Below, in pieces: positions 1 to 42,749 of a stretch of 42,749 nt of DNA. The translations under genes and the position numbers were made by a program. Below the pieces are notes generated by a model that was not told the DNA's origin, ran no database searches, and saw nothing but the letters and a program-made list of their open reading frames with translations. The DNA comes from an uncultured Lachnospiraceae bacterium (GTDB lineage Bacteria; Bacillota; Clostridia; Lachnospirales; Lachnospiraceae). The DNA lies in NCBI GenBank assembly GCA_947626965.1, contig CANQUH010000013.1:1-42749 (forward strand), given 5' to 3'. Positions within the stretch are counted from its first letter, which is position 1; the number at the start of each line of letters is the position of its first letter.

Positions 1-29
1 ATTCCGCGCAGAAAGATGGAGGAGGCGCT

Positions 30-1649
30 ATGGAAAGCAGAAAATATAAGGTCCTGATCGCGGACGACGAGTACTGGACGAGAGAAAAGCTGTGCCGCAT
101 GATCCAGTGGGAGGAGTATTCTCTCGTCTGTCTGGAGCCGGCGCGAGACGGGGAGGAAGTGCTGCGAAGGATGGAGGAAGATAAGCCGGACATCCTGATC
201 ACGGATATCAACATGCCTTACATTGGCGGTGTGGAGCTGCTGCAGACCGTTCAGGAGCGGTATCCGGATGTAATCTCGTTTGTCATCAGCGGGTATGATG
301 ATTTTGATTATGTAAAGGAATCCTTCCTGGCGGGATCGGTTAACTATCTGCTGAAGCCAGTCACAAAGATCGATCTGGCAAACGCGCTCTCAAAGGCGCT
401 TGAGAAGATCAGCGAGAAGCAGAGCCGCAGACTGGAGCTTCAGAAAGCGTCGTCGTTCATTCAGGACAGAGAGTTCAGCCGTCTGCTGGAAAGAAAGGAA
501 ATCCCCTTCCCGGCCGGCAGCGCCTTTGACGGCGATAAGAATTTTCTGCCTGGCGCCGCGTTTGGAGGAGGTCTGGATTTCGCCTCGGCCGGACTTGTAT
601 TGATAAAGATTCACAATATGCGGGAACTGGTCGCGGCAAATCAGTACGACCAGAATCTGCTTTCCTTTTCCGTGAAAAAGAAAATGCGGGAGATCGCAGG
701 GAAGCAGAAAGTATATATTTTTAATCATATTTACCGCTCCAGCGAATTTCTGATTGTAACGGAAGACGATCCGGCCAAGGTTGCGGTTCTCGCGCAGAAG
801 ATGCTGGCTTGTTTTGGAAAACTTACGGATGCCCCGGTGACGGTGGTGGTCAGCGAACAGTCGTATTCGCTGGACAGTCTCTGGCGCGCATATACGCAGG
901 CGATCGCTTCTCTGATGACACGGCGGTACGTCCGTGAAAATCAGCTTCTGTTCTGCAAAGAGCAGGTGCAGGAGCAGAAAAAGAAGCTGGAACTGCGTTT
1001 TGACGATGTGAAGGAGCAGGAGCTGAAGCAGATGCTGCGGAGAAATCAGCAGCAAGAGGCGAAACAGTACGTTCGCAGGCTTCTGAAAGGGGATACACAG
1101 TGGGGATATCTGGAGATGCGGCAGGCCGTGAGCAAGATTGTGAACCTGATCCAGAATCTGTTTTCGGCCGACATGAACGCGCAGGATGCGGTGGCAATGA
1201 CGAATCTGACAGATCTGGCGGACAAGGCGGTGGAACAGCTTGACGCGGACTATCTCTGCGAGGTGTTAGACGGTATTGTCGATTTCGCGTTCTCGATCCG
1301 GCAGGAAGCTGTCCCTGACACGACAAGAGGGCTGATCCGCCGGGCGGCGTCCTACATTGGGGAACATTATTTTGAGGATATCACGCTCTCGTCTCTTGCG
1401 GAGCAGTTTCATGTGGAAAACTCTTATTTTTCGCGTCTGTTCCGGCAGGAAACCGGAGAAAATGTGATGCTGTATATCGCGAAGACGCGCATCCGGAAGG
1501 CGCAGGAATACATGGTGCAAAAAGAACTGAGCCTTACGGAGATTGCGTTTTTGACGGGGTATGACGATTATACGTATTTTAACAAGGTGTTCCGAAAGAT
1601 CACAGGGAAAAGCCCAAGGGATTACCGGGCGCAGCTGGAGGAAAAATGA
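30..1649 (+). CDS. AraC-type two-component response regulator (YesN-like)
   Basis: This 539-residue protein has an N-terminal receiver domain (about residues 6-125) with acidic residues in ADDEYW, a phospho-acceptor Asp in ITDINMP and the conserved Lys in LLKPV. A long middle region of no clear family follows, then a C-terminal AraC double helix-turn-helix (about 435-535, ending with GKSPRDYRAQ). This is the layout of YesN regulators, which act with YesM-type membrane kinases to switch on sugar ABC transporters. The ATG at 30 follows GGAGGAGG at a normal distance. The kinase gene would be expected just upstream, outside the window. The next genes (binding protein, two permeases, alpha-galactosidase) are the likely regulon. 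Family assignment is strong; the signal sensed is unknown. Confidence 0.93.
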   Translation: MESRKYKVLIADDEYWTREKLCRMIQWEEYSLVCLEPARDGEEVLRRMEEDKPDILITDINMPYIGGVELLQTVQERYPDVISFVISGYDDFDYVKESFLAGSVNYLLKPVTKIDLANALSKALEKISEKQSRRLELQKASSFIQDREFSRLLERKEIPFPAGSAFDGDKNFLPGAAFGGGLDFASAGLVLIKIHNMRELVAANQYDQNLLSFSVKKKMREIAGKQKVYIFNHIYRSSEFLIVTEDDPAKVAVLAQKMLACFGKLTDAPVTVVVSEQSYSLDSLWRAYTQAIASLMTRRYVRENQLLFCKEQVQEQKKKLELRFDDVKEQELKQMLRRNQQQEAKQYVRRLLKGDTQWGYLEMRQAVSKIVNLIQNLFSADMNAQDAVAMTNLTDLADKAVEQLDADYLCEVLDGIVDFAFSIRQEAVPDTTRGLIRRAASYIGEHYFEDITLSSLAEQFHVENSYFSRLFRQETGENVMLYIAKTRIRKAQEYMVQKELSLTEIAFLTGYDDYTYFNKVFRKITGKSPRDYRAQLEEK

Positions 1650-1695
1650 ACGAGATTTTTCAAAATAAGCCAACTTTTTTAACCAGTTTTGTCCT

Positions 1696-1724
1696 AGTGG
1701 ATTCAGTAAAAATAATTGTATACT
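1696..1724 (+). promoter_or_regulatory. Possible activator-dependent promoter of the sugar ABC operon
   Basis: A good -10 (TATACT, 1719-1724) lies 51 bases before the binding-protein ATG, but the -35 position holds no TTGACA-like hexamer. This would fit a promoter needing the AraC-type regulator encoded upstream. A short inverted repeat (CAGTA...TACTG) brackets the -10. Assignment is by eye. Confidence 0.4.
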
Positions 1725-1774
1725 GAAACCATCAATATCGCATCGGAAGATGAAAAGAAAGGGAGGCTTTTAAA

Positions 1775-3034
1775 ATGAAGAAAAAATTGCTGTGTACCTG
1801 TATGGCTGCCGCCATGGCGGTAAGTTCTTTCGGGTGCCTGACCATGACGGCTGCCGCGGAGGAAGAGCCGGTTACCTTGACGGTGCTGGCCGGTCAGTCC
1901 ACAACGGACGCAGGCATTGAGGACATGATCGATGAGGCGCTTGCGGAGGCATATCCCAATATCACACTTGAGTGGGAGTGTGTGGACTGGGGCAATGATT
2001 TCCAGCCGAAGATGCAGCAGTACATGCAGTCCGGACTGCCTGATATCATGATCGGAAAGGCACAGGACGTCGCGACGTACGCGCCGCAGGGAATCCTTGC
2101 GGAGATCGGTTCCGAGTATCTGGACGCAGGACTTGACGCCGCGAGAGAGAACGTGACAATCGACGGCAAGACATACGGACTTGTATACAATGCGCTGTAT
2201 CAGGGCGTTTACTACAACAAGGCAATGTTTGAGGAGAACGGCTGGGAGATTCCGACCACGCAGGATGAACTTCAGGCGATCATCGACGACTGCAACGAGA
2301 AGGGAATCACGCCGTTTGCAAGCCATATGGTGGATACCTGGTCGATCGGAAATGTCACGATGCAGTTCATGATGAACGATGTGTTCAACAATGATCCGAC
2401 CTGGGGCGACAAGTTCCGCGCGGGCGAGGTGAGTTTTTCTGACAGCGAAGAAGCGCAGACCGCTTACAACTACAATAAACTGATCTACGATAACACGTAC
2501 GAGGATACATTCTCTCTGGAGCAGACAGACTGCGACGCCAGAATGGTTCTTGGCGAGGCGGCCATGAAGGTTTCCGGTTCCTGGTCTATCCAGAACTTCC
2601 TTGATATCGATGAGAATTTTGACTTTGGTATTTTCCCGTTCCCGAACCAGACCGGAGATTCCAAGCTGATCTTCGAGCCGAACATCACGATCATGACCAG
2701 CGCTTCCACCGAGCATCAGGATGCGGTCAACAAGGTTCTGGAAGTTTTGACGACGAACAAGGATCTGGCAGTCGAGATTTATGACTATACGAAGACGGCG
2801 TCCATGCTCAAGGACGTGACGCCGACATTTGCGAATCCGAGCCAGGAAGATATCGACAAGTATGCCGCCGACGGCATGATCGTCGACGTAACGCTTGGCA
2901 ACAACCAGCTCGTATGGGGCGGTTTCCAGGAGGAGAACGCGAAGGACATCGCTGCATGGCTTCAGGGCGACGCGACATTTGAGGATGCTCTGGCAGCTTC
3001 CGACGGAAGAGTTGACGCGAGCAGTGCAGGCTGA
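1775..3034 (+). CDS. Sugar ABC transporter substrate-binding protein
   Basis: This 419-residue protein is of the extracellular solute-binding family 1 (MalE/MsmE-like). It begins with a typical secretion signal: MKKKLL, a hydrophobic stretch, then TAAAEEE, which could be a signal peptidase I site. A Cys at residue 21 (SSFGC) makes a poor lipobox, so anchoring as a lipoprotein is possible but uncertain. The mature part has the family's ligand-binding features, such as the LPDIMIG stretch and the Trp-rich C-terminal half. The start is supported by GGGAGG before ATG 1775. It is followed by a hairpin and two permeases, with no ATPase gene; such transporters often share an MsmK-type ATPase encoded elsewhere. 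The nearby alpha-galactosidase suggests raffinose-type or melibiose-type ligands (inference). Confidence 0.94.
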   Translation: MKKKLLCTCMAAAMAVSSFGCLTMTAAAEEEPVTLTVLAGQSTTDAGIEDMIDEALAEAYPNITLEWECVDWGNDFQPKMQQYMQSGLPDIMIGKAQDVATYAPQGILAEIGSEYLDAGLDAARENVTIDGKTYGLVYNALYQGVYYNKAMFEENGWEIPTTQDELQAIIDDCNEKGITPFASHMVDTWSIGNVTMQFMMNDVFNNDPTWGDKFRAGEVSFSDSEEAQTAYNYNKLIYDNTYEDTFSLEQTDCDARMVLGEAAMKVSGSWSIQNFLDIDENFDFGIFPFPNQTGDSKLIFEPNITIMTSASTEHQDAVNKVLEVLTTNKDLAVEIYDYTKTASMLKDVTPTFANPSQEDIDKYAADGMIVDVTLGNNQLVWGGFQEENAKDIAAWLQGDATFEDALAASDGRVDASSAG

Positions 3035-3043
3035 GATTTGAAA

Positions 3044-3076
3044 GAGGGGGCTGCCAAAGGGCGGCCCTCATTTTTT
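3044..3076 (+). terminator. Intra-operon hairpin with T-run after the binding-protein gene
   Basis: A GC-rich stem (GAGGG..CTGCC / GGGCGGCCCTC) is followed by six T residues. It lies between the binding-protein gene and the permease genes. Such partial terminators commonly keep binding protein in excess over the permeases; that role is inferred. Confidence 0.75.
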
Positions 3077-3126
3077 CCCGCGGGGTTTTTGATTTGAAGA
3101 ATAAACAAAGGAGGCAGGAAATCTAT

Positions 3127-3993
3127 ATGGAGAAAAAAATGTTCCGCCAGTATCTTCTGCTGGTGATTCCCGGGCTGGTTATTTTTACGATCGGCCTCAT
3201 TGTCCCGCTGTTTCTGTCAGTTCGCTATTCCGTGACGAGCTGGGACGGAATGTCCGTGGAGAAACCGTTTATCGGACTGAAAAATTACATTGATCTGTTT
3301 CATGACAAAGAATTTATCGACGCGTGGTGGTTCACAATAAAATTCACGATCGGCAACACGATCATCCAGAATGTGCTGGCGCTTCTGTTCGCGGTAGCGC
3401 TCGACAGCGGAATCCGTGCGCAGAAGATTTACCGTACGGCGCTTTTCGTGCCCTGTCTGGTCAGCGCGCTGATCGTCGGTTTCGTCTGGCTGAAGATGTT
3501 CTCGAACGTTCTGCCGGCGATCAATGATTTCCTTGGCACAAAGTTTAATTTCCTGCTGTTTGGCAGCAGCGACACGGTGCTTAGCGGTCTTCTGATCGCG
3601 AACAACTGGCAGTGGGTCGGCTACTGGATGCTCATCTATCTGGCCGGACTGCAGTCCGTGCCTGCCGAACTCCATGAGGCGGCGCGCGTGGACGGCGCAA
3701 ACGCAGTACAGCGCTTCTTCCATGTGACGATCCCGATGCTGGCGCCGGCAATCACGATCTGCGTGGTAGGAATCACCACCGGTTCCCTGAAGGTGTATGA
3801 CCTTCTGGTATCGTCCACAAAAGGAGGTCCGGGCAGGGCTTCTACCTCGGTCATCTATCAGACTTATACGACGGCGATCAACGGCCGACAGTACGGCTAT
3901 GGCTCCGCGATGACGGTGACGCTGGTGCTCGCGCTGCTTCTGGTCGCCATGCTGCAGGTAAACACATTGAGAAAGAAGGAGGTGCAGATGTGA
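3127..3993 (+). CDS. Sugar ABC transporter permease, MalF/MsmF type
   Basis: This 288-residue integral membrane protein is a binding-protein-dependent transport permease of the sugar type. It has about six hydrophobic segments and the cytoplasmic EAA loop (ELHEAARVDGANAVQRF) that docks the ATPase. The ATG at 3127 is chosen because AAAGGAGG lies 12 bases upstream; an in-frame TTG at 3094 has no such site and would add 11 polar residues. Its stop codon overlaps the start of the next permease by one base, so the two are probably translationally coupled. Confidence 0.93.
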   Translation: MEKKMFRQYLLLVIPGLVIFTIGLIVPLFLSVRYSVTSWDGMSVEKPFIGLKNYIDLFHDKEFIDAWWFTIKFTIGNTIIQNVLALLFAVALDSGIRAQKIYRTALFVPCLVSALIVGFVWLKMFSNVLPAINDFLGTKFNFLLFGSSDTVLSGLLIANNWQWVGYWMLIYLAGLQSVPAELHEAARVDGANAVQRFFHVTIPMLAPAITICVVGITTGSLKVYDLLVSSTKGGPGRASTSVIYQTYTTAINGRQYGYGSAMTVTLVLALLLVAMLQVNTLRKKEVQM

Positions 3994-4847
3994 TGAAAAA
4001 GAAGAAAGAAAAAGAAGAAATGCCCACAAAGAAAGGCAACTGGCCGGTTCAGATCCTGATGACGTTTGTGGCGATTCTGTATCTCTTTCCGCTCTTTGTG
4101 ATCGTCAATTATTCGTTTAAGACAAAGAAGGAGCTGTATCTGGAAAGTCCGCTGGCGCTTCCGAAGTCCCTCAATCTGGATAACTACAGGGCGGCGTTTG
4201 ACAAACTGAACATGGGCGTGACGTTCCTCAACACGGTTCTGTACACGGCGGTCAGCGTGTTCGTTCTGGCAATTCTCTGCGGAGTCACGGCCTGGGCGAT
4301 CGCCCGCTGCAAACGAAAATTTTTTAAATTCTGTTATGTATATTTTATTGTCGGAATCCTGATTCCCTATCAGGCGCTTTTTCTTCCGATTTATATCATC
4401 GGCTATAAACTTAATTTGACAAATACCCGTTACGGCATTATCTTTATGTATATCGCGACGGGGATTTCGTTCGGCGTTTTCCTGATGACGAGCTTTATGA
4501 ACACGGTGCCGATTGAGCTGGAGGAGTCGGCGCGCATCGACGGCTGTTCAGTTTACCGTACTTACTTCAGCATCGTGCTTCCGCTTTTGAAGCCGGCGAT
4601 GGCGACGCTGATCATCATGCAGGCGTTCCAGATCTGGAACGATTATTTATTAGCGAGCCTCTACGTGAGCCGAAATCAGCTGAAGACGCTGACCGTATCG
4701 ATCTCGTCGCTGTTTTCGGCGCAGTCGAGCGATTATACGACGGCAATGGCGGCGATTGTTATCTCGGTGTTGCCGATTGCGATCCTGTTTATGTCGCTGC
4801 AGAAATACTTTATCAAAGGAATGACTGTAGGAGCGGTGAAAGGATAA
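3993..4847 (+). CDS. Sugar ABC transporter permease, MalG/MsmG type
   Basis: This 284-residue protein is the second permease of the importer. A lysine-rich N-terminus is followed by about six membrane segments and the EAA loop ELEESARIDGCSVYR. The C-terminus (YFIKGMTVGAVKG) is the usual ending of MalG-type permeases. ATG 3993 shares a base with the upstream TGA and is preceded by GAAGGAGG; a GTG one codon earlier is the alternative. It should form the membrane heterodimer with the preceding permease. Confidence 0.93.
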   Translation: MKKKKEKEEMPTKKGNWPVQILMTFVAILYLFPLFVIVNYSFKTKKELYLESPLALPKSLNLDNYRAAFDKLNMGVTFLNTVLYTAVSVFVLAILCGVTAWAIARCKRKFFKFCYVYFIVGILIPYQALFLPIYIIGYKLNLTNTRYGIIFMYIATGISFGVFLMTSFMNTVPIELEESARIDGCSVYRTYFSIVLPLLKPAMATLIIMQAFQIWNDYLLASLYVSRNQLKTLTVSISSLFSAQSSDYTTAMAAIVISVLPIAILFMSLQKYFIKGMTVGAVKG

Positions 4848-4879
4848 TGTGACCGCGGATTGCGGAGAAAGGATTGTTC

Positions 4880-6976
4880 GTGAGTAAAAAGAAGGAATAT
4901 CAGTTTGGGGATATGATACTGTGCTACATCTCAGATGAAGAAGGAAGGACTGGTCTGACGATGTATCCGGCGGACTGTCCCGTCCCGGAAGGGATTGAAA
5001 AGAAAGCGGCGCTGGACCCGCTTGTGCAGGTGAAGCTTGCGGGGGATGTCTACAAGGGAGGCTATGCGCCCGGAAATACGCTGCGCTGCGGCGAGAGCGC
5101 GATGAGTCTGATCTTAAAAGAACAGACGCTTGAAAAAGACGGTGGGCGGCAGTGCGTCAGAACTGTGCTGGAGGATGCGCGCGGATACCGCGCGGTGCAC
5201 ACGGTTTCCTGGGAAGAGGGGGATCCTTTTGTGCGCATGATCTGCATGTATGAGAACCGGAGCGGTCACAGAATTACGTTGGAAATGCTGGAAAGTTTCT
5301 CGCTGACTGGAATTTCGCCTTATCTGCCGGGAGACTGCAGCGGCGATATCATGGTACATAGGCTGCAGTCGCGCTGGAGCCAGGAAGGACGCCTTCTGTC
5401 GCAGTCGGTAGAGGAACTGCAGCTGGAATCGTCCTGGGGGATGGATGCCGTGCGCTGTGAGCGCTTCGGCCAGGTCGGATCAATGCCGGTTGACCATTAT
5501 TTCCCGTTCCTCGCGGTGGAGGATACGAAAACACATGTGTTCTGGGGCGCACAGCTGGCGCATCCGGCATCCTGGCAGATGGAGATCTACCGGGTCGATG
5601 AGAACATCGCAGTCAGCGGCGGTCTGGCGGATCGGGAGTTCGGTCACTGGATGAAGTACCTGGAATCGGGGGAGAGTTTTACCGGGCCGGAGGCCATCGT
5701 CTCTGTGGCCCACACTGGATCCATCGACGCGTTCTGCCAGCGTCTCACTCAGTCGGGAGAGAAGGCGGCTGACGCGGCGCCTGAATCGGAGCAGGAGCTT
5801 CCTGTCATTTTCAACGAGTACTGTACGACCTGGGGCGATCCTTCCCATGAGAAGATCACAGAGATTCTGAAGGCGATTCACGGGAAAGGATTTTCTTATT
5901 TTGTAATCGACTGCGGCTGGTACAAGGCGGATGGCGTTCCGTGGGACATCAGCATGGGCGATTATATCCCTTCAAGGACGCTGTTCCCGGAGGGCCTGGG
6001 GAAGACCGTGGAAGCGATAAACGCGGAGGGTATGAAAGCAGGTATCTGGTTTGAGATTGAGAACGTTGGCCACGCTTCGGACGCGTTCCATCTGACAGAG
6101 CATCTGCTGAAGCGTGACGGACAGCCTCTCACGACAGTGCGCCGCCGTTTCTGGGATATGACGGATCCCTGGGTGCGGGATTATCTGAGGGAGCGCGTGA
6201 CAGGAACTCTGAAAAAATATGGTTTTGAATATATGAAGGTGGATTATAATGATACGATCGGCATCGGCTGCGACGGTGCGGAATCCCAGGGAGAAGGGCT
6301 GCGCCGGAACATGGCCGCAACGATGGACTTTTTTGAGGAAGTGAAACGGGAGATTCCCGGAATCGTTCTGGAGAACTGTGCCTCCGGCGGACACCGTCTC
6401 GAGCCGGGCTTTATGGCGGCAACCTCGATGGCTTCCTTCTCGGACGCACACGAGTGCGTGGAGATTCCAATTATCGCGGCGAACCTGCACCGCGCGATTC
6501 TGCCGCGGCAGAGCCAAATCTGGGCTGTCATCCGCGAGACGGACAGCTTGAAACGCATCGCGTACTCCGTGGCAAATACGTTTCTCGGAAGAATGTGCCT
6601 GTCCGGCGACGTGACGCATCTGACGAATGAGCAGTGGGATGTGATTGATCGCGGCATCGCGTTCTACCGCAGAATCGCGCCGGTCATCAAAAAAGGACAG
6701 ACATTCTGGATGAGTCCGCAGATTGAGCGCATCCGCCATCCCGAAGGGTGGCAGGGGATCGTGCGTCTCGGTGCGGATGGAAATGCGTTTGCCCTGATCC
6801 ACACCTTTGGCGGCGAATATCCCGAAACGTTGGAACTGACACTGCCCGAGGGAGCGCCGCAGAAGATCGGAGGAATTTATTCCGATACGGATGTGGATGT
6901 CTGGATTGAGAACGGAAAGCTGTACTGCAGGCCGGGGGATAATTGGCGGGCGGTCGCGGTGTATCTGGAAAAATAA
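4880..6976 (+). CDS. Alpha-galactosidase, glycoside hydrolase family 36
   Basis: This roughly 698-residue enzyme hydrolyses terminal alpha-1,6-galactose from raffinose-family sugars or melibiose. An N-terminal beta-rich domain (about 1-300) precedes a TIM barrel with the GH36 signatures: DCGWY, the nucleophile Asp in KVDYND (about residue 455) and the acid/base Asp in SDAHE (about 520). No signal peptide is visible, so it should act in the cytoplasm on imported oligosaccharides. GTG 4880 is preferred because AAAGGA lies six bases upstream; a TTG at 4874 would abut that site. It is the last gene of the transporter operon. Confidence 0.93.
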   Translation: MSKKKEYQFGDMILCYISDEEGRTGLTMYPADCPVPEGIEKKAALDPLVQVKLAGDVYKGGYAPGNTLRCGESAMSLILKEQTLEKDGGRQCVRTVLEDARGYRAVHTVSWEEGDPFVRMICMYENRSGHRITLEMLESFSLTGISPYLPGDCSGDIMVHRLQSRWSQEGRLLSQSVEELQLESSWGMDAVRCERFGQVGSMPVDHYFPFLAVEDTKTHVFWGAQLAHPASWQMEIYRVDENIAVSGGLADREFGHWMKYLESGESFTGPEAIVSVAHTGSIDAFCQRLTQSGEKAADAAPESEQELPVIFNEYCTTWGDPSHEKITEILKAIHGKGFSYFVIDCGWYKADGVPWDISMGDYIPSRTLFPEGLGKTVEAINAEGMKAGIWFEIENVGHASDAFHLTEHLLKRDGQPLTTVRRRFWDMTDPWVRDYLRERVTGTLKKYGFEYMKVDYNDTIGIGCDGAESQGEGLRRNMAATMDFFEEVKREIPGIVLENCASGGHRLEPGFMAATSMASFSDAHECVEIPIIAANLHRAILPRQSQIWAVIRETDSLKRIAYSVANTFLGRMCLSGDVTHLTNEQWDVIDRGIAFYRRIAPVIKKGQTFWMSPQIERIRHPEGWQGIVRLGADGNAFALIHTFGGEYPETLELTLPEGAPQKIGGIYSDTDVDVWIENGKLYCRPGDNWRAVAVYLEK

Positions 6977-7013
6977 TTTAAATTGTTAACGTTAAAGACA
7001 GTAAAATTTCAAA

Positions 7014-7042
7014 TTGCACTTTCTGTCGAATTATGGTAATAT
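7014..7042 (+). promoter_or_regulatory. Promoter of type I toxin mRNA
   Basis: TTGCAC, 17 bases, TAATAT, with a TG extension before the -10 (TGGTAATAT). The transcript should start near 7049, about 150 bases before the toxin start codon. Confidence 0.8.
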
Positions 7043-7202
7043 TTTTGGGACTACCAGGATGGTAGGCGGTTAGCCCTCCCACGGAGGGACTGTGTCCTGC
7101 ACTCTGTTTCGGTCGATGCAAAACCTGCGTCTACCGGGCGTAGTGTGCCCCTCCGATTACATAGAAATCCGCAAGGAAATCTGGAAAAGGAGGGCTGAGC
7201 TT

Positions 7203-7301
7203 ATGGATATTTTAGATCTGATTGCAGTGTTAAGCTTCGGATTGACCTGCTTTGGAATAGGATACTCTATCGGTAAGGATAGCAACAAGACACAAAAATA
7301 A
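7203..7301 (+). CDS. Holin-like type I toxin peptide (32 aa)
   Basis: This 32-residue peptide begins MDILDLIAVLSF, carries one hydrophobic membrane segment (about 5-23) and ends in a polar tail (GKDSNKTQK). It matches the putative holin-like toxin group (Pfam Hol_Tox; TxpA/BsrG-like), whose members damage the membrane. ATG 7203 follows AAGGAGGGCT. The leader segment UUAGCCCUCC at 7070-7079 can pair over ten positions (one G-U) with this ribosome site at 7189-7198, so translation is probably blocked in the full transcript. A convergent antisense RNA shares its terminator. Family membership comes from the peptide pattern plus the gene arrangement; toxicity is inferred. Confidence 0.82.
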   Translation: MDILDLIAVLSFGLTCFGIGYSIGKDSNKTQK

Positions 7302-7332
7302 CCGCCCCCGACCAAAGGATGCGGTTATTTTT
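7294..7332. terminator. Bidirectional terminator shared by toxin and antitoxin RNAs
   Basis: The arms AAAAATAACCGC (7294-7305) and GCGGTTATTTTT (7321-7332) are perfectly complementary, giving a T-run on both strands. The toxin stop codon lies inside the left arm. Two convergent RNAs would overlap here by about 39 bases. Confidence 0.9.
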
Positions 7333-7408
7333 AGCATTTAACTAATCGGGCTAACCGTCTATCGGTAGCTCCTACAGGGCATCTGTTAGCGCAGATGTCC
7401 TTTCTTTT
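7294..7408 (-). ncRNA. Antitoxin RNA of the type I module
   Basis: A transcript of about 115 bases is predicted from the promoter at 7415-7443 to the shared terminator. It has no sizeable open frame. It contains a 5' hairpin (CATCTG/CAGATG) and the sequence CGGTTAGCCC, which is identical to a segment of the toxin leader. By pairing it could overlap the toxin mRNA 3' end and also reach the toxin ribosome site. Confidence 0.75.
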
Positions 7409-7414
7409 ATGTCT

Positions 7415-7443
7415 AATATACCACAATCTCCAGAGTACCGCAA
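7415..7443 (-). promoter_or_regulatory. Promoter of antitoxin RNA
   Basis: Read on the minus strand: TTGCGG, 17 bases, TATATT, with a TG extension (TGGTATATT). It mirrors the toxin promoter in layout. Confidence 0.78.
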
Positions 7444-7487
7444 GTATTTTTCAGCGATTGTTCGGCTGTTCGATTGTTCAGAAGCGG

Positions 7488-7517
7488 TTGACGCGCCGAA
7501 AGGAAATGGGGTAATAT
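7488..7517 (+). promoter_or_regulatory. Promoter of the 59-aa protein gene
   Basis: TTGACG, 18 bases, TAATAT. The transcript would start about 45 bases before the ATG at 7570. Confidence 0.6.
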
Positions 7518-7569
7518 TAAACAGAAGAAGTTTTCCGTTTAGCAACAGAATCAGAAAAGAGACTGTATT

Positions 7570-7749
7570 ATGATCAAAACATTCATTATTAATAAGGGAC
7601 AAAAGCCAACAGAAGAACAGCTGCGGGAAATAGCAGAGGCAAAAAAGTATCCGATTATATTTGATGAAGATTGTCCAGAGCTGTCACCGGCCATGCATAA
7701 AGCATTCAGAAGCTCGGTAATTCAGAGAAACAGAAAGAAAAATGCCTGA
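7570..7749 (+). CDS. Small conserved-looking protein of unknown function (59 aa)
   Basis: This 59-residue protein begins MIKTFIINKGQKPTEEQ, has a central acidic patch (IIFDEDCPELSPAM) and a basic tail (QRNRKKNA). It is soluble, with no signal or membrane segment. I recall similar small proteins from Clostridia, some near toxin genes, but cannot name a family, so an antitoxin role is only a guess. It has its own promoter; the ribosome site (AGAAAAGAG) is weak. The decayed AAA-ATPase gene follows at 7831. Confidence 0.6.
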   Translation: MIKTFIINKGQKPTEEQLREIAEAKKYPIIFDEDCPELSPAMHKAFRSSVIQRNRKKNA

Positions 7750-7830
7750 AACAGCAGACGTATGTCACCCGGAAATTATGATAAATTTTATCGAAAAAGA
7801 TTCCCGAACAAAAAGGAGGATGAGGACAGG

Positions 7831-8420
7831 ATGGCAAAAATGAACCTTCCATATGGGATTGATGATTTTGCGAAAGTGCGGTCCGGCGGCTGTTATTACG
7901 TTGACAAAACCGGTTTTATCAGGGAACTGCTGAGCGAGACCTTTGCCGTAAATCTGATTACCCGTCCCCGCCGTTTCGGGAAAACGCTCACAATGAGCAT
8001 GCTCGCGGAGTTCTTTGATATCCAAAAGGAAAGCAGCGGGCTTTTTGAAGGCCTTGAGATTGTGGAAGATACCGCTTTGTGTTCGGCCTGGATGAATCAG
8101 TGGCCGGTGCTGTTCCTCACGCTGAAGGATGTGGATGGAAGACAGTTTGAGACAGCCTATGGGCTGCAGCAGAAGATGTGGTGAAGGAGCCGGAGCGCAG
8201 ACGCGCGATTGTGATTGAGGTCAAATGGCCTGGACGGGAAGGTTCAGATCTTGAAAAGGAATGTATTGCGGCGCTGGCGCAGATTGAGAAGAAACAGTAT
8301 AAGAGAAACCTTCAGCTGGAAGGCTATACGGCCATTCTCTGTTATGGAGCAGCCTTTCTCGGAAAAACGTGCCTGATCAGGCTGGCGGAAAAGGAGACAT
8401 GCAGAAGCGGCGGACAGTAA
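7831..8420 (+). pseudogene. AAA-ATPase/PD-(D/E)XK family gene with large internal deletion
   Basis: The 5' part (7831-8184) encodes the start of an AAA-ATPase-like protein (PF09820 type): MNLPYGIDDF, YYVDKTGFI and the Walker A-like RPRRFGKT. It stops after GLQQKMW. The next piece (about 8178-8420), in another frame, encodes the family's C-terminal nuclease-like segment (IVIEVKW, KQYKRNL, YTAILCYG). Intact members are about 550 residues, so roughly 350 codons of the middle are missing and the ends are joined out of frame. The gene is dead as a full protein. The family is widespread in gut Clostridia and Bacteroidetes and poorly understood. Confidence 0.85.
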
Positions 8421-8521
8421 AAACTGGCAGTACAGTCACCGGGCAGCCGATCATTCGGCCAATGCGGATGACCAGGATCGAGACATAACCGGGAATTTGA
8501 AGAAAGAGGTGTGAATGCTGT

Positions 8522-9631
8522 ATGAATATGAGAAAAAGAAATGAAAAGATTAAGGATAAAATCCGTGGAAGTCTGGTTGGCGGGGCAGCAGGCGACGCGC
8601 TGGGTTATCCGATAGAGTTTTTGTCGTATCAGGGAATTATACAGGAATGCGGAGAGCCTGGACTCACACAATATTCTCCGGATCTTGAGGGAGATCTTGC
8701 AGTGTTTTCTGATGATACGCAGATGACACTGTTTACGGCGGAGGGGATTCTGAAAAGCTGCTGCGCGGCGGATGGGATCACGGAGGATGCCGTCACTGCA
8801 AGTATTTATGAGTCCTATCTTGACTGGTATATTACGCAGACCTCATGGGATAATCTTGAATATGCCGGCTCCATGAATTCCTGGCTGATGGATATACCGG
8901 AACTTTACATCAGAAGGGCTCCCGGCAATACCTGCATGAGCGCGCTGGGATCCGGCCGGATGGGTACCCTGGAGGAAAAGCTGAACGACAGCCATGGCTG
9001 CGGGGGAGTCATGCGTGTCGCGCCGATCGGGCTGTACTTTGCGCCGGGAGAGGAGTTTGACCGGAAACAGATTGACAGGATTGGCGCGAAAGCTGCCGCG
9101 ATCACGCACGGCAATCCGCTTGGCTATATCCCGGCGGCAGTGATGGTACATATTATTAATGCGGCAGTATACGGAGGGCCGCGGCCAGACAGTACGCTGG
9201 AGGATATCGTGGACGACGCGATGGATATGGCGGAGGAGCTTTTTGCGGAGGAGTCTTATGACATGGCGATGCTGCGGGAACTGATTGACCGGGCAGCAGA
9301 CTACGCAAAAAATGAATATTCTGACATCGAAAATATTTCAGCTCTCGGCAGCGGCTGGGTAGGAGAAGAAGCGCTGGCTATCGCGATATACTGCAGTCTT
9401 CGCTACAGCGATGATTTATCTGCCGCCTTTATTGCGGCGGTCAATCACAGCGGAGACAGCGATTCTACCGGGGCGATCGTCGGAAATATTCTGGGGGCGT
9501 GGCTGGGATACCGCGCGATTGAGGATAAATGGAAAAGAAAACTGGAGCTGCATGAAGAGCTCGTCGAGATGGCCGATAATCTGAGCGGCTGGAGACTTCG
9601 TCCGGAATACCAGAAATCCCGGAAACACTGA
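8522..9631 (+). CDS. ADP-ribosylglycohydrolase family protein
   Basis: This 369-residue protein belongs to the DraG/ARH fold family, which removes ADP-ribose from proteins or small molecules using two metal ions. The metal-binding motifs are visible: GDALGYP near the N-terminus, FSDDTQMT, and HSGDSDSTGAI near the C-terminus. It has no signal peptide. ATG 8522 is preceded by AAAGAGGTG at a slightly long distance; ATG 8528 is an alternative. It is a single gene with a terminator behind it. No matching ADP-ribosyltransferase is seen in the window, so the substrate is unknown. Confidence 0.92.
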   Translation: MNMRKRNEKIKDKIRGSLVGGAAGDALGYPIEFLSYQGIIQECGEPGLTQYSPDLEGDLAVFSDDTQMTLFTAEGILKSCCAADGITEDAVTASIYESYLDWYITQTSWDNLEYAGSMNSWLMDIPELYIRRAPGNTCMSALGSGRMGTLEEKLNDSHGCGGVMRVAPIGLYFAPGEEFDRKQIDRIGAKAAAITHGNPLGYIPAAVMVHIINAAVYGGPRPDSTLEDIVDDAMDMAEELFAEESYDMAMLRELIDRAADYAKNEYSDIENISALGSGWVGEEALAIAIYCSLRYSDDLSAAFIAAVNHSGDSDSTGAIVGNILGAWLGYRAIEDKWKRKLELHEELVEMADNLSGWRLRPEYQKSRKH

Positions 9632-9653
9632 ATGCAGAATTAAATTTCATGCG

Positions 9654-9683
9654 CAGGACTCACAGGTGGGTCCTGTCTTTTTT
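9654..9683 (+). terminator. Rho-independent terminator after the glycohydrolase gene
   Basis: CAGGAC...GTCCTG stem with a short loop followed by CTTTTTT. Confidence 0.85.
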
Positions 9684-9921
9684 CCTGAATATTCGATTTC
9701 ACAATTCTTTCACAGAATTTTCAGCTTTTTTTCAGCGATGCTATGTATAATGCGGTCTGAAATTTAATTTTCCGCAGGGCAGGATCTCCGGTTCGTGGCA
9801 GTCTGTGCGCAGATTAATGTGTGCGGGGAAGCAGAAACATAGATTCGCGGCAGCAATCGGAACAGTGAAACTGCCGGCGGAATGGTCTGAAGATAATTTC
9901 CGGGAAAAGGAGGGGATTTGC

Positions 9922-10593
9922 ATGGATTATCGGCATGAGTGGAAACATGAAATCAACCGGGCCGATTTGTTCTGCCTGCGTCAGCGCCTTCGGGTTATCG
10001 CGTCGCCGGATCCTTACGCGGTCAATGGAAAGTACCGGATCCGCAGCCTGTATTTTGACAGTCCCACGGACAAGGCACTGCGTGAGAAACTTGATGGGGT
10101 CAGCCGGCGCGAAAAATTCCGCATCCGGTATTACAATGACGATCTTTCGGTCATTCATCTCGAAAAAAAGAGTAAGCTGGGAGGACTTGGGAACAAGCAG
10201 ATCGCGCCTCTCACGGAGGCGGAGACGCAGACGATCATTGAAGGGCTGACAGACTGGATGGCGGATCATCCTCAGGAGCTCGTGCGTGAGCTGTATGTGA
10301 AAATGTGTACGGAAGGTCTTCGTCCCCGGACAATCGTGGATTACACGCGGGAGCCGTTCATCTATGAACCGGGGAACGTCCGAGTCACGCTCGATTATGA
10401 CATACGGACCGGACTTGGCTGCACAGATTTTCTGAATCCGGACTGCGTCACTGTCCCGGCCGGGGACGCGCCCACGATTCTTGAAGTGAAATGGGACGGC
10501 TTTCTGCCGGATATCATCCGAGACGCGGTTCAGATGCCGGGCCGCCGTGTGTCGGCTTTTTCCAAATATGCGCAGTGCCGTATTTACGGATGA
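9922..10593 (+). CDS. VTC-domain (polyphosphate polymerase-like) protein
   Basis: This 223-residue protein is a stand-alone VTC domain. It shows the basic and acidic tunnel residues of the family: RHEWKHEI, YRIRSLYFD, KFRIRYY, LEKKSK, and the late ILEVKWDG. In yeast the domain makes polyphosphate from ATP; bacterial homologues commonly sit beside DUF4956 and Cthe_2159 or CotH genes, as here, and their product is not established. ATG 9922 follows AAAAGGAGGGG. It appears to start the operon 9922-13901. Confidence 0.9.
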   Translation: MDYRHEWKHEINRADLFCLRQRLRVIASPDPYAVNGKYRIRSLYFDSPTDKALREKLDGVSRREKFRIRYYNDDLSVIHLEKKSKLGGLGNKQIAPLTEAETQTIIEGLTDWMADHPQELVRELYVKMCTEGLRPRTIVDYTREPFIYEPGNVRVTLDYDIRTGLGCTDFLNPDCVTVPAGDAPTILEVKWDGFLPDIIRDAVQMPGRRVSAFSKYAQCRIYG

Positions 10594-10673
10594 TGAGATG
10601 AGAAGCTCCGTTTTTGAAATCGAACAGATGAAACAAGGCGGGCATGCCGTATTTACGGCTGATGAAACGAAAA
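10576..10673 (+). repeat. Imperfect 29-bp direct repeat, 69-bp period
   Basis: The copies at 10576-10604 and 10645-10673 both begin TGCCGTATTTACGG and continue TGATGA. The first copy spans the end of the VTC gene and its stop codon. The spacing is a multiple of three. It looks like a duplicated gene end. Confidence 0.7.
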
Positions 10674-10788
10674 AAGCGGATGCGGCGCAGAGAGAAGCCG
10701 CGTCTGCAGCTAAAAAAATGCAAAGTCCGGATGAAAAAAGTCCGGCAGGATTTATGTGAAAACCTCAGCAGAACAGGAGAAATCAATT

Positions 10789-11460
10789 ATGACATTTAAT
10801 GACATCTTTAAATCCAGCTTTCTGGAAAATGTAACCGCCATCAGCATGTTTGACATGGCGCTGGCCCTTGTCCTCGCCTTTGGACTCGGGATGTTTATCT
10901 TTCTTGTCTACAAAAAAACGTATCAGGGTGTGATGTATTCTTCCAGCTTTGGAGTGACGCTGCTTGCGCTGACAATGATCACAACACTCGTCATCCTTGC
11001 CGTCACAAGCAACGTCGTTCTCTCACTCGGCATGGTCGGCGCGCTCTCGATCGTGCGTTTCCGCACCGCGATCAAGGAACCGCTGGATATCGCGTTTTTG
11101 TTCTGGTCGATTGCGGCGGGTATTGTCCTTGCGGCAGGCATGATCCCGCTGGCCGTGATCGGCAGCGTGGTGATCGGGCTGATTCTTCTTATTTTTGTAA
11201 ACAGAAAATCTCATGTGAATCCTTACATAGTTGTTCTGCAGTGTGACGGCCGCGAGAGTGAAGCAGCGGCGAGAAACTGTCTGGAAAAGAGGACGCAGAG
11301 GTGCTGTGTCAAGAGTAAGACAGCGCAGAAGGGGCGCATCGAGCTGAATCTGGAAATCCGGCTGAAGGATGACAATACGGATTTTATCAATGATCTGGCC
11401 GATATGGAAGGCGTACACAGCGCTGTTCTGGTGAGCTATAACGGAGATTATATGGGGTGA
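10789..11460 (+). CDS. DUF4956 membrane protein
   Basis: This 223-residue protein has an N-terminal membrane half (about 20-145) with several hydrophobic segments, including the conserved stretch SLGMVGALSIVRFRTAIKEP, and a soluble C-terminal half. That stretch marks DUF4956, almost always found next to VTC-domain genes. Function is unknown; a role in membrane-coupled polymer synthesis or export is inferred from the partnership. ATG 10789 follows ACAGGAGA at a good distance. Confidence 0.9.
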   Translation: MTFNDIFKSSFLENVTAISMFDMALALVLAFGLGMFIFLVYKKTYQGVMYSSSFGVTLLALTMITTLVILAVTSNVVLSLGMVGALSIVRFRTAIKEPLDIAFLFWSIAAGIVLAAGMIPLAVIGSVVIGLILLIFVNRKSHVNPYIVVLQCDGRESEAAARNCLEKRTQRCCVKSKTAQKGRIELNLEIRLKDDNTDFINDLADMEGVHSAVLVSYNGDYMG

Positions 11461-11627
11461 GAGAGGTTCGTTCTGCCCGAAGGGGTTCCAGGCGCCGATG
11501 ACGCCTGTTTGAACAGGCCGAGACAAGGAGGAGATCCGGGACGGAGTAAGGGACACAGGGATTTGGTCCCTGAATGAAAGAACTGCAAAAAGACAGTGAC
11601 GGCAAAGATCATGTGAGGTGACGGATA

Positions 11628-13901
11628 ATGGCAGCAGGCAGACATATGGATAAGATCTGTATTTTTTCGATAATTTTTGCGGTGATCATCACCGCTTTTC
11701 TGATAAATGGGAAGATGCAGGGGACTGCATCAGCCGCATCTGACGGTGAAAACAGTCAGTTTGCAGAGGAAGATCTCGAAGCGGGCTGGGATGCTTCCGG
11801 CGCTGAGAAGATCCTGCTGGACGGAGAAGAAATCCGGATCAGCGGAGGCGGCGCCTACAGCTATGACGGCGACGTATATATTGCAAGGGCCGGAAAGTAT
11901 GTGCTGTCGGGCGAACTGACAGATGGAAGCGTGATTATTGACGCGGACAAAAGTGATAAAATATGGATCCTGCTTGACGGGGTATCGCTGAACTGTGCGG
12001 ACAGTGCGGCAGTTCTGGTGGAGCAGGCGGGGAAAGTGTTTCTGACGCTCGCACCGGATACGGAGAACGTAATCATGGGCGGATGCGCGGAAGATGGACT
12101 GGAGACTGTTTCCGGTGATGCCACAGCGGGAAATCTGGGAGAAGAAGGAAGAGCAGTTTTTGGCAGAGAAGAAACAGTGTCCGGTGATGCGGAAAATGGT
12201 GAAGGCACAGAGGGGAATCCGGAAGAAGAAAGAGCAGTTTTTGGCAGAGAAGAAACGGTGTTCGGTGATGCGGAAAACGTTGCAGGTGCAGCGAAAAATC
12301 CGGGAGAAAAAGAAAAGATGGTCGTTTGGGGAGAAGATGTGGTATTTGGCGATACGGGGGACACTTCCGGAGGTATTGACGGAGCGGTATACTCACGGGA
12401 TGATCTGACGATCAACGGCAGCGGTTCTCTGACGGTGACGGGCAGATACCAGCACGGAATCGTCTGCAATGACGATCTTGTCGTGGCCGGCGGAACAATT
12501 GCGGTCACAGCCGTGCAGGATGGGATTCACGCGAATGACAGTGCGAGATTTACCGGGATGGATCTCACGATCCATGCAGGGGATGACGGCGTGACTGTCT
12601 CGAATGATGAGGATACTGGCTATATTTATATGGAGTCCGGAAGCATCGCGATTCCGGACTGCTACGAAGGGCTTGAGGCGGTGAATGTTACGATTGCCGG
12701 CGGGACGCTTGACCTCGCGCCGACGGATGACGGAATCAATGCCAACGGCGGAGAAGAATCCGTGCTTGCCATTGGCGGAGGAGACATCACGATCGTAAAC
12801 ACCGACGGGCGGGACGCGGACGGGCTGGATTCCAATGGGAATATCCGGATCAGCGGCGGAAACATTCGAATCAGCGTTACAGGCAATGGAGGAAACTGCG
12901 CGCTTGACTGCGGGAGTGAGAATGGAGGTACCTGCGAGATCAGCGGCGGAACGGTTATTGCCTGCGGCGGCAGTGCGATGGCAGAAGGATTTTCTTCTTC
13001 CTCAGAGCAGAATTTCATTATGTACAATGGCGCGGCAGGAGAAGCCGGGACGATGGTGACGCTGAAGAATTCTGAAGGAACAGTGCTTTTGTCTGAAGAA
13101 GTCCCATGCAGCTTTACTTCCGTTATTATAAGCACGCCGGATATGCAGGAAGGAGAAGCCTGCACGCTTACGATCGGGGATCAGGAGGAAGAGGTCACCG
13201 TGGATAATATTTCCGGCAGTGCCGGCATGACGGGCATGTTCAGAGGCATGGGGAGAATGCAGGGCGGCAGGAAAGGAATGGCGGGCAGGGGAACTGGGAG
13301 TGCCAGGCCGGTTAATGCCACGGTCAATATCCGAAGGACAGAAGAAATCGCGTCGGATCTTACAGGGGGTGAGAGCGCAGAAGGAATTCTGCCGGAGTCT
13401 CCGAATGATCAGGTTGAAGAGATAAATCCACCGGAACAACCGGATAATCAGGCCGAAGAGACGAATCCACCGGGGCAACCAGATGATCAGGCTGAAGAGA
13501 CGAATCCACCGGAGCAGTCGGATGATCAGGCCGAAGAGACGAATCCACTGGGGCAGCCGGATGATCAGGCCGAAGAGATAAATCCACCGGAACAACCGGA
13601 TAATCAGGCCGGAGAGACGAATCCACCGGCACTTCCGAATGGCCAGACGGGAGAAGTGAACCCGTCGGGTATTCCGACGTTTGCTGACGGGGTACTTTCC
13701 GGGAATGAACAGGTGCCGCCGGAAGGAATAGAGTCAGGAGAAAATGGCGCAGCTTTTTGGGGAAACCGGAGGCGGGCGGAAATGAATGGAAATACGATAG
13801 AGGAAACGTCGGAGGTTTCCGGAAAAGCACTGATTCTGACGAGCATTTCTGCGCTGTTTCTTCTTGGCGGACTCCTGGCAGCACTGAAAATAGGGAGATA
13901 A
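11628..13901 (+). CDS. Surface-anchored Cthe_2159-type carbohydrate-binding protein
   Basis: This 757-residue protein has an N-terminal membrane/signal segment (about 10-25) and a beta-helix-like body of repeated Gly/Asp-rich strands (YSRDDLTINGSGSLTVTG, HANDSARF, DDGINANGG) typical of the Cthe_2159 family (PF14262). The C-terminus has a hydrophobic anchor (LILTSISALFLLGGLLAALK) and a basic end. Two repeat blocks interrupt the domain: acidic units of about 27 residues (about 176-238) and six 13-residue Pro/Gln/Asp units (about 599-676) that resemble a wall-spanning stalk. ATG 11628 follows GAGGTGACGG. It lies in the VTC/DUF4956 operon; family members bind acidic polysaccharides. The usual CotH companion is absent. 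Confidence 0.85.
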   Translation: MAAGRHMDKICIFSIIFAVIITAFLINGKMQGTASAASDGENSQFAEEDLEAGWDASGAEKILLDGEEIRISGGGAYSYDGDVYIARAGKYVLSGELTDGSVIIDADKSDKIWILLDGVSLNCADSAAVLVEQAGKVFLTLAPDTENVIMGGCAEDGLETVSGDATAGNLGEEGRAVFGREETVSGDAENGEGTEGNPEEERAVFGREETVFGDAENVAGAAKNPGEKEKMVVWGEDVVFGDTGDTSGGIDGAVYSRDDLTINGSGSLTVTGRYQHGIVCNDDLVVAGGTIAVTAVQDGIHANDSARFTGMDLTIHAGDDGVTVSNDEDTGYIYMESGSIAIPDCYEGLEAVNVTIAGGTLDLAPTDDGINANGGEESVLAIGGGDITIVNTDGRDADGLDSNGNIRISGGNIRISVTGNGGNCALDCGSENGGTCEISGGTVIACGGSAMAEGFSSSSEQNFIMYNGAAGEAGTMVTLKNSEGTVLLSEEVPCSFTSVIISTPDMQEGEACTLTIGDQEEEVTVDNISGSAGMTGMFRGMGRMQGGRKGMAGRGTGSARPVNATVNIRRTEEIASDLTGGESAEGILPESPNDQVEEINPPEQPDNQAEETNPPGQPDDQAEETNPPEQSDDQAEETNPLGQPDDQAEEINPPEQPDNQAGETNPPALPNGQTGEVNPSGIPTFADGVLSGNEQVPPEGIESGENGAAFWGNRRRAEMNGNTIEETSEVSGKALILTSISALFLLGGLLAALKIGR
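12153..12340 (+). repeat. In-frame 81-bp repeats in the surface protein gene
   Basis: Two near-identical units each encode AVFGREETV.GDAEN, with partial degenerate copies on both sides. All keep the reading frame and are rich in Glu and Gly. Confidence 0.8.
13422..13655 (+). repeat. Six tandem 39-bp repeats (13-residue Pro-rich units)
   Basis: Each unit encodes a variant of NPPEQPDNQAEET. Copies differ at a few positions, and the last is the most diverged. Such arrays usually expand and contract and serve as surface-protein stalks. Confidence 0.9.
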
Positions 13902-13905
13902 GGAT

Positions 13906-13934
13906 TTGACATTTTTTTTAAATTCGTATATAGT
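13906..13934 (+). promoter_or_regulatory. Strong promoter upstream of the lysozyme-like gene
   Basis: TTGACA, 17 bases, TATAGT. The start would fall about 60 bases before the coding region. Confidence 0.85.
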
Positions 13935-14001
13935 TAAGTCAGCTTGTTAACCGGATCAAAATCCAGCCTGATCAGAAGTCAATGCAAAGAAGGAATGAAT
14001 T

Positions 14002-15216
14002 TTGAAGAAAAGAGAAATTATCTGTACCGTATGTCTGTCGGCAGTTCTGGCCCTGGCGGGAGGAACCGCGGTATGTGCAGTGGAGATAGCAGATGAGGAA
14101 ATTCAGGCTCTGGCAGCCGGCAGTGCGGGAGAGCTTTCACGGGACACTGCGGTGACGGACAGTGCATCTTCAGGATCCGGCAATGCGGGAGAAATATTGC
14201 CGGCGCCGGATGACGGAAGTTTTATTATTGAAGAACCAGGTTCGCCTCCGGAAGAGAGCACGCAGACAGAAGAAGGAGTTCCGTCAGGGGAGGATACGCA
14301 GCAGGACGGGGGACTTACGATAGAACTGATTGTGGAAGAACAGACCGTGGTGGATGACCCCGGTATGGTGGACAGTAAAAAAATAGAGGCAAATGTCGAG
14401 GCTATGGCAAAGGAACAGGAGGATTCGCTGATTCCGCATCTGTTCCGTTCCAATATCGTTTACAGTGTGCCGGAAGTGATGAATTCGGTATATTCTTATC
14501 TGAGGAATGAACTGGGCTTCAATCATGCCGCTGCATGCGGGATTCTGGGAAATATTCAGTATGAATCGGGATCGAATCCGGGAGCAGTGGGCGATGGAGG
14601 GACCAGTTACGGACTCTGTCAGTGGCATAACGGGCGATGTAAAGGTCTGATTGGCTATTGCGCCAGCCGCGATGTCCCATTTAATTCCGTGGAAGGGCAG
14701 ATGTCCTATCTGAATTATGAATTGTCAGGCGCGTTCCAGGGAGTACGGAATTATCTTTATAGTGTCCCGGATACAGCGCAGGGGGCATACGATGCGGCCT
14801 CTTACTGGTGCAGGCATTTTGAGATGCCGCTTCATATGAAAGCCGAGGCAGTGAAAAGAGGAGAATTTGCAGCAAACGTACTTTTCTGGACGGACTTTGC
14901 GACGTTGACGGAGGAAGATCTGGCGGCCCAGGATATGCCGGAGACATCCAATAAGCTTCTGACGGAAGGACAGGTGGATGAGCTTCAGGTGGCATATACG
15001 GCGGCATTGTCCTCTGCGGTGGAAGAAGGAGGGGCGCAGCTGATTCAGAATGTGAAAGACTGCTGTCTTTTTGTGGATGATGTAGTTCAGACCGGGAAAA
15101 AAGTATATTCCTATTTTGAGGACAGATTTTTTGTGCCGGAAGAGACGATTACGGAAGGTATAAAGAGTATTGTAGCCGAAGGATACAGTCGTTATGAGCA
15201 GCTGGAGGAGCAGTAG
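14002..15216 (+). CDS. Secreted phage-tail-lysozyme-domain protein
   Basis: This 404-residue protein has a signal peptide (KKREIICTVCL.. to AVCAVE, about residues 1-27), a low-complexity Ser/Glu/Gly region (about 30-135) and a lysozyme-like domain (about 150-300). The domain has the features of phage tail lysozymes (PF18013): AAACGILGNIQYESG with a likely catalytic Glu, then SYGLCQWHNGR. A helical tail of about 100 residues follows. It probably cleaves peptidoglycan outside the cell. The start codon appears to be TTG at 14002, after AAGGAATG. It is not next to phage genes, so it is more likely a host wall-remodelling enzyme than prophage debris. Confidence 0.85.
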   Translation: MKKREIICTVCLSAVLALAGGTAVCAVEIADEEIQALAAGSAGELSRDTAVTDSASSGSGNAGEILPAPDDGSFIIEEPGSPPEESTQTEEGVPSGEDTQQDGGLTIELIVEEQTVVDDPGMVDSKKIEANVEAMAKEQEDSLIPHLFRSNIVYSVPEVMNSVYSYLRNELGFNHAAACGILGNIQYESGSNPGAVGDGGTSYGLCQWHNGRCKGLIGYCASRDVPFNSVEGQMSYLNYELSGAFQGVRNYLYSVPDTAQGAYDAASYWCRHFEMPLHMKAEAVKRGEFAANVLFWTDFATLTEEDLAAQDMPETSNKLLTEGQVDELQVAYTAALSSAVEEGGAQLIQNVKDCCLFVDDVVQTGKKVYSYFEDRFFVPEETITEGIKSIVAEGYSRYEQLEEQ

Positions 15217-15253
15217 TTCTGCGTAGCTTAGCGGCGGTGCATAAATGAATAAC

Positions 15254-15291
15254 TGAAAAAAGAAAAGGCAGCCGTCCCAAACGGCTGCCTT
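15254..15291 (-). terminator. Hairpin with T-run on the minus strand
   Basis: The stem AAGGCAGCCGT/ACGGCTGCCTT is preceded on the plus strand by an A-rich run, so it reads as an intrinsic terminator only on the minus strand, although genes on both sides are plus. On the plus strand it would be a stem without T-run. Confidence 0.5.
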
Positions 15292-15404
15292 CTGCGCGAA
15301 GGCAAAGTGAGGGAGGCCACGCTTGCGTGAGCCTCCCGAGCGCGCCCGCGACAATGAAGGAAACTCAGGTAAGTTTCCGAAATCTGCGCGAAGGCAAAGT
15401 GAGG
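15291..15404 (+). repeat. 22-bp direct repeat flanking a GC-rich hairpin
   Basis: The sequence TCTGCGCGAAGGCAAAGTGA, continuing GG, occurs at 15291-15312 and 15383-15404. Between the copies, 15311-15337 forms a strong hairpin (GGGAGGC.ACGC / GCGT..GCCTCCC). The second copy runs into the ribosome site of the downstream transferase gene. Confidence 0.75.
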
Positions 15405-15413
15405 AGGAACAGG

Positions 15414-16235
15414 ATGAATGATTTTCCCGTGAGGATTTACGCCGTGAATGTGAGCCCGCTGGAAGATGCGCTCCTTTTTGAAAAGGCATACAGGAAAGTG
15501 ACAGAGGCGAGAAGAAAAAAAACGGATCAGATACGTTCTCACGTGGACAAATGCCGGTCCCTGGGAGCGGAACTGCTGTTGCTGTACGGGCTTTCCCAAA
15601 TGGGAATTTTGAGAGAAGACGGCCGGATGACGGAAGTTTCTTCTCCGAAGTCCTGTGGTTCTGTCATGGATTTGCCGGACGGGCATGGAAAGGCGGCAAA
15701 ATCTTCCGACAAAGCATGTGCTGTTCCGGGGCCGGAAATGGATTTTCCGCGGTTTCATTATGGAGAAAACGGCAAACCTTATCTGGATGGCGTGAAAGAT
15801 CTGTATTTTAATGTGTCTCATTCGGGAGAACTGGCGGTGTGCGCCATAGCGCCCTGTGAAGTGGGATGTGATGTGGAGAAGATCAGAGACCGGAAAACAG
15901 CTGTGGCGCGCAGGTTTTTTGCTCCGGCAGAGTATGAGGCGATCTGTTCCCAGGAGAGCGCAGAGGCCCGACAGAGGCTGTTCTTCCGTTTCTGGACACT
16001 GAAAGAGAGTTTTCTGAAGGTCACAGGAGAAGGTCTGAGGCTGGGACTGGACAGCTTTCAGATTATTCCGGGGGAGAAAAAAATATCAGTGATCCAGAAC
16101 GTGGATCACAGAGCGTATTATTTTAAAGAATATGAAGCAGCGGAAGGCTACTGCTGTGCCGTCTGTGCGGTTCAGGAGGCATTTGAGGCGCAGGTTCACC
16201 GGGTAAACATAAAGGAGCTGCTGAATATGAGGTGA
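15414..16235 (+). CDS. 4'-phosphopantetheinyl transferase (Sfp-type)
   Basis: This 273-residue protein moves phosphopantetheine from CoA to a carrier-protein serine. The Sfp-type motifs are present: GKPYL, NVSHSGELAVCA, the Mg-binding GCDVEKIRD and FRFWTLKESFLKVTGEG. ATG 15414 follows GAGGAGGAACAGG. There is an insertion of about 40 residues (about 85-125) before the GKPYL motif. No polyketide or nonribosomal peptide genes are nearby, so it may serve the fatty-acid carrier protein or a cluster elsewhere. Confidence 0.92.
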   Translation: MNDFPVRIYAVNVSPLEDALLFEKAYRKVTEARRKKTDQIRSHVDKCRSLGAELLLLYGLSQMGILREDGRMTEVSSPKSCGSVMDLPDGHGKAAKSSDKACAVPGPEMDFPRFHYGENGKPYLDGVKDLYFNVSHSGELAVCAIAPCEVGCDVEKIRDRKTAVARRFFAPAEYEAICSQESAEARQRLFFRFWTLKESFLKVTGEGLRLGLDSFQIIPGEKKISVIQNVDHRAYYFKEYEAAEGYCCAVCAVQEAFEAQVHRVNIKELLNMR

Positions 16236-16301
16236 TATGGCAGACTTTCATGCCGGACATACGGCATTACCACGAATAAAGACCGATTCCGGAAAACAGG
16301 C

Positions 16302-16329
16302 TTGAAAAATTTTCGGAATCGTGTATACT
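16302..16329 (+). promoter_or_regulatory. Promoter of the 82-aa membrane protein gene
   Basis: TTGAAA, 16 bases, TATACT. An inverted repeat (CGATTCCG...CGGAATCG, 16283-16321) covers the -35 and spacer and could be an operator or the end of the upstream transcript. Confidence 0.7.
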
Positions 16330-16402
16330 GTCTTATATGCAGGTTTGGCTGTCTTGGGCCGCCCATGCGAATGTAAAAATCGGTTAAAGGAGAGGAACAC
16401 AT

Positions 16403-16651
16403 ATGAGTCAGGCGAAAGTTGACCGTTATAAAGAAGAAAAGCGTAACCGCGCAAAGATCATCAAAAGAGAGAAAAGAGAATGGCTGCTTACGAAAATCGG
16501 TCTGATGGCGATTGCAGTTGTTATGGTTGGCTGGGTAGGGATGTCTGTCTACACCAGTATAAATCCGAATGAAACTACGGGGACTTTTGAGACCTATACG
16601 TTGGATGCGTCAGCTCTGGACGATTATATCAGCGGTCTCAGCGTGGAATAA
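16403..16651 (+). CDS. Small single-pass membrane protein (82 aa)
   Basis: This 82-residue protein has a highly basic N-terminal segment (about 5-27, KVDRYKEEKRNRAK), one membrane helix (about 30-51, rich in Val/Ile/Met/Trp) and an acidic exterior tail of about 30 residues. I recognise the pattern as common in Lachnospiraceae but know no function. ATG 16403 follows AAAGGAGAGG. It is monocistronic between its own promoter and a strong bidirectional terminator. Confidence 0.85.
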   Translation: MSQAKVDRYKEEKRNRAKIIKREKREWLLTKIGLMAIAVVMVGWVGMSVYTSINPNETTGTFETYTLDASALDDYISGLSVE

Positions 16652-16735
16652 TCATGTGCGCAGACCGGCAGAATATCATGCCAATGTGCTGTCAGGCAGC
16701 GTAGGATGAAGTACAGAGAAATATGGAAAAATTTC

Positions 16736-16784
16736 GGGGATGCAGTACTGGAATAATTCAGTACCGCATCCCCATTCTTTTTTT
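16736..16784. terminator. Bidirectional terminator between convergent genes
   Basis: A 15-bp stem (GGGGATGCAGTACTG / CAGTACCGCATCCCC, one mismatch) with a T-run on the plus side and a weaker one (AAATTTTTCC) on the minus side. It serves the 82-aa gene and, from the other strand, argG. Confidence 0.85.
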
Positions 16785-16837
16785 GCACAGGCCCGCGTAA
16801 GGAAACCAGCTGCTGACGCAGCACATGGGCCGCGCTA

Positions 16838-18061
16838 TTATTTGTTGTTCTGCGCCTCGGCCATCTTCATAGCCCTGACCTTCAGAGGCAGTCCGAACAG
16901 TGTGATGAAGCCGTCCGCGTCGTGGTGATCGTACAGGTCGCCGGTCGTGAAGCTTGCGAGGGATTCGCTGTACAGGCTGTACGGAGAGGTGGTGCCGGCC
17001 TTGATGATGTTGCCCTTGTAGAGCTTGAATTTCACTTCACCGGTCACATATTTCTGTGTGGACTCCACAAATGCCTGGATCGCTTCGCGCAGCGGCGTGA
17101 ACCATTTTCCTTCATAGACAGTCTGTGCGAACTGGCTGCCAAGTCTCTTTTTCATTTCCAGGGTCTCACGGTCAAGAACAAGCTCCTCAAGCTGCTCATG
17201 AGCTTCCATCAGGATCGTTCCGCCAGGAGTCTCATAGACGCCGCGGGATTTCATGCCGACCACGCGGTTCTCAACGATATCGACAATGCCGATGCCGTGC
17301 TTTCCGCCGAGCGCGTTCAGCTCTGTGATGATCTCAGAAACTTTCATTGCCTTTCCGTTCAGGGACTTCGGAACGCCGGCCTCGAACGTCATGGTTACGT
17401 ATTCCGGCTCATCCGGAGCTTTCTCCGGCGTAACGCCAAGAACCAGAAGGTGCTCATAATTTGGCTCGTTTGCCGGATCTTCAAGCTCAAGGCCTTCATG
17501 GCTGATGTGCCACAGGTTCCGGTCACGGCTGTAGCTGGAGTCAGAAGAGAACGGCAGGTTGATGCCGTGCTGACGGCAGTACTCGATCTCGTCCTCGCGG
17601 GACTGCATGGTCCATACGTCCGTCATTCTCCACGGAGCGATGATCTTCAGGTCGGGAGCGAGCGCCTTGATGCCAAGTTCGAAGCGGATCTGGTCATTTC
17701 CCTTGCCGGTAGCGCCGTGGCAGATTGCGGAAGCGTTTTCCTTGCGCGCGATCTCCACGAGTTTCTTTGCGATTGCCGGGCGTGCCATGGAAGTACCAAG
17801 CAGATATTTGTGCTCGTATACGGAACCAGCCTTTACACACGGCATGATGTACTCATCGCAGAACTCGTCCACGATATCTTCAATATATAATTTGGAAGCG
17901 CCGGACAGTTTTGCTCTCTCCTCAAGTCCGTCCAGCTCGTTTCCCTGGCCGCAGTTGATGCAGCAGCAGATGACTTCGTAGTCAAAATGCTCTTTCAGCC
18001 ACGGGATGATGGCGGTTGTGTCAAGTCCGCCGGAATACGCGAGAACTACTTTTTCTTTCAT
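16838..18061 (-). CDS. argG: Argininosuccinate synthase
   Basis: This 407-residue enzyme joins citrulline and aspartate with ATP to form argininosuccinate, the second-last step of arginine synthesis. The N-terminal ATP-pyrophosphatase loop ([11 protein letters not shown], residues 7-17) is intact, followed by the nucleotide-binding and tetramerisation regions ([25 protein letters not shown]). Length matches the family. The start at 18061 is chosen for GAGGAGG at a good distance upstream; six extra codons are open before it. It is transcribed away from argC with an ARG-box-like site over its promoter. No argH or argF is in the window. Confidence 0.96.
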
Positions 18062-18177
18062 AATGAAACTCCTCCTCATTTTTTATTATAGAAGCGTGGG
18101 CTTTTTGCTTTTTACTGAAAACCGTCTGGTTCTGACGGGCGGACACTTAAGGGCGTCCGGTCCCGCCGACAAGCCAT

Positions 18178-18206
18178 ACTATAACGCAAGCGTCATAAAT
18201 ATGCAA
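18178..18206 (-). promoter_or_regulatory. argG promoter
   Basis: On the minus strand: TTGCAT, 17 bases, TATAGT. The -35 lies inside an ARG-box-like sequence, as expected for repression by ArgR/AhrC. A GC-rich leader of about 110 bases with a possible hairpin follows before argG. Confidence 0.78.
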
Positions 18207-18208
18207 GC
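18193..18208. promoter_or_regulatory. ARG-box-like operator at the argG promoter
   Basis: TCATAAATATGCAAGC resembles the Bacillus AhrC box (CATGAATAAAAATGCAAGT) and covers the argG -35. The repressor gene is not in the window. Confidence 0.6.
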
Positions 18209-18262
18209 ACAAATTTAAAATTTGTCATTATTACCAAATTGTACAGAATAATATACAATGTA

Positions 18263-18280
18263 TACGTATAAATATACGTC
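18263..18280. promoter_or_regulatory. ARG-box-like operator upstream of argC
   Basis: TACGTATAAATATACGTC contains an imperfect palindrome (CGTATAAATATACG) of the ArgR/AhrC type. It ends ten bases before the argC -35, a position suiting repression through looping with the other box. Confidence 0.6.
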
Positions 18281-18289
18281 AAAAAACTC

Positions 18290-18318
18290 TTTACATCCGC
18301 AATTTGATGGTATATGAT
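18290..18318 (+). promoter_or_regulatory. argCJBD promoter
   Basis: TTTACA, 17 bases, TATGAT; start near 18325, about 67 bases before argC. Confidence 0.75.
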
Positions 18319-18391
18319 AGGAAATGATTTTCTAAAGAGAAGCAAATGGGAAGTAAATTTAGCCTGCATTTTCAGGGAGGAATGAGAAATC

Positions 18392-19432
18392 ATGATAAGA
18401 GCAGGAATTATTGGTTCCACAGGATATGCGGGAGCAGAGCTCGTCAGGCTGCTGCTCGGACACAGAGAGACGGAGATTGTCTGGTACGGTTCCAGGAGTT
18501 ATGTGGATCAGAGATACGCCTCGATCTATCAGAACATGTTTCAGATCGTGGACGCGTCGTGTATGGATGATAATATGGAAGAACTGGCGAAGCAGGCCGA
18601 CGTGATCTTCACGGCGACGCCGCAGGGCTTCTGCGCTTCCATGGTAAATGAGGAGATCCTGTCCCGCGCGAAGGTGATCGACCTCAGTGCGGACTTTCGG
18701 ATCAAGGATGTAAAAATATACGAGGAGTGGTACAAACTGGAGCACAAGTCGCCGCAGTATCTTGCGGAGGCTGTCTACGGGCTGTGCGAGCTCAACAGAG
18801 AGAAGATAAAAGACGCGAGACTGGTTGCGAATCCGGGCTGTTATCCGACCTGCAGTACGCTTTCGATTTATCCGCTGCTTGCGGAAGGCCTGATTGATCC
18901 GGCAACGATCATCATCGACGCGAAGTCCGGCACCTCCGGCGCTGGCCGCGGGGCGAAGGTTGATAATCTGTTCTGTGAGGTCAACGAGAATATCAAGGCC
19001 TACGGAGTGGCGAGCCACCGTCATACGCCGGAGATTGAGGAGCAGCTTGGCTATGCGGCAGGGGAGCCTGTGGTGCTGAACTTTACGCCGCATCTTGTTC
19101 CGATGCAGCGGGGAATCCTGATCACGGCTTACGCATCACTGAAAAAAGAAGTGACCTATGAGGAAGTAAAGGCCGTCTATGACAAATATTATGACCAGGA
19201 GCGTTTTGTACGCGTGCTGGAGAAAGATGTCTGTCCGCAGACGAAGTGGGTGGAAGGCAGTAATTATGTGGATGTAAATTTCAAAATCGATCCGCGCACA
19301 AAACGTGTGATCATGATGGGCGCGATGGACAATCTTGTCAAGGGTGCGGCAGGACAGGCAGTGCAGAACATGAATATCCTGTTTGGACTGGAAGAATCGC
19401 TCGGTCTGCAGCAGGCGCCGATGTTCCCGTGA
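18392..19432 (+). CDS. argC: N-acetyl-gamma-glutamyl-phosphate reductase
   Basis: This 346-residue enzyme reduces N-acetylglutamyl phosphate to the semialdehyde with NADPH, the third step of arginine synthesis. The N-terminal dinucleotide motif (IIGSTGYAGAELVRLL), the active-site Cys in NPGCYPTCS and the HRHTPEIEEQL motif are all visible. ATG 18392 follows GGGAGG. It leads a same-strand operon with argJ, argB and argD; order and spacing are typical of Firmicutes. Confidence 0.96.
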   Translation: MIRAGIIGSTGYAGAELVRLLLGHRETEIVWYGSRSYVDQRYASIYQNMFQIVDASCMDDNMEELAKQADVIFTATPQGFCASMVNEEILSRAKVIDLSADFRIKDVKIYEEWYKLEHKSPQYLAEAVYGLCELNREKIKDARLVANPGCYPTCSTLSIYPLLAEGLIDPATIIIDAKSGTSGAGRGAKVDNLFCEVNENIKAYGVASHRHTPEIEEQLGYAAGEPVVLNFTPHLVPMQRGILITAYASLKKEVTYEEVKAVYDKYYDQERFVRVLEKDVCPQTKWVEGSNYVDVNFKIDPRTKRVIMMGAMDNLVKGAAGQAVQNMNILFGLEESLGLQQAPMFP

Positions 19433-19538
19433 GGAGGGGCGGCAGACAGCCTGAAGGTTGTCTGCTCGTCCGTTGGCTTTGAGGGGATGGGTTTCCTGCG
19501 TGAGGAAGAACTCCCCATACAGAAAGAGGAGATACATT

Positions 19539-20759
19539 ATGAGAGAAACAGCAGGAGGCGTGACCGCCGCGAAAGGATTTCAGGCGGCAGGCGTTGAGGC
19601 AGGAATTAAAAAAGAAGGAAAAGACATGGCCATGATCTACAGCAGGACTCCGTGTCAGGTGGCGGGTACGTTCACGACGAATATCGTGAAGGCCGCACCT
19701 GTGAAGTGGGATCAGGCAGTGGTCGGCAGTAAAAATACCGTGCATGCGGTTGTGGTGAACAGCGGAGTGGCGAACGCCTGTACGGGGGCGGAAGGTTACG
19801 GCTACTGCCGTGCGACAGCTGAAAAAACGGCCGGAATCTTCGGCATCAGGCCGGAGCAGGTTCTGGTGGCTTCGACGGGAGTGATCGGCCGTCAGATTCC
19901 GATCGATAAAATTGAGGCGGGGATCGAGAAGATGGTTCCGATGCTCGCGGGAGATGAAAAGTCCGCGACGCTCGCGGCTGAGGCGATCATGACGACGGAT
20001 ACCGTGAAGAAGGAGATTGCGGTTGAAGTTGAACTTGGCGGCGTGCCGGTGAGGATCGGCGGCATGTGCAAGGGATCCGGTATGATTCATCCGAACATGT
20101 GCACGATGCTGAGCTTTGTGACGACGGACGCGGCGATCTCAAAGGAAATGCTGCAGAAAGCGCTCAGCGAGGATATTGTGGATACCTATAATATGGTATC
20201 TGTCGATGGAGACACTTCGACGAATGACACCTGTCTGCTGATGGCGAACGGGCTTGCCGGAAATCCGGAAATCACAGAAGAAAATGAGGACTATGCAGCT
20301 TTTGCAAAAGCGCTGAACTATGTGAATACGTACCTTGCGAAAAAGATGGCCGGGGACGGCGAGGGAGCGACCGCACTGTTTGAGGTAAAGATCGTGGGCG
20401 CTGAGAGCAAGGAGCAGGCCGTGACGCTGGCGAAATCTGTTGTGACGTCAAGCCTTACCAAGGCAGCGATTTACGGCCACGACGCAAACTGGGGACGTAT
20501 CCTCTGCGCGATGGGATATTCCGGAGCGCAGTTTGATCCGGAAAAGGTTGATCTGTACTTTGAGAGCGCGGCCGGAAAGCTGAAGATCATCGAGAATGGC
20601 GTATCCACCGGCTACAGTGAGGAATTTGCGACGAAAATTCTTTCCGAGAGTGAAGTGACGGCGATTGCGGACATCAAAATGGGAGAGGCTGAAGCGACGG
20701 CCTGGGGCTGCGATTTGACGTACGATTATGTGCGGATCAACGGAAGCTACCGTTCCTGA
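19539..20759 (+). CDS. argJ: Bifunctional ornithine acetyltransferase/N-acetylglutamate synthase
   Basis: This 406-residue proenzyme recycles the acetyl group from acetylornithine to glutamate, and probably can also use acetyl-CoA. It self-cleaves before a conserved Thr, here in NMCTMLSF (Thr 189), and the surrounding GGMCKGSGMIHPN and DTSTNDTCLLMANG motifs are intact. The usual residue before the Thr is Ala; here it is Cys, a variation also seen in other members. ATG 19539 follows AGAGGAGA. A 106-bp gap separates it from argC. Confidence 0.95.
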   Translation: MRETAGGVTAAKGFQAAGVEAGIKKEGKDMAMIYSRTPCQVAGTFTTNIVKAAPVKWDQAVVGSKNTVHAVVVNSGVANACTGAEGYGYCRATAEKTAGIFGIRPEQVLVASTGVIGRQIPIDKIEAGIEKMVPMLAGDEKSATLAAEAIMTTDTVKKEIAVEVELGGVPVRIGGMCKGSGMIHPNMCTMLSFVTTDAAISKEMLQKALSEDIVDTYNMVSVDGDTSTNDTCLLMANGLAGNPEITEENEDYAAFAKALNYVNTYLAKKMAGDGEGATALFEVKIVGAESKEQAVTLAKSVVTSSLTKAAIYGHDANWGRILCAMGYSGAQFDPEKVDLYFESAAGKLKIIENGVSTGYSEEFATKILSESEVTAIADIKMGEAEATAWGCDLTYDYVRINGSYRS

Positions 20760-20969
20760 TTTATGTGAAAGCAAAGGGCATGTCTGCATGGAACGGTTGG
20801 GTGCACTGCGGCAGTAGGAGAAGGAGGCTTTGTCCGGTAGAAAATACCTGCCGGAGCAGGCATGCGGACATGGATTCTGTGGCACTGCGCCGGGTTTTGA
20901 AACGTTTTGCAGGAAGTGAAGTGGCTTGGACTAATAAAGAAACAAATAGAAGAAAGAGTGTGAATAAAA

Positions 20970-21869
20970 ATGGAACAGAAAATGGAAATGTGGCTGCAGA
21001 AAGCCAATGTGCTGATTGAAGCGCTGCCCTATATCCGGAGGTTTCACGGCAAGACGATCGTTGTAAAGTACGGCGGCAGCGCGATGGTCGATCATGAACT
21101 GAAAAAAAGTGTGATCCGCGATGTGGCACTGCTGAAGCTGGTCGGTTTCCGTCCGATCATTGTTCACGGCGGCGGCAAGGAGATCACAAAATGGGTAAAT
21201 AAAGTCGGCCTGGAGACAAATTTCATCAATGGTCTGCGTGTAACGGACAAGCCGACGATGGAAGTCGCGGAGATGGTGCTGAACAAAATCAACAAGGGTC
21301 TTGTCTCCATGATGGAGAAGACCGGCCTGAAAGCGGTCGGCATCAGCGGCAAGGACGGAACGGTTCTGCGTGTAAATAAAAGGATGCCCGGCGGCAAGGA
21401 CATCGGATATGTGGGCGAGATAAAGGAAGTGAACACCCAGCTGCTCGACACGCTGCTTGACAATGATTTTATCCCGGTCATCTGTCCGATCGGCTCCGAT
21501 GACAATTATCATTCCTTCAATATCAACGCGGACGATGCGGCCTGCGCAATCGCGACGGCTGTGAAGGCGTCAAAGCTGGCGTTTCTCACGGATATTGAGG
21601 GCGTTTACCGGGATCCTCTGGACAAGTCCTCGCTGATCAGTGAGCTGACAATTCCGGAGGCGGAGGAGTTTTTGAAGAGCGGAAATGTAGGGGGCGGCAT
21701 GCTTCCGAAACTGCAGAACTGTATCGACGCGATCCGCTCCGGTGTTTCGCGGGTGCATATTCTTGACGGGCGTATTGAGCACTGCCTGCTTCTGGAATTC
21801 TTTACGGATAAAGGAATCGGGACGGCGATCATCGGGGAGAATGAGGAGCGGTATTATACCGGGAAGTGA
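20970..21869 (+). CDS. argB: Acetylglutamate kinase
   Basis: This 299-residue amino-acid kinase phosphorylates N-acetylglutamate, the second step of the pathway. It has the VVKYGGSAM and VHGGGKEI glycine loops and the [10 protein letters not shown] motif. The N-terminal helix ([20 protein letters not shown]) resembles the extension of arginine-inhibited hexameric enzymes, so feedback inhibition is likely. The ribosome site (GAAAGAGTGTG) is modest. The 210-bp gap before it holds nothing I recognise. Confidence 0.95.
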
Positions 21870-21942
21870 ATTGCGGATATACCATGGTTTCCGGGAATGC
21901 CGCAGGAAGCAATTCGTGCGCATCTCCACTCCGTTCCGGTCG

Positions 21943-22023
21943 GCGCTGGACGAATGTCCACTGGACATTCAGCGCCCCCGGAGGGCTTATAGCAAACGGC
22001 AAATATTTTTGTCGTTTGCTATA
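21943..22023. repeat. Twin hairpin element between argB and argD
   Basis: Two adjacent inverted repeats fill the gap. At 21943-21975, GCGCTG..AATGTCC pairs with GGACATTCAGCGC. At 21988-22023, TATAGCAAACG pairs with CGTTTGCTATA. Neither is followed by a clean T-run. The layout suggests a small mobile or REP-like element or an RNA-processing site inside the operon. Confidence 0.65.
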
Positions 22024-22071
22024 GAATTGGATGAAACAGAGCACCATGATTTTTATCAGAAAGGAACAGTT

Positions 22072-23259
22072 ATGAACAGCAAACAATATATGGAACTGAC
22101 CGAACAGAACGTTCTGCATACTTACAACCGCTTTCCGGTCGTGTTTGAGAAGGGAAGCGGCGTGTATCTTGAGGATGTGGACGGAAAAAAGTATCTGGAT
22201 TTCGGAGCGGGGATTGCAGTGTTCGCGCTTGGATACGGAAATGAAACCTATAACAATGCGCTGAAAAATCAGATTGACAAGCTGATTCACACTTCAAATC
22301 TCTATTATAACACGACAATGCCGGAAGCGGCCGCGAAGATTGTAAAGGCCAGCGGGATGGATAAGGTATTTTTCACGAACAGCGGCACGGAGTCGATCGA
22401 AGGCGCGATCAAGGCGGCTCGCAAGTATGCGTATCTGCGCGATGGGAAAGCGGATCACGAGATCATTGCGATGAATCATTCCTTCCATGGACGCAGCGTA
22501 GGGGCTTTGTCCGTTACCGGAAATCCGCACTATCAGGAGGCGTTCAAACCGCTGATGGGCGGCGTGAAGTTTGCCGATTTCAATGATCTTGAGAGTGTGA
22601 AGGCTCAGATCACGGAAAAAACCTGCGCGATCATTCTTGAGCCGGTGCAGGGCGAGGGAGGCATTTACCCTGCGGAACCGGAATTTCTTCAGGGAGTGAA
22701 GAAACTCTGCGAGGAGAAAGATATCCTTCTGATCTTTGATGAGATTCAGTGCGGCATGGGACGTACCGGAAGCTGGTTTGCGTGGCAGCAGTACGGCGTG
22801 GAGCCGGACATCATGACCTGTGCGAAAGCGCTCGGATGCGGTGTTCCGGTCGGTGCGTTCGCCCTGAATGAGAAGACAGCCAGGGCCTCCCTCGTGCCGG
22901 GAGATCACGGGACAACTTACGGCGGCAATCCCTTTGCCTGCGCCGCGGTTTCGGTGGTTTTTGATCTGTTTGAGTCTCAGAAAGTGATCGAGAACGTAAA
23001 CAAAGTGGCGCCGTATCTTGAGAAGAAGCTTGACGAGCTGGTCGCAAAATATGACTGTCTTGCGGCGCGCCGGGGCAAAGGACTGATGCAGGGAGTTGTG
23101 GTCAGCGGCCGTCCGGTCGGCGGCATTGTCTCGAAAGCGCTTGAGAACGGACTGGTCGTTCTCAGCGCGGGAAGCGACGTTCTCCGCTTTGTTCCGCCGC
23201 TTGTCATCACGGAGGCGGATGTCGACGAGATGGTAAAACGTCTGGAACTGTCCTTATAA
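22072..23259 (+). CDS. argD: Acetylornithine aminotransferase
   Basis: This 395-residue PLP enzyme converts N-acetylglutamate semialdehyde to N-acetylornithine. Class III aminotransferase motifs are clear: [28 protein letters not shown] and the PLP Lys in TCAKALGCG. Length is normal. ATG 22072 follows AAAGGAACAG. It is the last arg gene of the operon. Ornithine carbamoyltransferase and argH must lie elsewhere for a full route. Confidence 0.95.
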
Positions 23260-23454
23260 GATTTTAAAAGAATATTTTCCTTTTTTCTGCATATACTTGT
23301 AATAGTCCGTACCTTTTGTGCGCTGCCTGTCAAAGGTGAAGTCTGACCGGATAAAAATATGCGTTCTTTATGCTGTTTCGTCCGGAGTTGAATGAGTCTT
23401 GCCGGGGATGGAGCGTACAGGCTGCGGAACTACATGCAGAAGGGTGAATACATT

Positions 23455-23889
23455 ATGTTTGGAGTACTGATTGCGCTGTTGTCCGGCGCTCTGATGAGCG
23501 TGCAGGGAGTCTTTAATACGGAAGTGACAAAGCAGACGAGCCTCTGGGTATCGTCTGCTTTTGTGCAGTTTTCAGCCCTTCTGGTCTGCCTCGGCGTCTG
23601 GCTGGCGGCGGACCGGACGAGCTTTCTTTCTCTGGCTGATGTGCAGCACAAGTACATGCTGCTTGCAGGGGTGATCGGCGCTTTTATCACGGTCACTGTC
23701 GTCAGAAGCATGGATATGCTGGGACCTGCGCGGGCAGCCATGCTGATTGTCATTGCACAGCTGGGGGTTGCGTGGGGGATTGAGCTTACCGGGCTGTTTG
23801 GCGTGGAAAAAACGCCGTTTGAGTGGAGAAAGCTGCTCGGAATGCTGATTGCGATCATTGGAATTGTGATATTCAAGTGGAAGAAATAA
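23455..23889 (+). CDS. DMT-type small membrane protein (YdcZ/DUF606 family)
   Basis: This 144-residue protein has five hydrophobic segments and a short basic end (KWKK). The start (MFGVLIALLSGALMSVQGVF) and the segment GPARAAMLIVIAQLG are typical of the DMT_YdcZ group, whose substrates are mostly unknown. ATG 23455 follows AGAAGGGTGA. It may be co-transcribed with argD, 195 bases upstream, because no strong terminator is seen between them. Confidence 0.88.
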   Translation: MFGVLIALLSGALMSVQGVFNTEVTKQTSLWVSSAFVQFSALLVCLGVWLAADRTSFLSLADVQHKYMLLAGVIGAFITVTVVRSMDMLGPARAAMLIVIAQLGVAWGIELTGLFGVEKTPFEWRKLLGMLIAIIGIVIFKWKK

Positions 23890-23897
23890 AAAAAATA

Positions 23898-23926
23898 TTG
23901 CAAAAATTTTAATTTATCGTTACAAT
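23898..23926 (+). promoter_or_regulatory. Promoter of the comEA-like/response-regulator pair
   Basis: TTGCAA, 17 bases, TACAAT, directly after the YdcZ stop codon. Confidence 0.7.
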
Positions 23927-23966
23927 AGGAACGTGTACAGGGGGAACTGCGCCCACAGCGGCGGAA

Positions 23967-25115
23967 ATGTACATGAATAATGGAAGATATGTAAAATTCA
24001 GGGATGTAATCTCAAGGGATCATATTCATGCGGCTGGTGAGCTGTCACATGCAGGCAGGTATCCGGTGAGTACAGGGATAACCGTGGAAGGCAGGAGATG
24101 CCGGTGCCTGTTTCCCGCATTTCTGAGGGGATTTTCGATGCTGGCCCTGCTTCTGGCCGGAAGTATTTTCCTGACTGGGTGTTCCGGAAATAAAAGTGCG
24201 GGGGACTCAGATCCGGAATGGAGCTTTCAGGCGGGGAGCGGCCAGGAGGAAGAAAATCCTGGGAATAAAAAAGAAGAAAACGGGGAAGCGGCCGGGATGT
24301 CCGGTGCGGAGGACGGGGCCGTGCAGTCCGCAGCGGATTCTGCGGGGAACCAGGGATTTTCGGACAGTGCAGGCGCGAAAGGAACCGGGTCTGCAGGCGC
24401 AGAGAAGTCTTCCGGCGGTGGAAGCACAGCGGAGGATTCCGGGTCTTCAGACAGTGCAGGAGCTGCAGCAGAGTTTGAATTTTCAGGCAGCACAGGAACG
24501 GCAGACGCGGGAACTCCCGGAGGAACAGGAACCGCGGGAGGAAGCGTGGTTTTATCAGACGGCGCAGGCACGGCGGTATCCGGTGTTCAGGAGCCGGGGT
24601 ATGTTTACATCTGCGGTGCGGTTCGCAGGCCGGGCGTCTACGAGATCGGAGAAGGCACGCGCGTTTTTGAGGTGATTGAACAGGCAGGAGGCCTCACGAA
24701 GCAGGCCGACGGAGAATGGCTGAATCAGGCGGAAATTGTCGTTGACGGACAGAAGCTTCAGATTTATACAAAAGAAGAGACAGCGGCGTTTAAGGAAGCC
24801 GGGCTGTCTGCGGCAGGCAGCATGGATCAGGGCCTGTCTGCAGGAGCGGGCGGTATGCCGCAGGGGACAGATTCGCAGGTGACTGCCGGAAATGGCGCGG
24901 CAGAGCAGGGAGCGGCCGTGGACGACAAAGTAAATATTAATACGGCAGACAAAGATCTTCTGATGACCCTTCCCGGCATCGGGGAGTCGAAGGCGGAGGC
25001 GGTTCTGCAGTATCGGCAGGAGCATGGAAATTTTGGTTCAATCGGTGATATCTGCCAGGTTTCGGGGATCAAGGAAGCTGTATTTTCCAGAATAAAGGAC
25101 AGGATTACAGTATAA
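23967..25115 (+). CDS. ComEA-like lipoprotein with SLBB and helix-hairpin-helix domains
   Basis: The protein is up to 382 residues. A hydrophobic segment ending in a lipobox (SIFLTGC, Cys about residue 69) suggests a lipoprotein. A Ser/Gly/Ala-rich linker of about 130 residues leads to an SLBB domain (YVYICGAVRRPGVYEI, about 210-270), a second linker and a C-terminal double helix-hairpin-helix (VNINTADKDLLMTLPGIGES). ComEA binds incoming DNA at the cell surface during transformation. The long N-terminus before the signal is unusual; a GTG near 24082 would give a shorter, more normal signal peptide, so the start is uncertain. No comEC is adjacent. Confidence 0.82.
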   Translation: MYMNNGRYVKFRDVISRDHIHAAGELSHAGRYPVSTGITVEGRRCRCLFPAFLRGFSMLALLLAGSIFLTGCSGNKSAGDSDPEWSFQAGSGQEEENPGNKKEENGEAAGMSGAEDGAVQSAADSAGNQGFSDSAGAKGTGSAGAEKSSGGGSTAEDSGSSDSAGAAAEFEFSGSTGTADAGTPGGTGTAGGSVVLSDGAGTAVSGVQEPGYVYICGAVRRPGVYEIGEGTRVFEVIEQAGGLTKQADGEWLNQAEIVVDGQKLQIYTKEETAAFKEAGLSAAGSMDQGLSAGAGGMPQGTDSQVTAGNGAAEQGAAVDDKVNINTADKDLLMTLPGIGESKAEAVLQYRQEHGNFGSIGDICQVSGIKEAVFSRIKDRITV

Positions 25116-25126
25116 AGGAGCATATT

Positions 25127-25816
25127 ATGGGAAAAAAGGTATTGGTTGTGGATGACGAAAAACTGATCGTGAAAGGGATTCGTTTCAGTCTGGAACAGGA
25201 CGATATGGAAGTTGACTCTGCATTTGACGGAGAAGAGGCCGTGCGTATGGCGAAGGAAAAGGCGTATGATATTATTCTGCTGGATCTGATGCTTCCCAAG
25301 ATCGACGGTCTGGAGGTCTGTCAGCAGATTCGCGAGTTTTCTGATGTGCCGATCGTGATGCTGACCGCGAAAGGCGATGATATGGACAAAATTCTGGGGC
25401 TGGAGTACGGGGCGGATGATTATATCACGAAGCCGTTTAACATCCTCGAGGTCAAGGCGCGTCTGAAAGCAATCATTCGCCGGACTTCCCAGAAGACAGC
25501 CGCGGAGCCGCGCGGCAAAATAGTTGATGTAGGTGATCTGACGCTTGACTGTGAGGGCAGGCGGGTGAGCGTTGCGGGCCGGGAAGTTAACCTGACCGCG
25601 AAGGAATTTGATGTGCTGGAGCTTCTTGTGTTCAATCCGAACAAGGTCTACAGCAGGGAGAACCTTCTGAATATTGTCTGGGGATATGAGTATCCCGGTG
25701 ATGTGAGGACTGTGGATGTTCATATCAGAAGACTGCGTGAGAAAATTGAGCAGAACCCGAGCGAACCGAAGTATGTACATACGAAGTGGGGCGTGGGGTA
25801 TTATTTTCAGCATTAG
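25127..25816 (+). CDS. OmpR-family response regulator
   Basis: This 229-residue regulator has a receiver domain (1-120: VVDDEKLI, phospho-acceptor in DIILLDLMLP, VMLTAKGDD, TKPFN) and a winged-helix DNA-binding domain (about 130-228: LTAKEFDVLELL, VDVHIRRLREKIE, KWGVGYYF). It resembles PhoB/WalR regulators. ATG 25127 follows AAAGGAG and lies 11 bases after the comEA-like gene, so the two are co-transcribed. No sensor kinase gene follows; the partner must be encoded elsewhere. Confidence 0.93.
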   Translation: MGKKVLVVDDEKLIVKGIRFSLEQDDMEVDSAFDGEEAVRMAKEKAYDIILLDLMLPKIDGLEVCQQIREFSDVPIVMLTAKGDDMDKILGLEYGADDYITKPFNILEVKARLKAIIRRTSQKTAAEPRGKIVDVGDLTLDCEGRRVSVAGREVNLTAKEFDVLELLVFNPNKVYSRENLLNIVWGYEYPGDVRTVDVHIRRLREKIEQNPSEPKYVHTKWGVGYYFQH

Positions 25817-25852
25817 TGGATCTGCCCGACAGGTACAATGTCTTGCGGTTTT

Positions 25853-25880
25853 GGCAGAGGGACGTTCCCTCTGCCTTTTT
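25853..25880 (+). terminator. Terminator after the response regulator gene
   Basis: GGCAGAGGGA.GTTCCCTCTGCC stem followed by TTTTT. Confidence 0.9.
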
Positions 25881-26095
25881 CCACTTGCGTTTATCTGATC
25901 AGAATGTTACTATAAGAGAACCTGAAGGGGCAAAATACCTTCTGACCCTGGCATCATGATATAGATTAAAGATGACAGCGCCGGGCTTGAGGAAAGATGT
26001 GATGGAGAATTCTGAAAGTACAAAGCATCACAGAAATGAGACATTGGCTGCAAAATGTAACAGGAACACGATAAAATTTACAGGGGGTAAGAAAA

Positions 26096-27079
26096 ATGGC
26101 GAATGAGAGACGACCAGAGGACATGGTAAGAATTACGACACCAGAACTTGCCGAAGTATTTATCGAGGAGCAGGTAAAGGCGCTTCGGGAGCAGGTGGGA
26201 GACAAGAAGGTTCTGCTCGCGCTTTCGGGCGGCGTTGACTCTTCAGTTGTAGCGGCGCTTTTGATCAGAGCGGTCGGCCGGCAGCTGGTCTGTGTGCATG
26301 TAAATCACGGCCTTCTCCGAAAGGGAGAGCCGGAGCAGGTGATCGAGGTGTTCCGCAATCAGATGAACGCAAATCTGATCTATGTGGACGCGACGGACCG
26401 TTTTCTGGATAAACTGGCCGGAGTTACCGACCCGGAGCAGAAACGGATGATCATTGGCGGAGAGTTCATTGAGGTATTTGCAGAGGAAGCGCGAAAACTG
26501 GACGGCATCGAGTTTCTTGCCCAGGGAACGATCTGGCCGGATATTTTGGAGAGCGAGAAAGGGATCAAAGCGCATCACAATGCCGGCGGACTTCCGGAAG
26601 ATATGAAGTTTGAGCTCGTGGAGCCGGTTAAAATCCTGTTCAAGGATGAAGTGCGCGTTGTAGGAAAGCAGCTTGGTCTGCCGGACGGCATGGTGTACCG
26701 TCAGCCGTTCCCGGGACCGGGACTCGGCGTGCGCTGCCCGGGTGCGATCACGCGCGACCGTCTTGAGGCAGTCCGCGAGTCGGACGCGATCCTGCGGGAA
26801 GAGTTTGCGAAACATGGTCTGGAAGGCAAAGTATGGCAGTACTTTACCGTTGTTCCGGATTTCAAATCAACCGGAATCAAGGACGGCGCCCGCGCGTTCG
26901 AGTGGTCCGTGATCATCCGTGCCGTCAACACGACAGATGCGATGACTGCGACTGTGGAGAATATTCCGTTTGATCTGATGTGTCATCTCGTGGAGAGGAT
27001 CACGCATGAAGTGCCGGGGGTGAACCGCGTGCTGTATGATTTTACGCCGAAGCCGACGGGGACGATAGAGTTTGAGTGA
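26096..27079 (+). CDS. guaA: GMP synthase ATP-pyrophosphatase subunit, no glutaminase domain
   Basis: This 327-residue protein converts XMP to GMP using ATP and an amino donor. It contains the ATP-pyrophosphatase domain with LALSGGVDSS (residues 41-50) and the C-terminal dimerisation domain (RQPFPGPGLG, ending PTGTIEFE). The usual bacterial GuaA is about 510-525 residues because a class I glutamine amidotransferase of about 190 residues precedes this part; here it is absent and no broken copy is seen upstream. This matches the two-subunit layout known from archaea, or ammonia-dependent use. ATG 26096 follows CAGGGGG. A leader of about 215 bases after the preceding terminator contains small hairpins but no riboswitch I recognise. 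Confidence 0.9.
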   Translation: MANERRPEDMVRITTPELAEVFIEEQVKALREQVGDKKVLLALSGGVDSSVVAALLIRAVGRQLVCVHVNHGLLRKGEPEQVIEVFRNQMNANLIYVDATDRFLDKLAGVTDPEQKRMIIGGEFIEVFAEEARKLDGIEFLAQGTIWPDILESEKGIKAHHNAGGLPEDMKFELVEPVKILFKDEVRVVGKQLGLPDGMVYRQPFPGPGLGVRCPGAITRDRLEAVRESDAILREEFAKHGLEGKVWQYFTVVPDFKSTGIKDGARAFEWSVIIRAVNTTDAMTATVENIPFDLMCHLVERITHEVPGVNRVLYDFTPKPTGTIEFE

Positions 27080-27360
27080 TGAGATAGGCTTGAAAAGCCA
27101 GTGTTTGCACGATTTTAAGAATTTGTTTAGGAACTGACGATAATTTGAAAATATATTTCACATTACATACTGAGTGATTACTTCAATAATATAAAAAATC
27201 TTACTGAGTTTACGCAAGTAATAAGGAAGGTGGAAATAATTGCATTTCTATCTGAAAACTGCCGGAAAAGTCAGTGAGATTTTTTATTTCCGCAAGTAAT
27301 GAGCTAAACGGCGTGCTTCTATGCAGCATTGATGAAATGAAAGAACATTTGTTCTAACCA
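27080..27360. other. Intergenic region at the GC drop, with inverted repeat
   Basis: No gene is seen. An imperfect inverted repeat (27191-27208 with 27271-27287, ATAAAAAATCT.ACTGA arms) encloses about 62 bases, and each arm is followed by a GCAAGTAAT copy. The base composition falls sharply from here on, so this is the likely left border of the acquired region. Confidence 0.55.
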
Positions 27361-27389
27361 TTGAAAACAAATGAAATATAGGTTATAAT
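27361..27389 (+). promoter_or_regulatory. Promoter and possible operator of the restriction-modification genes
   Basis: TTGAAA, 17 bases, TATAAT. The inverted repeat CATTTGTT...AACAAATG (27346-27353 and 27366-27373) brackets the -35 and could bind a regulator, although no controller protein gene is present. Confidence 0.8.
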
Positions 27390-27425
27390 CAGGTCACAAC
27401 TGACAGGCAGGTGATACAGAATATA

Positions 27426-28910
27426 ATGTTAGAAAAGATAATTGAAAGAACAAATCAGTATATTGACAGTATGCCTAAAAAAGAACGTAAAATATATGGG
27501 CAGTTTTTTACCAGTATGGAAACAGCCAGGTATATGGCAAATCTGTTTGAGATTCCGCATCAGAGAAGATTAACTATTTTGGATGCGGGAGCGGGTTCAG
27601 GAATTCTTTCATGTGCGCTGGCTGAAAGACTGGACTCTATAGAAGAAATAGAAGAAATCGAAATTACATGCTATGAGACTGATGAAAATGTTTTTTCTCT
27701 TTTAAAGGAAAATTTGTCCTATATGCAGACCTGTTCCCGAAAGAAAATTAGTAGTATCATTTTAACAGAAAATTATATTACGAGTCAGTATCTGGATTTT
27801 AATCATATGTTAGGAGGAAACTGGGATCCGAAAAAATATGATCTGGTTATTGGAAATCCGCCATATATGAAAATACCAAAAGACGCTCCAGAGGCAATTG
27901 CCATGCCAGAGGTATGTTATGGGGCTCCTAATCTTTATTTTATTTTTGCCGCAATGGGATTGTTTAATTTGAAAGAAGATGGAGAACTGGTATATATCAT
28001 ACCAAGGTCATGGACGTCGGGAGCATATTTCAAACGTTTTAGAAGCTATTTTTTATCAGAAGGAAAGTTGATGCACATACATTTATTTGGAAGCAGAAAT
28101 AAGGTTTTTGATAAAGAAGATGTATTGCAGGAAACGATAATAGTTAAGGTAAAGAAAACGAATATAAAACCGGAATCTGTTACGATAACTTCAACAAATT
28201 CAAATAAAGATTTCAGCAGGTGTTCATTACTTGAAGTGCCATATGATCTGGTTGTAGCCGGAGAGGATTTCTATGTATATCTGGTGACGAATAAGGATGA
28301 AATGGATGTTCTTAATAAATTGCATAAATGGAAAAACACACTTCCGGATATTGGATTAAGAATGAAGACAGGTCTTACTGTAGATTTCAGAAACTGGGAT
28401 ATTCTCAGAGATGAAGAGGAAGAAGGAGCAATCCCTCTGTTTTATTCTCAGCATATTAAGGAAGGAGAAGTACATTTTCCAATACAAAAAGAACATGAAT
28501 ATATGGTGACAGAGCAAAAGGGACTGATGCAGGATAATCGTAATTATTTATTTGTGAAACGATTTACTGCGAAAGAAGAACCTCGCAGGCTTCAGTGCGG
28601 TGTATATCTGGCAAAGAATTTTCCTCAATATACAAAAATCAGTACTCAGAATAAAATTAATTTTATTGATGGATTGACGAGGGAAATGTCGGAATGTCTG
28701 GTATATGGATTGTATGTTTTATTTAATTCTTCGGTATATGACAAATATTATCGTATATTAAATGGCTCGACACAGGTTAATTCAACAGAAATTAATTCGA
28801 TGCCGGTTCCGGGTCTGGATGTTATACAGGAAATGGGAAGAAAAGTTATGAAAAGTAAAGATATGTCGGAAGAAAATTGTAATATAATCCTGGAGGAGTA
28901 CTGTGTCTAA
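27426..28910 (+). CDS. Type II DNA adenine methyltransferase, BsuBI/PstI type
   Basis: This 494-residue protein methylates adenine at N6 to protect host DNA. Motif I (ILDAGAGSG, about residue 50) binds S-adenosylmethionine and motif IV is NPPY (about 143). The N-terminus (KERKIYGQFFTS) and the target-recognition half match the BsuBI/PstI class, known for CTGCAG. ATG 27426 follows AGGTGA; a GTG at 27411 has no room for a ribosome site. The coding region is AT-rich compared with guaA. It overlaps the endonuclease gene by 8 bases. Confidence 0.9.
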   Translation: MLEKIIERTNQYIDSMPKKERKIYGQFFTSMETARYMANLFEIPHQRRLTILDAGAGSGILSCALAERLDSIEEIEEIEITCYETDENVFSLLKENLSYMQTCSRKKISSIILTENYITSQYLDFNHMLGGNWDPKKYDLVIGNPPYMKIPKDAPEAIAMPEVCYGAPNLYFIFAAMGLFNLKEDGELVYIIPRSWTSGAYFKRFRSYFLSEGKLMHIHLFGSRNKVFDKEDVLQETIIVKVKKTNIKPESVTITSTNSNKDFSRCSLLEVPYDLVVAGEDFYVYLVTNKDEMDVLNKLHKWKNTLPDIGLRMKTGLTVDFRNWDILRDEEEEGAIPLFYSQHIKEGEVHFPIQKEHEYMVTEQKGLMQDNRNYLFVKRFTAKEEPRRLQCGVYLAKNFPQYTKISTQNKINFIDGLTREMSECLVYGLYVLFNSSVYDKYYRILNGSTQVNSTEINSMPVPGLDVIQEMGRKVMKSKDMSEENCNIILEEYCV

Positions 28911-29820
28911 GGTTGATGATGCAAGAGAAATTCTGAACTATATTGGAATGCCGAAAGCTCAGCAGGCGGACTTATGCTGTTATACTTTACTGGCAATGGC
29001 GGGAATTAAGCCTGATATGAGATGGAGTCAGGCAACTAATGAATGGATTCGCATCCATGAGATCATTCAATTTGTGAATACATATTATGGAATTACTTAC
29101 GCTGAAAACAGTCGGGAGACCTTTCGGAAACAAGCGCTGCATCGGTTTAGAACAGCAGCCGTTGCAGAGGATAATGGGAAAGCAACGAACAGCCCAAATT
29201 ATAGATACAGATTGACGGATGAAACATTGGAAATGATAAAATACTTTCAAAGCGCGGGCTGGAACGCAGCGGTTTCACGATATATGAAATATCATGACAG
29301 ACTGGTAGACATTTATGCTTCCAAAAAGAAAATGACAATGATGCCTGTAAAAATAAACGGAGCAGATTATAAATTTTCTACAGGGAAACATAATGAACTG
29401 CAAAAAGCAATTATAGAGGAATTTGCTTCCAGATTTGCGCCGCATTCTGAATGTTTATATGTAGGAGATACCATTGAGAAAGATCTGGTAAAAAACATAG
29501 AGAAATTGACTGCGCTTGGATTTGAAATTACACTTCATGATAAAATGCCGGATGTGGTGTTGTATAGAGAAGATAAAAACTGGATTTATTTTATAGAGTC
29601 GGTTACTTCAGTGGGCCCGATGGACCCGAAACGGATTCTTGAAATTACAGAAATGACTAAGAATGTGAAAGCTGGAAAGATATTTGTCACAGCATTTCTG
29701 GATTTTAAGACGTATAAGAGATTTTCTAATGAACTGGCATGGGAGACGGAGGTTTGGATTGCTGAGATGCCGGAGCATATGATACATTTGAATGGGGGTA
29801 AGTTTTTGGGACCCAAATAA
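28903..29820 (+). CDS. Type II restriction endonuclease, BsuBI/PstI family
   Basis: This 305-residue protein has an N-terminal winged-helix-like half (about 1-130) and the C-terminal catalytic half of the BsuBI/PstI family (PF06616). The active-site region is visible: MPDVVLY (about 215-221) and, after ten residues, FIESVTSVGPMDPKR (about 230). The family cuts CTGCAG; the site is inferred from kinship, not shown. GTG 28903 follows TGGAGGAG and overlaps the methyltransferase stop, which ties its translation to prior methylase synthesis. Confidence 0.9.
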   Translation: MSKVDDAREILNYIGMPKAQQADLCCYTLLAMAGIKPDMRWSQATNEWIRIHEIIQFVNTYYGITYAENSRETFRKQALHRFRTAAVAEDNGKATNSPNYRYRLTDETLEMIKYFQSAGWNAAVSRYMKYHDRLVDIYASKKKMTMMPVKINGADYKFSTGKHNELQKAIIEEFASRFAPHSECLYVGDTIEKDLVKNIEKLTALGFEITLHDKMPDVVLYREDKNWIYFIESVTSVGPMDPKRILEITEMTKNVKAGKIFVTAFLDFKTYKRFSNELAWETEVWIAEMPEHMIHLNGGKFLGPK

Positions 29821-30542
29821 AGAAATAACACTTTACAAGTTTTTGTTTTAAGGAGTCTATGAAAATTTTTTGTAAAATAAATCTGAAGAAGATCTTTTAC
29901 TATAGAAATGAAAAATATTATCCAGAAGTTGATCTAGAAATATGACATTAGAAATATGTGACGAATAATCTAATAGTTTTTATCATGGGGATAGTATGAC
30001 AAAAACTTTTGCAACGTATTCCGAAAGAATGTCTGTCATATGGCAGTTTGACCTGTTCCTGATATCGTTAGAAATGGAAGTCTGTATAGTATCTGAAGTG
30101 ATATATTGAATTGAGGAATAGTGTTCCATTTCATGACATCATCCAGCGTGTGATGAGGATGATCCGCCCGGAGAACCTGTAGCAACTGTGAAATAGCAGG
30201 AGTTTATGAACAGTAATGGGGGAAACTGAAAAGATCAGGATGGTCTAGAAGTAAATATCCAGGATTATTACTAGGCGGAAGATATAAAATGGATGAGTCC
30301 GAGAAGAAAGTAGACGGAATACTGGTATTATATCAGCAATAAGGAAGTGGTATCCTGAGTATGCTGAAATATATAGAGATACGAGGTCAAAAGATGACAT
30401 TGTGGAGAAAAAGTGGTTTAATATAAGTTTCGTTCCGGCGCAATTTATTAATGAACAGGTCTTGTTTTGAAAAAGAAAGGTTTTTAGGGCAGAGAGTTGA
30501 GAACCATTTATGTGTTTGTTTTGTTGAAATTTGCTTACACTA
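29821..30542. other. Gene-free, degenerate AT-rich stretch
   Basis: About 720 bases hold only short open frames broken by many stops. One piece (about 30320-30468) reads like a decayed protein end (IRKWYPEYAEIY) but I cannot assign it. No RNA gene or repeat is evident. Confidence 0.6.
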
Positions 30543-30571
30543 TTGACAAGTAAAACAAAAAATTGTATTAT
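30543..30571 (+). promoter_or_regulatory. Strong promoter of the His/Asn-rich peptide gene
   Basis: TTGACA, 17 bases, TATTAT: a consensus-like sigma-A promoter with start near 30578, 47 bases before the peptide start codon. Confidence 0.88.
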
Positions 30572-30624
30572 ATAAATACCATGGATCTAAGTGTATGAAT
30601 TTGTATAGGAAGGAGAATGAACAG

Positions 30625-30780
30625 GTGGATAATGCTACTAAAAAGGAGTATCAGTTTGTTGGTGATTTTTCGGATGAGGCTAAGAAGGACTTTCTTAAGT
30701 TTTTGAACGAGTTGCATGAACAAGAACACAATTGTGGTGTTGTATCTCATACAAATCATTCCAATCACAATAATTGGTAA
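30625..30780 (+). CDS. Candidate RiPP precursor peptide with HxN triplets (51 aa)
   Basis: This 51-residue peptide has an acidic, helix-prone leader-like part (FSDEAKKDFLKFLNELHEQ, about 15-33), then a short end with one Cys (residue 37) and three tandem His-x-Asn triplets (HTN, HSN, HNN, residues 42-50) closed by Trp 51. GTG 30625 is chosen because AGGAAGGAG lies nine bases upstream; ATG 30595 is only about 17 bases from the predicted transcript start with no ribosome site. A strong promoter drives it, and a UvrA-like gene and four radical SAM genes follow. The leader/core shape and context suggest a substrate of those enzymes. The product and cleavage site are unknown, and no known family is recognised. 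Confidence 0.7.
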   Translation: MDNATKKEYQFVGDFSDEAKKDFLKFLNELHEQEHNCGVVSHTNHSNHNNW

Positions 30781-30991
30781 AATTCAATTGAAAGAAGAGT
30801 ATAAGGTCGTTGTATCAGTCCAATTGACATGTAAGCTGAAGGGCTTCTTGAGGATTTGCTTCAACGACTTTTGCTTATAAATATGTGGAAAAAGTTGATT
30901 TTGGGACAATTCAGATAAATAAGATTTCAGAATCTTTGGCGTGCTCCCGTTGGCTGAAAAATTTTGAGAAGTGACGATCATCTTAGCCCAG

Positions 30992-31231
30992 TCAATTGGA
31001 AAATTTTGGGAAAAAGGACGTAAAATGAGTAGTAACACATTTGAAGGATCGGTATCTGTTGCTTTCCAGATTATAGTCCGCTTGCTCACGTTTGTTGCAG
31101 CGTTTCGCAGATGTCCTTGCGCTGTATTTGAGTTTCCATTGCCTGTTGTTTTTGGGCAGGTTATTGAAGAGTTTGGGATTGTCTTTTAAAAGAAGATGAA
31201 TCATACTTTGTATCGGAGTAGGGATTTTCAC
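30992..31231 (-). pseudogene. Probable transposase C-terminal remnant
   Basis: The minus strand encodes a fragment with LPKNNRQWKLKYSARTSAKR, then CNKREQADYNLESNRYRS. It resembles the C-terminal part of DDE transposases with a conserved R..SNKREK.DY.LE..RHRS pattern. The N-terminal and catalytic parts are missing. Assignment is from memory of the pattern. Confidence 0.45.
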
Positions 31232-31249
31232 AGGTACAAGAGAGCTGTC

Positions 31250-31719
31250 CTACAGCGAAGCTAAGCTAATCTTCAGGCATCGAAACTTGCACTTGTTCCG
31301 TTCAAGTTCAGTTTTGTATCTATGCATGGGAAGCTCCTGCTGGCAGACAGGAACACCATCCTTATTAACAGTACCTCCCATGCAGATGGGAGTTATTGCT
31401 CATTCCCAACCGCTGGCGTATATTAAATCCAACGGTAAAGATCAGCTGGATTTTGGGCCTGTAGCCCGTACAGTAAACTGATTTCAGGTACTCTCATTTG
31501 CACCATCATCTGTCCAGCCGGACGTACAATAAAATGACAACCGAAAGGGTACCGTGCCGTAAATTCATCCACGGAGGTGCCATTATGGATAAGATTTACG
31601 ACAAATGTTGTGGTATTGGCTTGCACAAAAAACTTATCGTCGCCTGTTTCAGAAAAGACAGCAGACAGGAAGTACGTGAGTTTGGCGCAACAACCAAAGC
31701 TGAAAGGAATGAATGGTGA
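31250..31719 (+). mobile_element. IS110-family 5' remnant (left end and transposase start)
   Basis: The frame at 31585-31719 (44 codons) begins MDKIYDKCCGIGLHKK and continues LIVACFRKDSRQEVREFGA, the classical start of IS110-family transposases. The usual GIDVHKK is changed: the catalytic Asp is replaced by Gly. The frame then stops. The roughly 330 bases before it look like the non-coding end of such an element, which in IS110 encodes the bridge RNA. The right part is lost. It sits between the peptide gene and the UvrA-like gene. Confidence 0.75.
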
Positions 31720-31840
31720 TTATTCTACTTTTACTTTATGTTTTATAGTGTATATGTTGATATAAGGGAAAAAGAAAGGAAGCCAAACGCAAGGTAATAT
31801 AGTCTCTTCAACCGAATTTGTATTACTGTGTAGCGGCAAA

Positions 31841-34800
31841 ATGTTGATTAGTATGGAAATATTAGTGAATAATGCATATGCAAATAATCTTAAGAATCTA
31901 GATGCAAAATTGCCGATTGGTAAAGTGATAGGTATTGCTGGTGTATCTGGATCGGGGAAAAGTACATTTGTTAAAGAGGTGATTTCAGCATATGGAGCGC
32001 AGAACTATGCTTTTTCACTTCCAATGTTTGAAAGAGGATTGGTCGCAAGTAATACAATTGTGTCAGTAGAGTCCATTGATAATCTTCCTGCTACATTGAT
32101 GATAGATGTTGTGAATAGCGTGAATAATCCAAATTCTACATTGTCTACAATTTCAGGTATCCATTCATTGCTTAGAGAGCTTTATTTTTTGCATGGAAAT
32201 TATCATTGCCCGATCTGCAATAATCAAGTTGAAAATAATACGTTTGACATTGTTCCAAACATACCATATTCTGCTTTTGTTGATGTGAAGTGTGATGCTC
32301 GTTATAATGAAAGGGTAACTGCGATTAAAGAGAACTTTATCATTCAAAAAACTGAATATTATGATAAAGGTAATAAGTCTCAAATGAAAAAAATCAAAGA
32401 TGGGTATGCACGGTTTTTTTTAACGGTTGATTCTAAGAAACTTAGCAAAGTTGCTCAAACATTAAAAAGATGTGCAAATATATCTCTTCGGATAATGCTT
32501 TTGGAAAATAACTCTATAGTTGACACTGGAATTCATACTATATGTAAACATTGTCATACTGTTCTTCCGAAGAAGAGTAAGAAGTTATTTTCATTTAACA
32601 TTTCAGAACAAGATGGTGGTGGCGCATGTATACGTTGTTCTGGGTCTGGACGAATTATAACTTGTAATATTCAGTCTTTCATTTCCCAGGATGTACCGAT
32701 GAATAACGGAGGTATACCGACAATAACTGATAAAGGAATCCAGTACACAACCGTTACAGAAAAATTCTTAGATGCCGTTGCTATAAAATATGACTTTTCT
32801 TGGAATAGCACATTTAGAGAATTGAATGAGATACAGCAGAGAATCGTATTGGATGGCTCTGAAGAACTGATTACATTTACAGATCGCCGTGGATCCAACG
32901 GAGGAAAGAAGTCAGAGCAATTTTTAGGATTTAGAACATACACAGTGGAGAGTTATCGGGCGGGAAAAGGAACTGCCAAGCTCAGTAAGTATGTCCAGGA
33001 TGAAGTTTGTCCTGAGTGTAACGGTAATCGTTTAGACAAGATAACTGAGTACATTACCTACCGTGGAACAGCTTTAAGGCATTTGTTATCATTGAATCTT
33101 CATGAACTTGGAGAGAAGACTGATGATTGGATTACAGAAGCGGCTCCTGATGAAAGAGTTATACTTGAGCAGATAAAAGCAAAAGTTAGTATATATGAGG
33201 ATGTAGGTTGTGACTATCTTGAGTTGAATAGACAGTCCACAACCTTAAGTGGCGGAGAACTTCAGCGTTTAAGATTGTGTTCATTTTTTTCTGGAAATGT
33301 TACAAACACTTGTATTTTGCTGGATGAACCTACTACCGGTTTACATCAGAAGGATATTGAGAAAATAGCAGCATTATTGCATAAATTTAAAATAATGGGA
33401 CATACTGTAATACTCATTGAACACAATAAACAAATATTATCTACATGTGATTATATCTTGGAATTAGGACCTGGTGGAGGAGCCGAGGGTGGTAAAATAC
33501 AAAGCAGTGATTGGCTGGAAGGCAGTGATAGAAATTATAAGAAATTTAGTATATTGAGTAATATTACTACAAACAATGAGCCAGCAGTTATAATATCTTC
33601 AGATTTTAAATCAAAAACTATTCATATGGAAGATTTTTCGGCATTGTATATAAAGCACCAATCAGTAGCATTTCCAATGAATAACTTGATTGTTATTTGT
33701 GGTGTGTCTGGTAGCGGAAAATCTACTTTTGTTAACCATTGTTTAATACCATATCTTAGTGCCAACGGAAAAAAACTTGGAATAAAACATATTGAAAACC
33801 TTGGACAAAAAAATGCCGCAAGAACTGTAACATCTAATGTTGGTAGTTTGCTTGAAATTAATGATAAAATTGCACAGCTTTATGCTAAAACAAGTGGACT
33901 TGGGCAGGGAAATTTTATGATTAATTCTTCCGAAGGAAAGTGTCCGGTGTGTGGTGGAAAGGGACGCATTGAAATAGAAGAAGGGGTGTATGAGACTTGT
34001 CCTAATTGTGAAGGCAAAATGTTTAGTGAAGAAGTTTTGCGAATCGAGTATCAGGGATTAAACATATTAGAGTTCTTGCAAACTTCTTTAAAACAAATAA
34101 TTCCTTTGGTGCAGGATGACAAAAAGTTGAATAAACTATTCAGTTTATGTGAGAAAATTGGAATTGGCTATCTTTCTTTAATCAGATCCTCAAAGACATT
34201 GTCTAAAGGTGAGATTCAGAGAGTTAAGCTCGTTAATGTGCTTTCTAATGCTGAGAGGGATAATGTATATATTCTTGATGAACCTTCAAAAGGGTTACAT
34301 CCGTTTGATATTGGCAAGTTATTGAATATCATTTCTGAGATTATTAAGAACAGGAACACAGTAATTGTTGTTGAGCACAATGTTGATTTCATTTCTCGAT
34401 GCAATTATGCTATTGAATTTGGACCTTCATCTGGAAAAAATGGGGGAAGGGTTGTATTTTCGGGTAGTGTAGATAACCTTAAATGTGCAGATACATCTAC
34501 AGGCAGAGCATTACAGGGAAAAAGAATTCAAATTGAGAAAAATAAAGATTGCCTCATGGAGACAATTACAGGAAATAATGACATACAGTTGATTGATAAT
34601 ATTATCATTAGGAGGAATGCTATCAACTATATCAGTGTTCTACCAATTGACATAGATAAACTCTTTAATTATACAAATAAAAAGTACTTGGATGCCGCAT
34701 TGCCGGCAAATGCATTTTTTGTGAAAGGGCAAGATACCGATGATCAATTTAGTGAATGTAGGATACCAATTATTCGACCAGTAGGAATAGGTAATGTTTC

Positions 34801-35680
34801 ATTTGGTAGAAAGACACGTATTGTTGATGCATTAGGGCTTTATGCCGCTATTTCAAGATACTTCTTACCAATATCGGTAAATACTATGACTGGTGAGAAT
34901 TTTGTCCCTGATGCATTTTCACCGGCAAGCCTATTGGGAAAGTGCCCGATATGTAAAGGAGCCGGAGAGCTTGAACAATTTGATTTTTCTCTTGCTTTCT
35001 CAAGTGGAACAATTCATCCGTCAGTTGAAAAAATGCTAAAAAAAAGAACAAATTATACTATTGCGAAGAAGTATTTAAAAAAGAACTATGGATTAGATAT
35101 TTTCAGACGGTTTGACGATTTGACTGAAGAAGAAAAAATAGTACTCTTATTTGGAGATAGGAGGCGAAAGTTCTATGAAAAAAATAAAGAGTACTATTGG
35201 GAAGGGTTGAATAGGCTTGTAACGAAGGAATTGAGGTACATGGAAGACGAGGCATTGGCGGAGGAGATTCGCAAAAGCAAACGTGTTTCGCTTTGCATGG
35301 CATGTAACGGAGCATTGTTGAGTAAGCCATATAGGGATTTGGATCACCCAACTGTAGGATATAGCCAATTTATGCACTGTTCATTTATTGATTTACTTAG
35401 GATTATAAAGAATGATGTTTCAGCGAATCGTCAGTTGATTGAAGCGTTCGAAACGGTTGTAGCTTTTGGACTTGGAAACTATAACTGTTTTACCAAGGTG
35501 TCCAATATGAGTAAAGAAGAACAAGCTTTAATTCAACTTACAGCCTATTTGATTCATCCCATATTTGATTCTATTATTGCTATTGATGATAGTATAATAA
35601 GAATTTGCACATCAGTCGAAGATACGTTGAAAAAAATGACTCAAAACTGTACGGTAATTATTAATAAGGGCGGAGAGTAA
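31841..35680 (+). CDS. Three-module UvrA-like ATPase (1279 aa)
   Basis: This 1279-residue protein is a UvrA-type ABC ATPase much longer than the normal 940 residues. Module 1: Walker A GVSGSGKS (34-41), zinc-type cysteines (YHCPICNN; CKHCH..CIRCSGSGR), signature LSGGELQRL (about 469), Walker B LLDEPTTGLH (about 492). Module 2: Walker A GVSGSGKS (about 621), Cys motif CPVCGGKGR, signature LSKGEIQRV (about 787), Walker B ILDEPSKGLH (about 809). Residues of about 930-1279 resemble a third half-module: CPICKGAGELEQFD (about 1035), LCMACNG (about 1151), but no Walker A and a weak IIAIDDS. UvrA finds DNA lesions; UvrA-like DrrC protects the daunorubicin producer. Here self-protection or DNA/product handling is inferred. 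Neither ATG 31841 nor 31853 has a good ribosome site. It is followed after 6 bases by a radical SAM gene. Confidence 0.85.
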   Translation: MLISMEILVNNAYANNLKNLDAKLPIGKVIGIAGVSGSGKSTFVKEVISAYGAQNYAFSLPMFERGLVASNTIVSVESIDNLPATLMIDVVNSVNNPNSTLSTISGIHSLLRELYFLHGNYHCPICNNQVENNTFDIVPNIPYSAFVDVKCDARYNERVTAIKENFIIQKTEYYDKGNKSQMKKIKDGYARFFLTVDSKKLSKVAQTLKRCANISLRIMLLENNSIVDTGIHTICKHCHTVLPKKSKKLFSFNISEQDGGGACIRCSGSGRIITCNIQSFISQDVPMNNGGIPTITDKGIQYTTVTEKFLDAVAIKYDFSWNSTFRELNEIQQRIVLDGSEELITFTDRRGSNGGKKSEQFLGFRTYTVESYRAGKGTAKLSKYVQDEVCPECNGNRLDKITEYITYRGTALRHLLSLNLHELGEKTDDWITEAAPDERVILEQIKAKVSIYEDVGCDYLELNRQSTTLSGGELQRLRLCSFFSGNVTNTCILLDEPTTGLHQKDIEKIAALLHKFKIMGHTVILIEHNKQILSTCDYILELGPGGGAEGGKIQSSDWLEGSDRNYKKFSILSNITTNNEPAVIISSDFKSKTIHMEDFSALYIKHQSVAFPMNNLIVICGVSGSGKSTFVNHCLIPYLSANGKKLGIKHIENLGQKNAARTVTSNVGSLLEINDKIAQLYAKTSGLGQGNFMINSSEGKCPVCGGKGRIEIEEGVYETCPNCEGKMFSEEVLRIEYQGLNILEFLQTSLKQIIPLVQDDKKLNKLFSLCEKIGIGYLSLIRSSKTLSKGEIQRVKLVNVLSNAERDNVYILDEPSKGLHPFDIGKLLNIISEIIKNRNTVIVVEHNVDFISRCNYAIEFGPSSGKNGGRVVFSGSVDNLKCADTSTGRALQGKRIQIEKNKDCLMETITGNNDIQLIDNIIIRRNAINYISVLPIDIDKLFNYTNKKYLDAALPANAFFVKGQDTDDQFSECRIPIIRPVGIGNVSFGRKTRIVDALGLYAAISRYFLPISVNTMTGENFVPDAFSPASLLGKCPICKGAGELEQFDFSLAFSSGTIHPSVEKMLKKRTNYTIAKKYLKKNYGLDIFRRFDDLTEEEKIVLLFGDRRRKFYEKNKEYYWEGLNRLVTKELRYMEDEALAEEIRKSKRVSLCMACNGALLSKPYRDLDHPTVGYSQFMHCSFIDLLRIIKNDVSANRQLIEAFETVVAFGLGNYNCFTKVSNMSKEEQALIQLTAYLIHPIFDSIIAIDDSIIRICTSVEDTLKKMTQNCTVIINKGGE

Positions 35681-35686
35681 TAGTAT

Positions 35687-36607
35687 ATGGGCTATTTAGA
35701 AAATTATCGGAAAATTGAATCGCATATTGTATTAGGATATAAATGTAACCATTATTGTCGACATTGCGTTGTGCAGGTAAAGCGTACTCGCGCTATGGAA
35801 GAGAACGCAAATGATTTATCAAAAGATGAGGCATTTAAGGCAATTCAGACAGCGATAAATAATGGTGCAACTAAAATAGTCTTTACTGGCGGAGAGCCAA
35901 CATTGAGAGAGGACTTGACTGATCTTATAACATATACGTTAGATAACGGGTGTCGTGTGCAGGTTCAAACTAATGGTTCGATGCCCGAAAAGATAAAAGA
36001 AATTTGCGGATGTTGTGATGAGCATCTAGATATGCTTGAGTTCATGATTCCACTTCATAGTGCAAATGCCGAAAGACATGATTATATATGCAGAAGTAAT
36101 AATGGTTTCAACCAAGCCATTGAGAGTTTGAAAATAATCTTGCATGCAGGGGTTCGGATAATAGGTAAAATCGTACTCACAAAATTTACGGATAGCTTAA
36201 CCGACATTTGTAGAGTTTATGAAAAGATTGGCGCATCAAGCATTATTATTGCTTATCCGCATTGTGTTAGCTTTCCTATAGATGTCATTAGGGAGGTGGA
36301 TTTGGAGAAAAAAGATACAGAAAGAATTTTTTTTGAATTTTTTAAGAGTGAATATCATGTGCCAATTATTCTTCAGGCATTTCCAAGATGTTTTATTGGG
36401 GAACAGACTAAGGCTATTATTCAAGAGGAACAGGAGGATTTTTTAGCTCTGGAAATAGTTGAGCATCAATTTAGAATGAAGGATGGCAAGCAGTGGCATA
36501 TATTCAGAAAACTCGATAAAAGGAAATTTTCTTATTGTACGTCATGCCGGTATAATAATAATTGTGAAGGAATATGGAAGGATTATCAGAAAGCTTATGG
36601 AAATTAG
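35687..36607 (+). CDS. Radical SAM protein, type A copy 1
   Basis: This 306-residue protein binds a [4Fe-4S] cluster through CNHYCRHC (Cys 20, 24, 27) and has the SAM-binding GGEP (about 70). The C-terminus carries another Cys group (YCTSCRYNNNCEGIW, Cys 284, 287, 293) that may bind a second cluster. It is shorter than SPASM maturases. ATG 35687 follows GGCGGAGAG, six bases after the UvrA-like stop. It resembles the protein at 37705-38625, with the same length, the same TGGEPTL and the same C.GxW ending. It overlaps the next radical SAM gene by 11 bases. Its likely role is carbon-centred cross-linking or another radical change of a cluster peptide. Confidence 0.88.
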   Translation: MGYLENYRKIESHIVLGYKCNHYCRHCVVQVKRTRAMEENANDLSKDEAFKAIQTAINNGATKIVFTGGEPTLREDLTDLITYTLDNGCRVQVQTNGSMPEKIKEICGCCDEHLDMLEFMIPLHSANAERHDYICRSNNGFNQAIESLKIILHAGVRIIGKIVLTKFTDSLTDICRVYEKIGASSIIIAYPHCVSFPIDVIREVDLEKKDTERIFFEFFKSEYHVPIILQAFPRCFIGEQTKAIIQEEQEDFLALEIVEHQFRMKDGKQWHIFRKLDKRKFSYCTSCRYNNNCEGIWKDYQKAYGN

Positions 36608-37703
36608 TAATCATGATTTAGTATTAATTCTCAAAAATGCTGGTACAGCATGTAATATCGGATGCAAGTATTGTGCTGAAGCGCGAAAAAAGCTGGTTAA
36701 ATTAACTGAAGATAATATAGTTACCCTTAATGATATAGATATACTTATGAAGCAAACGGCTTCCGTGGAAAACCTGACAGTTCTGTTCCATGGAGGAGAG
36801 CCTCTTTTACTTTCGATTGAATATTATGATAAGATTATTAAGAAATGGCGTAAACAGCGTGACGATGTTTATTTTGGTTTTCAGACGAATGCTATATTGA
36901 TTGATGATGAATGGCTTGATTTTTTTGAGATAAACAGGGATGTTGTAGGAATTTCAATCAGTCTTGATGGAGATGAATCTGCCAATTCAAATCGGAAAAG
37001 TAAGGATGGAAAACCTACATATTTTGATGTGATTCGAGTTTTGAAAAAATTGCAGAGTAGAAATTTGAATACAGGGATGATTGCAACATTGACACAGGAA
37101 GCACTGGGAAGAGAGCAAGAATTATTTGACCTTGTATCTCAGTTTAGTAATATTAGATTTTTGAAACTCAATCCATGTTATGATATGTGGTCTGATGGAA
37201 GTGTTCCCGAATGGGGAATTCTTCCCAATGAGTATGCTCAGTTTGTTATCAACTTCTTTAATATAATGTTTGATAATTGTTACTTTGAAAAGCTGAATGT
37301 GGAACCAAGCCTGAGTATAATTAAAAGTCTTGAGGGAATAGAAAACTCTTTCTGCAACTTCTGTGAAAAAAAATGTAGTCATTTCCTGAGTGTTTATCCT
37401 AATGGCAGAGTGATTGCTTGTGACAACTTTACTTTTGAAGATGGAATGTATCCTAATTTATATGATCAAGACAGTATTGAGGAACTCTTGGTAAAGAAGC
37501 CGCAGCCATTATTTGATCAACTAGATTTTTTGCTTGCAAAATGTAAAGGCTGTGAATATCAAAATATTTGCTATGGAGGATGTTTGGCTGTAAGACGTAG
37601 ATACTCGTTTTTTGGTAAAAATGGAGAAGAGCAGTTGTACTGTGATGAGATGAAAAGAATGATTGAGTTTATTAAAAGCAGAATAGAAAGTGTGCGTAGA
37701 TAG
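36597..37703 (+). CDS. Radical SAM/SPASM peptide-maturase-like protein, type B copy 1
   Basis: This 368-residue protein has CNIGCKYC (Cys 19, 23, 26), FHGGEPLL and a C-terminal SPASM domain (CNFCEKKC, YPNGRVIACDNF, CKGCEYQNICYGGCLA) for auxiliary iron-sulfur clusters. SPASM proteins are typical maturases of ribosomal peptides, forming thioether, C-C or C-O bonds. ATG 36597 gives a normal N-terminus; the frame is open further upstream but lies inside the previous gene. The segment FLKLNPCYDMWSDG is matched by VRFNPCFDMGDGG in the protein at 39523-40560, so these two are paralogues. Confidence 0.88.
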   Translation: MEISNHDLVLILKNAGTACNIGCKYCAEARKKLVKLTEDNIVTLNDIDILMKQTASVENLTVLFHGGEPLLLSIEYYDKIIKKWRKQRDDVYFGFQTNAILIDDEWLDFFEINRDVVGISISLDGDESANSNRKSKDGKPTYFDVIRVLKKLQSRNLNTGMIATLTQEALGREQELFDLVSQFSNIRFLKLNPCYDMWSDGSVPEWGILPNEYAQFVINFFNIMFDNCYFEKLNVEPSLSIIKSLEGIENSFCNFCEKKCSHFLSVYPNGRVIACDNFTFEDGMYPNLYDQDSIEELLVKKPQPLFDQLDFLLAKCKGCEYQNICYGGCLAVRRRYSFFGKNGEEQLYCDEMKRMIEFIKSRIESVRR

Positions 37704-37704
37704 T

Positions 37705-38625
37705 ATGAACATTTTAGATATAAAATTAACATATAAGTGTAATAATCATTGTCTGCTCTGCTGCCAGGATGATAAGATAAAGAATGATAAAAGCACAATT
37801 GTTGTATCAAATATAATTGCGCATATAAAGAGCATGACATTTAATGAAATCTGTAATACTAAAGTTGTACTTACTGGAGGAGAGCCAACATTACATCCTG
37901 ATATTCTTCGCATTATTGAGATATTTAAAAATAAAGGATTTGCGGCAATTCAACTTCAAACAAATCTTACTTTAAAGACATTATTGATAAATGTAAATGA
38001 TTTGGTAAAAGCTGGAATCACGAGTTTTGGTGTATCATTACATGGATGTAACCGGGAGATGCATGAGAACTTTACCGGAACGAAGGAATCGTTTGTTAAT
38101 ACGTTTAATAATCTTGTTAAGTTATCAAAGTTAAGGATACCTGTGGTGTTAAACTGTGTTATTTCAAAGTATAACTTGAACAGTTTATCTGAGATAGTCG
38201 CGTTTGTGGCCAAGAACCACTTGGCGGATAGTATTCAGTTTGCTTTTATTCACATTACTGGACGGGCGGAGCAGCATCACGAACTGGTTCCCACTATATC
38301 TTCTGCGGCTAAAGAAGTTCAGAATGCAATAACCCTTGGGAATCAGTTAGGTATTGTTGTTAAAAGTGAAGCAATTCCGTTTTGCATGATGAGAGGATTT
38401 GAAAGAAATATAGCGGAGCTTGAACAGCTGAACAATATTATTGTTTTGGATAAAAAGGGAGCAATGCACTTCTCAAGACATAGAGAAGAGTGTCTCAAAA
38501 CAAAAGCTAAAGCATGTGAGCAATGTTTATTTTATTCTATGTGTGAGGGACCTTGGGTAGAATATCCACAATTATTTGGCTGGAAAGAGTTTGTTCCTGT
38601 TCGGAGAGTGAGGCCTTATGAATAA
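37705..38625 (+). CDS. Radical SAM protein, type A copy 2
   Basis: This 306-residue protein has CNNHCLLC (Cys 12, 16, 19), VVLTGGEPTL and the C-terminal group CEQCLFYSMCEGPW (Cys 271, 274, 280). Layout and length match the protein at 35687-36607, though identity is clearly low, so the pair is an old duplication. Start ATG 37705 lies one base after the preceding stop; a GTG at 37690 is possible. It overlaps the kinase-like gene by 8 bases. The position of the histidine-rich HITGRAEQHHE stretch (about 195) is peculiar to this copy. Confidence 0.86.
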   Translation: MNILDIKLTYKCNNHCLLCCQDDKIKNDKSTIVVSNIIAHIKSMTFNEICNTKVVLTGGEPTLHPDILRIIEIFKNKGFAAIQLQTNLTLKTLLINVNDLVKAGITSFGVSLHGCNREMHENFTGTKESFVNTFNNLVKLSKLRIPVVLNCVISKYNLNSLSEIVAFVAKNHLADSIQFAFIHITGRAEQHHELVPTISSAAKEVQNAITLGNQLGIVVKSEAIPFCMMRGFERNIAELEQLNNIIVLDKKGAMHFSRHREECLKTKAKACEQCLFYSMCEGPWVEYPQLFGWKEFVPVRRVRPYE

Positions 38626-39505
38626 ATTGGATAATTTGAAATTGATTGGAAAGGGTAGCAATAGTAAAGTTTATTCTTACTATACGGATGGAAAAGAATA
38701 TGCAGTTAAAGTGCCTTATGATGCTGAAAGATTTATAAGCTGTGCATTGCAGGTAGATTCATTAATGGCTTGTCAAGAAACTAATATATCTTTTGTGACA
38801 CCACAGGTTATTCGATATGACAAACATAATGATATTTGGGGTGAAATACTTGTTATGGAAAGATTTAACAGTATTTATCCAGTCGGTTTTTTGATGAGGA
38901 ATGGAATGATAGAACGAGAGTTGATTTTAAACTGTGCAGCTAAAGCTATTGCTGAATTGCACAGTTTAGGCATTTCTGGGTTTGATGTGGAGTTTTATTG
39001 GTCGTTTGAGTATAAAAAACTGGCATTATTAGATTTGGGGCCAAGATATACGATAGGATATACTAGCGATGAAATGGTGAGCAAGCATTATGCGTATGCT
39101 GTAGAGAACCAAAATTGGATGACATTATGGAATTTAGTATCAGAATTGCTTGATAGTAATGAGGCTATACCACTGTTTCATGAAATTATTCAAGGTAAAG
39201 GAATACCTCAAGTTGAACAACTACAAAATGCTGTAAGTGAAGTTGCTGAACAGGAACATATTCAAGGCGTAGCAAGAAATCATTATCTTCAACTTATAGG
39301 TAATTGTCCTAGCCATTTGCGGGAAAAAATGAAGACTTTGTTTATCAAAAAGTATATTTCTTATTCCAAGGAGGCAAATTTCCTTTATGCTGGTACTTTT
39401 GCAAATGCATGTAGAGAAAGCATTACCTCAAGTACTGTATATCTCTACTTTTCAAGATACAATACATTATCAAAAATGAGTAATTCTGTGAGTGTTATCT
39501 CATAG
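38618..39505 (+). CDS. Protein-kinase-fold protein of the peptide cluster
   Basis: This 295-residue protein shows kinase-fold landmarks: a glycine loop GKGSNSKVY (11-19), the ATP-binding Lys in YAVKVP (Lys 31), a catalytic-loop-like HSLGISGFD (Asp 123) and a metal-binding DLG (Asp 139). The usual Asn five residues after the catalytic Asp is not seen, so activity may be altered. The C-terminal half (about 150-295) is alpha-helical in character and unassigned. It could phosphorylate a Ser/Thr of a precursor peptide, inactivate the product, or serve as a pseudokinase scaffold. The gene is translationally coupled to radical SAM genes. Confidence 0.75.
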   Translation: MNKLDNLKLIGKGSNSKVYSYYTDGKEYAVKVPYDAERFISCALQVDSLMACQETNISFVTPQVIRYDKHNDIWGEILVMERFNSIYPVGFLMRNGMIERELILNCAAKAIAELHSLGISGFDVEFYWSFEYKKLALLDLGPRYTIGYTSDEMVSKHYAYAVENQNWMTLWNLVSELLDSNEAIPLFHEIIQGKGIPQVEQLQNAVSEVAEQEHIQGVARNHYLQLIGNCPSHLREKMKTLFIKKYISYSKEANFLYAGTFANACRESITSSTVYLYFSRYNTLSKMSNSVSVIS

Positions 39506-39522
39506 TATAAAGGAGGATATGG

Positions 39523-40560
39523 ATGGAAGTTTGTTCGCATAATAGACTTGATCCCAATACAATATTGTTCAAAATAAATGGCACAAAGTGCAATCTGAAT
39601 TGTAGATACTGCTCAGAAACAAAGAAGTCGTACAAAAAATCCATGTGTAGTAAAGAGTGTAAAGATATAATATTAGCATTGCCAGCGGCTTGTGACATAA
39701 TATTACATGGAGGGGAACCACTTTTGAACCGTGACACTGTAAGTAAAACTATTTCAGCTTTTAGGGAAAAAGGGATGAAAAGTAAGTTGTCCATTCAGAC
39801 CAATGGAATTATTGATGCTGAAATGAAACAATTATTGTTAGAAAATAGTGACATACTAAAAATCGGTATCAGTATTGATGGACCAAATGAACTGAATAAG
39901 TTAAGAGTAGACTATCATAATAATCCTGTATTCAAACAGGTGGATGAAACCATTTCTTTTTTTTCACAACATGATATTCAGATAAAATGTATTGCAACAG
40001 TTAATGTGGCAAATGTACATGATCCAATAGGTGCTTTAGAATATTTTTTGTCTCATAAGAATATTAGACAGGTTAGATTTAATCCATGTTTTGATATGGG
40101 AGATGGGGGTTTAGCTGATTATGCTATCAGACCTTTACAATTCTTGGAGTATATCATCAAGTTAGCTGACTACTGGATTCGCCATAGAACGTATAAAATG
40201 GTGCGAATTGATCCTATTCAATCTGAAATAGAAGCTGTATTATCACAGGTAACTCATCCGTATATCAATTGTTGTAAATTTATTTCGGTTTATCCCAATG
40301 GGGAATCTACAATATGTGATGCATTAGGCGTTGAGACGTTTGGATACAGTTCAATATCTAAAATCTTTACTGATGCAGAGGGCAAATATATGGATATATT
40401 GAATTTTCCATGTGAAAATTGTAAAGATTTCGTAGATTGTGGAGGCGGCTGTGTGGCTATTTTCAGAAGATTTAGTGGTAGTGATGAATTGATTCAAGAG
40501 TATTGTAATTATCGAAGAAAACTTAAACAACACATAAAAAATATTTTAGAAATAGACTAA
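39523..40560 (+). CDS. Radical SAM/SPASM peptide-maturase-like protein, type B copy 2
   Basis: This 345-residue protein has CNLNCRYC (Cys 23, 27, 30), LHGGEPLL and a SPASM region (CCKFISVYPNGESTICD; CENCKDFVDCGGGCVAIF). It is a paralogue of the protein at 36597-37703. ATG 39523 follows AAAGGAGG, the best ribosome site of the cluster. It is the last large gene; the Cys-rich peptide gene follows 247 bases later with its own promoter. A role in maturing that peptide or the His/Asn-rich peptide is likely but not decided by sequence. Confidence 0.88.
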   Translation: MEVCSHNRLDPNTILFKINGTKCNLNCRYCSETKKSYKKSMCSKECKDIILALPAACDIILHGGEPLLNRDTVSKTISAFREKGMKSKLSIQTNGIIDAEMKQLLLENSDILKIGISIDGPNELNKLRVDYHNNPVFKQVDETISFFSQHDIQIKCIATVNVANVHDPIGALEYFLSHKNIRQVRFNPCFDMGDGGLADYAIRPLQFLEYIIKLADYWIRHRTYKMVRIDPIQSEIEAVLSQVTHPYINCCKFISVYPNGESTICDALGVETFGYSSISKIFTDAEGKYMDILNFPCENCKDFVDCGGGCVAIFRRFSGSDELIQEYCNYRRKLKQHIKNILEID

Positions 40561-40585
40561 AGGGAATAGAAAGGAAATAATTTTT

Positions 40586-40615
40586 ATGAAGAAATTTGGT
40601 GTTATGAAAAAATGA
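40586..40615 (+). other. Nine-codon open frame with a good ribosome site
   Basis: AAAGGAAAT precedes an ATG that opens MKKFGVMKK and then a stop. It could be a leader peptide or the start of a lost third peptide gene. Nothing else is seen in 40561-40738. Confidence 0.3.
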
Positions 40616-40738
40616 CTGTAATGCTATGAGTGTTTAACAGTATATCAAATGTCAGCAAAAATATAAGAAAGTGAGAAATGATTGTACGTGATGAGCTTAA
40701 TACTCTAAAAATCACGGTGTTAAAACTTAAAGACAGGG

Positions 40739-40767
40739 TTGCAATACATAATGTAATTTGATATAAT
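40739..40767 (+). promoter_or_regulatory. Promoter of the Cys-rich peptide gene
   Basis: TTGCAA, 17 bases, TATAAT; start near 40774, about 34 bases before the ATG. Confidence 0.85.
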
Positions 40768-40807
40768 ATACTAAATTAACAAAAATTATATGAGGAGAGG
40801 CATTACT

Positions 40808-40954
40808 ATGCAAATTAAGAAAAGAAAAAGTACTAAACAAGATGTTTCAAACAATAATAGAAAAACTTGCTGTGGTAAACCATCATGTTGTGTAGCATGT
40901 GGTAATCCCGCATATCCCGATTGTAAACTTAGCTGCTCAATGTTTGATGATTAA
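40808..40954 (+). CDS. Cysteine-rich candidate RiPP precursor (48 aa)
   Basis: This 48-residue peptide has a basic N-terminus (MQIKKRKSTKQ, then an Asn-rich hinge) and a C-terminal half with seven Cys (residues 21, 22, 27, 28, 31, 39, 43) in the pattern CC-x4-CC-x2-C-x7-C-x3-C. It has its own promoter and a strong ribosome site (GAGGAGAGG). The stop is followed six bases later by an insertion sequence. Cys-rich peptides beside radical SAM/SPASM genes are typical thioether-forming substrates (ranthipeptide or Clo7bot-like groups). A stand-alone metal-binding peptide is the alternative. It is too short for many gene finders. Confidence 0.72.
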   Translation: MQIKKRKSTKQDVSNNNRKTCCGKPSCCVACGNPAYPDCKLSCSMFDD

Positions 40955-40960
40955 ATATAA

Positions 40961-42067
40961 CTTGAGAGTTAAAAGTTTGTACCATTAAGAAGCCAGCAGA
41001 TCCTCACAGACTTCTGGCTTATCCTCCTGCTGTTCCTGAATTATCCGCGTTATGCGTAATTCCGGGATTTGATTCAAAAGACGGAAAAATGTTTCCTCAG
41101 ATAATCCATCACCGCAGCCTCCGATATCCTCCCTCTTGATGGGATCCTCTGGTATCGGAGCTGGTCCGGCCTGACCTTTCCCATAAAACGGATGGACAGG
41201 ATCTGAAGGATCCCCATCGCGATGCAGGACAGCATCATGTGCATCTCGATGGCACGTACTGTCTCCAGTACTTTTTTCCGGGAACTCTCTGTTTTCACCT
41301 GCTCAAGAGGGGACGGCTCATCCTTTTTCTGATAATGGTTCAGCCTGGGCATGTGTTTTGTCCAGAAGTGGTAACAGAACGCACCCACCTGCTGTTTCAG
41401 TTCCCGGAACGTGCATTCGATTCGGAACCGGCAGCTGTACAACCGGATGATGGATACCGGCTCCAGTGTCAGGCTGGTACTGGCCAGTATTGTCCGGGAA
41501 CCATTGATCTCTGCCAGCACGAACCGCAGCTCCTGGTACAGCTTTTGTCCCCACAGCAGGTCAATGTTGTAATAACGGACATGTTCTTTTTTCCCATAGA
41601 GTTCCATGTCCGCTTCCTGGAACTGCCCTACATGGGAGACAAAGATCCATCAGATGGACGGACGCCCTCTTTCAGGCCTGCGGGGCCCCGGCTTTTCATA
41701 AGCCGTGCAGGATCTTTTCGCTTTTGTGACGATCTCCATGCATACCGTTCCCTCTTCCTTAAAAGATGAGAGCGAGGTCACGGATCACGGAAGTGATCTC
41801 CAGCCTGTCAGAGCGGAGCATCAGCCCGGTGGTGAGGATGACAAACCAGCCAGAGGCGGCCTTACGAGAGAAGCAGGATTCAAAGCGAGAGAGAATATTT
41901 TCAATAAAATTTTCATAATTGTATGGAAAACCACCGGAAAGTATGGTAAACTCATATACAGGATAATTCTTTCCGTGGTTTATGCCTTTCTTAAGTGTGG
42001 GAACTAAAGAATACCATAAAACCATGCGGAAGGGTTATTCTTTTATTGAAAACTTTCAACTCTCAAG
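40961..42067 (-). mobile_element. Internally deleted DDE-type (IS4-like) insertion sequence
   Basis: The ends 40961-40977 (CTTGAGAGTTAAAAGTT) and 42051-42067 are inverted repeats matching at 16 of 17 positions. The minus strand between them encodes the start (CFSRKAASGWFVILTTGLM) and end (FRELKQQVGAFCYHFW) of an IS4-like transposase, but the DDE-bearing middle is gone. No obvious target duplication is seen. It lies directly behind the Cys-rich peptide gene. Confidence 0.8.
40985..42025 (-). pseudogene. Broken transposase gene of the deleted insertion sequence
   Basis: From 42025 downwards the frame encodes an N-terminal region ending IRDLALIF; after a stop/frame change it resumes with EEGTVCMEIVTKAKRS and continues to about 41074 (YLRKHFSVF), where a further frame change precedes the natural end PELRITRIIQEQQED. 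Compared with intact relatives as I recall them, about 150-200 central residues with catalytic Asp residues are deleted. It cannot be active alone but could be mobilised in trans. Confidence 0.8.
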
Positions 42068-42246
42068 GAAGTAAAAAATAGTGTATATTTGCACAAAACT
42101 TGAATAAATATAGTTAATAAAAACAAAGAACACGCCGAGTTTGAATAACACAGCAAGAGCTGGAAAACCTTGAAAAAGGAGTAGCTGGTCACGGAGTGAA
42201 CAGTAGCCGTTCTGGTGTTGGTGCATTGGGACGGTTCAATTTGTGG
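42068..42246. other. No gene recognised
   Basis: A frame without start (about 42125-42348, TQQELENLEKGVAGHGVNS) is open, but it merges into the antitoxin RNA and has no ribosome site. Nothing else is seen. Confidence 0.5.
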
Positions 42247-42275
42247 TTGAAATTTTCCTGTCTATGGCATATAAT
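42247..42275 (+). promoter_or_regulatory. Promoter of the second antitoxin RNA
   Basis: TTGAAA, 17 bases, TATAAT; start near 42282. Confidence 0.8.
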
Positions 42276-42281
42276 ATATTT

Positions 42282-42375
42282 AACAAGAGAGCCGAAAGCT
42301 AGATATGGCCTAGCCGCCGGCAAGCTAAAGTCTGAAGTAGCGCCTTAGTTTACCAGATCGAGGGCGCTACTTTTT
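42282..42375 (+). ncRNA. Antitoxin RNA of the second type I module
   Basis: A transcript of about 94 bases is predicted, with no start codon of note. It contains CTAGCCGCCGG, shared with the toxin leader on the other strand, and ends in the hairpin GTAGCGCC/GGCGCTAC plus TTTTT (42337-42375). It overlaps the last codons and stop of the toxin gene. Confidence 0.7.
42337..42375 (+). terminator. Terminator of the second antitoxin RNA
   Basis: The arms 42337-42344 and 42363-42370 are perfectly paired, followed by five T. On the minus strand the T-run is poor. Confidence 0.8.
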
Positions 42376-42456
42376 GCGTTTCGTGATGGTAATAACAAGA
42401 GTTATCACGGCGCAAAGCATAATCACAAAAGTAAATAAATCACTGTATGTAACCAT
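42367..42456 (-). CDS. Holin-like type I toxin peptide (29 aa)
   Basis: This 29-residue peptide begins MVTYSDLFTFVIMLCAVITL, has one membrane segment (about 7-24) and a basic tail (TKRKK). The start MV.YSDLF is typical of putative holin-like toxins of Firmicutes. The ribosome site AAAGGGGGCT precedes the ATG and lies in a hairpin: CAGCCGCC of the leader faces GGGGGCTG, one mismatch. A convergent RNA overlaps its end. The promoter of the toxin mRNA is not clear, perhaps because an IS66 element begins nearby. Confidence 0.8.
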   Translation of the reverse strand: MVTYSDLFTFVIMLCAVITLVITITKRKK

Positions 42457-42550
42457 AGCACCAGCCCCCTTTCATAAAGTCCGGCGGCTGACGTAATCGC
42501 GTAAACGTCAAATCACTCGCCTTCCAAACCGGCAGGTTTTATGAGATACT

Positions 42551-42582
42551 TTAGAAAACTCAAAAAACTGTTAGTTTTCTAA
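42551..42582. repeat. Inverted repeat before IS66 tnpA
   Basis: TTAGAAAACT and AGTTTTCTAA form a perfect 10-bp stem with a 12-base loop, ending just before the tnpA ribosome site. Confidence 0.7.
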
Positions 42583-42597
42583 AGGAGCGATGTTATT

Positions 42598-42749
42598 ATG
42601 GATAAAACGACCCATGAAATCCGCGCGGCCAGCTGGAGATCGGTCATCAGCCAGTGCCAGGCACGCCCGGCTGGCCAGACCCAGAAGCAGTGGCTGGCAC
42701 AAAACGGAATCTCTGAAAAATCCTATTATTACTGGCAGCGCAAACTGCG
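42598..42749 (+). CDS. tnpA: IS66-family accessory protein TnpA (partial)
   Basis: The first 50 codons read MDKTTHEIRAASWRSVISQC, then KQWLAQNGISEKSYYYWQRK, the standard start of the IS66 OrfA protein, a helix-turn-helix accessory protein needed for transposition with TnpB and TnpC. AAAGGAG precedes ATG 42598. The gene runs off the window, so the state of the element is unknown. Confidence 0.88.
   Translation, partial: MDKTTHEIRAASWRSVISQCQARPAGQTQKQWLAQNGISEKSYYYWQRKL

What the first reader, a model, noticed from the sequence alone, without database searches (positions are those of the whole stretch)
30543..40954. Unfamiliar peptide-modification locus: two candidate precursors, four radical SAM enzymes, a giant UvrA-like ATPase and a kinase-fold protein
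Seen directly: a strong promoter and 51-residue peptide, then a UvrA-like gene, four CX3CX2C radical SAM genes, a kinase-fold gene with overlaps or gaps of 18 bases or less from 31841 to 40560, and a separately promoted 7-Cys peptide. Established: radical SAM/SPASM enzymes beside short peptides usually mature RiPPs, and UvrA-like proteins (DrrC) can protect producers of DNA-active drugs. Inference: a DNA-targeting or DNA-associated RiPP with its own immunity. I know no described system with this gene set. No exporter or protease is present.
Basis: partly seen in the sequence, partly recalled or inferred. Interest (0 to 1): 0.93.

Follow-up and report, generated by a model that had tools for sequence, protein, structure and literature searches.

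The report
Radical-SAM His-Xaa-Asn peptide with UvrA-like guard
A rare gene set, kept in the same order in three bacterial genomes, encodes a short peptide ending in three almost unchanging His-x-Asn triplets that neighbouring radical SAM enzymes are predicted to staple into a rigid product, next to an enlarged relative of the DNA-repair protein UvrA that likely shields the producer, which would make it a new kind of ribosomal natural product.

Summary
A promoter, a 51-residue peptide and six tightly packed genes (UvrA-like ATPase, radical SAM 1-3, kinase-fold protein, radical SAM 4) are present, and the same seven genes recur in the same order in two other genomes (L016, L017). One of the two candidate precursors is confirmed: its relatives share a near-invariant C-terminus, C-G-V-V-S-(HTN)(HSN)(HNN)-W, in which His and Asn never change (13 of 13 rows) while the middle residue of the third triplet does. 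The 7-Cys peptide lies outside the conserved block, has no convincing relative in the collections searched, and is rejected. New here: the core is three tandem His-Xaa-Asn motifs, the spacing used by His-cyclophane-forming radical SAM/SPASM enzymes; the UvrA-like protein carries a third, degenerate UvrA-type module without Walker A or B; the kinase-fold protein is nearest in fold to PRPK/Bud32; a hairpin separates precursor from enzymes. The set is very rare (14 UvrA-like, 14 kinase, 10 precursor clusters found among 5.8 billion proteins). Best reading: a new radical SAM RiPP family, probably a His-Xaa-Asn triceptide, with likely UvrA-type self-protection. Chemistry, target and immunity are untested, and the UvrA-like protein keeps the UvrB-binding region that DrrC/Ecm16 lack.

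The parts
30543..30571 (+). sigma-70-type promoter of the precursor (TTGACA-17-TATTAT)
   Evidence: 11 of 12 consensus matches; a 12-of-12 site precedes the precursor in L016 and in L017
30625..30780 (+). precursor peptide, 51 aa, GTG start, C-terminus CGVVSHTNHSNHNNW
   Evidence: 92% identical to the L016 and L017 copies; 10 homologous clusters; last 15 columns mean identity 0.97 against 0.79 for 36 leader columns
30796..30880 (+). RNA hairpin between precursor and enzyme genes, possible partial terminator
   Evidence: folding z -2.40 (window), -4.63 (L016), -7.43 (L017); of 33 consensus pairs over 3 sequences, 5 with both sides changed and 8 broken in one sequence; no Rfam match
31853..35680 (+). 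UvrA-like ATPase with a third, degenerate UvrA-type module (ATG 31841 is an alternative start)
   Evidence: TIGR00630 E 3e-157, below cutoff; two Walker A and two Walker B motifs, none in module 3; module 3 UvrA-like by hhalign and fold search
35687..36607 (+). radical SAM enzyme 1, short type with C-terminal CX2CX5C
   Evidence: PF04055 E 4.3e-19; related to rSAM3, 23% identity, E 2e-14
36597..37703 (+). radical SAM enzyme 2, SPASM-like C-terminal Cys pattern, candidate cyclophane-forming enzyme
   Evidence: NCBIfam anaerobic sulfatase maturase 7.6e-52, DynA 1.8e-44, YhhB 1.8e-34, all below cutoffs
37705..38625 (+). radical SAM enzyme 3, short type (GTG 37690 is an alternative start)
   Evidence: NCBIfam HxsC4 3.1e-31 and HxsC 5e-23, below cutoffs
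38618..39505 (+). kinase-fold protein, nearest in fold to PRPK/Bud32
39523..40560 (+). radical SAM enzyme 4, SPASM-like C-terminal Cys pattern, paralogue of rSAM2
   Evidence: 27% identity to rSAM2, E 1.5e-40; anaerobic sulfatase maturase 2.1e-28, DynA 2.7e-22, YhhB 9.2e-21, below cutoffs

Best explanation
This is a rare gene set encoding a short peptide with three tandem His-Xaa-Asn triplets, which its radical SAM enzymes are predicted to cross-link into a rigid RiPP, and whose UvrA-like ATPase likely clears that product from the producer's own DNA. Shown: the seven genes recur in the same order in three genomes, the peptide's C-terminus is almost invariant, and His and Asn of each triplet never vary in the 13 sequences seen. 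Inferred: the two SPASM-type enzymes (rSAM2, rSAM4) join each His ring to the beta carbon of the Asn two residues on, as YhhB and HaaB do on other His-Xaa-X motifs; the two short enzymes (rSAM1, rSAM3) act as partners or add a further change; the kinase-fold protein phosphorylates or binds the peptide; the hairpin lets more precursor than enzyme be made. Least certain: that the product acts on DNA and that the UvrA-like protein is its immunity factor.
For: Synteny of precursor, uvrA-like, rSAM1-3, kinase and rSAM4 in the window, L016 and L017. Precursor directly upstream of uvrA-like behind a 12-of-12 promoter in L016 and L017. Equal longest-contig lengths suggest linkage in metagenomes: kinase P0002 with UvrA-like P0015 (8470), P0007 with P0022 (10157), and P0010 with P0027 and precursor P0033 (13666) (an inference from equal lengths). 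Core identity 0.97 against 0.79 for the leader; within SHTNHSNHNNW the only changes in 13 rows are Xaa of the third triplet (2 rows) and the last residue (1 row); upstream of it V to I (2 rows) and G to S (1 row). Pairwise 7, 8 and 7 base differences in the last 16 codons without amino-acid change. rSAM2 and rSAM4 match cyclophane-forming NCBIfam families including YhhB, and rSAM3 matches HxsC4/HxsC best. Literature: YhhB makes C2(His)-Cbeta(Arg), HaaB C2(His)-Cbeta(Ala), XncB and OscB accept Asn at position 3 (PMC11002830, passages). UvrA-like proteins in gene clusters of DNA-binding drugs confer self-resistance (PMC10192343 and PMC10413001, passages).
Against: No exporter, peptidase or leader-binding RRE domain was recognised in the set. 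rSAM2 and rSAM4 score far below every NCBIfam cutoff among the 25 best shown for each, and the best hit is anaerobic sulfatase maturase, not a cyclophane family; rSAM1 is nearest to ScmF, with HxsC4, AhbD, NirJ2 and HxsC after it. The kinase-fold protein has an invariant Trp where I recall the catalytic-loop Asn of kinases, and its catalytic-loop Asp is Asn in 1 of 14 rows, so it may not be an active kinase. The UvrA-like protein keeps a region aligned with the UvrB-binding domain, absent from Ecm16 and DrrC. The window copy has a 928-base insertion between precursor and enzymes. Product and activity are unknown.
Confidence: 0.5

Rival explanations
1. A radical SAM RiPP whose UvrA-like ATPase is not immunity but part of maturation or delivery: its third module or UvrB-like region binds precursor or product and ATP drives handling of the peptide, with no DNA target.
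For: The UvrA-like gene is the first enzyme gene and is kept in all three loci; a third, degenerate module is conserved (98 of 304 positions invariant over 11 sequences); no RRE, exporter or peptidase was recognised.
Against: The UvrA insertion domain, which Ecm16 needs for DNA binding (PMC10192343, passages), is retained (PF17755 E 2.7e-12) and well conserved (mean pairwise identity 0.71 within my boundaries); I recall no UvrA relative that processes peptides.
Confidence: 0.25
2. The product is a metal-binding or cofactor-like peptide with one fixed structure (three His in a row of HxN triplets), not an antibiotic; the UvrA-like protein is a DNA-bound regulator or repair factor.
For: The core is almost invariant while the kinases diverge to 40% identity, unlike a weapon under diversifying selection; His-containing cross-linked RiPPs can bind copper (PMC10206099, title and start of abstract in the listing).
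Against: No metal transporter, receptor or dehydrogenase was recognised in the conserved block; the set is sparse and in L016 lies beside mobilisation genes, which suits a dispensable trait better than a cofactor.
Confidence: 0.2
3. A phage-defence cassette: modified peptide plus UvrA-like DNA sensor and kinase act against invading DNA.
For: In the window the set follows a BsuBI/PstI-type restriction pair; in L016 it lies beside integrase and mobilisation genes. PADLOC models of the MADS defence system match: mad3 (E 1.8e-57) and mad8 (4.4e-21) the UvrA-like protein, mad6 the kinase-fold protein weakly (E 0.0066); prokaryotic viperin models match all four radical SAM enzymes (best 1.1e-17).
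Against: The mad3, mad8 and viperin matches cover stretches common to ABC ATPases and radical SAM enzymes, and the mad6 match only 31 residues of the kinase glycine-rich loop; the two viperin scores shown by NCBIfam are 51.5 and 53 bits against a cutoff of 180; the restriction pair has no nucleotide match in the L016 or L017 stretches.
Confidence: 0.1

Closest known systems
Triceptides (XncB, OscB, MscB, YhhB, HaaB three-residue cyclophane-forming enzymes)
   Same: SPASM-type radical SAM enzymes beside a short precursor with motifs of an aromatic residue, any residue and a fixed third residue; His at position 1 and Asn at position 3 are each known (PMC11002830, passages).
   Different: Three tandem His-Xaa-Asn motifs; two SPASM-type plus two short radical SAM enzymes, a kinase-fold protein and a UvrA-like ATPase; rSAM2 and rSAM4 score below the YhhB, AmcB, GrrM/OscB and FxsB cutoffs, rSAM2 also below XyeB.
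His-Xaa-Ser (Hxs) system, HxsA/B/C
   Same: His-triplet peptide (repeat motif known here from family names and PMC9062424 passages) and paired radical SAM enzymes; rSAM3 is nearest to HxsC4/HxsC.
   Different: Asn in place of Ser; far below HxsB and HxsC cutoffs; UvrA-like and kinase genes in the set.
UvrA-like self-resistance proteins (DrrC, Ecm16, MtrX)
   Same: UvrA relative in a biosynthetic gene set, with two ABC modules and an insertion domain.
   Different: Has the UvrB-binding region that Ecm16 lacks and an added degenerate module; Ecm16 (7sh1, E 4.4e-78) is the weakest of the 11 chains listed. Known examples protect against non-ribosomal or polyketide products, although 642 actinobacterial clusters near uvrA/uvrA-like genes fell into classes that include RiPPs (PMC10413001, passages).
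Enlarged UvrA (NCBIfam PRK00635 excinuclease family, profile of 1809 positions)
   Same: UvrA relative longer than the usual two modules.
   Different: 343.8 bits against a cutoff of 3054; here the extra part is one degenerate module.
PRPK/Bud32 kinases
   Different: 15% identity; catalytic loop reads GFDxEFYW; extra C-terminal helices; no KEOPS partner recognised in the block.

Membership tests
Radical SAM RiPP | Short precursor gene with conserved core, clustered with radical SAM enzymes across genomes | tested here: met
   Three loci with synteny; 10 precursor clusters; core identity 0.97 over 13 rows
Radical SAM RiPP | Post-translational modification of the core | not testable with these tools
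   Needs mass spectrometry
Triceptide | Core with aromatic-Xaa-X3 triplets, first and third residues conserved | tested here: met
   HTN, HSN, H(N/S)N: His and Asn invariant in 13 of 13 rows, Xaa of the third triplet differs in 2 of 13
Triceptide | Maturase reaches the curated score of a known cyclophane-forming family | tested here: not met
   YhhB family: rSAM2 119.3 and rSAM4 74.2 bits against cutoff 445
Triceptide | C-C bond from ring carbon to beta carbon two residues on | not testable with these tools
   Needs NMR
His-Xaa-Ser (Hxs) system | HxsC-type enzyme above cutoff | tested here: not met
   rSAM3 81.4 bits and rSAM1 63.4 bits against 267.9
His-Xaa-Ser (Hxs) system | His-Xaa-Ser repeats | tested here: not met
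   The third residue of each triplet is Asn in 13 of 13 rows
DrrC/Ecm16-type UvrA-like self-resistance protein | Two UvrA-type ABC modules with insertion domain | tested here: met
   Walker A at 34 and 621, LSxGE at 469 and 787; PF17755 E 2.7e-12
DrrC/Ecm16-type UvrA-like self-resistance protein | UvrB-binding domain and its zinc module absent | tested here: not met
   About residues 118-245 align to that region of solved UvrA, with CxxC pairs at 123 and 235; absence in Ecm16 and DrrC from PMC10192343 and PMC10413001
DrrC/Ecm16-type UvrA-like self-resistance protein | Confers resistance to the cluster's own DNA-binding product | not testable with these tools
   Needs expression and susceptibility test
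Canonical UvrA (TIGR00630) | Score above the equivalog cutoff | tested here: not met
   525.4 bits against 729.8; another UvrA-like frame, 31% identical, lies on contig C302 of the same genome
PRPK/Bud32-like kinase | Protein-kinase fold with PRPK as nearest solved structure | tested here: met
PRPK/Bud32-like kinase | Complete kinase catalytic residues | tested here: inconclusive
   K31, E76 and D139 invariant in 14 rows, D123 in 13 of 14, Trp at the place recalled for the catalytic-loop Asn; residue roles were recalled, not superposed

The most novel reading that the evidence does not exclude
A ribosomal DNA-binding drug: three His-Asn imidazole cyclophanes in a row make a flat, rigid, imidazole-rich ligand for the DNA groove, a ribosome-made counterpart of distamycin-like or quinomycin-like binders, and an enlarged UvrA-like machine has evolved to find and strip that one near-invariant ligand from the producer's DNA. 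To my knowledge it would be the first triceptide with a DNA target and its own UvrA-type guard.
Probability: 0.2. Interest if true: 0.92.

Novelty: new variant of a known kind. Interest (0 to 1): 0.75.

Why it matters
If right, it adds a RiPP family with an unusual enzyme set (two pairs of radical SAM enzymes and a Bud32-like protein beside one 15-residue core) and links triceptide chemistry to a UvrA-type resistance marker. UvrA-like genes are already used to mine DNA-binding drugs in actinobacteria (PMC10413001, passages); here the marker would point to a ribosomal product in Clostridia, where the product can be read from the gene. Because the core is nearly invariant, one successful co-expression would settle the chemistry for the whole family.

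Tried and rejected
7-Cys peptide as second precursor: it lies after the end of the conserved block (40660) and was not seen in L016 or L017; no match in plasmids, phages or viral contigs. Of 98 genomes (the window's own and relatives) 3 matched: the window itself and two weak hits, E 0.0046 and 0.0055; one of these loci was looked at and the hit is probably an out-of-frame stretch of a longer frame, by eye. One weak PHROG match, phrog_26488 E 7e-4, unknown function. The 5.8-billion-protein search was not spent on it. It may belong to other mobile-element cargo.

Members of the set in other collections: the kinase was not found in viral contigs, plasmids or phages, nor the precursor in viral contigs. 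The kinase was found in the window's own genome only among 47 genus, 397 family and 392 order genomes, and the precursor likewise among 391 class genomes; these samples overlap and do not include the two genomes of L016 and L017. The UvrA-like query matched 54 of 98 genomes at E 1e-100: the window's own and 53 others at 28-31% identity, none reaching past about residue 913.

Known RNA element for the hairpin: none at gathering score. The alignment of the hairpin has 3 sequences only; its covariation term is small (-0.54) and 8 of 33 pairs are broken in one sequence; 2 of 200 shuffles fold as well in the window. tRNA genes in L016, L017, L025, L026, L028: none. A direct repeat of the guaA-like end marking an integration site in 27000-42749: none found. 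The 928-base insertion as a multicopy element: single copy in the genome; its origin stays unknown. PADLOC hits (mad3, mad8, mad6, viperin) judged generic but listed under the defence rival.

Dropped before counts: UvrA-like P0017, P0018, P0019 and P0022 (708-789 aa) were left out of A2 (10 of 14 clusters plus the window) but used in A7. A1 includes the window's own P0001 and the N-terminally short P0003. A4's P0029 differs from the L016 peptide only in its last residue, so the 13 rows are not 13 independent cases. Leader columns with fewer than 10 letters were not counted.

Literature: no paper with 'UvrA', 'precursor peptide' and 'radical SAM' together; one with 'UvrA-like', 'radical SAM' and 'biosynthetic gene cluster', on bisintercalators (listing only); one with 'excinuclease', 'radical SAM' and 'RiPP', dairy proteomics (listing only); 'His-Xaa-Asn' occurs 0 times in the 15 listed of 952 papers. 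The library holds open-licence papers only; the primary triceptide and Hxs papers were not held.
Full report
OBSERVATION. The peptide is best read as 51 residues from a GTG at 30625. A near-consensus promoter (11 of 12) lies at 30543-30571. The spacing claim (18 bases or less from the UvrA-like gene to the last radical SAM gene) is correct from the coordinates. The window is from an unnamed 413-contig genome, 89.5% complete and 3.1% contaminated.

RECURRENCE. A protein search with the kinase-fold protein found 14 clusters among 5.8 billion sequences, one of them the window's own; the C-terminal 400 residues of the UvrA-like protein found 14, none of them the window's own; a profile of three precursor copies found 10. 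These searches reach only relatives that share exact words and similar length. In a collection of 84,980 species genomes two further loci were found with the kinase profile: L016 (FCNR01000001.1, Eubacteriaceae bacterium CHKCI004) and L017 (JALFVM010000033.1, Lachnospiraceae bacterium isolate SUG1049). Both hold precursor, uvrA-like, rSAM1, rSAM2, rSAM3, kinase and rSAM4 in that order. Protein identities to the window are 80-92% (L016) and 65-92% (L017). The window aligns with L016 at 30542-30917 and 31846-40660, so 30918-31845 is an insertion in the window copy; it is single-copy in its genome. The set is sparse: overlapping samples of 47 genus, 397 family and 392 order genomes held the kinase only in the window's own genome, and 391 class genomes the precursor only there.

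PRECURSOR. Over 13 aligned rows the last 15 columns have mean identity 0.97 (11 invariant) and 36 leader columns 0.79 (10 invariant). The core reads C-G-V-V-S-H-T-N-H-S-N-H-N-N-W. Within the triplets the only change is Asn to Ser at the middle of the third triplet (2 rows); elsewhere in the 15 columns V to I occurs in 2 rows, G to S in 1 and W to R in 1. Between the three full loci the last 16 codons differ by 7, 8 and 7 bases and by no amino acid; about 19% of single changes there would be silent (27 of 144). This indicates strong purifying selection on the core. P0029 is the L016 sequence but for its last residue, so the rows are not all independent.

ENZYMES. rSAM1 and rSAM3 are related (23%, E 2e-14), as are rSAM2 and rSAM4 (27%, E 1.5e-40). 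Among the 25 best curated families shown for each, rSAM1 is nearest to ScmF, HxsC4, AhbD, NirJ2 and HxsC; rSAM3 to HxsC4 and HxsC; rSAM2 and rSAM4, whose C-terminal Cys pattern resembles SPASM, to anaerobic sulfatase maturase, DynA and the cyclophane-forming YhhB, with AmcB, GrrM/OscB and FxsB further down and XyeB for rSAM2 only; all are below the curated cutoffs. Triceptide enzymes join an aromatic ring at position 1 to the beta carbon at position 3: YhhB makes C2(His)-Cbeta(Arg), HaaB C2(His)-Cbeta(Ala), and XncB and OscB accept Asn at position 3 (PMC11002830, passages). Three tandem His-Xaa-Asn motifs with a variable Xaa fit this; the inference is mine and untested.

REGULATION AND SETTING. 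A hairpin lies between precursor and uvrA-like in all three loci (z -2.4, -4.6, -7.4; 5 of 33 pairs with both sides changed and 8 broken in one sequence), as expected if more precursor than enzyme is made. In L016's genome the set follows an integrase, a NikA-like and a MobA-like gene about 7 kb beyond a gene that I read by eye as guaA; in the window it lies 3.5 kb beyond a guaA-like gene (by eye) with a BsuBI/PstI-type restriction pair between. A mobile origin is likely; no att repeat was found in the window.

VERDICT. A new radical SAM RiPP family is well supported (my estimate 0.85-0.9). His-Xaa-Asn cyclophanes: about 0.5. UvrA-type self-protection from a DNA-active product: about 0.4. The 7-Cys peptide is not part of it.

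Noticed in passing
window 27411-29820: Adjacent type II restriction-modification pair: Eco57I-type methylase and BsuBI/PstI-type endonuclease, directly upstream of the set; no nucleotide match in the L016 or L017 stretches.
   Followed up: partly
window 30918-31845: 928-base stretch between precursor hairpin and uvrA-like gene, absent from L016 and L017 and single-copy in the genome; parts look like transposase remnants by eye.
   Followed up: partly
window 40790-40954: Orphan 7-Cys peptide with a weak match to the C-terminus of phrog_26488; no convincing relative in the collections searched.
   Followed up: yes
L017 12203-13141: Second, distant copy of the kinase-fold protein (E 2.9e-20 to the family profile) downstream of rSAM4, keeping the GISGFDxEFYWS motif.
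   Followed up: partly
window 26096-27079 and L025 7957-9561: Both the window set and the CHKCI004 element lie a few kb beyond a guaA-like gene (by eye), which may be a shared insertion hotspot.
   Followed up: partly
window 41074-41607: Transposase fragment (weak PF01609 match, E 1.8e-4, below cutoff) on the minus strand after the set.
   Followed up: no
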